Shown: positions 1-64,000 of the stretch, piece by piece | How the letters are laid out: every line of letters begins with the position of its first letter | How positions within the stretch are numbered: position 1 is the first letter of the stretch | Source: Nannochloropsis oceanica | Lineage: Eukaryota; Sar; Eustigmatophyceae; Eustigmatales; Monodopsidaceae | Assembly (NCBI GenBank): GCA_004519485.1 | Contig: CP038114.1 | Location: 248,001 to 312,000 of the forward strand | Direction: 5' to 3' | DNA length: 64,000 nt | Notes under the pieces: generated by a model | Seen by the model: only the letters and a program-made list of their open reading frames with translations | What the model was told of the DNA's origin: nothing | Databases searched by the model: none | Translations under genes and position numbers: made by a program

Positions 1-561
1 CACGAGGAAAAAGTGGGCGAGGATATGGCGACGTCCTGGACGAGGGGCATCCTCCGCGCAATGGTGGCCCATGCCAGTTTGCCCGGGTTGTGTATGTCCT
101 TACAATGCATATGTATGTGTGGTAATTGTGCCGGGGAAAGCCTTCGGGATTGGCATATGAATCGCTGGCAAGACAAGGATTTGTCGTCGCAATACTTTAC
201 AATCCAAACCTCCCCTCCTTCGGCAGCATCATGGCATGCATGCTTTTCCATTTTCTCACTTGCGGGCCAACTCTACGGCTCAGCAATGTAAGGTTGTCGG
301 TATGGCAGACAGCTATAGCTATAAATGATAAGTCTGAGGCCTTGCATCTTAAAATTCCATGGAAAAACTACAAACCACTGAACCTAACCAGTGGTGGAGG
401 GAGTAGAAGACGATGGACGTGATTTATTTTTATTTGTGTGTACTTCGACTTAATCACCTAAGGTTTAAACTTTGATTGTCTTCGACTTCTTCCTGTATCC
501 TCTAAACCTCCTTCCCTCCACTCTTTCCCTGGCTCTCTCCCGTCCTCTTTCCTTTCATACA
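1..561. other. No gene recognised
   Basis: Left edge of the window up to the stop codon of the deacetylase gene. It holds only short unsupported reading frames and mixed-composition DNA. It probably contains the 3' flank of the deacetylase and part of a spacer. Confidence 0.5.
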
Positions 562-1710
562 CTACCTCAACAGGGGCACCATCTTACTTCCCCCACCAAA
601 AAACTCCGCTGCTCCTACATACACGTCAGCGTGTGCTGCAATTACATCCCCATATGGACCCGACGAAGGGTCGCTATCCGACGGGTAACCACCTCCGGCT
701 ACCACCACGCACTTGCTTCGGTAAGCTTCGGCAAACTGAAAAACGCGTAGATTTCGTCTTTGCAACCCAGCGCGTGTCAAAGAGAGTTTCCCGAGCCGGT
801 CACTTATGTGGGGATCGATCCCAGCTTGAAAGAAGACGAGATCCGGCTTTGACTGCTCGAAGGCGAGAGGAAGGTGTTGTTCAAGGAGGGCGAGGTAGCC
901 AGCATCGCCTGTGTTCGCCTCGACTTCTACGTCGTGGTCGGACTGTTCTTTGTCAGAGAAATAGTTCCCTTTACAATGCATAGAAAAGGTATAGACACGA
1001 TCGTCATCTTGAAAGAGGACGGCGTTGCCATTCCCTTGGTGGACATCCAAGTCAACAATCAAAATTTTGCGGACTTGGTTGGGGTAGTCCCTCAGAGCCA
1101 CATTAGCCGCGACTGCAATGTCACTAAAAATACAGAACCCCTCCATCTTGGCTTTGAACGCATGGTGGGTGCCCCCTGCTAAATGCGCACCTACTTGCGG
1201 CGCCAGCCCGCGAGCGTTATCTTGTCGAAGTACTGCATGAGTTGCTGCGACTGATCCACCCACCGAAGACAGGGTTCGGTTTACATGCTGCTCGTTCCAA
1301 TCGAATCCCGACTCGCGTTTTTCTTGTGCTGTGATGTGCCCCGTAAGATACCGTTGAATGTAAGTGGGGTCGTGGGTGGTTTCTAGGTCCGCCAGGCTGG
1401 CCAGGGGCGAAGGGTGGAAGCTGACGCTGGGCAAGGAGTAGAGACGTTGTTGGGCTTGCCGTCTAAAAGCTGCATATTTTTCCATCGGAAATCTGTGCCC
1501 TTCGGGCATATCCACTTGGAAAATATCATTGTAAAAGAATTGGATAGGGCCTCTGACCACCGCGCCCGCGCCTGATGGTGTTGCTGAGGCGGCGAAGCGT
1601 TGTCGTGTTGGTGGGAGGGCGCGTTTGTCGTTGAGCAATGTTTTAAACCCACGGACCCCACGCCCAACCAAGGACAAGACGGTGACCATCATCAAAGTCC
1701 AGGTGCGCAT
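562..1710 (-). CDS. Class IV-like histone/protein deacetylase, likely plastid-targeted
   Basis: Single-exon protein of 382 residues of the zinc-dependent HDAC/acetoin-utilisation family, closest in motif style to class IV (HDAC11, plant HDA2). It should remove acetyl groups from lysines or related acetylated amines. Visible motifs: GGTHHAF with the paired active-site His at 182-183, VDLDVHQGNG giving zinc ligands Asp222 and His224, QAGID giving the third ligand Asp299, DRLGKLSLT, and GGGY with the catalytic Tyr342. All key residues are present. Residues 1-21 form a hydrophobic signal peptide (start MRTWTLMMVTVLSL) ending VRG, with Phe22 next, the arrangement used for import into secondary red plastids. 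That suggests a plastid or periplastid enzyme rather than a chromatin enzyme; the location is inferred. It is divergent with the CHAT gene to its right. Alternative starts at Met7 or Met8 would keep the signal peptide. Confidence 0.88.
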   Translation of the reverse strand: MRTWTLMMVTVLSLVGRGVRGFKTLLNDKRALPPTRQRFAASATPSGAGAVVRGPIQFFYNDIFQVDMPEGHRFPMEKYAAFRRQAQQRLYSLPSVSFHPSPLASLADLETTHDPTYIQRYLTGHITAQEKRESGFDWNEQHVNRTLSSVGGSVAATHAVLRQDNARGLAPQVGAHLAGGTHHAFKAKMEGFCIFSDIAVAANVALRDYPNQVRKILIVDLDVHQGNGNAVLFQDDDRVYTFSMHCKGNYFSDKEQSDHDVEVEANTGDAGYLALLEQHLPLAFEQSKPDLVFFQAGIDPHISDRLGKLSLTRAGLQRRNLRVFQFAEAYRSKCVVVAGGGYPSDSDPSSGPYGDVIAAHADVYVGAAEFFGGGSKMVPLLR

Positions 1711-2107
1711 GGGGTCCTCTCCCGAGCTGCCTGTGGTGTGTGGTTATCGTATTTGATAATTATATAATAATAATAATATATATAAATATATATACATATA
1801 TGTTTGACCTCCTCACGTCTGCGAAAGTCTTCTCGCTCACTCGTCCCAAGGAACTTCTTCTGAAGCAGGCCAATGTGTTTGCATTCGTGCCAGGGCACGA
1901 ATTATTGAATGGCTCCACCAGAACGACGCCGACTTCGTTCTTGGCATGAAAGTCTTGGTTGAGCATGCCATGGACTCTAGTCCGTGCCTCGGTCGTGTAC
2001 AGTAGAAGCTGATCGCTTCAACGTTCTCGCCTAGTATTTCCTCTGTACGCTAACCAAAAGTCCCCCCACACGCACATCCCACTTACGCACACCATCACCA
2101 CAAGATC
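1711..2107. promoter_or_regulatory. Divergent intergenic region with AT-rich tract
   Basis: About 400 bases between the start codons of the deacetylase (-) and the CHAT protein (+), so it must hold both promoters. It contains an AT-rich run at about 1755-1803 made of TAA, TAT and ATA units, an obvious low-melting segment. No specific factor site could be named. Confidence 0.45.
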
Positions 2108-4438
2108 ATGGACGATCCGGACACGGAAGCGGCGGAGATGTCGTCTTCTACAGCCTCGACGGCCACTCCCTCTTGCACCAACTGCGAGACATACTTGCAA
2201 GGAGACTTCTCCAACGGGTACGCCCAGCGGGTCAGCCCGTCCAACCTCATCCTCTTCCACGTCTGCAAACTCCGCACGGGCACCAAGAAGGAGAAGCATG
2301 AGGCGTGCATCCAGCTAGGCAAGTATGCCGCCACTTCAGCTGACTTGAGAGGCCAAGTTCTGGCTGCCGGGGGGCTGGCCTCGTTGATTCAAGTCCGGCC
2401 CGACGTGCAATTGGCGTCGGCTAAGGCCATCGCCCATGCCATCTTGGGTGTAGACGATGCGTGGGTTTTGTTGAGATTTTCACGGGGCATTCTGGATGCG
2501 TTGCGCCTGTTGCTAGTAACGAGCAAGGAGGCCCGAGAGGCAAAGCAGCAGGAGGAGCTGTTGTTGCAGCAGGGCGAGCAGGAGCAAAAGCAGGAGCTAG
2601 ATGAGCCAAAGCCAACTTCAGCACCTGAAACGGAGGAAATGCAAAGAGTGGATGAGACCAGTCCTTGTCATTACAGGCATTTGGTTGCACGTGTACTGGC
2701 GCACATGATCGTTATAATCAAGCAGGAATGGAGGCATGCATCCGGAGATGCCCCTCCAACCTCGGAGAGGTTTTTGGCCTGGACGACGAGCAAGACAAAG
2801 AGCTCCTCGACCATAACTGATAGCTTGGGGAGGGTGGTGGAACTTGCAATGATGCTGGCAGAGGATGACTGTGGTCGGACAATCACCTCGGGGGGACGAA
2901 GAGGGCAAGGAAACGGAGGAGCAGGAGGAGGAGGAGGAGGAGCCTGTCCTAAGTCGTCCTCGTCATTTCGAGCGCAACAACAGCAGTTGCAGGGCAGTAG
3001 TGCCTTTCTTGCTTCTTCCCTGCAGATGGATCCTTCCGATCGTGATGCTACTATTCTAACGGCGTTTTCTCTCGCGCAGACTGCACATGTAGAAGCTAGC
3101 CGTGTCCTGCTTGTCAACCGCGGACTCCTCCCCCTCCTCGAGGAATGGCTTACCTCAAACGTCAAGGATATAGAACGCCAAGCCGTTTCTATCGTCGCTT
3201 CACTCTGTGCCCGGCCCCATGACGACGAAAAAAGCTGTGGCACCAACAACAGCAGCAGCAGCAGTAACAGTTCCGGAGTTGGTTCCCTCGACATATACAC
3301 ACGAGGCTTCATCGACGCCAAAATTCTGGCATCCAATATTTTACCTCACCTTCTTCCTCTTGCGTCTAGTAATGAAGTCGAAATTAGAGGGCATGTGGCG
3401 GAGGCCCTGGCTGACCTGTCGAGGCAAGCACAGAACCGATCAGCGCTGGTTAGGACAGGAGGAATCTCTTCCTTGGTCTTGTTGTTGGGGGATGCAGCGG
3501 GCGAACTGAATGCTCAAGCTGAGGTGGCGGAGCATGCCTTGACGGCTCTGAATAACCTTGCGATGGACCACCAGGAAGCAGGGGGGGGGGGTGGAGGAGG
3601 GGGAGGGATGGGGGGAGGGTTGATGATGATTGGAACGGGGGGGATGGGGGCAGGAGGAGGAGGAAGAGGGGGAGGAGGGGGAAGTGAGAGTAGCCCCTGT
3701 TTGCTGATTGCGAAGGAAGGGGGCATCGAGCCGCTGGTGACATTGATGAGGAGTGGTGGGAGGGAGGGAGGGCTTGGGCGGGAGCAGGGGCTGAAGGTGA
3801 GGGCTGCTACGATTAGATTGGTGGCTATTCTGAGCCAGCACCCTGCGTGTCGGGTTGCTTTCTTTCAGACGCCCTATCTGATTGACACCTTGTTCACCGT
3901 AGGGATCAATGCCCTGCGAGAAACCGAACGAAAGACCGACAACAACGACCAGCAGCAGCCACAACACCAGCGTCTCCTCTGTGCCCCTTCGTCCCCCTCC
4001 TTCTCCACCTCAACCGAAACAGACGAACACGCCACTCACCTCGGCTCCCTCTCCTTCCGGGTCGCCACCTTGGAAGCCGTCCACGTTGCCTTTGCCCTTG
4101 CCAACCTGGCTGCCATCGGGGACGGGTGCTACGAGCGTCGTCTTGTCGAACTAGGAGCTGCTCCTGTATTGCTCCAGATGTGCAATTGCCCCATCCCTGA
4201 AGTCGTCGCTCAGGCCGTGAGGGGCCTCGCGCAACTTTGTGGGCCGCTAACTCGGGGCTTTGTGAGGGTGGGAGGATCGGATTGGGGAGGGAGGGGTAGA
4301 GGGAGTGGGGGGGAGAAAGGGCAGGGGCTTCGGACGGTGGAAGACACGCAAGACGAGCAGTTGAGGTTGTTGTGGTCCAATGAGATGCTTCAGGTGATGC
4401 TGAGCTTGATCCTTGCCAACAGTAGTAGTAGTAGTAGT

Positions 4439-4476
<38 letters not shown>

Positions 4477-7400
4477 TAATGGCAGTGATGATGCGGCAAA
4501 GCAGCAGCAGCATGTCGAGGCGGTGCGGGCGATAGCGGCACTGGCGCGGGTAGTGGACTTCTCGTTCTTGATCGTGCGACCTCAGGGAGGGGTGCTGAAG
4601 GAGCTCCTCAAACTTGCAGTGGACCCGTCCACCTCCCCAGTGGAAGGAGGAGGAAGGGGGGGAGGAGGGAGTGAGAGGTTGAGGGGGCAGGAATTGAAGG
4701 TACTTGCGGAGGAGGCTTTGGTCAACTTGGGTTTTGAGGGGGGATCGAGGGCTCTGGAGATATGTGGGAATGATCAGGGTTTGCTGCTGGACTGGTGGGT
4801 GATGGAAAGGGGCTTGGAGGACCAGAAGGCAGCGAACGACGAGTTGCCATTTGCAGTGGAAGCCATGATGGCCCTGGGTGGGGATGAGGGACGAGGGCGG
4901 GAGGGAGGAGGGAAGGGGAGGGAGGGAGGGGGAAGAGCCGGATCGTCGGGGGGAGGATCGGTTGCCATGGTGGCGGGGCAGCCTTATCAGCAGCAACAGC
5001 ACCAGCAGTATGGGTATCTTCAGCAGCAGCAGCAACAGCAGCAGCAGCAAAAGCAGGATGGGGGAGGAGAGGGAGGAAGGAAGGGTACTGCAATGCTTTC
5101 ACCGCCCGCGGGATTGGCGAGTATCGAGAGGAGGAGGGAGGGAGGAAGGGAGGGTGGGGGAGGATTGGGAGGGTTTAGCGGACTCATCAAGGAGGTGGCA
5201 AATATGAGGCTGAGAGACCTTTTGTTAATGTGTCTGACTCCGGCAGGGGGAGGAAGGGGGGGAGGGAGGAATGGTGGCAGTAGTGGTGGTGATGGCGGGC
5301 AATCAGAAAGTGCACTCCATGGGAGTAAGGCTCACCGCGGAGGGGGAGGAACGGAGGGAGGACATGAGGGAAGGGCAGGAGGACCACCGGGTGAATATGG
5401 ACAAGAGTGTAAAACCTCCTCTCTCTCCTGCTCTACCTCTTCTCCCTCTTCTACCTCTTCTACCTACTCCTCCTCCTCCTCGATCCCTGTTGCTCTCCAA
5501 CCGCCTCAATTCCGTGGTGCGTCGACTTTCGGTGGCTTTATCAACAGTGTAGCTAGTGTCACAGGAGGGGGGAGGGAGGCAGGGAGGGAGGCAGGGCTGG
5601 GTTGTAGCAGTGGAGGGAGGAGGGAGACGTTGCTAAGCTGTTTGCTGAACTCACGGAGGCAGCCGCTGGTGGATGATGCCATGGACGAGCAGGAGAGAAG
5701 GTGGGCCCATTATCCCTGGCCTTCGGTATGCTCACCGCTGGCCTTACCCGAGGTGGGGAGTTTGAGCTTTAACTTACAGAGATTCATGGACCGAGGCTTC
5801 CCTAGCCGGTTGACGCAGTTTGAAGTGGTACCTCTGACGATGTTGGGGCTCACAAGGGGGGGTAGGAAGGAAGGGTGGGAGGGGGGGTTGGAGTTTGTGA
5901 AGATGGGGGGGATGGGGGGTAGTGACGGAGGAGGAGGGGGGGGGCATGGAAGGACATTTACGGCAAGTGGACCGGGGAGGGAGGGGGTGAGTGGGAGCGG
6001 GTTACGCTTCGAAAGTGTGAGGCCCCCGACATTTCGCGCGTTGGACATGCCGAGCCGGACGTATTTTTCGTTCCGGAGGGAGGGGAGGGTGTTGAGCAAA
6101 TTGATGAGAAAGCATGGGGAGGAAGCGGAGTTTTGGTCTTTGTCGTTTTACAACTCGAGCTTCCAGGGAGAGTTCGCGGAAAGTTTTTTGGAGAGATTGC
6201 ATGTCCTCCCCAAGGTGAAGAGTTTGGTCTTCCAGGCGTCGGCGAGACTCGAGGGGTGGGGGGGCGGGAAGGAGGGAGGGAGAGGGGGAGAAGGGGGGCA
6301 GGGAGGGGGGGAGACGGCTTTGGCCTACCTTGTGGGGGGCATTCCCACTTGGATTAGGCATGTAACGTTTGAGAGGGTGCTGAATCGAGATTCACTGGTC
6401 ATTTTGTCTCACATCCTTGCAACCAAGAGATATCACGCCGCTACTGCTGCGGCTGCTGCTGCTGCACCGGACAAGAAGAAGAAGCAGCAGCAACAACAAC
6501 AACAGCAGCAGCACCATCAACAACAGCAGGGGTTAGCGATTCATGGATTGGCGATCCGAAATCACAGTCACTTGAGGCCTGAAGATTTTTCGCCGCTGTT
6601 TGCGTTCTTTAGAAGGGATGATGACACGGGGTCTAGACCCTCTTCCTTTCTGCTTTCCTCAGCTGATGAGAAAGATGAGGAGGAGGTAAAGGGAGGGGAA
6701 GGGAGCGGGATACCTCCTATACCGTTTCCGATGCTGGCGAGGCAGCCATCTTTACTCGGGTATGTAGGGTTGAGGTACCTTGATTTGGCCGGAAACAACT
6801 TGGGGGATGCGATGGCGGGGGAGGCGGTGCGCTCACTGTTTTTTTATTCGCCCAGTCTGGTCTCGCTGGGCTTGGCCGGAAATGGCATTAAAAATGCCGC
6901 GAGCTTCTTGGAACGAATGAGTGAATTTATCCGGATCCGGGGTGGGATGGGATGGTTGAAGATCTTGTTGTTGGATGATAATGGGTTGACTCCTAAGGCG
7001 CTGCAGAGGCTGTTCGAGCTCTTGGAAGATGATGTCAGCCTGGAGACCTTGTCCTTGGCCCAGAACGCGATTAATGACTCGAAGCCATTGGTGGAGGGGC
7101 TGAGGAGGTTGCTGAGGAGAAACAGGGTGCTGGTGGATTTGAATTTGAACCACACACGGTTGGGAGTTGAAGGAGGGAGGGAGCTTTTGTTTGGTTTGTT
7201 GGAGAACCAGACTTTGCGCTTCTTAAGGCTGTCGGGGGGAAACGCGGCCCTGAAAAGCGAGGAGAGGGAGTTGATCGAGAGGCAGCTCGCGGGAAATAGG
7301 CGGCGGTTCTATGCGCCCTTGACGAGGCTGCCTCGTGCGGTGCGGATGACCGTCACTGGATCCCCGTCGTCCTTCCCCTCCTCCTCCTCCCCCTCCTCTC

Positions 7401-9698
7401 CCTCCACTTCTATCTCGGACATGGGCTCCTTGGTGCCGGCACAGGTTGCGAGCAGTAGCAACGACAGCAGCACCACCAGTACCACCAGCCCGCACCGGCA
7501 ACAGCACCTGCAACACCAGCCACACGGTCAACAGCAGACAGGAAATTCAGGAGGAGAAGGAGGAGGAAGAGGAGGGTCTAACCACCACCGAAGTACCTCA
7601 GCGCCCGTCCGTGCTGGTCGTCGTCAAGGTAGAGCCAGTGCTAATATAGCCTGTGGGGAGGAAGAGGAGGAAGGAACGGAGGACGAGGAGGAGGAAGAGG
7701 TGGAGACGGACGGTGATGCATACGATGGGGAGGAAGGGAACGTACACCCGGCTTTGTTGGAAATGGGGGGGAGAGCGGGAAACATAGGAGGGAGGTTAGG
7801 AGGAAAGAAGGGCCATGGAGGGAGGGATAAATCTCCGGTGAGTGAATGGACGGTGAATGCGGAGGGAGGGGGCGAGCGGAAGGAGGAGGAAGAGGAGTGG
7901 AAGAGGGAGGGAGAGGATGATGAGGAGGCGTTGCATCGTGATGTTCTCTCGGTCCTTTTTTCCGCGCCTTTGGCGTGGAGGGACTTGGAGGGCAACTTAC
8001 ACCCGATCGAGTTGTTATTTTTTGACCAGGAGCGAGAGCAGCTAATGCAGAGCTTGATGGAGAGTGGGTCGGCTATCATCCCGCGGTTTGATTTCTGCAC
8101 AACGGACACATTGCGGACCGCCGTGACGTTGGGAGCGAGGGCGTTGCATTACTCGGGCCATGGCCATCGGAATCAATTGACCTTCGAGGACGGTGCAGGG
8201 GGGCTGCAGCTGGTGCCGGTGGAGATGTTGAGGAGTTTGTGTGCGGCAGGTTCGCATAAGTTGGACCTGGTGGTGGTGTCTTCGTGCTATTCGAAGCTGG
8301 CAGGCCAGGCCTTTGTGGATGCAGGGGTGCCGCATGTGGTGTGCATTAATCTTGAAGCGACTATCACCGATAGTGCGGCGCTGGCATTCACCAAGGCCTT
8401 TTATCTCTCCCTCTTTGTCGGGAACACTGTTGAGCATTCCTTCGCCATTGGCCAACAAGCCGTCGCCGCCTCTCCCAACGTCCCGTCCCCCGAGCGGGAA
8501 GTAAATAAATTCGAGCTGTTGCCTCCTGAGGGGGAAGGCTGTGATCACAACGTGGCCATCTTCCCCATCCCCCATCCCACGCTCTCCTCGTGGAACAGTG
8601 GGAGATCCATCCCTGTGCTGGATGCGTCCTGGTCGTTGCAGCAGGAGCGGCAGGCGCACCTCCCTAACCCCCCAGAGGATTTCTTGGGGAGGGAAGTGAG
8701 TATGTATCGAGCGGTGAATGCGTGTTTGAATCGACGGTTGGTGACGTTGCTTGGGCTGGGGGGGATAGGGAAGAGTGCGTTGGCGGCTGCCTGTTGTCAT
8801 TACATGGCGCTGAGGCACTTTTTCCCCGACGGATTGGTTTTTGTGCGGTTACAGGGAAAGACGACGTTGGAAGAATTGATTCAATCTATCATTCAGGGTG
8901 TCCTTAAGCACTTGCCGTTGCAATCATCTAGTGGGAACAGCGGAGCCGGAAGGGAGGGAGGGAGGGAGGGGTCCATGATGGGCTACCCTCCCCCAAGCCC
9001 CAGGGCGGAGGAGGACGGATCTTTGGAGGAGGATGAGGAGTGGTTGTTGGCGAGGTTGAGGACAGCGAAGGTGTTGTTGATGCTAGATCACCTACAAGAA
9101 CTTCAAGCAGGGCACGATGGGATTAATGTCAAGATTTTCTTGAGTCAACTTTTCGAGCAGACGCGGGCGGTTAAAGTAATGGTGACGACGACCCGACCGT
9201 TGGACCTGCATACGCTACCCGGGTACGGGAATGGAGTGGTGAGCGAGACGCTAGTGAGCGTGGGGCCGCTGACTTTCAAAAATTCTGTGAGGTTGTTTTC
9301 CCGCCTGTGTCCGCATTTGCACACGGCGAGGGACCGACGGGTAAGTAGTGGAAGGAGGGAGGGAGGGGATGGAGGGAGACAGGAGGCAGAGGAAAGAATG
9401 AGGATGTGATTTTTTGTGTTTGTGATTTGACAGAGAAACCCACCTTTCCTCCCTTTCTCCCTCGTATCCTTTCTATTTACAGCTCCTATTCGAGTCGCTC
9501 GTCTGGCCGGATGGCCAAAAAGACGTCACCATTGCCTCCCGCGATATCACCCCACGCACGTATGCTATCTTGGAGAGGATGGGGGAGGGACACCCAGCAC
9601 GAATTTTGAAGAGAGCCTACGAGATTTCCGAGCAGGAGGTGCTGGCTTTGCTTAGGCAAGGGCAGGAGAGCAAACGGAAGGAGGAGGAGGGCAATTAG
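2108..9698 (+). CDS. Giant ARM-LRR-CHAT protease-NB-ARC (STAND) protein
   Basis: Exon 1 is 2108-9340 and exon 2 is 9483-9698 (GTAAGT...TTTACAG, phase 0), giving 2,482 residues. Order of parts: helical armadillo-like repeats (about 50-900) broken by poly-Ser, poly-Gly and poly-Gln; disordered Gly/Arg-rich stretch; ribonuclease-inhibitor-type leucine-rich repeats (about 1555-1715); acidic linker; CHAT caspase-like protease domain (about 1944-2140) with catalytic His2018 in HYSGHGH and Cys2060 in VVVSSCYS; then an NB-ARC/STAND NTPase with Walker A GLGGIGKS (Lys2222), Walker B VLLMLDHL (Asp2327) and the sensor-like MVTTTR. Exon 2 adds a GLPL-like segment (MGEGHPARIL), which supports the splice. 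The protein then ends without a winged-helix or C-terminal repeat domain. It should be an NTP-switched protease with repeat sensors at the N-terminal side, by analogy with CHAT-STAND proteins of bacteria and NLRs; the trigger and substrate are unknown. The start is the first ATG, close behind the divergent promoter. Confidence 0.85.
9341..9482 (+). other. Intron of the ARM-LRR-CHAT-NB-ARC gene
   Basis: Donor GTAAGT at 9341 after an Arg codon and acceptor TTTACAG ending at 9482. Reading through would end the protein at 9409 inside the NTPase. Splicing restores 71 further residues that carry the GxP motif expected at this point of an NB-ARC domain. Confidence 0.85.
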
Positions 9699-10764
9699 GG
9701 AGGGGAGGAAGGGAGGAGTGCGACATTAGACTGATATGGGAAAGAGAAATGATGAAGGATATGTGGAGAAGTAAGTCGGTAACTATTTTTTTTCCAGGTG
9801 AGAGTGAAGGTAGGTAGATTTTGAATCAAATGGTATCGGGGAGATCGAAGGGACGTGTGAATTCTGTAGATAGACAAAGCTTCGTTTCCCTTCTTGAAAA
9901 GAGTGGAGATAAGAAGAAAAGGAACAGAAAGAATCAAAGAGACCAAATAGCATGAGCTAAAGTTATCCTCATAAAGTATGTCAGTGATTTCCAAACATTC
10001 TTTCTGTTCGTCGTAAATATATGGCACCTGAAAGCGCGCGAGGGACACCGCACGATGGAATATTATGGGAGCATACTACCATCTGAAGGGGTGAGAGGTC
10101 ACAATGCAAGTTTTGCCACCAGCAACCAGAAGAAACCTCCACACTCCCTAACCATTCTCTTACTCCACGACACAAAAACATATTCTATTCGAGCGAAAGG
10201 TTCCCAGGCTCTCAAGCGAATGCGGATGGGCCCAGTAGGATGGCGCGTGGGATTGGGCATTTCGTTGAGTGTGACGCAGGCCGTGTGTTCGGTTCGGGGG
10301 AGCAGCAGTTCCAAGTGTGGGTCATGTTAGTCTTTGATCGGTCCCGTACCCGAAGGCTAGTGACTACCACGGTGGAACAACGTGAATGCTAAAGAGATTG
10401 ATTGTTCATGAAGGTTATGGAGTGATGTTTGCCTTCATTGGCTTTGTTTGTCGGCGTGGTTTGGAACTGCCACATTTCGACTGCGGGAGAAACGAGAGAG
10501 CAGAAGCCAAGCCAGCGGGTGCTGCTGCTTATCTCGCCCTCCCGCCCTTCCACACAATCTCCGCAATGTGATGCATTCATCCGGCCAAGACTCATACCCA
10601 CCCACCCACCACATACACAACATAGCCATCTGCTTCAAGGCAAGGATGGGACGTGGAGCCGTCGAATGTGGCCTGTAAAGGCCTTTACTGGCCTTTGAAG
10701 ACCAGCAGCTAGTCCTGGAATGATGGTCCATGAACAACAACAACAGATTAAGAGGCAGTTGGTG
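9699..10764. other. Spacer without a recognisable gene
   Basis: About 1.07 kb between the CHAT gene and the threonine aldolase gene, both on the plus strand. The first third is AT-richer and looks like 3' flank. Overlapping small frames on both strands have no domain or repeat support. The last few hundred bases should contain the aldolase promoter. Confidence 0.5.
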
Positions 10765-12776
10765 ATGGCATCTAGGGGCCTTCACCTGCTAGCAGTGCTA
10801 GCATTGTTGGTGTGTGAGGTCGTACAAGGATGGGTAAGACCAAGCTTGGTGACGCCCAAACCTTTTAGCGCGCCCCTCCAACGACGACCACTCCTGCAGC
10901 CCCGCCTCCCCATATCCCCCACCTCTTTTTCCTTCCTGGCTTCGACCAGCATGAAGACGGGCTTCGAGACAGCGGCGCCTATAGGATCTGCATCTACCAA
11001 CGGGCCTTCGACCAACAACAACGCATCCCCCACCATCTATTCTGCTGTGACTGTCCGCCAGGGATTTTCCGACTTCCGAAGCGACACCGTCACGCAGCCC
11101 ACGCAGCAAATGCGGAAAGCCATGTCTAAGGCCGAGGTGGGGGATGACGTATATCGCGAAGACCCCACCGTTGACCAGCTGGAGAGAGAGGTCGCGGCAT
11201 TGCTGGGGCACGAGGCCGCCTTGTTTGTGCCCAGCCGCACGATGGGGAATTTGATTAGCATCATGATTTGGTGCTCTTCGAGGGGGTCTTCCTTTATTTG
11301 CGGAGAGAAGAGTCATGTGTTCTTGTGTGAAGAAGGGGGTGCGGCTCAATTTGGGGGCGTGAGTCCTTTCCCAGTGCCGCACAACGAGGTGGATGGGAGC
11401 TTGGGTTTAGATAGCATTCGAAAGGCGATTTTGGAGGAGACAACGGATGCGAGCCTCGCGCAGTTGATTACGTTGGAAAATCCAGTGGATCGATGTGGAG
11501 GACGGGTACTATCGGCTGACTATATTGAGAGTGTCGCGGCGTTAGCTCATGAACATGGGTTGAAGTTGCACCTGGACGGTTCCAGGATTTGGAACGCGGC
11601 GGTGGCTACGGGGGTGGATGTGAAGGAGATGACCAAGCACGCGGATAGTGTCACAGTATGTGTGTCCAAGGGGCTCGGCGCACCTGCGGGTTCTCTTCTT
11701 GTCGGCTCTCGGGCATTCACAGAGAAGGCACGGAAGATCCGCAAGGCCTTGGGTGGAGCCATGCGGCAAGTAGGCGTTCTTGCCGCTGCTGGTCTCGTAG
11801 CACTCAAACGTTCCCTTCCTCGCCTCGCGGAAGACCACGAAAATGCTAAGAGACTTGCTACTGGCCTTTCTAGCCTCCCAGGTCTTAAGATTAATCCCGC
11901 GGCTGTCGAAACAAACATCGTCATGGTTGACCTTGATGACCGCCTCCCCCTTTCCCCCCCCGAGCTGCTCGAAGAACTTGAGAAACGCAACGTCCTTGCC
12001 CTCGCTGTCGGCCCCCGTCGCGTTCGCTTCGTGACACACTACGACGTTTCGGAAAACGACGTCAAGAAAGCTTTGGGGGCGTTCGACAAGATCCTTTCCC
12101 CCTACAAAGAACTCTTCCTCCATCCCCCCCCTGCCGCAGCAGCGGCAGCAGTTGAAGCGGCCGCCACGGCGAAAGCTGCGGCGGCAGCTGCTACTGCTGC
12201 GGCGGAGGCGGCGACAGTACAGCAGCTACAGGAGGTGGCGGGGCCACCGGGAGTGGTAGACACAACAGCGACGGTGGTGGTAAACAACACCGTAGCGGCA
12301 GCCGCAGGAACAGCAACGGGAAAAGCGGCGATGGATGAAGTTGATCTGGTTGTGCACGGCGTGAGCACCAGCGAGAAGGGATTTGTCGTCATTTTGGCCC
12401 GAAAGGACGAGCCTGCCCAGGAATCCATTGACGCGCGAACACAGAAGAAAGCAATTAAGGTAGTGATCACGCCCTCTGACCCGATGTCGGCCGGTCTCGA
12501 CGTGCACCAAGCGGAGACCCCCGAGGCAGTGACGTTGCTCCAGCTTCTCCAAGACATCGATGTGGGGTCTTATTTGAAGCATGATGCCTTGTCGACCCTC
12601 GTGGGGGTAAAGGCCGGGCATCCCGTAACGCTGAATAGGGTGGTGCTGGAGCACTTGTCTGTTGAAGGGGCGGGAGGCGCAAGCAATAGCAACAAGAGGT
12701 TCAAGGCGCGTTTGGAGGTTGACGTAGGGGATATCGAGGGAGCAACGCCTACCGCCGGTGCAGCAGGCACAGGAGT

Positions 12777-12807
<31 letters not shown>

Positions 12808-13403
12808 CAACAACAGCAGACATACAAGGATAACTCCTCTGCTAGTGCTACTGCTGTTGCTCAAGGTGGTCCTGCGGTTAGCGGGGTGGGAGGGATGCCT
12901 CTTCCTGGCTCGGCGGCTCCCACAACAGTGGTAAAAGCGGAAGTCAAGTCGGCGTTTCAGGCTATGGCGCTAGCGTTCAGGTACAACGCCCAACTGGCTG
13001 CAGCTGTCTCTATTTTAGAAGACCCTACGGTGACCGTTGACCTTGGGGAGGTCCGCGGAATTTTCCCTGACTTACTGGAGCTGAAGCCGGGAGGGATGAA
13101 AGCCAGCCCGACGACGGTCGCTTCCGCCCTGGATTTGGATGCGGAATATGAAATAACGCGGTTGGAGAAGCAGCTCCGTGCAGCGTTAGCGGCGGGGGGG
13201 GGGCTGGAACAACAGGCCGTGGTGGCAAAATTGAGGAGGCAATTGGCGTTGTATGCGCCGGATTTCCAGGAGCTCAGTGTTGGAGGCAGGATGGGTGGAA
13301 TGGAGGATTTGCGTTTGCTTGAATCGGCGGCACCCTCATTTTATGCGCAAGCGGCTGAAGGAGGGGTGCAGCCGCATGAGCAGCAACCGCAGCAGCAGCA
13401 ACC

Positions 13404-13458
<55 letters not shown>

Positions 13459-13569
13459 CAACAGCAGCAGCAGCAGCAGCACCAGCAGAGGCGGGGTAGT
13501 AATAATAAGACTTCTATGGCCCCTCCATTTATTCCTCCTCCGCCCGCGGACCTGATTGATTCTCCATGA
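10765..13569 (+). CDS. Threonine aldolase fused to a BFN (DUF151)/UVR-like region
   Basis: One uninterrupted frame, 934 residues from Met at 10765 (an in-frame Met at 10720 would add 15 residues ahead of the signal). A signal peptide (MASRGLHLLAVLALLVCEVV) plus a Pro/Arg/Ser stretch suggests ER or plastid import. Residues about 90-450 are a PLP-dependent L-threonine aldolase (threonine or allo-threonine to glycine and acetaldehyde): FRSDTVTQP, DDVYREDPT, HLDGSRIWNA, and the PLP lysine Lys302 in VSKGLGAPAG. An Ala-rich linker follows, then about 525-645 and 728-765 resemble the two halves of a bifunctional-nuclease BFN/DUF151 domain (VVLEHLSV..., MALAFRYNA), interrupted by a Gln-rich insert. 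A short charged helix (EITRLEKQLRAAL) resembles a UVR motif, which often follows BFN. The tail is poly-Gln. The aldolase call is strong; the BFN/UVR call is moderate. Confidence 0.85.
13381..13490 (+). repeat. CAG/CAA triplet tract coding poly-Gln
   Basis: A run of CAG and CAA codons near the 3' end of the aldolase-BFN gene, giving a long Gln run before a short basic tail. Mixed codons at both ends suggest an older tract with a younger pure CAG core. Confidence 0.9.
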
Positions 13570-15615
13570 TTGAGATCAAGCAGAAAAGGACATAGCACAG
13601 CGAACTAGTCGGTAAAGAGATCGTCCTGGACTCCTGGCAAAGGTGGAAGAGAGTCGGTGTAGAGAAAGTGGTATTAAGGCAGCCGATGGGAGGCATTCAA
13701 AGGCATGTCCTTCGTTACTGCCCTCCATTTCCCCCTCTCTCGTCCTCTTTCTCTCTTTGTTTCTCTCTCCACCACTATGTTGCAAAGACAGAGTATTGAC
13801 TTTCGCCGCAAGTGTGTAAGTGCTCTTTGCTCATTGCTGACTTCCCCCCATTTCCCTCCTCCTGTCCCTACCACCATCTCCTCCCTGTCGTCCTCCTTTC
13901 CTCCCTTTTTTATATCGTGCTGGTGAGAGGCTGACAGATCTGCATGAGTGGAGGAAATCCGCCAAATTCCATGAAAGAATTCAGTGACGATGACTTAGTT
14001 GAAGATAAAGGTGATGGTGATGACGAGCAGAAGATAAGCTAAGGACGAAGAGGGGAGAGAATGTGAAGGTCGGTCTCTCTCTCTATATATACAAATATAT
14101 AATTAGAAACCATCTGGCGAGGTGTATGAGTATTTTTGTGTCTGGTATATGTGTGTGGCGTGAGACGGTTTGAAGAAAAAAGAGAAATACAACGGCTTGA
14201 TAAGGTTTGTGTGTGTTGGAATGGGAATGGGCGAGAGGGGGATGATATGTGCGCCTGGCTGGCTGTATTTGCCTGGGCTCTCAAATGTCTTGTCCTGAAG
14301 ATGGAAAAAATGAAGCATGCAAAAACGAAATTGTTAGCCAAATTTGCGTATGTCCGTGCATTTTTGAGTGAGCGTGTGTGAAAGAGTATGAAATGGTGTG
14401 GGAGGAAAGGAAAGAATAAGAGAGAGAGGAATAGAAAGAGACGGAAAGGACTTTGAAAAGACTTGACATATTCGACAAGAATAGAAATCCGCAGAGTTAC
14501 ATCACCGCCGAAAGGGAAGGCTCGGGGTAGGGATGCGATACGGGAGAGTGGAGAACAAAAAGAGAAACATTACCTGCGGAAAGAGAAGGGGAGGAAGAGG
14601 AAGGTGAGGATAGGTTTTTGTATATTTTTAACGAAGCATTTTTTTTGTTTTCAGATTTTTTAATATCATTATTTAGTTCATTTTTGTTCTCATTGCTTTT
14701 AAGTTTTTGGTGGCATTTTAATTTGTGATGACTGTTTCGATTGCTAATTTATTTTCATGACTACTGATTAGAATCATAATATTGATGACACTTCCAGTAC
14801 CAATACTAATTACAAGAATAGGAGACGGCTGCTCCTGCTGGTACTGCTAGTACTGCTGGTGCTGCTGGTGCTGCTGGTGCTCGCGTCGGCTCAGGTCTGC
14901 AAGGCACTGCAAAGCCACGACGGCATCAGAAGGGGAGGGAGGAAGGTTGGAGGAGGGAAGGCAGGACGGGGGAGCATGCTACTGGAACTGCTGCTATTCC
15001 AGCTCATGGTGTGTGTAGAGGTGCTGTTGTTGCTGTTGCTACTGCTGCTAATAAGGAATATGCGTGGAGTGTGTGCTACAGTTGAGGACGAGGGCGACGA
15101 CGGGGGGGATGAGAGGGAATGTGGAGGAAAAGCACCACTATAAAGAGCGAAAGAAAGTGAAGGAGCTAAAGATGCACATTGCAAGAGGAGTGCTGGGGTC
15201 GGTGATTACAAGAGGAGTGCTGCGGTCGGTGCTGTTGATGCTGCTGTTGGGAAAAGTGGTGGTGAAGATGATCGTGTTGGTGGGAAGGAAGAGGAGCGGA
15301 TCCAGCAGCAACAACAGCAGCGGCAGAAGAAGTAACAGCAGCTGCAGAAACAACTACAGCAGCGGCAGCAGCAGCCACAGCAGGAGAAGAAGGAGGAGGA
15401 GGAGATAAAAGTCGATAAGCATGGTACCTTCATTGGTGGGGGTTGAAAGAGGAGAAATAAGGATAAGAGGAAACAGCTGTCGCCGTGGCTGGATGGCGAA
15501 GGGTCAACTGGCGGGCGGGAGTCAGCAAAGGAGGAGGAGAAGGAAGGAAGGAAGGGGGGGGGGGTGCTTACGGGGGTACATCACTGTGATGCGGAAAAGA
15601 TGGTTCTAATTGTCG
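13570..15615. other. Convergent spacer with low-complexity DNA
   Basis: About 2 kb between the aldolase stop and the Zn2Cys6 stop, so both genes end here. 13570-14820 is plain sequence with purine-rich and AT-rich stretches. 14820-15420 is dense in CTG/GCT and GGA triplets and reads as Leu-, Ser- or Gln-rich peptides in several frames, with no domain in any. A near-perfect 27-base direct repeat occupies 15182-15208 and 15209-15235. I see no supported gene. Confidence 0.5.
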
Positions 15616-17867
15616 TTATGGTGGTGGTGGTGGTGGTAACGGCTGTTGTTGTTGCTGCTGTTGCTGTTGTTGTTGCGGTTGCTGTTGCTGTTGCTGTTGC
15701 GGTTGCGGTCGACAAGGGACAGGAAGCTGTGGAAAGCGCATCACTTGCGCCACGTAATGCGGTGGGCCCCCTCCTCCTGATCCAGCTGCTTCTGCTGCTG
15801 CTGCAACTTCTCCTCCTCCTCCTCCTCCTCTCCCTGCCCCTGGTAAAGCAGAAAGAGAGTTATCACGCGCCCACTTTGCATGAAACATTTCTCGACCACT
15901 CAAATACGAAACACTTAGTTTAGGGCCTGGTCGTTTCCGCTGAGAGTAGTGACATGTGATGCTTCTCTTCTCACAGTTGCTACAAGAGGGCTTGTGCCCA
16001 TCACACCTGATCTTGGTGCTCGTACAGAAGTCACAGCTCTTCCGAAAGGCCTTGCTGTGGTTAGTGCTGCTGGTGCTACTGTCGCTGTCATGGATTCCAG
16101 TCATTCCTCCCTCGTTTAGTGCCCTTCCTGCTGGCGGCAGTTGTAGGCACGAGGCTGCCATCGTTGGAAGAGGAGGAGGAGGAGCAGCAGCAGCAGCAGA
16201 AGTTACCGCAGCAGCAGCAGCAGGAAGAGGAGGGCAAGCAACGTTGAAAGGTCTAGCAGTCATCAAACATTTCTCACTTCCTACATATCCTCCTTCTACT
16301 TCACCCTGACAGCGGTAGTGGTGGTGTTGCAGATGGTACTGCTGCTGCTGGTACTGCTGTTGCTGATCATCAAGGTCGGGTCCACGTGCCCGTTTCCGAC
16401 ACTCGGCGCTCTCAACACCATTGGTTGTGCCCCGGCTGCCGCTGCTACTGCGACAAATTTCCAGACTCTTAATGCTCATATCGATTCCCCCCTGCCTGCC
16501 TAAAGGATTACTGTCTCCTTGATGCTGCTGCTGCTGCCCCGGCTGCTGTTGCTGGATCTGCTGCTGATGCTGCTGCAGATACTGCTGCTGAGGTGGTTGT
16601 TGTTGTTGCTGCTGCTGTTGGTATTGTTGTAGCTGCTGCTGCTGCTGCTGCCACAGCTGGGGTTGAGCAAGAATATGCCGTGGTCTTACAAATATTCCAT
16701 CTCCTCCTCCTCCTCCTCCTCCTCCTCCTCCTCCTCCTCCTCCTCCTCCTCCTCCTCCTCCTCCTCCTCTTCCTCCTCCTCCTCTTCCTTCCCCATACAG
16801 GCAAGGTGCACTGATCCGTATTGGCGGACCATCATCAGCAATAGAAAGCCCTGGCAATGCATACCCATCCCTCCCCCTTTCCTCTCCCCTGCGAGGCAGC
16901 GTTTCCATGAAGTGTCTCAGATAACTGTTTTCTGCCTCGTATTTCTCGAGCATGCTGCTGAGGTCTTTGATCCTAGCTTTCGCCTGTTTCAACATCTCTT
17001 TCAATTCCTGGTTGCTGGCACTGATGTCTATATCTTGTTGCTCTTGTTGCTGCTTTAGATGGTACCGCTGCTGGAGCTGCTGCAAATGGTGATGATCATG
17101 ATTAAATTGCCGGTCCCCATCCTGCCAGTGATGGTTGTGGTGATGGTGATGCAGGTGATGATGTTGCCGATGAGCGACTTGAAGCTGCTGCTGTTGCTGT
17201 CCCCCTCCAGCAACTGCGATCCCCTCCTCTTTCCTCTGTGTCACAGGCAAGCGCGCGTGGCCATCATCGCTACCTAATATTGCCCTAGGCCAGACTATGG
17301 ATTGTCCCCTTCCTACCGCAGCCATTGCTCCTTGAGCCGTCGGTAAACTGGCTTGCAACTGTTGCTGTTTTGTCTCACCATGTGAACTGGGATTGATTAG
17401 AGGTTCACGAGATGCGTGTCCTGTGGTGTTTGGACGGGGTCGGGGAGGTGGAGGTAGGAGAGTGAGGGGTGTATTCGTTTTCTCCGACGGCATCTGCAGG
17501 GAATAAGATGGAAGGGGCAACTACAAGGCCGTAACTTAGTCATCTCTTGATATCTGAGATAATTAAGAAGGCGGCCGCACTTACTTTGGTTGCTCCCCAT
17601 GCCCGGTCCTCTTCTAGTCAGATCTGTCGACGGAGCTCCTCGCTCTCGCTTCAAGCTGTTGCCGGTTATTGATGCCGTGGCCTTCCCTTGCCCGGTGCCC
17701 TGCCCTGCCACATTCCATTCAGATGCCAGTAGTTGGGCCGCCATGCTCAAGTCACTTGTAGTCTCATCCATCCTAGGCTCAGAGTGAGGGGTGCGCCGCA
17801 CTGCTAATGAAGGCGAACTGGTGCTGCAGTTAATGCGGTTGTTGGCCGACTCTGACTTGGTCACCAT
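15616..17867 (-). CDS. Zn2Cys6 (Gal4-type) transcription factor with coiled coil
   Basis: The main exon ends at 15616 and is open up to 17520. It encodes a binuclear zinc cluster with C-x2-C-x6-C-x6-C-x2-C-x6-C spacing (CDFCTSTKIRC ... CSNCEKRSITC) at about residues 495-525 of that frame, followed by a basic stretch (QRKRPGPK). This type binds DNA. A leucine-rich coiled coil (about 165-205) lies on the N-terminal side of the cluster, the reverse of the usual fungal order. The rest is Gln-, Gly- and Pro-rich. An upstream frame from Met at 17867 to a GTAAGT donor at 17584 looks like a first exon, but it ends in phase 1 and the nearby acceptors (17521, 17494) give phase 0. So either the protein starts at Met 17493, or a further small exon or another splice is used. 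Zn2Cys6 regulators are known in Nannochloropsis, including one tied to lipid control; identity with that gene is not shown. Confidence 0.8.
16690..16795 (-). repeat. (CTC/GAG)n tract coding poly-Gly
   Basis: About 100 bases of CTC triplets on the plus strand, read on the minus strand as GGA/GGG glycine codons inside the Zn2Cys6 protein, interrupted near one end by Arg codons. Confidence 0.9.
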
Positions 17868-19029
17868 GCTTGGTCCCGACGGCGTACGGATATTATCCGC
17901 CTAAGCACCATCCGCGACAACTTTACTTACGCTGTCTGCTCCTTCATTTTGTGTGACAGAACGACCGTGTGAGGAAGTATTAAATGTATAAATTGTATAA
18001 GGCCGAGCAACCCCGAAAAAATGTTGATTGGTAAGTTTCCTTGAGCACAACAAACCCCGACGGTTGCGCCAGACACCACACGCCGCTCGCCGCATAAAAT
18101 ACTCTATGCAGATTCCTTCAAGTGTCTACGACCTGAGCCCCCCTGCCTATGGGCGTGTGATACTCTGCACAGTACGCTGTCGCCCTGCTTCGAAACTCAC
18201 CATGAAATTCATTTGTTCCCCGTGAGGGAGCGCACAAAACATGTCCCAAAGTCTTCCTCTTGAGCTCATACATGATGTTTAAAGTGCAAAGTGCAATAAC
18301 CCCTTTCAATCAAGTCACTCGACCCCATCTTCAGCAGTATGAAGCATACGGAGCAGCAACTATAGCCGGGCAAGATAAAGCATGCGGTCCTGAAACGAAC
18401 GCCGGGGAATACGGTCATTTTTTTTAATTATTATGACAACTCCTTCGAGTCCGAGTCCCGACCAGTCCATGACCGGGACGTCGCGGAGGGTGGTCTGAAC
18501 GGGCCCGAGCTTTGGCGAATGCATTCGACAACAGAGGCGTATGCACTCGGGTTTCAACTACGGGCAAGAGATTATTACGTGAATATAGCAAAGTAGAGAA
18601 ATAGAAAAAGATTGACTTGGGACGCGTGCTGGCATGAGCTCATCCCGAAGAAGAAAGCGCATCACCTCCCCCCATTAGTCGATAGTAGCAACCGCCCCAT
18701 ATTTACTAGACCCACTGATTCATCTCAGGCTTAATTTTACGAGCAGATTCTGATACGAAATTTCACATTTGTCGAAGTCTAACTCCAGATGCCTGTAGAG
18801 GTTAATATCGCAAAGCGCCTGCACATGGGCCATCCTGGCCTTCCCAGGGCTGTCCAATTTAACAATCAATCACACAAGGGGGAGCACATTTTTAAAATCA
18901 TAGTCTCCTCCGATATGTATTTAGAAAATTGTCCATTTAGCTCTTCAAGCCTTTCTTTCTTTCACAGCAGTTGGCCAGTTTTCATTTCACTTCTATTTCC
19001 ACCACTTGAATCTCATCCCCAATCGGCTG
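17868..19029. other. Spacer upstream of the Zn2Cys6 gene
   Basis: About 1.15 kb between the Zn2Cys6 5' end and the stop of the kinase-phosphatase gene. Composition is ordinary and slightly AT-richer than the genes. It should hold the Zn2Cys6 promoter and possibly an untranslated exon. No coding signal. Confidence 0.45.
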
Positions 19030-21896
19030 TTACTCCTCTCCCTCGGGCTTTTGTGGCCCGCCAAGCATCGCCTGGAGCTCCCCCAGAGATTCAATGACCG
19101 TATGCACATACCCACTCCGGAGCGTATCGAGCGTGTGGGATGCACCGATATGAATTAGGCAGGACTTCATGCCTGCCATATGTGCCCATTGACAGTCCTC
19201 TGTGTTGGCGGGAGAGGGGAGTGAGGAATAGGGAAGAAGGGAAGAAAGTGGATGAGGTATTGGTCGCCCGCAAATTATCGATGAGGGGAAGTGGAGCACT
19301 TTCAAGAACACAAATGAATGGACGTCTCCCGAAAAGCCTAGTTTGACGGTCCTTTTCCCTCGCCCCTTGTTCCCTTGCCCCCTCGTTCCCTCGCACCCTT
19401 CCTCCCTCACACGTACCAAGACTGTCTCCTACTACAAGGATTGAGGACGGAGCTAAGCCCCACAGCTCGCTCACCGCCAAAAGCTTATCCACGTCCACCG
19501 CACTCTTGAACACCCGGGTCAAGATGGGATGAAATGATCCAGACGAGGCCAAGGACGAGGAGGAAGAAAAGGGGGAGGGCGTGAGGGCGGGATTGAGGGA
19601 AAGATCATGCATAGAGGAGGAGATTGTGGATGGGTGGAAATTACACAGCTCTACAAGTTTCTCCACACACTTGGCGTTGTTTCTTGTGGCCAGGGCGACT
19701 TGCATCCCTCTCTCCTCCCTCAGCCAAGCCACCACCTCCTCTGCCCCTTCCTGCAGCTGGACATCGATGAAACCCCGCATTTCCTCTTCCTCCACCACGG
19801 CCAAGGCAGCTTCCCTCTCGGCCGCTGATCGCATGCCTTCAATGAAGCTAAGTATATCCTCGGCGTCGGGGATGTTTAACCGCGCATGGATGCGCTTGAA
19901 ATCAATCTGACCTGGTCGGGTGAGCGTGCCGTCCCTGAGGCAGAAAGCAAAGTGAGAGAGGGGAGGTACACGCATGTTTGAGTGATGAGGCACGTGGAAG
20001 TCAAAAGAAACTAGACGCTTACATGTCGAAAATGACGCCGCGAATATCCACAGGCTGAACCAGACGCTCAGCGCGCACCTCCACACGCGGCCTGCCCGAC
20101 AATCCAATGAATTAGTTGCGGAAGATGGTAGCATTTAAATATATATGAAGGCAGCATGTATGAGGTTATTCATTTGTAATGATGCTGGCAAGGCGATTGT
20201 GCTTTACTTCGTAAGCCCCCCTTCCGTCCCTCTTTCCTTCCCTCTTTACCTTTCGATATCCTCCTTGCTCTGTATCAGCCTCAGCTCTGCGCTTTCTCCT
20301 GCCTCGGCCCGCGTCCTCTTTAGCGTCGCCTGCACAGTAGCAATCACATTCTCTAGCACCCCTTCCAGTCGACTTGGAGCATCCCCCGGTGTCAAGTGTA
20401 GCCAGGCCAACAGCAATGCAGCCGTTAGATCCCCCGTGCCTGTGTAGTCACCCGGGATGCGAGGGACGAGGAGGCGGCACATGTCGGGGGAGCGCCAGGA
20501 GATACCATGGCCTGAAAACGAAGAGAGAAGAAGAAGGGGAGGGTGAGGCAGCAGAGATAAGTTATGGGTATGGAGATCAACGGCATCTCTATCCTTCCTT
20601 CGCCACCACTTGCCGCACATAAGCACTTCATGGTGTTGCTTGACACATGATTCTCTTCCGCCTTCTCTGCAAGCACATGCACACACACCCCTCTCTTCCT
20701 TCCTTCCTTCCCTCTCCGACACTCACGTTGACTTCCAACCACATGCAGAGCATCATACCCCCCCTCAAGCGAGGCACTTGTCACCACCACCGTGCGCGGC
20801 CCATGGGCGTGCAACAACAAACACGCCCTTTGCGCGTCGCTCTCATTCTGTATCTTGATTCCCGTCAGCATCTCCGCCTCAAATTGATTTGGCGTCAAAA
20901 CGTCAGCAACTGGCAATACCAATGTCTTGTACATCTCAACCAAGTCTTCAGGAACGTATATTTTCCCCTCGTCGCCTAGAACAGGGTCACATACGTAGAT
21001 TAAGTCCGGATTTTTTTGTTTGAGTTTGAGGGCGATTTGAACGACAGCTTGGAGGAAGGAAGCAGATCCGATGTAGCCGGTCAGAAGATGAGTGTAACAT
21101 GACAGCAGATTGTTCCTTTCGAGGCCGTCGATGAGGGCGAGAAGCTGAGCTCCGTTGAGCACGTCACCGTTGCAGGTGCTATAGCCGGTATGGTTGGAGA
21201 ATTGAACACTATTTACTGGATCAACGTCCAGGCCGAGGAGCTGGAGGGGGAAGACGGCGCTTTTGTTACCAACATAGCTAGGTTTTGTCGTAATGGGTGG
21301 GACAAAAAGGGGTGGGGGGGATGAGAGATGACGCCATCGTTTGGGAACAAGACGAAGAAGCGCGAATGGCCGAGAAAATAAGGAACTAAACAAAGGTGTC
21401 ATCCACGTGGCGAGAAAGGAAGTAAGATGGCTGGGGAAAGGGTAGAGTATCGGGCGGAAGTGGATGACGAGAGGACGTACCCGTGTACAACGTGGGACTG
21501 GATGGACAGGACCCGCGCCTGCGTGGGAGGACTGGCAGGGTTGTCATTCCTTGTGGTAGTGAGCATAGTCGTTGATGTCGTTATTGTCGCTTTTGTGGTG
21601 GGTGAACTCATTGGTCTCTCTGTCCAAGGTGTGTGAGGCCGCCGCTGCTTTTGGTGCTGACGTATGTGTGATGATGGCTGAAGCCAGGAGGTGCTTGTGG
21701 CGGCCCGGAAAAGCTGGGGCGTTTGCCACCTCGTTGCCGTGAAGGAAAGAATGGTTCTGGATAAGGGATGGATTGGTGTGAGATTGGTGTGCGAGAGTAG
21801 ACCGAGGAAGCAGCACGTCAAGAAGAGAGGAAAAACAATTGCGGGGAGGTTGGTCGTCAGCATTACTTCTGTTCCCTCGGCTATTTCTATGCACAA
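19030..21896 (-). CDS. Pyridoxal kinase fused to a HAD-family phosphatase
   Basis: Six exons: 21896-21481, 21277-20727, 20511-20250, 20091-20023, 19934-19417, 19199-19030, all in phase, 661 residues (650 if Met at 21863 is used). Residues about 128-425 are pyridoxal kinase, which makes pyridoxal 5'-phosphate from pyridoxal and ATP: [54 protein letters not shown], and DYTGTGD with catalytic Asp350. The normal kinase tail (IERPRVEVRAERL) runs straight into a HAD domain with FDMDGTLT (Asp432 nucleophile, Asp434), ALATRN, and GDSLEDC. Intron 4 falls inside the Met codon between the two catalytic Asp residues. The HAD part resembles single-domain phosphatases of plants and bacteria; a phosphate ester such as PLP is a natural guess but unproven. 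The N-terminus (VFPLFLTCCFLGLL after Met at 21863) is a possible signal peptide. Only 49 bases separate it from the APC7 stop codon upstream. Confidence 0.87.
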
Positions 21897-21945
21897 TACA
21901 CATTCTCTTTCTTCGACTCAATAGACCACCTCACCCGACATATCC

Positions 21946-23023
21946 TCATCCTCCAACTCTCCCTCTTCCCCCTCCTCCCCCTCCTCTCCCCCTTCCTCCC
22001 CCTGCCCCTCCATCCCCTCCCCCCCCCCCCCCCCCCCTTAACAACCGCTCTAGCCTCTCTAACCCGGCCGCAGCAGGGGCCGAAGCTGGGTTCATCGATA
22101 TAGCCGTATGATAACATGCGAGCGCTTCCGAAAAATTTTCATTCAAACAATAAACCTCCCCTAGCTTCGTATGCAGAAAGTCATGACCACTTCCTTGTAA
22201 GAACCTTTTTAACAAGTCGATACAACTATCGAGTTCCCCTTCGGCTATGTGCATGTCCGCCAGTGCGAGCACCGCATCGACCGTCAAAGGATCGATTGCC
22301 AGAGCTCGTTGAAACGCTCTTTTGGCTTTTTCCCTCCCCTCGGGCAAATGAGCGAGCACACGGCCTACGAGAGTGATGGCCTGCGATGGAGGATGGAAGG
22401 GACAGTGTGTGAAAAGAAAAAGAACTTGACGATAATGAAGACACCATTGCTGCTCTTGTCCCCGTGCTTCGCTTCGCTCATTTCTCCCTTCTGTTGATTG
22501 GGCTTCGACAAGCGAGGGAGGGAGGGAGGGAGGAAGAGAGGGAGGGAGGGAGGGAGGGAGGGAGGGGACGTACCTTGGCGCTCTTCGGCGTGTCCGCGAG
22601 AGCTTCCTTCGCCGCCCCCAGTGCCTCTTTAAAGCGATTTTGCGACAGGTAGGCATCCACCAGTCCCTTGGATGCGTAGATGTCCTTCTTGAGCTGCCCA
22701 GCTTGTAGGAAGGCGCTGGCGGCTGCCTCTGCCCTTCCTAAAGAGAGGAGTAACGTGCCCTTGACGTGGTATCCGAGCACATGGCGAGGTCCCACCTGGA
22801 GACGAAGGGAAGGAGGGGGGGAGGATAGGGAAAACATGGAATAACAAGGGAGTCAGACCGGTGGGGAGGACGAGGAGAGAGAGAGAGAAGTAGGCGATAA
22901 GTGGAGAAGACATGGGGGAAAACCCTCCCTTGAGTGAGATTGAGAGAGAGAGAGAGACATTCAAATAGAGAGAGACTGAGAGAGAAAGGCAGAGAGAGGC
23001 AGAGAGAGAGTAAAAGAGAGATT

Positions 23024-23084
<61 letters not shown>

Positions 23085-24461
23085 AGAGAGGGAGCAAAAA
23101 AAGGAAGAAGGAAAACATACCTGTATTGCCCGCTCTATCAACCTCAGACTTCCTTCCTTATCGCCTTTCATATCACTGTGCAAGCTCGCCGCAATCCACG
23201 CCTCAGGCCTCTCCATATTCAGCCCCATCAACCGGTGTGCCAGGCCCGCCAGCGTCCCTCCCGCCCCCTTCTGCCTCAGGAGAACAGCATAGTAATCCAT
23301 GTGCTCCATTACCCCCTTCTCCCTCCCTCCCTCCACCCCTCCCTCACCCACGACTCGCCCGAACGTCGCGTGAGCGTCGGTGAGGAGATCCATCTCGATT
23401 TGGACCCGCGCCTTTTGGAGGAGGCAGTGGGTGGAAGACGGGAAGAAAGTGGTTTCGAGTTCACTGAAGGCATTCGCGGCCTCCGGGTAGTGTTGCGTGT
23501 GCCTGGCGAGGTGGGCGGAGAAAAAAAGCTGGAGCCATGGGAGGGAAGCGGCACGGAGTTGCTGCAAGTCTTCTTGCTCGTTTCGGTTGCGATTGTTGTC
23601 GTGGCTGTTGCTGCTGTTGGTGCTGTTGCTACTGTTGTTGCGTCGTCGTACGTTGCTGCTGCTGCTGCTGGCACTACTGCTACTGCAACTACTACTTCCT
23701 GGACGTCCGCCTTCTCTCCCAGCAGCGGCAGAGGTAGAAACTCCTTCCCTGACAATCAAACCCCAGACCTCCTCATTCCCTGCCCCTAGCCCCGCCAATT
23801 CCACGAGGGCGTCAAGCACGAATGGATTGAGACTTATTGCTAGCTTGTATGCGATAATCGCGTCTTGTATTAGGCCTAGAATGACATACACTTTTCCAAG
23901 TGTCAGTTGTACTGCAAGGAAGTTTTGGCGATGAGGAGGAGGGATCGAGAGGAGGGCGCGCAAGGCTTGCGAAGGTTCATTGAGAGAGAGGTGACAATGG
24001 GCTTCCTTGACCTTGATGGTGGTCAAGGATGAGGACAAGGTGCTGCAGGAGTGGGACGAGGACGATGCAGCGGTTGAACTAGCTGCAGCTGTTGAAGCGA
24101 GCTTCCGGTGGGCATCAGCTTGTTGGTAACAGTACAAGGCCCGTCGGACTTCCTTTTTGCCGATCAAGGCATCTGCGTAAAGCTCGAGGGAGTGGGCATG
24201 CATCTCCCACTGTTCTGGGGAGGATGAGGAAGAAGAGGACGACGACGACGGGGATTGAGTAAATTTTGATGAAATGACTGCTGGGCGGGTTCGGCATAGA
24301 AGTAATCCTCCTAAGAGCTCTGCGGAGTCGAAAAGGCCTTGCTGGATGAAGGAGTGGACTTGTTGTTGCAGGAGATGGAGGTGATCGGCCCGAAGCAATG
24401 GGGTGGAATTGATGGTTTTGACGCGGCTGGATGGAGCGGATTCTTGCAGGAGGGAGGCCAT
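21946..24461 (-). CDS. APC7: Anaphase-promoting complex subunit 7 (TPR protein)
   Basis: Three exons: 24461-23121, 22795-22574 and 22380-21946, all phase 0 (donors GTATGT and GTACGT), 665 residues. It is built of tetratricopeptide repeats throughout. The N-terminal half has features of APC7: a helical start (LQQQVHSFIQQGLFDSAELL), the ADALIGKKEVRRALYCYQQA repeat, KVKEAHCHLSLNEPSQALRA, and GLIQDAIIAYKLAISLNPF. The C-terminal half holds further TPRs ending with FSEALACYHTAISMNPASA. APC7 is a scaffold subunit of the cell-cycle ubiquitin ligase APC/C, nuclear and cytosolic. Low-complexity Ser and Asn runs interrupt repeats, as elsewhere here. The end is a poly-Gly tail read from a run of 14 or more C on the plus strand near 22020-22036, so the exact C-terminus is sensitive to sequencing error. 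Other TPR subunits (CDC27, CDC16, CDC23) fit less well. Confidence 0.8.
22937..23095 (-). repeat. (GA)n microsatellite in APC7 intron 1
   Basis: Long GA dinucleotide run, nearly pure at about 23028-23080, inside the first APC7 intron (22796-23120). On the sense strand it is a CT run close to the acceptor, so it may also serve as an extended polypyrimidine tract. Confidence 0.9.
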
Positions 24462-25248
24462 CTAATGGGAGGACGCCTGATTGGAGGGAAGAAGGGAGGA
24501 TGGGGGAGGGCGCATTAGAGGCGAGATTGCTGGGACGATGAGTCCAAGACACCTGAAGACCGGGCTATGGATGATGGTTGTGGTGTGCTGGATGCACGGG
24601 GTCTCAACGAAAATATCACGGCTACCATTTTGCACCTATTCCTCGGGGCTGAGAGGAGGGGAGGGGGTCCAGTGACCTCTTCTGTTCCCGGGGGCGGGAG
24701 AGGGGCAGCTGCCGCTGGTAGGCGTGAGAAAATAGAGGGAAAAATAGAGGCGCCAAAGACAAAACCGAGTTCCCAGTGACACTCTGTTGGTCCTCTGTTT
24801 TGAATTCTCGCTGTACTTGTCTTTCTCAGGCCCCTGGTCTTTAAGTCTAGCTTGCGGCATGTGTTCTTTTGCTGCATAGCATTTTTAAAGTTAACGCTAT
24901 CGCCTTTCTCAGGCATCGCTTTGGAGAAGCTGCCTCCCACTTCCTCCCACTCCCATCCTCGCTTCAAATCAACACATGCATATTCTTTTTGCCGCCATTT
25001 TGGAAACACGCCTGTGCATGCGCCTGTACATCTTACCCGCATTGTTTCCTCCCCTCGCACACTGTGCCTTTGAATCGAAGGACCCGAAGCCTCGCCTCGC
25101 TCCCCTTTGCTTTTTCCTCCTTCCCCCTCTGCCGCCTGTCTTTCTCAAGCCTTCAACCCCGCGCATGTATTCAAATGCTCCTCCTCCACTTCACACTCAA
25201 ACCCCCTCCCTCTGAATCACAACGGACACAGCACACAGCGCATTAACC
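24462..25248. promoter_or_regulatory. Divergent intergenic region
   Basis: About 790 bases between the APC7 start (-) and the Sec14-like start (+). It must contain both promoters. The right half is pyrimidine-rich on the plus strand, consistent with a 5' leader. No named site seen. Confidence 0.45.
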
Positions 25249-26952
25249 ATGGCAGTTCGCCGCGGAGATTTCCGCCGCATGTTGAGTGCCGCCACGGTCA
25301 CATTCATTTTTGCCGCCGCCCTCCTCCCGCTTGCAGCGCTCGGGTTCATGCTCCCCCTCCAGCACCGCCTCCGGGAGCCAAATGACGTCCACCACAGCTT
25401 CCGCGAGACGGCACCCGCGATGCGTCAAGGTCCGAATTTGCTGTTGGTCGGTCCTTTGCCTGCTTGTCCTCCTGCGGGGGACGGTGGCTTTGTCCTCGAG
25501 TTGCCGCCTGGGTTGGCCGAGTTGCAGCAGCAACAGCAGAACGAAGAAGTGTGCCCCTCTCCCTATTCGAGCACGGCTTTTGAAGACTTATTTTCCCTTG
25601 ATAAGAGCATAGACATATCCACTCTGTTGGAGCCGTTGGAGCACAAGCAAGTAGCCTTCAATGACGCCTTCCCTCCCTCCTTCGTCCCGCTCACTGACCT
25701 CTTCGACCAAGGCCTCGCCGCCACAAAGGAGGCAGTCGCCGTCGTCAAGGCAACAGCAGTAGCAGAGGCCCAAATTCTCGACAAGGGAGAGATAGAGAAA
25801 GCTCTTCGGGTGGTGGCCTGTCTGTTGGTGCGAAAAGGGAAGGCAGCAGGCGCAGCATTGGGAAGGAGTTATAAGAAGGCGCAAGGGACGGTAAAGAATT
25901 ACGTTTCGGAAAACACGCGGCTGCTACAATGGTCAATCGTGCATTTGGTGGCGGAGGCGCGCGAAGTGGCGAAGAGGACGAAAAGGGCTGCAACTTTGCA
26001 ACTTGATGGATTGTTGATGCGACTTGAGTCCTCTCTCCCCTCCCATGCCAGGGGGAAAATCGACGACATGAAGGAGATATTCCGCAACAACTACACGCTT
26101 CTCCAGCTAGCCGCCCGCGAGCGTAGGGCCGTGATCCAGGCCCACCTTTCTGCGCATCTGACAGCTGTAAACGCAGGCTTAGCCACTCTGAATGAGAAAG
26201 TTCAAGCATACTACCTCCTCCTGCAAGAAACGGCCGCCCAGAAGCAGAAGCTCCTGCAGGCGTTCATCCACAGCAAAACAACCACCACGACGCAAGACGG
26301 GGAAATCACCTTGAATGGTTACGGACGTGCGATGTTGAAGGCAGAGGAGATGGCTCGTGGGTCCTTCCGCAGAGGGTACCAGCTCGCTTCCCGGATCAAG
26401 GCGAGGCAGGTTGAACGGTGGGTTTTAGGGGGGGAGATAGGGAAGGGAGGAGGGGTCAGGGAGAAGGGTGTGAACAAGAATATGAGTGATTTAGCTTCAG
26501 ATTTTGGTATGAGGGTTATGAAGGCAGAGAAGGCCTTGACCCTTCCTGCGTCCCTTTCTTCTTCGTCCTCGTCCTCCGTTTCTGTAGTTCCTGCATTTAG
26601 CACGATTTGTGGTGTTTCTGGTGGAGGGAGGGAAGGAGGAAGGGTTGGAGAGGAGGGTATGTCGCTGGTCCCTTATTTGGATGACGAGCCTTGGCAACGG
26701 GACGAGGTGAAGGAGGACGGGAGGGAAGTGCAGGATCAGGAGGGAGGGGTCGTGGGGGATGAGGTGGAGATGACCCTTACCGATGAGACGGAGATGGTGA
26801 TAGAGGAGCCGGTAGAGGCGGAAGGGAGGGAGGAGGCAGATGTGCAATTCAGCAGCAGCAGCAGCAGTAGCAGTAGTAGTAGTAGCAGCAGCAGCAGCAG
26901 CAGCAATAACAGCATTATTGAGAACAGCAATGTTGACATGGAGGGCACTAAG

Positions 26953-26985
<33 letters not shown>

Positions 26986-27915
26986 CACCACGATGGTCTC
27001 GGCCTTATTCCCCCCACGCACGCCCAAGTCGAATCCGAGGACGAATATCTTCAAGACGAAAACCTCCCCTCCTCCGCCTCCTTGTTCTCCTCCTCATCGC
27101 TGGCCCTCCCTCCCTCCCTTCTCCTCACCCCCACCGAACAATCTCGACTCGAAAAACTGCACCACCGTCTCATCATGCTCCCTGACTCCTTGACGCATTG
27201 GGTCGCCCCGGGAGACCTCGTCCGTTTCATCCGCACCCATGACCATCTCGAAAACGCCTGGTCCGCCCTCAAGAAGACGTGTTATTTCCGTCGCGACCAA
27301 GGCGTGGATCTCCTGCTCTCCCCGGGGCTCAAGGCGCACTTCGAGCACTCGGAGATGAGCAAGGAGCTGTTTTGGTTCGGTCGGGACAGGGAGGGCGACC
27401 CCGTTCTTGTCTTTCGAACGGCATTGCACCGCCCGGGGAGGCACAGCAGTGAGGAATACCTCAAATACATGCTGTTTCTTATGGAGATGGGGCGGGTGGA
27501 ATATGGCCTCGGGCAGACGACACAGGTCTCGTTCCTGGTCGATCGGCAGGATGGGGGGTTGAGGAATCAGGACCCGGGGGTGGTGCTGGCCCTGGTGCCG
27601 CTGCTGCAGGCGCATTTCCCCGACATGTTGAAGAAGACGTACATTGCTCCCGTGAATGGCGTCTTCCAATTTATTTGGAGGATTTTCACCATGGTCCTGG
27701 CGAAGGAAACGGCGGGGAGGGTGCAGCTGTTGAGTCGGGGGGAGATAGGGAGAGAAGGAGGGGTGTTGAGGGAGGTGTTTTTTGAGGAGCAGTTGATGAC
27801 GTATTTGGGAGGAACCTTGGAAGCGTATGAGGACGGGGTGGATGGGGAGGAAGAGAGGGAGGGTGGAAGGGGGAGGGGGAATGGGAGTATGGCGTCGGTC
27901 TTCTCTTCCGCGTGA
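25249..27915 (+). CDS. CRAL-TRIO/Sec14 lipid-transfer protein, plastid-type presequence
   Basis: Single exon, 888 residues. A signal peptide (FIFAAALLPLAALG) is followed directly by Phe-Met-Leu-Pro, matching the Phe-at-+1 rule of secondary red plastids, so plastid import is likely. Residues about 140-430 are helical and Ala/Lys-rich. The middle is disordered, with a poly-Ser run and an acidic run. Residues about 650-870 form a Sec14/CRAL-TRIO lipid-binding domain: DLVRFIRTHDHLENAW and the CRAL-TRIO core from LFWFGRDREGDPVLVFR through SFLVDRQDGG, HFPDMLKKTYIAPVNGVF to EEQLMTYLGGTLE. Such proteins carry phosphoinositides, phosphatidylcholine or other hydrophobic ligands between membranes. Its ligand cannot be read from sequence. 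It is divergent from APC7. Confidence 0.85.
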
Positions 27916-28560
27916 AGAGGAAGAGAGGAAAGGAGAGAGGCAAGGAAGGAAGGAGGAAGGTAGGGGAAGAGGGAGGGAAAGGAAGCGCCTGATTTAGGAT
28001 ATGGCAGCGCCTTCTCTTAACTTTGTTTATTGCGCTAGGGAGGAAAGGAGAGACAAGGGAGGGACGGATGAAGGAGGAAAGATAAAGAGATTCATTGTTT
28101 ATTTAGCATTTTTGTTTATTTGTCGTCATTATTTCCTGTCATCAGCCAACTTGTACAAACAAAGCCAAAGTTAAAAAAAAAATACCGGGTTAGGAGAGGA
28201 GGAGGAGAAAGGATGATAAAGAGCAGCAGCAGCAGCAGCAGCAGTAAAAAAGCGATTTGTCATGTAGAGTACCAGGTGATTTCCACCCGCGAATCAGAGA
28301 GAGAGGATCTTATATGAAAGAGCAAGGGAGACAAAACAAGGAGTGGAGCAAGGCGGCACAAGAAGAAAAAAGAAGAAGTTTAGAAGAATTCATCAAGGGG
28401 GGGGTAAACGCAAGAAAAAAACGCGAAGCAATTCTCTTTTCGTCCCTGTTATTATCACTTTTTTTCTTCTGTGTTGTACACGTGTTTTACTTTGTCTTTG
28501 AAGATTTACAAATGTACATATCCTTCACCTCGCGCGCTCTTCCATCTCACTGCCTCCTTC
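27916..28560. other. Convergent spacer
   Basis: About 645 bases between the stops of the Sec14-like gene (+) and the CW gene (-). Purine-rich with A-rich and T-rich patches and a short AGC repeat near 28220. Presumably the two 3' untranslated regions. No gene seen. Confidence 0.5.
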
Positions 28561-29883
28561 TCACCCCTCCCTCTCCCCCTTCTCCTCCTCTCCCCTCCCT
28601 TCTTCCTCTACCTGCTCATCCACGTCGATACTCGATACAGCTTTCTCTTTCCCCCCATCCCCGCAACCCTCCCTACCTTCCTCGTTGTATTTATCTTTCT
28701 CCACTCCACGCGTAAACTCCAACGCCCTCGTTACCGCAGCCACTACCAATGCTGCATCACCACCACGCAGCTCCCCCCCTCCCTCCCCCTCCCCCTCCAT
28801 ACCCTTTTCCTTGGGTGCAGCGGGTGCAGCATCAGCAACACCTGTAACAGCACGTGCAACAGTCCGCTTATCTGACTCTTCATCATTATCAGCAGCAGGA
28901 GTAGCCGAAATGGGGCTAACAATGCTATTCGCGGTAGTACTCACACTGTCGGTTGAGTATTCCTGCTCAGTCTCACAACCCTTGATGGCCGGATTCCAAC
29001 TCCCCGCCAAGTCACACACAAAAAACGAGTGTTCACTCGGTAGCACCACGTCATCCACGGGATACATCCTCCACCTCTTACAGACCTCACACTCCAACCA
29101 CTCGAACACCTCGTCCTCCAGGAAATGCTGGAAAGCCTCTGCGGCACCTCGATCCTTCTCCGCGTAGCAATCATACGCCGCTCGATTCCAAACAGACCAG
29201 CTCTCCTTCATCACAGCCCCGAAGCTGCCCGCCAGTTTCTTCCCTCGACGGTGGAAGAACAAGACGGAGTCGTGCAAGTTCGGGTCAAAACCCGATCTCT
29301 TCTGCATGGATTGCACAATGGTAAAAGGGATGCGTTTGTGGTCGAGCAATAAAGCAATAAACAACCCTTCTTCCATCCTAGCTTTTCCCGATGATTTGAC
29401 CACCCAATTGCGGGCAAGAAGGGCGGCGCGAAAGCCTTGGGCACCTCCTGGTAATGCTATTGTCAAGGGAGTCTCTGCTGCCGCTGCTTGGAGGGAGAGG
29501 GGCTGGGAGCGGAGAGAGCGCACGCTGCAGGTGGTCTTCTCGGTCATGAGTATAGAGGAATGTCCTTGAGTGATAGGCTTGGCAGTTTTGACCGGCCGTA
29601 TCGGTGAGGGTTGTGACGGCAAGGCTTGTTGTGTCTCAGATGAAGGGGATGATGAGGTTTGCTGGGGAGAAGGAGACGCGCCACCCCGCACAAAAAGGGC
29701 GTGACGAAATGGCATTTTCAAGTCCGCAGTCTCCGTAGAGACCAAAGTATTTCCCCAGTCGTTTACTACTGATCCTGGTGGCATTGTGTAGGGTGGGCCG
29801 TGGGGTTGTGTGAGTTGTGGGTTGGGGTGTGTGTGGGTATGGTGGGGAGGTTGCCCTGGCGTCAATTGCCTGGAGTCGAGCAT
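28561..29883 (-). CDS. CW-type zinc-finger protein
   Basis: 440 residues, single exon. The recognisable part is a CW domain at about residues 258-310: WLECEVCKRWRMYP, then FFVCDLAGSWNPAIKGC, giving four Cys ligands and the two conserved Trp. CW domains bind methylated histone H3 Lys4, so a chromatin role is likely. Just before it lies a conserved-looking block (about 145-255: GFRAALLARNWVVKSSGK, HRIPFT-like, SWSVWNRAAYDCY) that I do not recognise and that may be a DNA- or protein-binding fold. The C-terminal 100 residues are acidic and low complexity. Met34 (MPPGSVVNDW) is a possible alternative start, since the first 33 residues are Pro/His-rich. Convergent with the Sec14-like gene. Confidence 0.7.
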   Translation of the reverse strand: MLDSRQLTPGQPPHHTHTHPNPQLTQPHGPPYTMPPGSVVNDWGNTLVSTETADLKMPFRHALFVRGGASPSPQQTSSSPSSETQQALPSQPSPIRPVKTAKPITQGHSSILMTEKTTCSVRSLRSQPLSLQAAAAETPLTIALPGGAQGFRAALLARNWVVKSSGKARMEEGLFIALLLDHKRIPFTIVQSMQKRSGFDPNLHDSVLFFHRRGKKLAGSFGAVMKESWSVWNRAAYDCYAEKDRGAAEAFQHFLEDEVFEWLECEVCKRWRMYPVDDVVLPSEHSFFVCDLAGSWNPAIKGCETEQEYSTDSVSTTANSIVSPISATPAADNDEESDKRTVARAVTGVADAAPAAPKEKGMEGEGEGGGELRGGDAALVVAAVTRALEFTRGVEKDKYNEEGREGCGDGGKEKAVSSIDVDEQVEEEGRGEEEKGEREG

Positions 29884-30126
29884 TATTCGTCAAAGCCGGG
29901 CAATTTAAATCATCATCCTGCTATCCCATTTGCCTGTGAGTGACCTTGTCCGGCTGGGGCCATCGCGATGAGACCACCAGAGTATAAACTTGTAATCCCA
30001 ATCTCCCTGCCCTGGCCCTTGCTTATCCTCTTCCCTCCTTAACTTTTATATGAGCAGGCTACAGGAGGACGACGACGCCGGCACGTGGGACTCAAGAAGC
30101 CGCCAACATTCCGTTCTAGAGCTTGC

Positions 30127-31773
30127 ATGCGCGTCTTCTCCTACCTGTCCACGTCCACCACCCGCGGTTCCTGGGCCCAGTGCCTTGAGCGAGTGGCTTT
30201 TTTGTTATTGCTTCGGGACATCAGCGCCGGCTCTCTCCCCAACGGCGGCTGGGTGCGTTCTAGCATGTCCACATGCAACGCTTCTGCCTCCTTTTCATCC
30301 TTGTCCGCCGCCTCGTCCGCCACATCCACCCCAAATTCGACTTCTTACGCCCACCACACCTACCGCCCCCGCCGAGATCTCTACACTCCTCCACCCGCCC
30401 ATCTGAGCCTTAAGCAAGTCGTCATCATCGCACGCCACGGCGACCGCGCACCCATCGCTCGGAACGTCGGCCAAGCCGTCCAAGACTCGCCCTCCAGTCA
30501 GGAATTATGGCAATCCAAACTCCCCTCCCTCCAAGAATTGCAGCAGTGGTCAGCAACTTACCCCCTCTCCGACCCGTCGCTCAAACCCGTCGATCAGCAC
30601 GAGCACCCTTACGCGCAACTCACCAGGAGGGGGGCCGAGGAGTTGAGGGCCTTAGGGAAGCATCTCAGGGAGCGTTATGTATGTCACTTGAAGTGGTTGC
30701 CCGCCCAACTTCACTCAGCCGCCACCGCTACTACCGGCGGTGAGAGCGAGAACCTAGACGTTTTTACTTCCTCTGGCTCTTCCTCCTCTGACTTTGCAAC
30801 CAAGCCTCGTCTAATTTACGCTCGAGCCACCAACATCCGCCGCACGCAACAGTCCTGTCAAAATCTCCTGTTGGGTCTCTACCCACCTCCTTCCTCGCCC
30901 AGCTCCGTCCCCCCGTTGACAATTGACGTGCGTCCCACCCACCTAGAGACGTTGTACCCCAACGCCGACCGCTCCTGCTGCCGACAAGGAGAGATCATCG
31001 CCGAGCTGCGGCAGCAACACTACCGCCTCCCTCCCTCCCTCGTCCGCAGCATCACCGAGGAAGCTCATGTTCGTCTCGGTCTGACTCCTTCCTTGACCTC
31101 CGCTACCCCTGCGCTGGTTCCATGGAATCAGGTGCGAGAAGTGTGGACATGCCATGCCGTGCATGGATTGCCATTTCCCTCTTCTGTGGAGGGAGGAGGG
31201 GTGGAAGGGGGGGAAGAGGAATGGTTTGAAAGGGTCGAGCAATTTACCTGTCGGATGTGGGGGTCTTGGTTTCGGGAGGAGGAGATGACGAGACTGGCCA
31301 TTGGCCCCTTCCTGAAAGAGGTCCTGGAGGGGATAGAGGGGAAGGCGAGTGGGAGGAAGGGTCAGAGGGAAGGTATGGGGGAGGGCGGGAAGGTGGAACA
31401 TGTGGTGGTGTACGCGGGGCATGACTCGTCCATCGTGCCTGTGTTGGCTGCACTTGGGATCTGGGAGGATGTCTGGCCCCCCTATGCTGCAAACATTGTC
31501 TTGGAGCTTGCAGAGAAGGAGGGAGGGAGGGAAGGAGGAAGGGTGGGAGAGCATTTTGTGCGGATATTGTATAATGATGAGGAGAGGGTGTTGTTTGGAG
31601 AAGAAGGGGAGGGATGGAGGGAGGGAGGGGAGGTGTGGTATCCCTTAGAGGTGTTTTCGGAGAAGATAAAGCGGTTTCTGCCGACGGATTATGAGAAGGA
31701 GTGTCGGTGTCGAAATGACGAAGAGGGGAAGGATGGCGGGGAGGAGGACGAGGTCGCGTCGTCGATCAAGTGA
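30127..31773 (+). CDS. Histidine acid phosphatase (branch 2)
   Basis: 548 residues from the first ATG of the frame. It has the two hallmarks of the family: VVIIARHGDRAPI with the phospho-accepting His104 in RHGDR, and VVYAGHDSSIVPVL with the His432-Asp433 proton donor pair. Between them are LTRRGAEELRALGKHLRERY, the ARATNIRRTQQSCQNLL substrate-pocket block, and a charged insert. It hydrolyses phosphomonoesters. Among relatives, ACP6-like lysophosphatidic acid phosphatases and secreted acid phosphatases are possible; phytases are less likely. The N-terminus has a weak hydrophobic stretch (CLERVAFLLLLRDISA) that may direct it to the secretory system. The C-terminus is Gly/Glu-rich. The upstream gap to the CW start (29884-30126) is a short divergent promoter region. 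Confidence 0.85.
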   Translation: MRVFSYLSTSTTRGSWAQCLERVAFLLLLRDISAGSLPNGGWVRSSMSTCNASASFSSLSAASSATSTPNSTSYAHHTYRPRRDLYTPPPAHLSLKQVVIIARHGDRAPIARNVGQAVQDSPSSQELWQSKLPSLQELQQWSATYPLSDPSLKPVDQHEHPYAQLTRRGAEELRALGKHLRERYVCHLKWLPAQLHSAATATTGGESENLDVFTSSGSSSSDFATKPRLIYARATNIRRTQQSCQNLLLGLYPPPSSPSSVPPLTIDVRPTHLETLYPNADRSCCRQGEIIAELRQQHYRLPPSLVRSITEEAHVRLGLTPSLTSATPALVPWNQVREVWTCHAVHGLPFPSSVEGGGVEGGEEEWFERVEQFTCRMWGSWFREEEMTRLAIGPFLKEVLEGIEGKASGRKGQREGMGEGGKVEHVVVYAGHDSSIVPVLAALGIWEDVWPPYAANIVLELAEKEGGREGGRVGEHFVRILYNDEERVLFGEEGEGWREGGEVWYPLEVFSEKIKRFLPTDYEKECRCRNDEEGKDGGEEDEVASSIK

Positions 31774-32134
31774 GCGAGGAGGGAGATTGAGATGTCTGGA
31801 TCTAAACGTTTGAGGAAAAGGTGCCCAACGGATAAACCGAGAATGAACGCGGCTATAAATAGCCAGTATTGTAAGCATCAGGAGGTCAATGGGTCCCCGA
31901 CGTCACGTTCCTTATTTTTTTTCCTTTGCTCTCATGCACAGTTTTTACTGTCTTGCTTGCTGTCTTTCGGTCATTTACACACACACACACATACACACAC
32001 AAATATATACATGGATCTATTTACAATCGATCTCGAGCTACAGACATGGTAAACGATATGTATGTTACATTTCCTCATACTATACCTCCCTTTTTTGGCA
32101 TGAAACCAGGCAGCATCCATCAGTCGACACACAA
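31774..32134. other. Convergent spacer with CA repeat
   Basis: 361 bases between the phosphatase stop (+) and the helicase stop (-). It has an ACACAC run at about 31977-32002 followed by AT-rich sequence. No gene. Confidence 0.5.
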
Positions 32135-35100
32135 CTAAAACGTTATGTTACGCTTTTCCAAACTCCCTCTCTTGTCCTCTATTAATTCCCTTTCCCCGTC
32201 TTTACCACACTCTGCTCTCTGCTTTCTCCATCCTTCCTCATACTTTCCACATGCTCCTGCAGTCGTCAGCGCCAATTGCTTCCTCACCACCCCTCGTGCC
32301 TTTCGAACGATCAAACCTGCAATCCGTTCCGCCACACGATCTGCCCGTCCTCGTTCCCCCCCTCCCCCTCCTCCTCTGCCTCCCTCTCCTTTAGTTTCTG
32401 CCTCAAAAGGCATACTTTTCACCAAAACCCGCGCGACGTCCTCCACACTTGCCACCGCCAGCTCGTCGGCACCTTGAAACCCGGCATCAAACAAGGCACG
32501 TGCCCTCAACGCATGCATAAGCTCCGGATCTATCCGACACAGCCCTACCAACTCCTCCCCCACCCCATACTCGAGTCGCACGCTCAACCCCTGTATCAAT
32601 CGGGCCAACGCCATCCACTTCAAGTGCTTGCAGAACACCCCCATCATCCCGCAAAACATCCGGGCATCGCTCCTCAACGCCTGCAACGTCCCCCTGTTCA
32701 CTTCCCCCCTTTCCAACCGCACCAGCGGCACCTCCTGCAGCATCTCATGCAACATTAGTCCATATACAAACCGCCTCGCCACCCCCTCCTCCTCCTCCCT
32801 CTCCTTCTCCCTCCCACCTTCCCGACTCATCGGCCAACTCCTCCCCCCCAAAGCCAGTCGTTCCAACGTTCGTTCAGTCACTCCCACTGCTGCTGCTACT
32901 GTAGCTACTTCTGGTGCCCACCTCTGAGAGCGTCTGACGAGATCATTCCAGTCAGGGGTGAAATACGTGCGATTCGGAGGTACGCATAAGTAGAGAAGAT
33001 GCAAGTCACTGGTGAGAATGAGGCCTCCACGCGCTGCTTGTGAGAGCGCCGTGAGCATGAGCGTGGCATCATAGGGAGACATACTGGAAAAGAAGGTAGC
33101 TGCACCCAGTTGCGTACCACGCAGGGCTAACAGAGGTGTGCGTTTGGCCGATAGCTGCTGTTGCTGTCCCTGCTCGACGGGAGTTGCGCCTGAGCCCGGG
33201 CCTGGCTTTGCTGCTGGAGGCCCTGCTAAAGAAACGACACTGACGTCCTTCGCGCTGCCTCTCCCCTTTTTCTCTTCCTTCCAATTTTTTTCTGCCTCTT
33301 CCTCCTCCTCCCGCTCCCGCCCCTCCTCCTGATTCGTCTTCATCTTCATCTTGTCCTCCTCCCTCTCCTCTCCCTTCAGACTCGACCGTCCCTCAATAAA
33401 ACGATGCTCCACCAAGTAGACCAGCGCCTCTCGAAATCGCCCCATCACCCCTCCCTCTTCCCCGGCTTCCTCCCCTCCCTCTCCCATCTGCGTGGCAAAC
33501 AAAGTACACCGTGCAAACACCTCCATCCACCCCTTCCCCTCGCCCGTCTCTTCCTCCTCCTCCCCCACCGCCAATTTTCCCATCACTACCTCGAGCAACG
33601 CTCGTTCCAGCCCTCCTCCCATCCCTGTCTGTAACGCGCTTCGCATCGGCGGTAGTGGTCTCGACGCAAAAGCCCGCGCGAGGCTCAATTCTTTTTCACT
33701 CGTCATGAGGATCGCTTCCCCGCTCCCGTCAATGCCGTACCTCCCCGCCCTTCCACACATCTGGTGGAATTCAAACGCCTTAATTTCCGCGCCATTAAAG
33801 CCCTTCCTGGTCCGCACAATCACTCTCCTTGCCGGTAGGTTCACTCCCGCCGCCAACGTACTCGTTGCGACGATAACACTCAAAATCCCTGTCTTGAAAC
33901 CCTCTTCAATCAACGTCCTCTCTTCCATCGTCACTCCCGCATGATGGAACGCCACTCCCTCCCGCACGAGACTCTCCAAGTCTGCCGACAGTCCCACAGG
34001 GGTCAGATTCAACCGTATCAAGAGCTCTTTCCTTCCCTGCCTCACCTTCTCCCGCAGGAGATCGTCCTTCAAACCCACAGAGATAGCCCTCGCCACCTGA
34101 CTTGCACATCGCTCTGTCCACGCGCGGTTGCTACAAAAAATCAAGACCCCCTGTCCCAGCGACACCGTTTCCAAACACAAATGAATGACCGCCTGGGTGT
34201 CATCAGAATGATAAGGAGGCAAGTCACGAACTCGTGTCCAGGACGATGTAGGGAGGGAGGGAGGGGTGGGTGGGTGGGCGGGAGGGAGGGGCTTGAGTTC
34301 TTCGAGGTGCTTGCCCGTGCAGAGAAGGAGGGAGAGTTGGACGGGGCGGAATTTGGTGATATACAGATGAGCATTCAACCAAGAGGCGATTTGAGTGAGA
34401 TTGGGAAGAGTGGCACTCAAACCCACAATTTGAATGTGTGTCCCTCCTACGGCTCCTGCGAGGGAGGGAGAGAGTGAGGCCGCCATCCGGAGCTTGGCCA
34501 GCATTACCTCGATCAGAAAGCCTCGGCTATCATCCCCAATCATATGCAGTTCATCCACCACCACGACCTTCAACCTGCCCAACTCTCCCCGTTCCAACAG
34601 CCGATTCACCAGGGCGTTTGCCCTCTCGATTGTACACACCGCCACGTGCACGTTCTCCGTCAAGCTGGAATCAACCGCATCGCTATGAAAGCTTTTCACC
34701 CCTAGCTCCAGACCCGCCCAGATCTGTCGAAAATACCGTGCTTTTTCCTCTGCAAGCGCAATGAAGGGCACGACGAACATCGCGGTCCCACTCTCCACCG
34801 CATGGGTCAAGGCCCGCACCATTAACAACTCGGCCACCAGCGTCTTTCCCCCACTCGTTGGGGCACTATACACGAGATTCCTCCCCTCCCTCAGCACTCT
34901 CCCTTGTCCCGCCTCCAAACATTCCACTTGCCAGGGAAAGAGCTTGTGGACCCCCATTTCTTCGTAAGAACGCACGAGCACTTCAGGCAACCCCCATGCC
35001 GGGTAAGACAAATGCGCCTTGGCCTCCTCCTCCTCCTCCTCCTCCTCCTTCTTCTTCTTCTTCTTCTTTTCCTCGTTCCCTCCCTCCTTCGCTCCTTGCA

Positions 35101-37102
35101 GACTCCTCTTTTCCACACTGCCACTGCTGCTGCCGCTGCTCGTGACGAGACTTTTTTGAATTGCAGCTCTCTGCGCATTGAAAGTCAGTCCCCCTCTCAT
35201 CTTCAGCAGGTCCTCCTTCGACCTCTCCACCGCCTCCCTCCCCCTCAATCTATCTCCATTCAAAGCCAAGTAAACCTTGTCAGCCACCCCCCCTCTTCTT
35301 CTTACCCCTCTACCTCGTCCAAGATAAGCACTACCAACAGCAGTTCGTCGTCCTACACTACCTCCCCCTCTGCCTCCTCCTTCTCCAACACGACGCCAGA
35401 TCCCGAGCCCTTCCTGCAGCATGCCCCCCCTCCCCCTCCCCCGTCCTTGCCCTCCCTCCTTCACTCCTCTTATTCTTCCTCCACCTCCTTCTGCTCCTTC
35501 TGACGCTTGTGACGGGGGAGGAATAGGTGGGGGGGAACCTCCGTGGCAGGGCGATGGTGCGAAACGTGGTGCGAGTGAAGGAGAAAAGTTTGAAACCTCC
35601 TCTTCGTCCTTCAGCTGTTGCTGATGTCGCTGCTGCTGCTGCTGTCGATAGGGCGACACGTGCGAATGAGAGAAAGGATAGGAAATCTCAGGCTGCGGCG
35701 GCGAGGGCTGCAATTGATGTTTCTCGGAGGGGGCTTCATGTCGTTGTGTGTGCTGCTGCTGCTGCAGCAGCTGAACACGGAAAGATCGATAGGGACGATG
35801 AAGAGGAGGCGGAGGCGGAGGAAGAAGATGACCGTGTCCTTCTTGCTGTGATGGTTGCCTTTTTTCTTCTTCCGCTGCTGGTAGAGCGGTGACTAATGCT
35901 GCTGCTGCAGCTCCTATTGTCGATTTCGCAGCTTCCGTTTGTGCTGTTGCTAGTACTGCCGAGGTCACTGCCGATGTTGATTTGTGCCGTGAAAAGGGTA
36001 AAGGAGGAGGGAGGAAAGGAGGCAAGTTTGACGAGAAAGAAGTATGGGGACAAGAGGGAGGAAGGGGAGGAGGGGGGGCCGAGGCGCATGCTGGTGCATG
36101 CAATTTCAAGCCTTGCGGCGAGTCTTGCACAGGGACAGGAGGAAGGAGAGGACGAGGAGGATGTGAAGAGCTTGATGAATATGCGTGAGAGAAAGAAGAG
36201 GATCGTGGAAGCGTTTGTTGGCAAGGACTGTGCTGCATGCGTTTTTTGCCGGTGGGGGAAGGAGCGGTTGGTCCTCGGCCTAGTGAGTGTGTCAGCTGCA
36301 TCGCTTTTCTCTGAGCAAGCAGCTCACAGCCACGCTGGGATATGTATCGACGAAAAGATGGTGTGGAGGAAGAAGGAGGAGGTCGAGGAGGCGATGCTTC
36401 GAGGGCAGCTCGTGGTAGAGGTGATGACTCTGCTTCGGGTGGTGGTCCTGGGGACACTGCTTCCTCCTTCTCCGTCCCCTCCTCGCGACCACGTTGGGAG
36501 ATGTAGCGACCATGTGCGGGGAGATGTTGGAGCATGACCGCTCGCTCCAAAGGAATTAGAGAAGGCGCTGTTACGGAGACTGGTAGTTGAAATGTTGCTG
36601 CTTCAGATATTGGACCTGCTGTTGGGGCGGCGGCTTCCTCATATACTCTCTCATGCCGGCATTCCTTCTTCCTTTCCCCTTCCCATTGCTCCCCTTCCTC
36701 GACATCCTCGGCAAAGAAGGATACAAACTCTGCGCAATTGATAAAGTCGCGGTCGTCATCACTCAACAAGGCATTGTATGACAAGGCAGAGGCAAGAGCT
36801 GGAGGCGGCGGGGGCAACTTAAGTGGTGGGACGAGCGCGAGACTGGCAGAGCTGTCGGCCTGCACTGCTGCTCCGGGCGAAGCCAACAGCCGTTTTGTAC
36901 CCCGCGGAGAAGGCATCTGGAGAGGAGACTGTCCATTGCGACCCAACGGCGCACGCATGGCGTTTGGTAGGATGGGCGGAGTCCAGGAGGAGGCGGAAGC
37001 GGAAGGGGAAGTGGGGTCGGCTGGCTGAATGGCATCTATGGGTGACGGTGGCGGCGGCGGCGGTTGCATTGGTCTTGATGGTTTCCTTAGCTGGTCATGC
37101 AA
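32135..37102 (-). CDS. POLQ/HELQ-type superfamily 2 DNA helicase lacking a polymerase domain
   Basis: 1,655 residues, one frame. The first 690 are low complexity (Pro, Gln, Ser, Arg-Gly), ending in a Lys/Glu run. Then comes a Ski2-like helicase: WGLPEVLVRSYEEMGV and LFPWQVECL (Q-motif region), Walker A SAPTSGGKT (Lys753), AVCTIERANALVNRLLERG, Walker B VVDELHMIGD (Asp850), LSATLPN, FHHAGVTMEERTLIEEGF, STLAAGVNLPARRVI, and QMCGRAGR. C-terminal helical domains follow (LYLCVPPNRTYF, WMALARLIQGL). The IERAN motif and overall pattern fit the helicase half of DNA polymerase theta better than HELQ. It should unwind or anneal DNA in break repair. No family A polymerase follows: the frame stops at 32135 and the next gene is unrelated. 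The N-terminal 2 kb could hide unspliced introns, since its composition is biased. Confidence 0.85.
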   Translation of the reverse strand: MHDQLRKPSRPMQPPPPPPSPIDAIQPADPTSPSASASSWTPPILPNAMRAPLGRNGQSPLQMPSPRGTKRLLASPGAAVQADSSASLALVPPLKLPPPPPALASALSYNALLSDDDRDFINCAEFVSFFAEDVEEGEQWEGERKKECRHERVYEEAAAPTAGPISEAATFQLPVSVTAPSLIPLERAVMLQHLPAHGRYISQRGREEGTEKEEAVSPGPPPEAESSPLPRAALEASPPRPPPSSSTPSFRRYISQRGCELLAQRKAMQLTHSLGRGPTAPSPTGKKRMQHSPCQQTLPRSSSFSHAYSSSSSHPPRPLLPPVPVQDSPQGLKLHAPACASAPPPPLPPSCPHTSFSSNLPPFLPPPLPFSRHKSTSAVTSAVLATAQTEAAKSTIGAAAAALVTALPAAEEEKRQPSQQEGHGHLLPPPPPPLHRPYRSFRVQLLQQQQHTQRHEAPSEKHQLQPSPPQPEISYPFSHSHVSPYRQQQQQRHQQQLKDEEEVSNFSPSLAPRFAPSPCHGGSPPPIPPPSQASEGAEGGGGRIRGVKEGGQGRGRGRGGMLQEGLGIWRRVGEGGGRGGGSVGRRTAVGSAYLGRGRGVRRRGGVADKVYLALNGDRLRGREAVERSKEDLLKMRGGLTFNAQRAAIQKSLVTSSGSSSGSVEKRSLQGAKEGGNEEKKKKKKKEEEEEEEEAKAHLSYPAWGLPEVLVRSYEEMGVHKLFPWQVECLEAGQGRVLREGRNLVYSAPTSGGKTLVAELLMVRALTHAVESGTAMFVVPFIALAEEKARYFRQIWAGLELGVKSFHSDAVDSSLTENVHVAVCTIERANALVNRLLERGELGRLKVVVVDELHMIGDDSRGFLIEVMLAKLRMAASLSPSLAGAVGGTHIQIVGLSATLPNLTQIASWLNAHLYITKFRPVQLSLLLCTGKHLEELKPLPPAHPPTPPSLPTSSWTRVRDLPPYHSDDTQAVIHLCLETVSLGQGVLIFCSNRAWTERCASQVARAISVGLKDDLLREKVRQGRKELLIRLNLTPVGLSADLESLVREGVAFHHAGVTMEERTLIEEGFKTGILSVIVATSTLAAGVNLPARRVIVRTRKGFNGAEIKAFEFHQMCGRAGRYGIDGSGEAILMTSEKELSLARAFASRPLPPMRSALQTGMGGGLERALLEVVMGKLAVGEEEEETGEGKGWMEVFARCTLFATQMGEGGEEAGEEGGVMGRFREALVYLVEHRFIEGRSSLKGEEREEDKMKMKTNQEEGREREEEEEAEKNWKEEKKGRGSAKDVSVVSLAGPPAAKPGPGSGATPVEQGQQQQLSAKRTPLLALRGTQLGAATFFSSMSPYDATLMLTALSQAARGGLILTSDLHLLYLCVPPNRTYFTPDWNDLVRRSQRWAPEVATVAAAVGVTERTLERLALGGRSWPMSREGGREKEREEEEGVARRFVYGLMLHEMLQEVPLVRLERGEVNRGTLQALRSDARMFCGMMGVFCKHLKWMALARLIQGLSVRLEYGVGEELVGLCRIDPELMHALRARALFDAGFQGADELAVASVEDVARVLVKSMPFEAETKGEGGRGGGGGGERGRADRVAERIAGLIVRKARGVVRKQLALTTAGACGKYEEGWRKQRAECGKDGERELIEDKRGSLEKRNITF

Positions 37103-37411
37103 TAAACTGCCTTGTCTTGACTGTGTCTGTGCTAGAGGAGGGGCTGGTTAAAGAAATTAGAAGCACGGTCTGTTGCGGCATAAATCGGCGAGAGGCCTCG
37201 CTCGCGATGGAAGATTTGGACTCGACAACCGCACAGCATAGCAAACACAGTACGAAGAGTTCACACATCTATGTGATCTCTCACTACACAATTAGAAAGG
37301 CGTGAGCAGGCTGGGCATTTTCCAGGCGTCAGCTCGTCCGCCGCAAGCTGAACAAGAAAGCCACACTTCGTCATAACCCTAGCTTCATCAAGCCGGCCAA
37401 CAATCGACACG
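37103..37411. promoter_or_regulatory. Divergent promoter region
   Basis: About 310 bases between the helicase start (-) and the start of the myristoylation-motif protein (+). Both promoters must fit here. Nothing specific seen. Confidence 0.45.
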
Positions 37412-39025
37412 ATGGGACAAAGTGACTCCAAGGCGCGAAATAAGAGCAAGGGTAAGCCGCTGCCATAATGGCTGTGTCTGTGGTGGCGTGATGATAGCGC
37501 GGGTGCTCTCTTTTCGTCAGATGTTTCGATCCGACCAGCGCCCTCCCCCATCCCCCACCCCAACCCTTCCCCCACAACAGGCGGGTCCGATGCCTCTGAA
37601 AAAGGCCTGCCGCAGTCAGTGCAGCAGAAACAGCAGCAGCCCACTGCACCCATTATCAAGTCCCCAGTGGCAGCGGTGCCGACTGGCTCAAAGGCCGCGC
37701 CGAACCCACCGAGTACTAGTGGTGGAAGTGGTAGTTCCAGCACCCTGCCTCCGTCGTCAGCAGCGAAAGTCGCCGTCGCCGCTACCACCAGCAAGGCGCC
37801 AGCACCACCATCAGCAGCTACGGCAGTAGGTAAACCTGGTACCACTAGTCCCTCCACCTTCTCTGCTGTGGAAAAAGGCAGCAGCAGCAGCAGCTGTAAG
37901 CCCGCCTCCTCCTCTTCTTCGACCCTTCCTCCTCCGTCATCCTTTTCTGCATCCTCTTCTTCCTCGACGACCACAAAGATAGCTAAAGCTAAAGCTTTCT
38001 CGCCTTCTCCATCGTCCATGCCGGAGGAATCAGGAGATATAGTGCCAGAAATTCACCCTGTTGGGAATGGGAACATGTCCGGTCCTCTGACCGCCCCTCC
38101 CTCTTTGACTTCAAAGTCTACAACCACCAACAATAAAAATAAGAATAAGAAGAAAAATGATAACAACAATAAGAAGGAGAAGGGCACACACGAGAGGAAG
38201 ACGGGAGCTGGTCCTGATGCAGCAGCAGCGGCAGGAGGAGCAGGAGGAGAAGAAAGAGGAGAATCTGCCGTTCTCCCCTCCACTGGAGGAGCAAAGAGCA
38301 AGAAGCAGCTTAAGAAGGCAAAAAACAATCCCTTCGCCTGGCGCGATAATCCCGTCGTTCTAGTCTTCGAGATTGACATTTCTTCCACCCAGACCGAGAA
38401 CTTGGAACTGAGGGAAGGGCAGCGTCTGGCCCCTGCTGTGAAGGCATTTTGTCGGCAGCACGGCTTGGATGTGGCTACCGTTGCGCCCGCCCTTGAAGAC
38501 TACTTGAGAGGTAAAGCCCCTCCTGGGCTTTTGCCGCCGGAAGCTTCTGGTCCTCCGAAAGGAAATAGGAATCAAGAGCAGCAGCCGCTTCCGCAGCAGC
38601 AGCAGGAGGGACGGCAGCAACAGTCGCAGCAGCAGAAAAAGAAGAAAGGAGGGAAAAGTACAGGAGGCGGCGGTGGTAACGGTGGTGGTGGTGGAGGAGG
38701 AGGTAGAGAAGGAGGAGAAAGAGAAAGAGAAAGAGGAGGAGGAGGAGGAGGAGGAGGAGGAGGAGGAGGAGGAGGAGGAGGAGGAGGAGGAGGAGGCTGC
38801 GGGAATGGGAATGGAGGGAAAAAACAGCAGCGCGGGAATGGGAGAGGAGAGGAGACAGGAAGAAAGGGAGGAGGAAGAAAAGGAGGAGGAGAAGTGCATG
38901 GACAGTCCCAACAGCAACAGCAACAGCAGCCGCAGCCGCAGCAGCAGCAGCAACAGGAGGAGGAGGAGGGGGGGGAGGGTGATGGGCAAGTGCCAGCTTT
39001 GCACCCGGCGGGATGGATGGAGTGA
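37412..39025 (+). CDS. Unknown low-complexity protein with N-myristoylation motif
   Basis: Exon 1 37412-37451 and exon 2 37521-39025 (GTAAGC...CGTCAG, phase 1), 514 residues. The first exon codes MGQSDSKARNKSK, with Gly2 and Ser/Lys placed as in N-myristoylated proteins, so membrane attachment is likely. The rest is Ser-, Pro-, Asn/Lys-, Gly- and Gln-rich, except for one ordered block at about residues 290-345: PVVLVFEIDISSTQTENLEL, then REGQRLAPAVKAFCRQHGLD. That block (a beta strand pair, then an acidic-gap-helix with H-G-L) recalls short modules found at the ends of some protist cytoskeletal proteins, but I cannot name the family. Function unknown. It is divergent from the helicase gene and convergent with COX11. 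Confidence 0.6.
38729..38797 (+). repeat. (GGA)n tract coding poly-Gly
   Basis: Run of GGA triplets read as glycine in the myristoylation-motif protein. The frame one base over reads as a long Glu run and is a shadow. Confidence 0.9.
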
Positions 39026-39346
39026 ATGGAAGTTGGTAGAGGATGACTTGTGGCATTATCTGGAAGCAAAGGTAAAATTAAAAGGCAAAGAAGAGGTTTT
39101 GGGAAGAAGTGAGCGGGACCCAGGTACGGAGACCCGCAGAGAGCAGTATGCACAACCAACGGATCGGATCAGTGGAATGGAGGGGAATGCAGAGAGGAGA
39201 AAGAATGAATTATGAAAGCCCAAAACCCCGACTTGAGATAGTGGTGCTGTCGTCCGCCTGCGTGAGGGATGATAGTCAGAAGCATTGACAATTTTTGTAT
39301 TGTGATTTCTTTTACCGCCCGCATTTTACATGTTCTCTATTTTCCC
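39026..39346. other. Convergent spacer
   Basis: 321 bases between two stops. Purine-rich at the left, AT-rich at the right. No gene seen. Confidence 0.5.
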
Positions 39347-40540
39347 TCACACCGACACTGCAGTAGCCGAAGCAGCAGCAGCTGCAGCAGGAGGAGGGGG
39401 TGGTCCTCCCACCTTCCCATGCCCTCCCCCCACTGCACCGGGATAATTCACATTCTTCCTCAGCAATTCCTGCACTTCCTCCTCATTGTCCTCGTCCGTC
39501 TTGAAAAAGGTGTAGCTCAAGGTAATCTCGTGCACGTTCTCCATGCTCGGGTCATTCAACATCTCCGGGTCCACAAAAAAAAACACCGGCATGTCCACCT
39601 CTTCTTTCGGCTTAAGTCTCTGCTCATCGAAGCAAAAACACTGAATCTTATTGAAGTACAGGCCAGCCTTGGGCGGAAAAACGTTATAAGTAGCCACACC
39701 AATCACTGCCTTGTCAGTTTTGTTCTTGACGGTGAAAAACGCTAGGGCAGTCTCGCCAGGCACCACCAAAATGTCAGGTTGGGTTGGATAAAATTTCCAA
39801 GGGGTAGTATCAGACACGTCAGCATTAAACAAAATTTTGATGGGTCTGACTTTATCTGCTGGTGCTGTCCCGACAACAGACTCGAGGGAATCGACTCGCT
39901 TGGTCGTGCCCCCGAAGCCGGTGGCTTGACAGAAAACTTTGTAGAGAGGGACAGAGGCATAGCTGATGCCTGTGACAGCAATGACGATGGAGATAGCGTA
40001 CAGGCCAAGGCGTTTGTTCTTCTCGGAGAGGTCGCGTGCTTGGACGGCGCGAGCAGCGTCTGTTTTGTGTGTTGGTTGAGGAAGAATGGAGGGCATAAAT
40101 TACGGTGGACGCGGGATAATAATTGAAATTTGAAGCATTAGTGGACGGGTTAATCGTAAACGAAAAGTGAGTACGGATCAAATCTGCCAATAACATCTGA
40201 ATTGCTAGGATTATACTGTTAGTGCTGCAAGGCATGTCATAGCCGCCTTCCAGTCCCTTGCTGTCTGATTCTAGGGATACGCAAAACATAGCGGTGTATA
40301 GGTTTGACCACTTATCTACGTACTATGACTGAAGCTGCGCTTGTGGGTTTGCTGAAGGAGTAAGCTTTTCACCGTAGAAGGGTTTGATTTGGGGGGGCCG
40401 AAGGCCGTCTGGAGAGGTCTCCGACAGACGCATGTCGGTGGGACGGGGCGGCTGCCACAGCTCCTGGTGCTGGGGCTCCGGCCCCAACTTCTGCTGCCGG
40501 TGGTGATAACATGTTGCTGCTGCCATGGCCGTGATGCCAT
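39347..40540 (-). CDS. COX11: Cytochrome c oxidase assembly protein COX11
   Basis: Exon 1 40540-40324 and exon 2 40059-39347 (GTACGT...AAACAG, phase 1), 309 residues. COX11 is an inner-membrane copper chaperone that fills the CuB site of cytochrome oxidase subunit 1. The matched core has one membrane segment (LGLYAISIVIAVTGISYASV), PLYKVFCQATGFGG, the copper-binding Cys-Phe-Cys in KIQCFCFDEQ, the beta-sandwich segment ALAFFTVKNKTDKAVIGVATYNV, and a PVFFFVDPEM end with the ITLSYTFFK strand. Exon 1 supplies an Arg/Ser/Gln-rich, acid-poor leader typical of mitochondrial presequences, and joins in frame as KRSFSHNAARAVQ. A Met just inside exon 2 (40096) could be taken as the start, but a protein starting there would lack a targeting signal. 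Divergent with SNF8. Confidence 0.9.
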
Positions 40541-40939
40541 CCGTCCTAGGGTGATCATGTCCTTCCTATAGTTCCTATACTTTAGTGTGTCTTTGAGTAG
40601 GGTTGAGGTGAATGAGTCAACGGATTTCTTCGATGCAAGCAACAGGACTGCCTGCAGTGCCGCCTCCCAAGCCCAAGTTGGACGGCGCACATACGCGGAG
40701 CACTAAAACAGTTGATAAAATAGGTCCTGCCGCGTACTGCTCTATTTGACTGTGTAGCCTTGTGCGCGTCCACACGCGCCGCCTGTAAATCAAGAAGGCA
40801 TGTCATCATCTCGGGGCGGCGATGCTCCTCACTTGCCCATCCCATCCTCTACAAAAGTGCGCACAACTCATGCATCCTCATCCCTCTACCCGGCACATTT
40901 TAAAAGGGCATCCTTTCCCAATCAAGCAGCAGTGTCATC
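40541..40939. promoter_or_regulatory. Divergent promoter region COX11/SNF8
   Basis: About 400 bases separating the two start codons. It must carry both promoters. No named element was seen. Confidence 0.45.
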
Positions 40940-41907
40940 ATGCGTCGCGGGGTGGGCGTCAAGTATATCAAGAGGAAGGAGATCGTAACGGAGGCATTCA
41001 CCACCCTCGGCAAGGAGCTGCAAGAGGAAAACATCCAGCACGTCGCCAGCCTCATGGCCACCTTCAAGGATTCCTTGGAAGATTTTGCTCGAAAATATAA
41101 GAAAGATATCAATGCCAATCCGGTCCTGCGCGCGGAGGTACGAGGGAGTGTGCTGGGGTAAAAAAGGGAAGGAGGAGAGGGGAGGCCGACGCCCGTATGT
41201 TTGCACATCTTTAAGGCACACTTTCACCTGGTGCTTTTCAACAAAACTGCACACCTAAACCTTGGCATCCTCTTAGTATCATTGCTTATCTTTTTATACC
41301 TTTTTCTCTCCCTCGCTACCTCCATTCCTAGTTCCACAAAATGTGCACCAGTATTGGCGTCGACCCCCTCGCCTCCAACAAGGGCCTCTGGACTCAACTT
41401 TTGGGAGTTGGGGACTTCTACTATGAACTCGCCGTCCAAGTTATCGAAATATGCCTCATTACCCGACCATTGAACGGAGGTCTCATTTCCCTTCCGGACC
41501 TGACCCAGCGCGTGCGAGTCCGGCGGAAACTCGACCAGATCTCCCAGGACGACATCAAAACTGCCATACGCAAGGTTCACCTATTGGGGGCAGGATTTTC
41601 CGTTCTTAAATCTGGAAGGACAATCTTGGTCGTTTCCGTTCCGTTGGAACTCTCCTCGGATCATTCGACCATTCTTGAGGTAGCACAAGGCAAAGCTTCG
41701 CATGTGTCTATGTCCCAAATTATCACTCAATTAAAGTGGGAGGAACAACGAGTTAAGATCGCCCTGGATCTGATGATGCAGGGAGGGATGGTTTGGGTCG
41801 ACGAACAGGGAGGGAAGGAAAGAGGGACGGAGGGGGAGCCGGTGTATTGGTTTCCATCGTTGTGGCAGCAGGAGCGGATGGAGGAGGCGGAAGGGGAAGG
41901 GGAGTAG
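40940..41907 (+). CDS. SNF8: ESCRT-II subunit SNF8/VPS22 (EAP30)
   Basis: Exon 1 40940-41137 and exon 2 41332-41907 (GTACGA...TTCCTAG, phase 0), 257 residues, the usual family length. SNF8 is one of the three ESCRT-II proteins that sort ubiquitinated membrane cargo into multivesicular bodies. The start MRRGVGV with the following helix (LQEENIQHVASLMATFKDSL), the junction NPVLRAE|FHKMCTSIGVDP, LGVGDFYYELAVQVIEICL, and the two winged-helix blocks (DDIKTAIRKVHLLGAGFSVL; QLKWEEQRVKIALDLMMQGG) all match. The tail is short and acidic. The join is supported because the two exons complete a conserved block. Confidence 0.93.
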
Positions 41908-42226
41908 AAGGAAGGGGGAAAAGAGAGAAATTGTTTGAAAAATAGAAAGTCCAAATGTGTACATACAGATGCTATGCCCTTGCTTCTACTAGCTCTTGAT
42001 CCTTCCCCCCGTTTAAGAGTCCCCTGACTTTTCATTTTCGTTCATCTCATTGTCCCATAACAAAATGTGCACATATTATTGATCCCTCTCCTCGCACGCG
42101 TTCCTCTATTTCACCTTCTCCGCTACGGCTGAAAGACTGCAAGTCAAGTCAGCGAATAGCTCTGGTGTGTTTCTCCCTACAATTTAAATATACATAATGA
42201 ATGCTTTCATTCTTTTGCTCTTCACT
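41908..42226. other. Convergent spacer
   Basis: 319 bases between the SNF8 stop (+) and a methyltransferase stop (-). AT-richer, ordinary sequence. No gene seen. Confidence 0.5.
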
Positions 42227-42919
42227 TCACCTGTTCAACCTATGCACATGAATTCTCCCCTCACCCGCCTGATTCAAGTCTACAGTCTCGGTGAGAGGGC
42301 CCCGAAAATGATACGCCAGCGTAACAACTTGTACCATTTTCTGCCTCCCTTCCCCTTGACATGCACAGGCCAAGCGCCTCACCAGTTCCACGAGCCGCTC
42401 AAGTAAAGAGGGATAAATGTATAGGAAAATTACGACTTTCTCACCTCCTCCCGTCTCACTCATTTGAGCCTCCACCGCTGCTATTAAAAACCGCAACGCC
42501 TTATCTTGATCATCTAACAGGTCTAATCTAAAGAATTTCACCTTATCTCTCAAGCCTTCCTCCGTAGCAATGGTTCTGGCCAGGTCAATACACTCCTGGG
42601 ATATGTCCACGCCCAAGCCACGGCATCCACGCAGCAATGCCGCCGCAATCAGCGGCCGTCCATCCCCACAGCCCAAGTCGACTATTATATGCCGAGGACC
42701 TATTTGCAAAGCCTCGAAAATGGTGGCCAAATCTGTGGCTGTGGTGGGCAAAAAAGGAGAGAGGGTTCTTCGTTCGGCACACGCTTGCGCTTCGTCTATA
42801 CACGCGTTCATATGGATATCTTCGAGCTCATCGGTCGCTGCTTGATGCCGACTCACAAAAGCCTCAATTTGCACAGTGAATAGCTGTAGCAAGGGTTGTG
42901 GTGACGGTTTTGTCGCCAT
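42227..42919 (-). CDS. Class I SAM-dependent methyltransferase
   Basis: 230 residues, single exon, a complete small Rossmann-fold methyltransferase. Motif I is IIVDLGCGDGRPLIAAALL (about 79-97), the acidic end of strand beta-2 is GLGVDIS, and motif II/III is KVKFFRLDLLD. The pattern resembles small protein-lysine methyltransferases such as the FAM173/ATPSCKMT group, but the substrate cannot be read. It has no clear signal peptide or membrane segment. It starts 259 bases from the other methyltransferase, on the opposite strand, so the two may share a promoter. Confidence 0.75.
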   Translation of the reverse strand: MATKPSPQPLLQLFTVQIEAFVSRHQAATDELEDIHMNACIDEAQACAERRTLSPFLPTTATDLATIFEALQIGPRHIIVDLGCGDGRPLIAAALLRGCRGLGVDISQECIDLARTIATEEGLRDKVKFFRLDLLDDQDKALRFLIAAVEAQMSETGGGEKVVIFLYIYPSLLERLVELVRRLACACQGEGRQKMVQVVTLAYHFRGPLTETVDLNQAGEGRIHVHRLNR

Positions 42920-43178
42920 GGCCTGTAGGAGGGACAGGCAAAGGACGGGAGGTTATTGCTGAGTAAAGGGGCTCATATCTCCTTCCCCAGGTTGTAGTGA
43001 TAGTGCCCTCAGCTTTGGGAAAGTGGGTGGATGTTGTGTGGGTCATAGCTTCTTGGTGGAGTCGAGTCCAAAAGCGTTTTCAGCTCGAGCAAAGCTAGGA
43101 GGTTGTAGATCATAATTTCTCCTCCTAACTTTAGACTACGACACCACTACCGAAGGAAAATCAGTCGCCGCTGGAAGC

Positions 43179-44249
43179 ATGAATGAAAAAGGCTGCTCTG
43201 GTGACGAGGCAATGGGCCTAAGAAAGCTGTCAGCAGAAGCACTTCAAAAGCGTGAAGCAAGGGCAAGGAAGCGAGAGCAGGAGGTAGGCAGCGGCAGCAG
43301 CAGCAGCAGCGCTGGGCAAGGCAACCAACGCTGCCCCCAGGACAAGACAAGCAAGGAAGTCGGAGTGGAAGAAGACATGTGGACGAACTTTTACGACTTT
43401 TCGTCCTTCTCCCTCAAAGTTCGAGAGGAATTTGGGGGCGAGGCGTGCGTTGGCGGTACGCAGTGGCCAGGTAAGTCTGTCAGTCTGTGAAGAGCTAGAG
43501 TGCATCCTTGTGCAAAAGTCTTTACACTTTCTCTCTCCCTCCCACGTTCCAATGCTCTTACAGGTGGTGCACGCGTGGCGCGATACCTCGACAACCCCAT
43601 CGTCTTTCCTGCAGGCGCTTTGAAGGGCAAAACCTTGCTGGACCTTGGTTCAGGTTGTGGTTTGGTCGCAGCAGTAGCTGCTAAGCACGGTGCCTGTGTA
43701 CTAGCAGCAGAAAAGGATATTGTGATCCCTTTGCTTAAGGAAAACTTGGCAAGCAATAATGTCTTGCTGGAGGAGGAGATGGAGCACAGCAACAATTTGT
43801 CGTCGTCCTTATCAGTACCCAGCACCACAACCTTCCAAGAGGGCAAGGTGGCCGTGCAGGAATTTTACTGGGGGGCTGACGCGCACCACCCTCAGGCACC
43901 GTTCGATATTGTGGTCGCCGCGGCTTGCTTGTACATGCCTAAGACGGTGTTACTGCTCCTGCATACGCTTTGGAACGTTTCGGACGACAATAGTTTAGTC
44001 ATTTTGTGCTCTATTTTAGGGGCTAACACGCTGGAGGCATTTGTGAGGGAAGTGGGGTCCTTCTTTGAAATAACTGCGTTGAACGACACGGATGGCTGCG
44101 TAATTGGGACGAGCGAGGAAGGAAACTTGGCGTCAATTGACGTGGCCACACGGGTTTTGGTGTTGCGGCGCAAGGCCCAACGTGGGGTGGGCTTGGGATT
44201 AGACCTTGGGGGCTCGGATCGCCGTGAGTCTAGAAAAGTACCACTGTAA
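43179..44249 (+). CDS. METTL21-like (Methyltransf_16) protein methyltransferase
   Basis: Exon 1 43179-43470 and exon 2 43564-44249 (GTAAGT...CTTACAG, phase 1), 325 residues. The join makes TQWPGGARVARYLDNP, the block that leads into the SAM site in this family (compare the W-x-AA-x-L of METTL21 proteins). Motif I is TLLDLGSGCGLVAAVAA and motif II is VLAAEKD, followed by the family's KENLASNN. A FDIVVAAACLYMP segment corresponds to the active-site side. Members methylate lysines of chaperones, elongation factors or other proteins. The N-terminal 60 residues are charged and low complexity. Exon 1 alone has no recognisable domain. Confidence 0.8.
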
Positions 44250-44860
44250 CACTTTTAAAATAAAGGAGCAATGAATGGACGAGGAAAATATTCATGTGCA
44301 CGATTTCTTCGAATTCTTACTTTTTCAGTCTCAAGGGAAGTATTTCGAGCTTAGAGAATGTGCTGTCGGTTGCCGTCGGGTCGTCGTGCCGACGTTAGCT
44401 TCGCGCCGTGCGTTTCTCCAATAGATATAAGCCTACCAAATACCACTCAGACAAGACTACCCAAGCCACCTAAGCCTTACGGACGCAATTTTTGTATTAA
44501 GGGTTCTGATGGCCTTGATCTGTCGCGGATGGTGCTTGATTTTGCTCATCAGGGCCCGTGAAAAGATGGGTGGCGCAGGCAATGCAAGACTGGTTGAAGC
44601 ATGATGACGATGGGGGGCGGACAAGCCCTTGCCACCAACACTCGATCTCACACCCGTTCGTTCCACAACCTCTCTCAAGGGACAGGCATCCTTAATCTGG
44701 GACTGCATGGTGACAGACCTGCTCGAGAAAGCCGGCGTTGCTGCCCTTTGAATTTATCAAGCTTCCCCTTTGCTTCGTCCCTTGCACCATCAGAGGAAGG
44801 CCAAGTAGCTGCTGCTATTGCATTGGGAGGGAGGCGGCTACGGAGAAGCAAACCGTAAGG
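44250..44860. other. Spacer before the NUMOD3 gene
   Basis: About 610 bases. An open frame continues into the NUMOD3 gene from 44738, so the last 120 bases may be coding if the upstream Met is used. Otherwise it is promoter and leader. Confidence 0.4.
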
Positions 44861-47542
44861 ATGGAGAACGACGTCACGCTGTATCGGGGTCAGCATAACC
44901 ATTCCCCCACCGACGCTGCAAGCCTGGCTGCGGCTGGGGGACGGAGAATAGGCAGAGGTAGCGGGCGGCCACGGCCTCAGCATGTACCTTTAATAGTAGG
45001 TCTGCTGCTCATTGTTGTCCTGCCCACCTGCCAGTCAGCTGGCTTGTTGCCGTCATCTTCGCCTTCCTCCTGGTGGGGTAGAAGAGAAGCGGAGGCTGCC
45101 GATGGAAGGAAAACAGCAGCGCAATCCAGCCCGGCCAGGAGCAGAACAGACCACAACCGCAACTCTGCCTTCCTACACCCTCCTTCGGCTTTGAGCAGGA
45201 AACCACCACCATCACCATTCACCTCGCAGCAGCAGCACCACCATCAAGCAGCGTCTCTACCACAAGTATCCCTCACACCCTACTCGTGGCCTCCATGGCA
45301 CTATCCTTCCCAGTACAACCGAAACACCCTCCCTCTCTTATCCACCCTCCTAACCATCACCGATGCCGACCCTACCTCTTCGTCCTCCCCCATGTCCCCG
45401 CCATCTATCATCGACCCCATCCCTCCCGGCCGCCCACATACCGCGGAAAGTCGGGCCAAAATATCGGCAGCCAACAAGGGTAAACGTCCTTGGAATAAAG
45501 GGATAGGGCACTCGGAAGAAACCAAGGCCCGGATCCGCCTGCGGACAAAAGAGGCTATGGAAGCGAAAAAACGCGAACGAATCGCCAAGATGGGAATGAC
45601 AGTGGATGAGTTTGAAGCCCGAAAAGCAGCGGAAGCAGCAGCGGAAAAGGAACGCAAGCGAGAAGCCAAACGCAATGTGACCCAGTCACCTGACTACAAG
45701 GCTCGAATGTCTCAACGGATGCGTGACCGTTGGCAAGATCCTGCCTACAGAGAAAAGGCCCTCAAGCATCTCAACATGTCCCGTAGCATGCAAACTGAGG
45801 AAACCCGTGCCAAAATCTCCGCCACTATGAAGCAGATTTGGCAAGACGAACGCTACTCGCGCAATCGGACCATCACCCCCGACACCCGCAAGAAAATCTC
45901 CGATAAATTAAAAGAGATGTACGCCGACCCTGAGTATCGCTCCAAGCTCTCCACCACTCGAAGGAGGGATCCTGAGCACAACCGAAAGATCGCGGAGGCC
46001 ATCAGGAGGAAATGGGCCGAAAATGATGAGTATAAAAATAAGACTCTGTCCGGGATCCAAGAATACCAGCAGCAATACCAGGAGGCAAGGGGTGAGGGGG
46101 GAGAGTTAGTTGATGGGGTTTATGTAGGCGGGATCCGCAAAAGGAATACAACGGCGGCGACGGCGGCAAGTGTGAGGGCGAGGGCGGCCCGGGCTGCTGC
46201 TGGAGGAACGAGGGGGGGGTCCGTACGGCGCATGTCAGCGGCGAAACGGAAGGCGTTGATAAGGGAGGAGTTACAGGAGTTGGAGAGGATGGATAAGGAG
46301 ATGAGGGGGGAGATTAGACCGAGGAAGGGGAAGGGGGTGGGAATATTGGGAGGGGGGGAGGGAGGGGGGAGGAAGAAGAGTAGTGTGGTCAGTGAGTTGA
46401 TGGCGAAGCAAGCGAAGAGTGTCTGGGACTCGATTTATGGGAAGGAGGAGGAGGTGGCGGGGGAAGGAGCGATAGAGGAAGGAGGGAGGGGGGGGGGGCA
46501 GGTGATAAGGAACGGGGGACTGGAAGGAGAGTTTGGTGCCCTGGAGGAGAGCGTGGAGTTGCCTACAGGTGGCTCCGTCCGGGAAGGCCTGGAGGCTTCG
46601 GATGGCTCCTCCCGTTCCTCAGTAGCAGAAGCCGCAACAGCAGTAACAGAGGCAACAGCTGCATCATCGGTTGAGGGAGGGGTTGTAACTGTGGTTTCGG
46701 TGGAGGGAAGAGCGAGCGCAGCAGCAACAGCACCACCACTGGCACCAACACAAGCACCAGCAGGAGGAGTAGGAGAAGGAGGAGGGATCGAAGAGACAGG
46801 CCACTTTGACGAGAGCAGCAACAACAAGGAAGAACAGGAGGACAAGGGAATGGAGGATGATGAGACCAAGCACCGGGACGGATTAGGGTCCTCGGGGGGA
46901 AGGGTAGAGCAAGGGGAGGGAGAGGCTTCTTCGGGAGGAGAAGGAGGGAGGGAGGAAGGGGATGAGGACGAGGAGAGTGACTTGGAGTGGAAGAAATTCA
47001 TGGAGCGGATGGCCAAGAATGATAAGGAGGATCAAGAGCTGAAGAAGCAGAGGAAAGCCGCTCAAAAGAGATTTCTGGAGGAGGATGTTGCGACAGATGT
47101 CTTTCGGTTGGTCGATGGGAAAGTGGCCGTATTGCCGACCCCTCCTCTACCACCACCACCACCACCCGCAGCAGCAGAAGCAGCGCCAACCGTAGCACCA
47201 GTTGAAGATGTGCTGCTGTCAGTAGTTATAGAGGAGGAATTTTTCTCGTCTTCCTCCTCTTCTTCATCCCCCGCGCCCTCTTCCTCTTCTTCATCCCCCG
47301 CGCCCTCTTCCTCTTCTTCGTCATCAGCTCCACCACCATTACCACCACTACCAGAAGCTGAACCTTCCTCCTCCCCCTCCTCCCCCTCCACCTCAAGTGA
47401 GACATCGATGGAATCGCTTTCCTTTCCATCTTCCTTCCCTCTAGAGTCTGTCTACCCCTCCACCCCTTCCTCTGCCACTACCATCATCACTAGCAGCAGC
47501 AGCAGCACCAGTAGCAGCAATAGCAGCGGTACCACCGCCCCA

Positions 47543-47612
<70 letters not shown>

Positions 47613-47656
47613 ACAGCAGCAGTAAAGAGACGCGGAGAGTCGGGGCCAAAGCATGA
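44861..47656 (+). CDS. NUMOD3-repeat protein, putative organelle nucleic-acid binder
   Basis: 931 residues from Met at 44861 (an in-frame Met at 44738 would add 41). Residues about 185-400 hold several NUMOD3-type units: GRPHTAESRAKISAANKGKR, HSEETKARIRLRTKEAM, TEETRAKISATMKQIWQD, DTRKKISDKLKEMYADPEY and RKIAEAIRRKWAE, separated by W-x-D-P-x-Y/R patches. NUMOD3 is a DNA-binding helix module of GIY-YIG and HNH homing endonucleases. Free-standing arrays occur in nuclear genes of plants and algae. No nuclease domain is present. A hydrophobic run (VPLIVGLLLIVVLPTCQSAG) lies near residues 43-62, too deep for a normal signal peptide unless translation starts later or the first exon differs. The second half is acidic, with Ser/Pro and triplet-repeat runs. 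Confidence 0.7.
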
Positions 47657-48132
47657 CTCAGGGCTACTGGTGATAATCAAAATACTTGTGCTATGGCTCG
47701 CGCTGGTACTGCATGTACTGCTCTTGGCCAAGCTTGTCTTTTTGACAGAGGCACCTCACAGTAGCAGCGGCAGCAGCAGCAACAGCAGCAGCAGCAGCCA
47801 CCGCAACAAAAACAAACAAAACAGGTTGGAACAGCGGCAGCAAAAAGAGCTTTCCACAGGAAAGGAAAACATAAAGCAAAGAAACAAACGGAATAAGTCA
47901 TGAAAAAAAATGTCCGGACTCAAGCAAGAAACCTACACATTTCGTTGCTTCCACCTTTTATTTCTTCCTTTGGTCGTACTCCTCCCCACCCTTCAGTCGT
48001 TCAGGCCGCGCTCTACCGGTCTCTGATTCAAACGCACACCTAACCACCTTCCCTACCCTGGAGGCGAAAAGAAGACAAGAAGTAGACAACATTCTCCCTC
48101 CTCCGCTTACCACCCTCCCTTCCTCCCAATCT
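47657..48132. other. Convergent spacer
   Basis: About 475 bases between NUMOD3 (+) and eL27 (-) stops. The left part continues AGC-repeat-rich sequence from the gene end (47760-47810). No gene. Confidence 0.5.
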
Positions 48133-49012
48133 TTAGAATCGCAGCTTCTTGTAAAAGTAGCTTGTTCCCTGAGACTTCCTCTCCGACTTGGCTGCAACGG
48201 CCGCTTGGTTCAAGTAGCGCTCTTCCAAGGTCTTGCGAATCGCGCGCTTCAGGGTTTTCTTGTCATCCGTCTGCTCCTCCGCCTTCTTTAAGTCTATATC
48301 CACTGCATACCGCGTGGGCATGATATGGGTGTAGTTCAAGGACTTGATGAAAGGTTTCACCTTCGTCTTGCGCTTGATGGTCTTCTTGTTCATCGTGCGC
48401 GTGACCTTACGGGGGGCGACGTCTATTCCACACACGATGGCGTGGGGGAACTTCTTGTCCGCTGACCCTTCGTCCAAGGCCTTGACGACCACCGCCTTCT
48501 TACCGGCATAGCGACCGGCAAGCACTACCACTACCTTGCCGGGCTTGATGCTGTTGTTTTAGAATTAGGGGGGAGGGTTGTAAAGAGAAAGGGTGAGTCA
48601 TTAGTAGATATAAGGGCATTGAAAGAAGGCACTAGAGCCACAGGCACCTAGACAGCACAGGAATAATGCAAGCACAACTACTGTGGGAGCTTAAATGCTA
48701 CCCCTGTTCAGTCACTGCATAAGCGCAGCCACCCCAGCGCACCCATCCCAGCCACCCGACAACATCAACTAGTCCTCCACTCCTCCTCCTCCTCCTCCTC
48801 CGTCATCGACCAAGGAAAACCTAGCAATCCCAGCCATCCCTCGCCTCCATCCAAACCCGCCCCGCCGCCCATATAGGGCCACATGTGGCATTAAATGTGC
48901 CAGGGCCTATGCCTGCTGATGCAGAGTGGTCGTCCACAAGCACTGTCCGCATCATGATCACACCCATCTCCTCCCCTTCTTTCTTCCAACCCCCTCACAC
49001 GTACATTCCCAT
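48133..49012 (-). CDS. RPL27: Large-subunit ribosomal protein eL27
   Basis: Exon 1 49012-49005 (only 8 bases) and exon 2 48550-48133 (GTACGT...AACAG, phase 2), 141 residues, close to the usual family length. Splicing makes the N-terminus MGIIKPGKVVVVLAGRYAG, which fits the conserved start of eL27. The rest is diagnostic: HAIVCGIDVAPRKVTR, KRKTKVKPFIKSLNYTHIMP, TRYAVDIDL and the C-terminal YFYKKLRF. It is a structural protein of the 60S subunit near the tRNA exit side. The start ATG sits in GCCATGG, a strong context. The 454-base intron carries a TCC repeat and C-rich stretches and could harbour regulatory sequence, common for ribosomal protein genes. The first exon is inferred from phase and sequence, not proven. 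Confidence 0.93.
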
Positions 49013-49611
49013 GGCCGCTGCTGTCCCTTCGAGGCGAAGTGCAACCAATTGGCGTAACCTGTGTCGTTAAGTGTGTGGGAAAGAGTGGCGCGGGATCAGT
49101 GCGAGTGTGGTGTCTCCACAACGCAAGCACGAGAGGCAGTCGTCTCGATCGCGGAAGGTAATGATGGAGGGTGGGGAGGAGAGAACTGATGGTGGGAGGC
49201 GAAGAAGCGTCTCGGACAGACATCCTCCATGCAACAACACCCCGTCCCCTCCTAACACCATAAGGCCACCACCCTTCCCTCTCCGACATCCTCAGCCATC
49301 ACACAGTGTAAAAGAAAGGCACATCCTCAAGCGAGCGGTCCTGGGAAGGCCACCAATTTGCTTCTTCATCTCACCACTTGTGGGGTCCACGGCGCGGCTA
49401 CGGGTCTCCTCCGGGTCGCTTTGCGCCAAGGCGCGAAGGCAAATTGGCTTACACACGGCGAAGGGGAAGGTTCTTCTGGGGGAAGGAAAGGAGCAGCATG
49501 ACTGGTAGGCATGCGGAAAAAAGTAATGCTTTGTTTTAGTACTGATTTTTGCCCCACCACCCAATATAGCTCTATCGCAGACAAAAATCTTTTGCCTCGT
49601 TATCACTAGCC
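49013..49611. promoter_or_regulatory. Divergent promoter region eL27/B12D
   Basis: About 600 bases between the eL27 start (-) and the B12D-like start (+). Open frames exist on both strands but none has support. Promoter elements for a highly expressed ribosomal gene should lie here. Confidence 0.45.
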
Positions 49612-50104
49612 ATGCTTTTGCTCCTCGTGCGACGTGCCTTACCTCGACTCTATCCCGGCAGCGCTGGGACAGCCCGAGCCGTAAGTACCTGTAAACCACT
49701 GCCGAAGCACCAACAACAACATTCTAAGAAGAAGCTCCCTCCGTTTTTCTCCGACCCCGCCACTTATCCTCTCATTGCAATCGTGGGCTCGGTACGTCTT
49801 TGACTGGTGGGTGGGTGAATGCTGCCCGCACCGCACAGCCAGTGAGGTACCTCCTTCGCACCAAGCTCCAATCTTTATTCTTATTGGAATGCATGATATC
49901 TCCTTAGTGGTCTCAACTTTCGCCCCATTCCTCCCCTTCCTCACGGATACACAGGCAGTGACAATGGCCACGGGGTTTTTGGTCTACAAATCTGTAAAAT
50001 CTCCGGATGTACGCTTGCGCAAAATAGAACGCGCTCGCGTGAGTCGAAAGCTACAGCGCAGTAACCAGGTGCCGGGCTTTGACATGCCATTTGAAAAAGC
50101 TTAG
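49612..50104 (+). CDS. B12D/NDUFA4-like small mitochondrial membrane protein
   Basis: Exon 1 49612-49791 and exon 2 49955-50104 (GTACGT...ACACAG, phase 0), 109 residues. The join makes YPLIAIVGSAVTMATGFLVY followed by SPDVRLRK, the single membrane helix and the short conserved tail of the B12D/MLRQ (NDUFA4) family. Members sit in the mitochondrial inner membrane, associated with complex I or IV. The N-terminal MLLLLVRRALPRLYPGS is Arg/Leu-rich and suits a mitochondrial presequence. A GTAAGT occurs inside exon 1 after Ala23, but no good acceptor is near, so it is probably unused. Confidence 0.8.
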
Positions 50105-50729
50105 TGCTGAGAAAGGCTATAGAGGGATAGAGTAGGGTAGGAGATCAGTGAGATAAGACATATAGGCGGCGAAGGATGACGGTATGAAAAGCAAAGAGAG
50201 CCACACAGGACAAGAAAGGCGATGCCAATAAAAAGTTTGAAATATCAAAACAAGAAAGTCAAAATGTGTTGGTGTGTACTCCTTTCAAACCTTCTTCTCC
50301 ACTCCCTCCCCTTCTCCTTCGTTTCTCCTCCGTCGTTCATCGTCACAAACTATTGAGTATCTACTTACAGTGAGCTTTCCACCCTTTTCCCCCAGCGTTC
50401 CTACTGATTTTTTATTTGTGCTCCCAGTCGTACCTTCCCTCCTTCGCTTCTTTCCTCCTCCTTATCCCCATCTGTCCTATCCCATTTGTCCACCGACCCA
50501 CACCACCTAGAATGCTGAAGAGGGGGGCACGTGCATTGCGCTTTCCCCACCTCCTTCCCCCCCCCCCCTTTCGGGTGTGTAGCTATTTGTTCCCTACTCC
50601 TTCTCCCTCTCCCTCCGCTCCTCCCACACATTTAGCACGCATACTGACTCGCACCCACCCACACTGACAGGGAAGCACAACAACAACTTTAAAAAAAAAT
50701 GTCTCAGAGAAATCCATCTATCTGTCTCC
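50105..50729. other. Convergent spacer
   Basis: About 625 bases between the B12D-like stop (+) and transporter stop (-). Pyrimidine-rich on the plus strand, A-rich near 50690. No gene. Confidence 0.5.
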
Positions 50730-52757
50730 TTACTTGTTCAGCACGAACGTCTTCAGCACCGACACCGACGCGCCAATAATCGCCATCACCACCCCCAAAA
50801 CCGTGATACCCTTATTCAAAAGCACCTCCCTCTTCACCGCCTGCGTCTCCACGATCTCCCCACTCTTAATCTTGGCCGCCATGGTCCTAATGAAAATCAA
50901 CGCCGGGAATATATAAATAATGCAACTCCCTAACAACGCCCCACCAAACGAGACAACAAACCCGACATCTCTTAAGAACACAGCCAAGGTGCTGGTGATA
51001 GACAACAAAATCAACGTCGTGATTGTCTGCGCTCTCCCGCTTGGATTCTTCTTCCCCATCAAGTCCAACACTCCGTCGCGAATCCCCACAAACGTCAAGG
51101 GGTAACCAAAGACTATGCTCACCCCAATCGCCAACCGACACAGCTTGGCAAGCACGTCCTTCTCGGCGTAGTTGTTCAAAATCAAGCCCTGCGACGCCCC
51201 ACCAAAGGTCAAGAACCCGCAGCCCATCATAAAGATAAATGCGGCCGTGCAAAAATTAAAAGAATTCTGCACCACCTTGTTGAGCTTGGGAATCGAGCGA
51301 TCCTCCAACTCCGTGTAGAACTTGGGGGCATTGTAATGCGCAATAAACGACGTGGACAGCATTGAAACAAGCACGAACATCATCGGACCGAACAGGGGAG
51401 AACCCGCCCCTGAAGCAAGGGCTGGACGAAGGTTGGCAGCAATAGCCTCGTGAAACTGTCCTCCCGGCGCGTAAGACCCGTCGAACAGACGCAGAGCAAG
51501 CACACCAGCAGTGAACATGGTTCCCAAGATCCCGAGGAGCGAAAAAGGCGCCAAGGGAGCAAAGCTCTTAAGCATGCATAAAGGCAGCAGCACAAAGGCG
51601 GACATCCACGCAATGACGTTCGTGCGCTTGGCTAACATGGCCGGGAAACCAGGTGTAGCACCAAACAACGACGAAAACGAATCACCAATGATGATGCTGT
51701 ACGCAGTGCAGGCACAGAAGGTCTTAAACGTACAAGCGGCTGGCACCATCCACGCAGTCTTCTCGCCGACGGATTCCTTCCACGCCTCGCTGTGCGTGTG
51801 GGGGGTGGGGAAGGGTAGGAATTGAGGGAAGGCTCAACTGAGAAACCATGCTTTCCTGGAAGTCATGAGATGACGAGACGAATCATCACGCTGGTGCTTG
51901 CATGTTCTTCCTCTTCCGTTTCAATATTTTATTGAGTCCCCTCCATCATTGAAACAAGACAAAGAAAAGTGAAAACATACCCGTATGTCTGCACCTTGTT
52001 CAGCGCACATACTCGAGCGATAAGTGTGAAACAGTAGGCGGACAGGGAGCCCAAGCCCATGGTAAGAGCAGCGGCAGGAATAATGGCGAGGGGGTTCTTG
52101 GAGAAAGCCCCGATGCCAGAAGGAAGGGAAAGAACGCCTGCACCAAGGACATTCTTGACTGTTTTGAGGGAGGGGGAGGGGGGACGGGGGAGGGAAAGAG
52201 GTAGAGAGAGCTGAGGACAAGAGTTTAGCGTATGGCACATCAAGAGTTTAGCGTATGGCACATGTCTGTCTGCTTCGGCACGCGCCATAAAAACGCTACC
52301 CGAATGTGCACTCCTAATGAACAAGTCAAGTCCCGTCAAAACTTAAATTGAGAGGGCACGTAATCACGGCAGACAGAAATAGAAACTAAAGGGCATATGT
52401 CGGCCCATCTAACCTGACCCCATTTCCCCTTCGTTGTCTAAGCTCCAACGTACTCAAATTAAAGGTAGCCGTCGAAGTGGCTGAGCCCTTGTTCCCATCC
52501 CCGCGCTCCGAGGCTGGCACAGGCACACCAGCAGCGGCTCCGCCTCGGATGACCGCGACGCGACGCGGTTGTTGGTGATTCTTATTGGCGGTAGTAAAGG
52601 CGGCGTTACTGTGGGAGGGGACTGTGGCCAGGAAGGTAGTCGGGAAGCGGATGCGGGAACCAAAGGAGGCCGAGTAGGGGTAGGAGGATGAGGAATGTCT
52701 CACGGCCGCCGCCAAGCGCAGCAGCATAAACGCCGTAGCTGCCGCTGCCGTCTTCAT
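50730..52757 (-). CDS. Amino acid transporter of the AAAP (SLC38/Aa_trans) family
   Basis: Exon 1 52757-52454, exon 2 52158-51981, exon 3 51789-50730 (donors GTACGT and GTATGT; phases 1 and 2), 513 residues with about eleven membrane helices. The first family block is formed by joining exons 1 and 2: FNLIKNVLGAGVLSLPSG. Later parts include SIIIGDSFSSLF, PLCMLKSFAPLAPFSLLGIL, STSFIAHYNAPKFYTELE, FIFMMGCGFLTFG, and a final IGASVSVLKTFV helix. It moves neutral or cationic amino acids, usually with protons or sodium. An extra 100-residue N-terminus starts MKTAAAATAFMLLRLAAAV and continues Ser/Arg-rich, looking like a cleavable signal with a transit-like stretch; plastid or other endomembrane routing is possible but not sure. 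Confidence 0.88.
52218..52263. repeat. 23-base tandem duplication in a transporter intron
   Basis: Two perfect adjacent copies of a 23-base unit (starts CAAGAGTTTAGCGTATGG) in intron 1 of the transporter, close to the exon 2 acceptor. The identity suggests a recent duplication. Confidence 0.95.
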
Positions 52758-54302
52758 GGTGGTGGGTACTCGGAGGTAAGGCGGTTCCCGTGATGCTCTG
52801 TGGTTTGTGATGAGCGGGGAATGGTGGGGAGAGGGTGTGAGTAAGATGATGAGCGATTGGTGCACGGGAGGTCTGGTCGTTGGTGTTTGCACGAAACTAT
52901 AATAGCTTAAGCTATCCCAAGTTGCTTCTGCGGTGCACATCAACCAGCGAGACATCGCTTAGAGTGGTTGCTCGGATAAAGGATGAGTGGAAAGACCTAT
53001 ACGTGGCGAGTCACAAGACACGTCGCTTTCTTATATCATACTACGCCACATATCTTTGCTGGGCCTTTAAATTGCGAAATCCTCCCAATTATGGCTCCAA
53101 ATGCAACCCTTCGGATCCCACGAGAAATTATCGTGGTTTTCTCTGCCATTACTCCTCAGGCTGTCCTTGGGACGTCAAATTGATCCTCGTTAGTCCTTTG
53201 AGCTCTGCTTCAAGCGTGACTTCTCCTCACGTGGGATGTATCGGCGTCTAACCGCGCCGCTGCTCTAGCGTTGGATTTTTGTACTTTGAGAGGGGCGTAA
53301 CATGCGTCCGTCGTATGCATCTATCTGCAAGTTTTATGTCCGCGAAGCTCTTGTAATGTCCGGAATAGTCCTGGCGTTGCCCCATATGGCAGCAACACCC
53401 AGACGCTCAAACTTTGATCATGCCGAGAGCTCAGTTTGTATCTCCTTCTTACTACGCTTCTTCTCGTTGAGTTATAGTCACTTGACTCATCCGCTTGATT
53501 TTGTTCATGTTGCTAACTACCCTAAGCCACGTCGACTCTTCGCTCTCGTCTTGGCCCTTTCAAAGCTCAGTGTGCTTTCCCACGGGCATTTGATCATACA
53601 TCTTCCTTGGCTTAGTTGACGGCTTGCGTTGACTCAAAAGTAGCGCCCCCCGCGTTCTCGCCCTAAAGGCAAAGCAACACTTAGCTCCTCATAGAGGCTT
53701 TCCCCTTCCCCATCTTTGCAACTTAAGGACACTCTTGCCAACCACACACCAATGCACACATATGACACTCAGGGTTGCTTGGTAGGGCCCGACGTGGGGC
53801 GCCTGGCCAGAGAGCTTAACCCAGCAGCGCCTTGACTCCTTCGCTCCGGTTGTGGGCGTGTGCGGGTAAAACGAGCGAGAGGGCAACAAGAAACGAAAAG
53901 GAGGTGGGTGTCATGGCATGCTAAGCCAACACCAACACAACGGGAGAGCAGCAACTACGTACAGCAAACAAAGCGAGATAGCGGTGCGCTAGCGTGTCCT
54001 GGATTGATTTGTGCGCGTTTCGTGTATCGTCGTGTGGGTCAGCAATCTATTTTGAGACATAGAGTTCCTTCGCATCTGCCCGTCGTCACACCCTCCATCA
54101 GCACCCGCCGCTGTAGAACAAGTCAGAAGTGGATAGTGTGCTTGTGTTCAGGGTATATTGTTCGTCAGGAGAAGCAACGGTATACCTTGCGTACCCACGT
54201 CAAGCGAACAACAAGATCTTTTCTCCCTCGGCGTGCCTACCAGTTACGTCGACGACACACACCCTCTTCGTTTTAAAAACATCGACATCTTGAAGATTTA
54301 AA
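52758..54302. other. Long divergent spacer without a recognised gene
   Basis: About 1.55 kb between the transporter start (-) and the zinc-finger start (+). Ordinary composition with scattered short frames. It must hold both promoters and perhaps long 5' leaders. No RNA gene was recognised. Confidence 0.45.
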
Positions 54303-56096
54303 ATGGTTCGATACCTAAGTGGAAATGGGACTGTCCTCCACCACTCCAATCTCCGGCGCACTGTCTCGGCCTCCTCTTCCTCATCCTCGTCCTCGTCCTC
54401 GTCCTCGTCAACTAGCACCAGCAGCAAAGACACCAAGAAAGCGCATAATCCCTCCTCCAGCGGGCTGCCTCCTCCTCCCCTCCCTACCCGGAGCTCCACC
54501 ACCACGTCCACCATCAGCAATGCTAGTACCACTGCTACCACCACAGCCCCGGGATCCACCTCCACCCTTTCTTCACTTTCACTGGCTGATCTCGGTTTGA
54601 GCAATCTTAACCTTGCCTTGCTGGGCCGCTCCAATTCTTCCTCCACCTCTTCCTTCCTCCCCGCTTTGGCAGGAGGTATCCATTCCCCCTATATGCGGCA
54701 TTTGCGACGTGAAAGCACCGGCAGCAGTATCAGCAGCATGGGGGGAAGCGAAGGAGGGCGGGAGGGAGAACGAGGAGGGGGATGTGGAAGCGGGGGCTCC
54801 TCGACTCGTGTTACGAGAGCTGAATGTGAGAATTGCGGTTTCAAGTTCTTATGCGCCTGGAGCAAGGGAGGATCAGCTTATTGCTCGTTGGACTGTCGGA
54901 CCACGCATAATCTCCATGGGGTGGAAGACGCCTTCAACCACCTTCCTACCGGTGGGTCTATCGAGGCCGCCGAGCACTGCTATTCCCTGACGCCTCAGAA
55001 GCAACAGTATCTGCAGCAGCAGCAGACGGTTGAAGTGTCGCCGGTGGTGCATGTTGAGGTCCCGGACCAGCCTCAGCTTCAGGGGCATGTTGGGCCGGAA
55101 GCAGTGGTGCCAGTGCCAGCGCCAGCAACAGGAGGCGCAGAGGTAATAGCAGCGGCGACGATGGCAAATGTTAATACGGATCCCGCCATCACCGTTGTCG
55201 ACACCGCTAGTGGCATCATTAGCAGTTGCAGCAGCAGTATCACCACCACCGACGCCACTTTCCTTCCTCGTGAGCCCGGGGTCATCCCCTCGAGTGCTTC
55301 CCCCCTTCCTTTGCAAGCACAACAGCGGCAGCAGGAGCCTGGAAGGCAGCAGGAGGAAAACACCGCGCCCCCTCCAATTTTATCCCTCCTAGATCCAAAT
55401 GCGGTTGTCGCCCTTGGTCCTCGACCTCACGCTTGCCCCACGCCGTCGATGATGGTAATGCCCTGCGTCAGCTCCTTCAGCACTAGCAACAACAGCAGCC
55501 ACAGCGACAGTGGCGGCATCGAAGGCCAGGCGGCCAGGCCACCTTCCCTGCTTCCTTCCCTTGCTCAACCCCTCCCTGAAAGCAGCAGTGCTACTTGTGG
55601 GAGGGGAAGTGGGCCGTCCCCTTCACTTTTTGACTCGGCGCAAATTGCCTCCCTGGAACGACGGAGGCATGCAGCCCTCCATCTCCAACCTCCTTCCCTG
55701 CAGGAGGAAGAGCAGCAGCAGCAGCCACTGCAGGACGACGAAGTGCAATGGCCACAGCAACAGCAACAGCAGGAGGAGACGGTGTTGGTGCGTCCACAAG
55801 CGCGTTTACCGGCCTCGCGGGCAGTTCTGACAGCGACAACATCTGCTGGTGCCCTAGACCCCACCGTTCATGCTCAGCAGTCGTTCAAGTCCTTAACTCT
55901 GCCTTGTCTGCCTCGTCACAGCAGCGATAGGGACATGACAGGTGCGTGCCGTCAGCAGCATCGCCACGAGCAACAGCACCAGCTCCAGCAGCAACAAGAA
56001 CGGAAGCAGCATAAGGGGTACCAGCAGCACCAGCAGCGGGAGTCCGCAATAGGCTCCCCGTTTGAGCGGCTGGCAGCGGCGATTCGGAACGTATAA
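54303..56096 (+). CDS. Cys4 zinc-finger protein (FCS/FLZ-like), Ser/Gln-rich
   Basis: 597 residues, single exon. The only ordered part is a short zinc-binding motif at about residues 175-203: CENCGFKFLCAW then SAYCSLDCRTTH, i.e. C-x2-C then C-x3-C, with the Tyr-Cys-Ser-x-Asp-Cys-Arg typical of FCS-like/FLZ fingers. Plant FLZ proteins act as adaptors for SnRK1 kinase; that role is not established here. Ser-, Ala- and His/Gln-rich segments fill the rest, including an early poly-Ser run and a C-terminal poly-Gln run. A basic Ser-rich patch precedes the finger. Could also be an unrelated small Cys4 motif protein. Confidence 0.6.
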   Translation: MVRYLSGNGTVLHHSNLRRTVSASSSSSSSSSSSSSTSTSSKDTKKAHNPSSSGLPPPPLPTRSSTTTSTISNASTTATTTAPGSTSTLSSLSLADLGLSNLNLALLGRSNSSSTSSFLPALAGGIHSPYMRHLRRESTGSSISSMGGSEGGREGERGGGCGSGGSSTRVTRAECENCGFKFLCAWSKGGSAYCSLDCRTTHNLHGVEDAFNHLPTGGSIEAAEHCYSLTPQKQQYLQQQQTVEVSPVVHVEVPDQPQLQGHVGPEAVVPVPAPATGGAEVIAAATMANVNTDPAITVVDTASGIISSCSSSITTTDATFLPREPGVIPSSASPLPLQAQQRQQEPGRQQEENTAPPPILSLLDPNAVVALGPRPHACPTPSMMVMPCVSSFSTSNNSSHSDSGGIEGQAARPPSLLPSLAQPLPESSSATCGRGSGPSPSLFDSAQIASLERRRHAALHLQPPSLQEEEQQQQPLQDDEVQWPQQQQQQEETVLVRPQARLPASRAVLTATTSAGALDPTVHAQQSFKSLTLPCLPRHSSDRDMTGACRQQHRHEQQHQLQQQQERKQHKGYQQHQQRESAIGSPFERLAAAIRNV

Positions 56097-57703
56097 TAAA
56101 ACGGACAAGGTGAGGGACGGAGGTGTCGGAGGAGATCGACCCGTACATACAACGGGGAGATGGTAGATGAATAGATATAATTTTAAATAATTGGACAGCA
56201 ACAAGAGCATGAGCGCGACTAGTAACTTGCCATAAATATGCGTTTGTAAGTAAATAAGAGAGAGATTAAGAGAAAATGCGGGTCGTTGTGTGAGAAAGGA
56301 TGATAGAAGCTTACAGTTTGAGTTGAGGCGTACTGATTTGACTCGATTTCTATTTTGTATTTTTTGTCTTGTGTGTGTCTGATACTTTTTGAGGGATTTA
56401 TTGTTTGATATTGATTGCTCAAATATACATACACATATTATCACCACTTATCCTTCACAAACTTCTTTTTTGGCGATGTACATGCCTGTTTTGACAACCG
56501 CGGTGAGAAAATACACAGAGAGAGGTAGTATTAGAGAGAGAGTCGTAGATTTTCAATTTTTGAATGTATTCGCCTCAATAGACTGGTCGGAGGGTATTTG
56601 TGTCACTCTGTGTGTATAAGATTGAGTTATGTTTTTTGCCTTTTGCTCGTACATCGACCTGCGAGAGAGAGAGAGAGAGAGATTGGTGCGTGTGTAGTTC
56701 TGTGAGTTGAATGTGCGTGCTCATTCCGGCGTCGCCCAAAATGTAGGTCTGTCTTCTTTTTCAATCATGCACCCGACTTATTATTTTTTAATGAGCAGTT
56801 CTCCTCAACGTTGATGGCAGCAGCGAATCAAGCGCTGATTAAAAAAAAACTTCGACCGACACCTATGTATGACGTCAAGGTCTGTGTATGGATACCACGG
56901 AGAGGGAATTAAAAACGGGTGTCTGTGGTTACATCACATTATTTTCTTTCCCCTTCGACTGAAACTTATATATGACGTGAAGGCCATGCATAAACATAAC
57001 AGAGGTTGAATTTTATAGATTTTTTTTCCATTGATTTTTTTTTGCCACGCAACCTCCCCCCCCAAAAAATCAAAGTGTGCTGCTTGCGTAAGAGCCTGCC
57101 AACGCGCGATTGGAAAATTATGACATCCTTCTATAGAATAAGCGGACTTTGGAAAAGTTTCGAGGGAGGGAGAGAGTGATGGAAGAGAAGAGATATGAAA
57201 AATTACCATAATTTGTTTGACAATTGACCATAAATTTACAGATATGAAACAAAGGGAGAAATATGGGATAGCTCGGCAAGGACCTACACTATTAAATCAT
57301 AATATGGTGATAATCTCGATGTTTCCCTGAAGCAAAATAGGGTGACGAAGGAAGAACATCCAACCATACGAGTGTGGGCACATCACCCCGAGCGCGGATG
57401 AAGCCAAAAACAGGTAAAGAAGCAACATAGGCAAGCGAACCCTCTCCTCAGGCCGTACATTGTAGCGGTGTTAATCACTTGGTGGGGGGACGGTCATCAA
57501 TAATGAAGGACGAGAAACGTATGAAAAGAAGGAAACTAGATACTAGAACACCAAAACCATCGCTTAGCCTTCCTTTTTTTCCCTCTTCGATTTTCTGGTT
57601 ACTTGCTTTATTTTGCTTTTTGTGAGCAAGGGACCTATACAAATTGAACCGTCATCTTTATTGACACCACTGTCTGCCCCTTCCTCATATTTCGCCGCTT
57701 TCA
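56097..57703. other. AT-rich convergent spacer
   Basis: About 1.6 kb between the zinc-finger stop (+) and the carrier stop (-). Clearly AT-richer than the genes, with a GA run at about 56662-56682 and A/T runs at 56840 and 57010-57050. The open frames have no domain. Likely 3' untranslated and intergenic DNA. Confidence 0.5.
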
Positions 57704-58723
57704 TCAGAAAGAATTCAATCCCGCCATCTTCCTGAAATGCTCAAACGACATATAAAAAGTCAATGACCAAGGTGCCATGCGCAACCAATTCAATAAACAG
57801 CCCCGCCACAATGCCTTCACCCCTTCCTCCCTCACCACCGCACTCAAGCAGTGAAACGATGATCGATACGCCAACCCTCTCCCAGTGACAGGATCGCATT
57901 TTTGGTTCATGCATCTCGTCTTAACCACATCAGCTGGCGTCCCTAAAAAGGCCGCCACCAATCCAGCAGCCAATGACGCACAAGCGTGCGTCCTTGCATT
58001 ATCCTCCCATTCCCATCCCCATCGCTCCTCTCCGCTTTCTCTCAACAACATCTGCTTAACACAGTCATACGTCGTCAAATCCCCTAGCTGCACCAAGGCA
58101 GCTCTTTGGCAATTCGGCACCCATCCACGCCATAACCCTCTTATTCCCCCCTCGTGGAAGATATCTCTGAATGCTTGATAAGTCGACTGACGACCACTCG
58201 ACAAAGAAGAGGAGGAGGAGAGACCTGCGCTTGCGCATGTCCCATTTGTAACCGCTCCTGATGTACGTCGTCGGCCCAATGCTGTTTGCATACGAACTTT
58301 CACCATGTCGGCGGGAGAGGAGAGAAATTGTCCCATTGCTCCAGAGAACATCCCCGTGGCCACTGCCTTTTGAAGAGGGAAGCTCCCATCGGCGTCACGA
58401 CCCAAAATGTCTTCCCGAATGTACTCATACAGAGCGAGACGGGAGCCGGAGTAGACTAGGTGACGGAGGCAGGCAGGGGTGAGGCCACGCCATAGATTCA
58501 TGTATCCGCCATTTTCTTTTGCGATGGCTTCCCGAAAGATGTCCAAGATGCGTGCTTGGTAGGACCGATAGGATGCGTGGTCTTGCTTGCTTATTCGTTC
58601 GGCTTGGATGCGCGTTTTGAAGAGGTCTAAAGGGAAGGTGACCGTTTCGGCAACGCATGCTGAAAGGCATGAGAGGCCGTAGACGGCTCCGAAGCTGAGA
58701 TCGGACGTGTCGGGGCGTCCCAT
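57704..58723 (-). CDS. UCP4-like mitochondrial carrier (SLC25)
   Basis: 339 residues, single exon, three carrier repeats with all three signature motifs: PLDLFKTR, PADMVKVR and PADVVKTR. Closest pattern is uncoupling protein 4 (SLC25A27): RHLVYSGSRLALYEYIRE, GQFLSSPADMVKVRMQ, GGIRGLWRGWVPNCQRAALV, QLGDLTTYDCVKQ, and the end LNWLRMAPWSLTFYMSFEHFR. The family exchanges small metabolites or lets protons back across the inner membrane; UCP4 relatives may carry other anions. A charged insert (about 160-185, Arg/Ser-rich) lies between repeats. No cleavable presequence is expected. Confidence 0.88.
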   Translation of the reverse strand: MGRPDTSDLSFGAVYGLSCLSACVAETVTFPLDLFKTRIQAERISKQDHASYRSYQARILDIFREAIAKENGGYMNLWRGLTPACLRHLVYSGSRLALYEYIREDILGRDADGSFPLQKAVATGMFSGAMGQFLSSPADMVKVRMQTALGRRRTSGAVTNGTCASAGLSSSSSLSSGRQSTYQAFRDIFHEGGIRGLWRGWVPNCQRAALVQLGDLTTYDCVKQMLLRESGEERWGWEWEDNARTHACASLAAGLVAAFLGTPADVVKTRCMNQKCDPVTGRGLAYRSSFHCLSAVVREEGVKALWRGCLLNWLRMAPWSLTFYMSFEHFRKMAGLNSF

Positions 58724-59569
58724 TTAGAGGGAGCGATGTTGTTTCGGTTGGGATAGAAAAGCGGGTACAGGGAATACCATGCCTAGCAAGAGTGACGGCC
58801 TGCTCGGCTGAAAAGCGAGGCTACGTAAGGGTCGTATCCGTCTTGCCGCTGCATTTTCCTTCAGGTCTTTAAAGCCGCAGGAATACTTGTCTGGTGCCCT
58901 GTACGGTGTGGAGTAAGGATATCGTGTAAATATGAGTTAATGATGAGTGTCGGTGCGGCACACTATTCAAAAGGCATCTGAGGCAAGGACGACAAGGAGG
59001 GGGAGATTGTCGAAGTTACACGAGTCTCCCTCATCTAAGGTAAATGGATAAAATCGAGTGCTTACTACCGCCTGGAGATTGTCGAAGTTACACGAGTCTC
59101 CCTCATCAAAGGTAGATGGATAAAATCGAGTGCTTATTACCGCCTGGATGCGCATGTCGAACATTTGTAGTCGCTTTTGTCAACTTTTGTGGCTAAATTA
59201 AGTCAAGTCAGCTAGCTGGCCCATCAGAGCAGAGAGAGCGCGCGTGGGAAGGCCACGAGGCAAAGTTATTTCCGGTAATGAAGAAACCACAAACTACTCT
59301 AACAACGATCAAAAACAAGCTGGCATACGTACATCACAACTTGTCGTTCCATCTTTTGCGCCCGCGAGTGGAGAGCCTCCTCGGTTTTGTGCGCTCTTAC
59401 GTCCTCTCCAGCCCCAATCCTCCCTCAATTTACAAAGTTGAGTGCCAAACCCATCTCCCTACATGGACATCTCGAAAGACATTCGCAACAGTTATGGATA
59501 CCGTGGCAGCCACAACTACTTATATAATCTCCCGATTCCTCTTTCTTCTTCCCATCCCTTCCAAAAAAG
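58724..59569. other. Spacer with a 72-base tandem repeat
   Basis: About 850 bases between the carrier start (-) and the oxidoreductase stop (-). Holds the repeat listed separately and the carrier promoter. No coding signal. Confidence 0.5.
59002..59148. repeat. Two-copy 72-base tandem repeat
   Basis: Units at 59002-59073 and 59074-59145, plus 3 further bases of a third, differing at about three positions. Each starts GGAGATTGTCGAAGTTACAC. Located upstream of the carrier gene. Confidence 0.95.
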
Positions 59570-60782
59570 CTACAAAGCAGAATACCCCCCATCCACCAAA
59601 AGGGAGGCCCCTGTTATAAACGTGGCATCCACACTGGCCATAAATGCAACGGCAGCAGCCACTTCTGAAGGTGCTCCCATTCGATGCTGGATCATATGTC
59701 CTGTCAGCTCAGAAACCATGTCGTCCATGTTCTTACCCTAGTTGTTAAAGAGAGGGAGGAGGGAGGCGGGTAAGAACAAAAGGCCGCTCGCCTCCCCCAT
59801 CCTCCTTCCCTTACCTGGCTATCAGCATGCTTCTTTGTCGCCTCCGTCAAAATAGGGCCAGGACATATCGCGTTCACCCTTATCCCATAAGGACCACAGT
59901 CAATTGCTGTGCATCTTGTCAAGGCTAAAATGGCGGCTTTGGTAGCGCTATAAGTACACATGCCTGCCTGTCCCACAAACGACGAAATGGAGCCAAGATT
60001 CACGATCGAGCACCCGGCTGAGTAAAGGCAAAGACGGAGAGAGGGAGAATAAGCGAACGTAGATGCACCCTTTCCATACGCCTTCCGTATAATCCTCCTC
60101 GACCAAAAGCAAAACAAATACCTACAAGCTTCGCTGGCACTCCCCTTGGCCATAGTCGCCTTCATCACCCGAATCGCGTGTTTTGAAGCCAGGCCATACC
60201 CTTTTATATTACTTCCCATCACCACGTCCCAATCCGTCTCGGTTGCCCCCTCCGCACTGAATGAATTAAAGGAGGGGGAGAAAGGAGGGAGGGGGGCCAG
60301 TGTGAAAAGTTCTGTAAATAAAGGAGAAAGTATGAGCAAAGCTACTTGCCTCTTGAGTACAAACCGCGCGGCATTGTTCACCAGTACATCTAGTCGTCCG
60401 TCCGTGGCATGCACTTGGTCCATGAAAGCACTCACAAGGGCCTCTTGGGAGATGTCCACGATTGCTGCCACTGCTCTTGGGGCTTGCCCGTCCTCTGCTC
60501 CAATTGCGTCGGCTTGCTTGTCGGTGAGTGCCGCTGCCGTGGCATCGGCAGCTCTCTCGTTCACGTCCACGATATAGACCTTGGCACCTTCAGTATGAAA
60601 CCGCTCGCAGATGGCTGCCCCGATGCCGGCGCCGCCGCCTGTCGGAGTTGGTAGGGGTTGGGATTGCGGTAAAGGCATGTGTGGACGGAGCGCGCGAAGA
60701 CGGACAGGGCAGGAAAACGTAAAAAAACAAAAGTACCTGTTACAACCACCACCTTGCCCCTGAAACGCTGCTGCTGGGTCAT
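59570..60782 (-). CDS. Short-chain dehydrogenase/reductase
   Basis: Five exons: 60782-60737, 60638-60350, 60256-60126, 60017-59815, 59737-59570, 278 residues. A classical SDR: TGGGAGIG cofactor loop completed at the first splice, VYIVDVNE (acidic residue after beta-2, so NAD is favoured), LVNNAA, NLGSISS with the catalytic Ser, YSATKAA with the catalytic Tyr and Lys, and the end TGASLLVDGGYSAL. Substrate unknown; hydroxysteroid, 3-oxoacyl or sugar alcohol enzymes share the pattern. Intron 2 (60349-60257) has a GC donor (GCAAGT), and intron 3 (60125-60018) uses GTAGGT; both are needed to keep the frame and conserved blocks. No targeting signal is clear. Confidence 0.87.
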
Positions 60783-61390
60783 TGGTTTGGTATAAGAAAC
60801 AGCCTGTGTAGTGTAGGATGGAGGAGCAGGAAAGGGGGCGGATTACTACTGTTACTATTGAAAAAAAGACAAAATAAGAAAGGGCCGGAGTGGGGAGGTC
60901 GTGATGGTGTCAACTGGGGATTTGACGTCTTTGAGTCAAAGCCCAAGGGCTAAGGTAAACACCACAACTCAGCGCCAAGACCTCGTCAAAGACTCCCGTT
61001 TTTTGAGCGAGCGGGCGGATCAGCGACCCCACACAAAGTAAATGAATATGCGGCGGTCGTGTTGTGGCGTTGATCCTCGATCTATCACATGTGCTTTGGC
61101 TTTTGTTTGTGAAGCCACTGTTTTTCCCCATATTCACCATTTCACATCCCTTTGACACCAACATGCGCAGGCAAACTTCCCATTCGTCCTTGCTGTTCTA
61201 CCTTTCATCAGCCAAGCTGCAAGAACTTGGAAGCGGATCAAAGCAACGTCTGCCTGCCCTCTGGTCGCAGCAGCAGCCAACAGCACTTCTTACTCCAGCC
61301 ACTACACAATCCCCAACAACACCGTCCAGTCGCTCGACCAATCAAACACAAACGTTTTAAATTTGGCACGGATGGTAACACCTCTCAGCC
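60783..61390. promoter_or_regulatory. Divergent promoter region
   Basis: About 610 bases between the oxidoreductase start (-) and the START-like protein start (+). Ordinary composition; must hold both promoters. Small frames here are unsupported. Confidence 0.45.
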
Positions 61391-62890
61391 ATGTCCTACG
61401 CAGGTACGTGTGGGTCGTCTGGGTGTGCTGTGCTAGCTGTTCTTGGATGCAAGAAGGCCTCCCTTCCCTGGGACAAGGGTAGGATCCTCCCTTATCGTTC
61501 TGTGTGCTATATAAAGCGAATACCGTAATAAGTTGACAAAAGTCTCCTGTCCATAGGCCTCTGTAGGCTGTCTATGCGCAATCAATCATTCATTCCTTCT
61601 CCTCCCATCCACCCCAATTAACAACCTCCAAAACACACACAGAGCCACTGCCGTCCTTGCCCTCTCCGCCTTTGCCAGTCTCTTTTTCCTCACCCACGAC
61701 GATGGTGCCCGACAAGGCGCAAGATTTCCCTTAATCTCCATTCTGGGGCTGGCCGGTGCTTCTTCAACTGAGGTAATTTTCCTAGGAGCAGCACCAGCAC
61801 CAGCACCAGCAGATATGGATTCTGCAGCAGCAGTAACAGCAGCAGCAGGAGGAGGAGGAGGAGGAGGCAAAACGACCATACCGAAGAGAGAAAAGAGACA
61901 ACTAGAGAAAAAGCGAAAAAGGGAGGAGCAGGAGGCGAAACGCAACAAGGAGGTGGAGGAGGGGCAGTGGGTGGAAAGTACGTCAGCTGACGGGCGTATC
62001 ACAACGGCCTACCTGAAACAAGCCGGAAGCAAGGGCACCATCGGTTTAAGGGGACAGGTAATTGTGGGAGGGAGGGAGTATGTGTGTGTGAGAGAGAGAG
62101 AAAAAAAAGGCGGAATAAACTCAGCTCTGTGCGGGACTCTCACCATCCCTCCCTCATTCCTCTTTTCCTTCCCCTTTTCCTCCTTCTTTTCCTTCCTCCC
62201 CTTCTTCCCTTCTATCTGCAGGCCCTTGTCGACCACCACATTTCTGAGGTCCTCACCGTCTTCTTGAACACCTCCTTGAGCACGGAATGGGTCTCCTACC
62301 TTGATCATGCGGAAGAGCTGCCAACGTCGCAGGAGAACACTCACATCATCTATCAGTTTTTTGACATGCCCTTGCCCTTGAGCGATCGGGAATTCTTGTT
62401 TGAGCGGAGGGTGGAGAGCGACCGGAAACGGAAGACGGTGGTGGCCAAGTACAGGAGTGTGGAGCACGCCAGCAAGCCCCAGAGGAAAAACGTAGTGCGA
62501 GGAGTAAGTGGAAGAAGCTTCGGAAGAAGGAAAAGACAGAGGGAGGGAAAGAGAAGGAGAGGGAGGGAGGGAGAGGAGGGCGTTAGTACTTTTGGATGCA
62601 TTGACATATTGCACCCCATACATCTCCCACCGACTCACCCTCCCTCTCCCCCTCCCTTCCTCGCTGCCTGCCTCATTTTCAACCAGGAAACCCACAACAC
62701 CTTCTGGAAGTTCCGCGTTCTCAACAAGCGACAAACGCAAATAGAGGTCCAATCAACGCTCAATCCCAAGCTACCCATCAACGGGTGGGTGGTACAGATG
62801 ATGCAGAACACCTACCAGCGAGCCTCGCTCCTGTCAATGCTGGATTTGGTGAAAAAAGCGGATCCGCACCCCGTGTTTATGCAGTGGTAG
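61391..62890 (+). CDS. START-like lipid-binding domain protein with N-terminal membrane segments
   Basis: Exons 61391-61403, 61645-62057, 62222-62503 and 62687-62890 (donors GTACGT, GTAATT, GTAAGT), 303 residues. The first exon is 13 bases (MSYA). Its join gives MSYAATAVLALSAFASLFFL, a signal or anchor sequence, and a second hydrophobic run (FPLISILGLAGASSTEVIFL) follows. A basic Lys/Arg/Glu stretch comes next, then a START-type fold: VLTVFLNTSLSTEWVSYL, THIIYQFFDMPLPLSDREF, FERRVESDRKRKTVVAKYRS, FWKFRVLN, GWVVQMMQNTYQRASL. The IYQFFDMPLPLSDREF block and the end pattern match START/Bet v1-like lipid binders, though not a named class. The acceptor of intron 1 is taken at the second of two AGs because only it keeps the frame. 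Confidence 0.72.
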
Positions 62891-63605
62891 TGTCAGAAAA
62901 AATTGGAATATAGGGAGGAAGCGGGGGAAAGAAGATGCGAGGCAGGCGAAGGAGGCGCACAGGGTGCATTTGGTGATTCGTATAAATCAAAGGGGAAATG
63001 AGAAGATAGGTCAATCTGCTGCGCCTTCCTCGTGGCGAGGAGATTAGGGTCGGGGTTTCCCGTAATTAATTGAACTGCCTCATGGCCACAACCTTGACCT
63101 CGTTTGCGATCGGAGGAAAGGAGGGGCAAGGATTCATGCCCGGCTTAGTTTCCTTCTCTCTGTATCTGAAAGGAGAGAGGGGAGGGGGGATGGGATGTTG
63201 ATTGGTCTTTATTGGTTTGCCGCTACTACTGAGAGACAGGTGAGGTGATGAAGGGTGGGTGTGAGTAAAGTAACATGAGCCTCTCACTCCTACCTCCTTT
63301 CGCGCGGCCGTACATGCGATGTAGATTAGGAAAAGACAGGAAGGTAAGCATTTACATCATATGAAAGGAAAAGGAAATACGTAGATAAAAAGTGAATATT
63401 TACATGTACATACACGTCGCCTACGCATTCAAACCTGGTCTGACTAGACCAGCGAGAGGACGACTGTGGTTGTGGCTCTGTGCACGCGATTTAAGTTTGA
63501 TTTTGGCTTCGATTATTTCTCGCATTTCTTTTTTTTTTTTACTTCCCCCACTCCCTTCCCCTCCTCTGTCTTCCCCTCTCTGGTTTGGTTCAGGTCTTCC
63601 TGTCG
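62891..63605. other. Convergent spacer
   Basis: About 715 bases between the START-like stop (+) and the TMBIM stop (-). Ordinary and AT-rich parts, a T run at about 63530. No gene seen. Confidence 0.5.
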
Positions 63606-64000
63606 CTAGTCCCGCCCATTTTCACTGGCCAGCATTCGGAGCAGGTAGATGAAGATGCGGGTTATGTCCTATGGTGGTGGGGGGAGAAAGGAGGGAAGGA
63701 AGGAGGAAATACAAGGATGAGAGCAAGTATTTCGTGGCCTTGAGCCCCATCTCGACGAGAAAGGTCTTCAATCCCTCCCTCCCCCCCCTCTGTCCCTACT
63801 CGGCAAGCCAATTCACGATCCATCATTCCTAGGACACAAGTTCGATGGTCCCAAAGCGTTGCCCTTTAACTCCCAACCCTCCCTCCCTCCCTCCCACCTC
63901 CCTCCCACCTCCCTCCCTATCTCTTTCTTTTTCTTTCTTTTCCACCCACCAAGTAAAGATCCATCGCCCCCAGCACGTAATCTCGGTCGTCCATCTGCGT
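63606..64000 (-). CDS. TMBIM/Bax inhibitor-1-like protein, 3' end only
   Basis: Partial gene running off the right edge. Last exon 63668-63606 and the exon before it from 64000 to 63950 (GTGGGT...CATAG, phase 0). The visible C-terminus reads RDYVLGAMDLYL then DITRIFIYLLRMLASENGRD, the last membrane helix and tail of the TMBIM (lifeguard/Bax inhibitor) family; the D-Y-x-L-A/G-A-x-x-L-Y-L-D-I pattern is diagnostic. These are six- or seven-helix calcium-leak channels of ER, Golgi or mitochondria that limit cell death. The N-terminal exons lie outside the window. Confidence 0.82.

Follow-up and report, generated by a model that had tools for sequence, protein, structure and literature searches.

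A two-exon gene for a protein with repeats, a protease and an NTPase

The window, by which we mean the whole 64,000-nt stretch of Nannochloropsis oceanica DNA that was analysed, carries on its forward strand a gene whose protein combines an armadillo-like (ARM) region, leucine-rich repeats (LRR), a CHAT protease and a STAND NTPase, in that order and with the STAND NTPase at the C-terminus. Its features are given below by window position; residue counts refer to a compared set of 121 sequences.

2108..9340, + strand: exon 1, residues 1-2411
2225..4882, + strand: armadillo-like region, residues about 40-925, interrupted by low-complexity linkers; Pfam Arm 35.8 bits (cut-off 20.6)
5747..6547, + strand: conserved middle block, residues 1214-1480 (YFSFRREGRV ... 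LSFYNSSFQGEF ...), present in relatives
6758..7342, + strand: leucine-rich repeats, residues 1551-1745; LRR_6 32.4 bits (cut-off 23.4)
7937..8602, + strand: CHAT protease domain, residues 1944-2165; PF12770 24.5 bits (cut-off 24.0)
8159..8161, + strand: codon of catalytic His2018; H in 121/121
8285..8287, + strand: codon of catalytic Cys2060; C in 121/121
8678..9340, + strand: nucleotide-binding part of the STAND NTPase, residues 2191-2411, interrupted at 2266-2310 by a variable insert; NACHT 27.3 bits (cut-off 26.7)
8753..8776, + strand: Walker A motif GLGGIGKS, from residue 2216, with Lys2222; K 25, R 94, C 1, gap 1 of 121
9086..9088, + strand: codon of Walker B Asp2327 (VLLMLDH from 2322); D 114, E 3, N 1, gap 3 of 121
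9341..9482, + strand: GT-AG intron (gtaagt...ttacag)
9483..9698, + strand: exon 2, residues 2412-2482 and stop, in which the STAND domain ends with its GLPL-like part
9588..9602, + strand: GLPL-like motif GHPAR, residues 2447-2451; G2447 in 110/121 and P2449 in 109/121, the others being gaps

The open reading frame at 2108-9409 runs for 2,433 aa and yields 2,482 aa once the intron is removed. Exon 1 rests on this frame, on the splice junction and on an alignment with the relative P0001 that begins near the start. The relatives P0001, P0123 and P0137 depart from the window protein immediately past ...ARDRR, a divergence directly at the junction that is taken to reflect a retained intron; P0158, an NCBI-sourced protein, is joined across it (HTARDRRVLLESLVWPED). 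Exon 2 is supported by homology: on its own it matched 71 of the 193 collected proteins at E ≤ 0.01 (best P0137, 2.9e-41; E values computed against a database of those same 193 proteins), and the alignment reaches at least 24 residues into it in 103 of the 120 listed homologues out of 140. Judged by its relatives, the window gene is real, with two exons and 2,482 residues, and the single protein of that length in the original prediction was upheld.

A gene-model artefact was ruled out, since relatives back both exon 2 and the junction and since all four blocks share one frame in P0019 and P0095, two sequences taken from transcript collections. No RNA families were found in window positions 1-14000.

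Domain assignments

Pfam was scanned over three pieces of the protein (about residues 1-925, 1215-1740 and 1943-2482, linkers left out), and Arm, LRR_6, CHAT and NACHT all scored over their cut-offs, which bears out the predicted armadillo-like and leucine-rich repeats. The middle block, residues 1214-1480, drew no Pfam match above cut-off in the scan of piece 1215-1740. Among the 121 compared sequences, the Arm block profile was found in 115, with a median of 59% of the profile covered, and the profile of the middle block and LRR likewise in 115. Two 19-residue stretches of the ARM part are hydrophobic (means 1.83 and 1.74) and may therefore span a membrane.

The CHAT match lies just 0.5 bits over its cut-off, and a whole-genome Pfam scan for CHAT picked up only a paralogue in the C5 gene and missed the window gene, so that CHAT is marginal for the window member. 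CHAT matched in 16 of 19 long relatives; P0003 scored 39.7 bits and P0038 had no match. When a profile of the window protein and six relatives was compared with solved structures, it matched the CHAT protein 8tl0 (E 9.8e-9). This match, the Pfam score and a dyad kept in every compared member support the CHAT protease with intact His2018 and Cys2060 that had been predicted.

The NTPase had been called NB-ARC with intact Walker A and B motifs. The motifs stand, but the strict label does not: NB-ARC (PF00931) reached 21.1 bits against a cut-off of 23.5 on the protein piece (24.6 bits in the genome scan when adjacent matches are included), AAA_16 was slightly under its cut-off (31.3 against 32.6) and NACHT was above. 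The domain is therefore better named STAND (NACHT/NB-ARC-like). Its part of the profile gave weaker structural matches (AfsR, 0.00026; Roq1, 0.0026), and a search of NCBIfam returned just weak AfsR and TPR-protein matches, far below cut-off.

An inverted order that ends at the NTPase

The canonical NLR layout runs from an effector through a STAND NTPase to C-terminal repeats that act as the sensor, and classic NLRs carry a winged helix that locks them in the ADP state. The window protein has a STAND domain with Walker A and B and has repeats in the same chain, but its repeats come first and its NTPase last. Only 31 residues follow GHPAR before the protein ends, which leaves no room for a winged helix. 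The reversed order and the lack of both a winged helix and C-terminal repeats are as originally described. Its relatives end similarly: of 115 homologues from outside the oomycete group, 108 extend no more than 60 residues past the last module-aligned residue, a few of them stopping inside the module. P0146 and P0147 have GHPLA at the GLPL-like position and their sequence goes on.

Relatives with the CHAT-STAND module keep the usual order, with repeats at the end, in bacteria and oomycetes. In bacterial-type CHAT-STAND-TPR proteins (an Anaerolineae MAG protein, P0146 and P0147), CHAT is directly followed by STAND and the catalytic and P-loop motifs are the same as in the window protein, with 35-37% identity over 435-459 aligned residues. 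Unlike the window protein, P0146 (CHAT, NACHT and TPR domains) and P0147 have more sequence and TPR after STAND and no ARM-LRR ahead; the TPR-like tail of the Anaerolineae protein was judged by eye. The oomycete proteins P0115, P0117, P0118 and P0119, with which P0120 groups, share the module (E down to 2.5e-39), but there it lies close to the N-terminus and is followed by 958-1,163 residues that contain TPR, joined by SAM in the first four of these proteins. A CHAT-STAND-SH2 type (P0153 and P0188, the latter encoded by the C5 gene of N. oceanica itself) has a related module and a C-terminal SH2, without ARM-LRR ahead. Fungal NLRs with CHAT also unite protease, NTPase and repeats in one protein, but with the effector first and the repeats last. 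The coral and human TPR-CHAT proteins have repeats N-terminal of CHAT as the window protein does, but these are TPR and the architecture is described without STAND in the available part of PMC12314368.

A family across stramenopiles

We compared the window protein with the best 120 of 140 homologues (n = 121; 7,997 best candidates scored; P0121-P0193 lie outside the set) and block profiles, refined by iteration on the very sequences they count, recovered the series ARM, LRR, CHAT, STAND in 114 of the 121. The profiles gave no hits on reversed control sequences, ruling out a low-complexity artefact. Members occur in eustigmatophytes, diatoms, Phaeothamnion and a labyrinthulid, the diatom label resting on P0019 (read as Proboscia from an incomplete name), P0049 (Seminavis), P0079 (Nitzschia), P0084 (label Psemu1, which we take to be Pseudo-nitzschia) and P0105 (Cylindrotheca). 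Because diatoms and other stramenopiles share the design, the protein seems to belong to an old family and not to be a one-off. The idea that the feature is peculiar to N. oceanica is not supported and was rejected.

In a tree of 35 chosen sequences with long outgroup branches, a single branch (98/94; recovered in 100% of 200 bootstrap trees) set apart the 19 ARM-LRR-CHAT-STAND members included from the 114, together with four ungrouped sequences, three of them fragments and the fourth P0114, in which the profiles detect neither ARM nor LRR. The SH2 sequences, among them P0193, labelled so by eye, formed no single group. The sequence comparison fits a single origin of the ARM-LRR-CHAT-STAND architecture.

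The original prediction also named no described protein with this order; among the papers listed for us from the open-licence PMC literature, some lists being incomplete, none dealt with a stramenopile CHAT-NACHT family. In the available parts of three papers, PMC5599023 reports that Thaps3_24162, a Thalassiosira protein of the NACHT family, is less abundant when N and P are limiting, PMC12803021 names 'NLRC3' families in the genome of a diatom, and the protist survey PMC7539657 counts NACHT/NB-ARC genes in stramenopiles and others. Family members may already be counted there, with the architecture undescribed in those parts.

Protease and P-loop residues

The domains, their order, an intact dyad and P-loop in the window protein and the dyad in every compared member are read directly from the sequence. 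The P-loop varies. All 94 arginines fall within one diatom-containing clade of 98 sequences (the others have 3 K and 1 C), a clade taken from a quick tree with long-branch warnings. Lysine is kept in the window protein, whose Walker motifs are intact, in P0001, P0123, P0125, P0137, P0151 and P0158, in the labyrinthulid P0095 and in the oomycete-type sequences. The replacement suggests that nucleotide hydrolysis may be unneeded in those 94 members, whose STAND part may act chiefly as a platform for assembly.

It is very improbable, in our judgement, that nucleotide switching was lost family-wide, leaving a protease scaffold activated by proximity. The arginines of the 98-sequence clade and the short C-terminal ends without a winged helix speak for such a loss, but the lysine of the window protein, its six near relatives, the labyrinthulid and the oomycete-type sequences, and a Walker B Asp kept in 114 of 121, speak against it.

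Conservation, copy number and the search for a gasdermin

Compared with P0001, the window protein is 92% identical in CHAT, 89-90% in the STAND flanks and 29% in the STAND insert 2266-2310; LRR are 77% and ARM blocks 60-94% identical, and stretches set as linkers 21-64%. No fast evolution of the repeats is visible between these two sequences. The genome scan, with best candidates scored, found one copy of the architecture, flanked by genes for a histone deacetylase and a beta-eliminating lyase. The C5 paralogue (P0188) has lost both catalytic residues, so within the wider group CHAT has not been retained as an enzyme in every case.

When a protease is fused to a STAND NTPase and repeats, the product is typically a regulated protein of conflict or cell death. 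A housekeeping protease comparable to HetF or separase, one that would regulate cell division, development or stress signalling while STAND acts as its scaffold, and that would be neither a pathogen receptor nor a death switch, seems unlikely to us. The single copy, the good conservation of CHAT, STAND and much of the repeats, and a P-loop lysine absent from most compared members are in its favour, as is, more weakly, the appearance of each of the five named diatoms once among the 120 listed hits, most of which are unnamed and clustered at 90%. HetF, CHAT's namesake, is a cyanobacterial cell-division component (PMC8406250, in part), but fungal and bacterial protease-STAND-repeat fusions are conflict or death proteins in the available parts of PMC10197012 and PMC10907252.

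Fungal CHAT NLRs are linked to gasdermins, about 19% of fungal gasdermin genes lying near CHAT protease genes (PMC10197012, in part), and CHAT proteases occur in bacterial gasdermin systems (PMC12881547, in part). A pathogen-sensing NLR of this style, whose repeats would bind a ligand and whose CHAT would cut a gasdermin or similar pore former and so cause cell suicide, would also agree with the likeness to the bacterial-type CHAT-STAND-TPR module. We consider it distinctly unlikely, because the neighbouring genes are those named above, the repeats show no visible sensor diversification and the module has no match among PADLOC defence models. A search of the genome for gasdermin (PF04598) gave no candidate, nearby or elsewhere, at E ≤ 10, a null that weighs lightly since introns break matches up, gasdermin sequences are highly divergent and the control genomes likewise yielded no positive control hit above cut-off. 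A prokaryote genome scan gave 48 pattern matches, one of them confirmed, beside which no gasdermin was seen by eye in the list of open reading frames.

A proposed mechanism and its meaning

The best reading, to which we give somewhat better than even confidence, is that the gene encodes a receptor protease of a permuted, NLR-like kind and that this protein is a full-length representative of an old family of stramenopiles. P0146 and the Anaerolineae protein support it by keeping the same relative order of CHAT and STAND. Repeat sensing, nucleotide control, oligomerisation, cleavage and a biological role are what we infer. The ARM-LRR region ahead of CHAT would be the sensor or partner-binding part, and its repeats would bind a ligand or keep the enzyme inactive. 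The short STAND part, fused to CHAT and made of a nucleotide-binding domain and the first helical domain without a winged helix, would self-associate upon release and nucleotide binding. CHAT domains would thereby be brought together or unlocked and a cellular target cleaved, feeding a stress or cell-fate response. An immune or cell-death switch, as originally suggested, is a plausible candidate role.

We count on the other side of the ledger the missing winged helix, the P-loop arginine in 94 of 121, the narrow CHAT score, the dyad-less paralogue, the genome CHAT scan that missed the window gene and the hydrophobic ARM stretches.

The permuted NLR-like proteins place repeats first, protease second and NTPase last, in contrast to the usual order of effector, NTPase and sensor. 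All compared members keep the dyad, while most in the diatom-containing clade have lost the P-loop lysine; the protease thus appears separable from the nucleotide switch, and this separation makes testable which of the two the system needs. A bolder idea, which we hold to be quite improbable, is that the stramenopile permuted NLR is the long-missing receptor for caspase-like death in these algae, in which ARM-LRR would sense, CHAT would cut and the diatom proteins would assemble without the P-loop lysine; Nannochloropsis would then have a small network with two further CHAT-STAND genes, one a conserved SH2 pseudo-protease. CHAT is a caspase-related protease, and caspase activity in diatoms is discussed mainly around metacaspases. 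Such activity is reported in nitrogen-starved, dying diatom cells (PMC5599023, in part), and the family provides candidate genes for it.

Gene model and domain composition

The original prediction of a 2,482-residue protein was borne out when the plus-strand open reading frame was joined across a single intron, and protein comparison with relatives supports both the intron and exon 2. The features of the gene and its product are:

2108-9409, plus strand, open reading frame
9341-9482, plus strand, intron whose removal yields the 2,482-residue product
His2018/Cys2060, catalytic pair of the CHAT domain
Residue 2216 onward, Walker A (GLGGIGKS) of the STAND part
Asp2327, Walker B of the STAND part
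Residues 2447-2451, GLPL-like motif GHPAR, 31 residues short of the C-terminus

Pfam, run on three pieces of the protein, placed Arm, LRR_6, CHAT and NACHT over its cut-off and AAA_16 and NB-ARC just under it; STAND (NACHT/NB-ARC-like) is the better name for the NTPase. The ARM part contains two hydrophobic stretches, with means of 1.83 and 1.74 over 19 residues, which are taken for buried repeat helices and may alternatively be read as a membrane span.

The gene is flanked by a histone deacetylase on one side and a beta-eliminating lyase on the other. Elsewhere in the window are a 972-aa ORF with a NUMOD3 motif (44738-47656, 56.3 bits), which usually accompanies homing endonucleases, an ORF with a fungal-type Zn2Cys6 cluster, here in an alga (15616-17520, 38.8 bits), and a POLQ-like helicase ORF of 1,655 aa (32135-37102).

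Support for the CHAT assignment

CHAT is the weakest of the domain assignments (24.5 bits versus a Pfam cut-off of 24.0), and a Pfam CHAT scan of the whole N. oceanica genome matched only a paralogue on contig C5, missing the window gene. Among relatives, P0003 scores higher (39.7) and P0038 has no CHAT match; in 19 long members chosen by hand, Pfam matched CHAT in 16, NACHT in 15, LRR_6 in 13, Arm in 10 and SPRY in 4 (E<=0.001). A profile built from the window protein and six relatives matched the solved structure of a CHAT protein (8tl0, 9.8e-9), with weaker matches for the STAND part (AfsR, 0.00026; Roq1, 0.0026). Both catalytic residues are unchanged in 121/121 aligned modules, comprising the window protein and the best 120 of 140 homologues.

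Conservation of block order

The homologue search collected 140 proteins. Among the matches listed, the named sources are diatoms, oomycetes and the labyrinthulid Mucochytrium, and a further search contributed a Phaeothamnion member. Block profiles, started from the window protein and iterated on the same 121 sequences (window plus best 120 of 140), found the ARM and middle-LRR blocks in 115 sequences each, STAND in 120 and CHAT in all 121, and no match on reversed sequences. All four blocks occur in 114 of the 121, invariably in the order ARM-LRR-CHAT-STAND (114/114). Of the remaining seven, P0116 has ARM-LRR-CHAT, and the other six, P0114 plus five proteins of the oomycete type, have CHAT-STAND alone.

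Compared with its near relative P0001, the window protein is 92% identical in CHAT and 89-90% in the STAND flanks, with 29% in the insert between them. Identity is 77% in the LRR, 61% in the middle block, 60-94% in the ARM blocks and 21-64% in linkers whose bounds we set ourselves. The protein is thus conserved and not visibly diversifying, two sequences being too few for a selection test.

The P-loop lysine and the family trees

At the P-loop lysine position, 94 of the same 121 modules carry R and 25 carry K; one has C and one a gap. In a quick tree carrying a long-branch warning, all 94 arginine sequences fall within one 98-member clade, together with three K and one C, in a family otherwise STAND-like. 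The clade includes all five named diatoms; examples of its members are P0012, P0019, P0049 and P0079. In a slower tree of 35 modules, whose outgroup branches are long, a single branch (98/94; recovered in 100% of 200 bootstrap trees) unites the 19 ARM-LRR-CHAT-STAND sequences and sets them apart from bacterial-type, oomycete and SH2-bearing relatives. Four ungrouped sequences also lie inside this clade, one of which, P0114, lacks ARM and LRR.

The simplest reading of these sequences is that the repeats-first design would have arisen once, early in stramenopiles, out of a CHAT-STAND module that bacteria also have, with no direction of transfer between bacteria and eukaryotes implied. A scan of prokaryote genomes gave one confirmed relative of the module, a protein from an Anaerolineae MAG (locus L023, 5695-8835). 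Judged by eye, its gene adjoins a transposase-like ORF and metabolic genes.

Related loci in the genome

NACHT exceeds its cut-off at three loci of the N. oceanica assembly (29.26 Mb, 32 contigs), namely the window gene and one locus each on C5 and C1, and the CHAT part of the window protein also matches all three. ARM-LRR beside CHAT-STAND was found once in this genome; further LRR matches are weak. The two other CHAT-STAND genes are:

C5 (locus L008, about 2904-5620), 904 aa, ending in an SH2 domain at its C-terminus (34.7 bits versus a cut-off of 21)
C1:150500-156500 (locus L009), minus strand, interrupted by introns

The C5 gene, 100% identical to Nannochloropsis oceanica protein VYU27_002850, has I and R in place of the two catalytic residues, and the same replacements occur throughout P0188-P0191 (79-100% identity); the more distant P0192, P0193 and P0153 retain both. 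By sequence, it is a conserved pseudo-protease. The C1 dyad is apparently intact (HYTGHG, SACHS). An SH2-like stretch is visible by eye in the C1 gene; in a genome-wide search with the SH2 profile, matches fell on C4 and C5 only, with none at this locus.

Three pieces matching the caspase family (PF00656) within 1.7 kb of C11 are probably a single metacaspase gene. A profile search of the genome, run without a positive control, gave no gasdermin match.

Discussion

Protease-NTPase-repeat proteins are an already known type, and every single domain is known. Among the matches listed from the open-licence literature, we found no description of the ARM-LRR-CHAT-STAND order or family. A winged helix locks classic NLRs. 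In the window protein, the repeats would take up a signal or bind a partner, the STAND part, which has no winged helix, would drive assembly, and the CHAT protease would cleave a target, with death, defence, division or stress signalling as possible outputs. Studies on fungal and bacterial CHAT systems implicate gasdermins (PMC10197012, PMC12881547), and a study on HetF implicates cell division (PMC8406250). Genes of NACHT, NB-ARC or NLRC3-like type appear in published work on diatoms and protists (PMC5599023, PMC12803021, PMC7539657) and may include members of this family.

The SH2-bearing C5 gene and three close relatives lack both catalytic residues, and thus the wider CHAT-STAND group is, as judged from these substitutions, less strict on catalysis than the ARM-LRR-CHAT-STAND members. 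A dyad that stays constant while the P-loop lysine varies suggests proteolysis as the enduring output of the ARM-LRR-CHAT-STAND architecture, with nucleotide hydrolysis perhaps dispensable in the clade that contains the diatoms.
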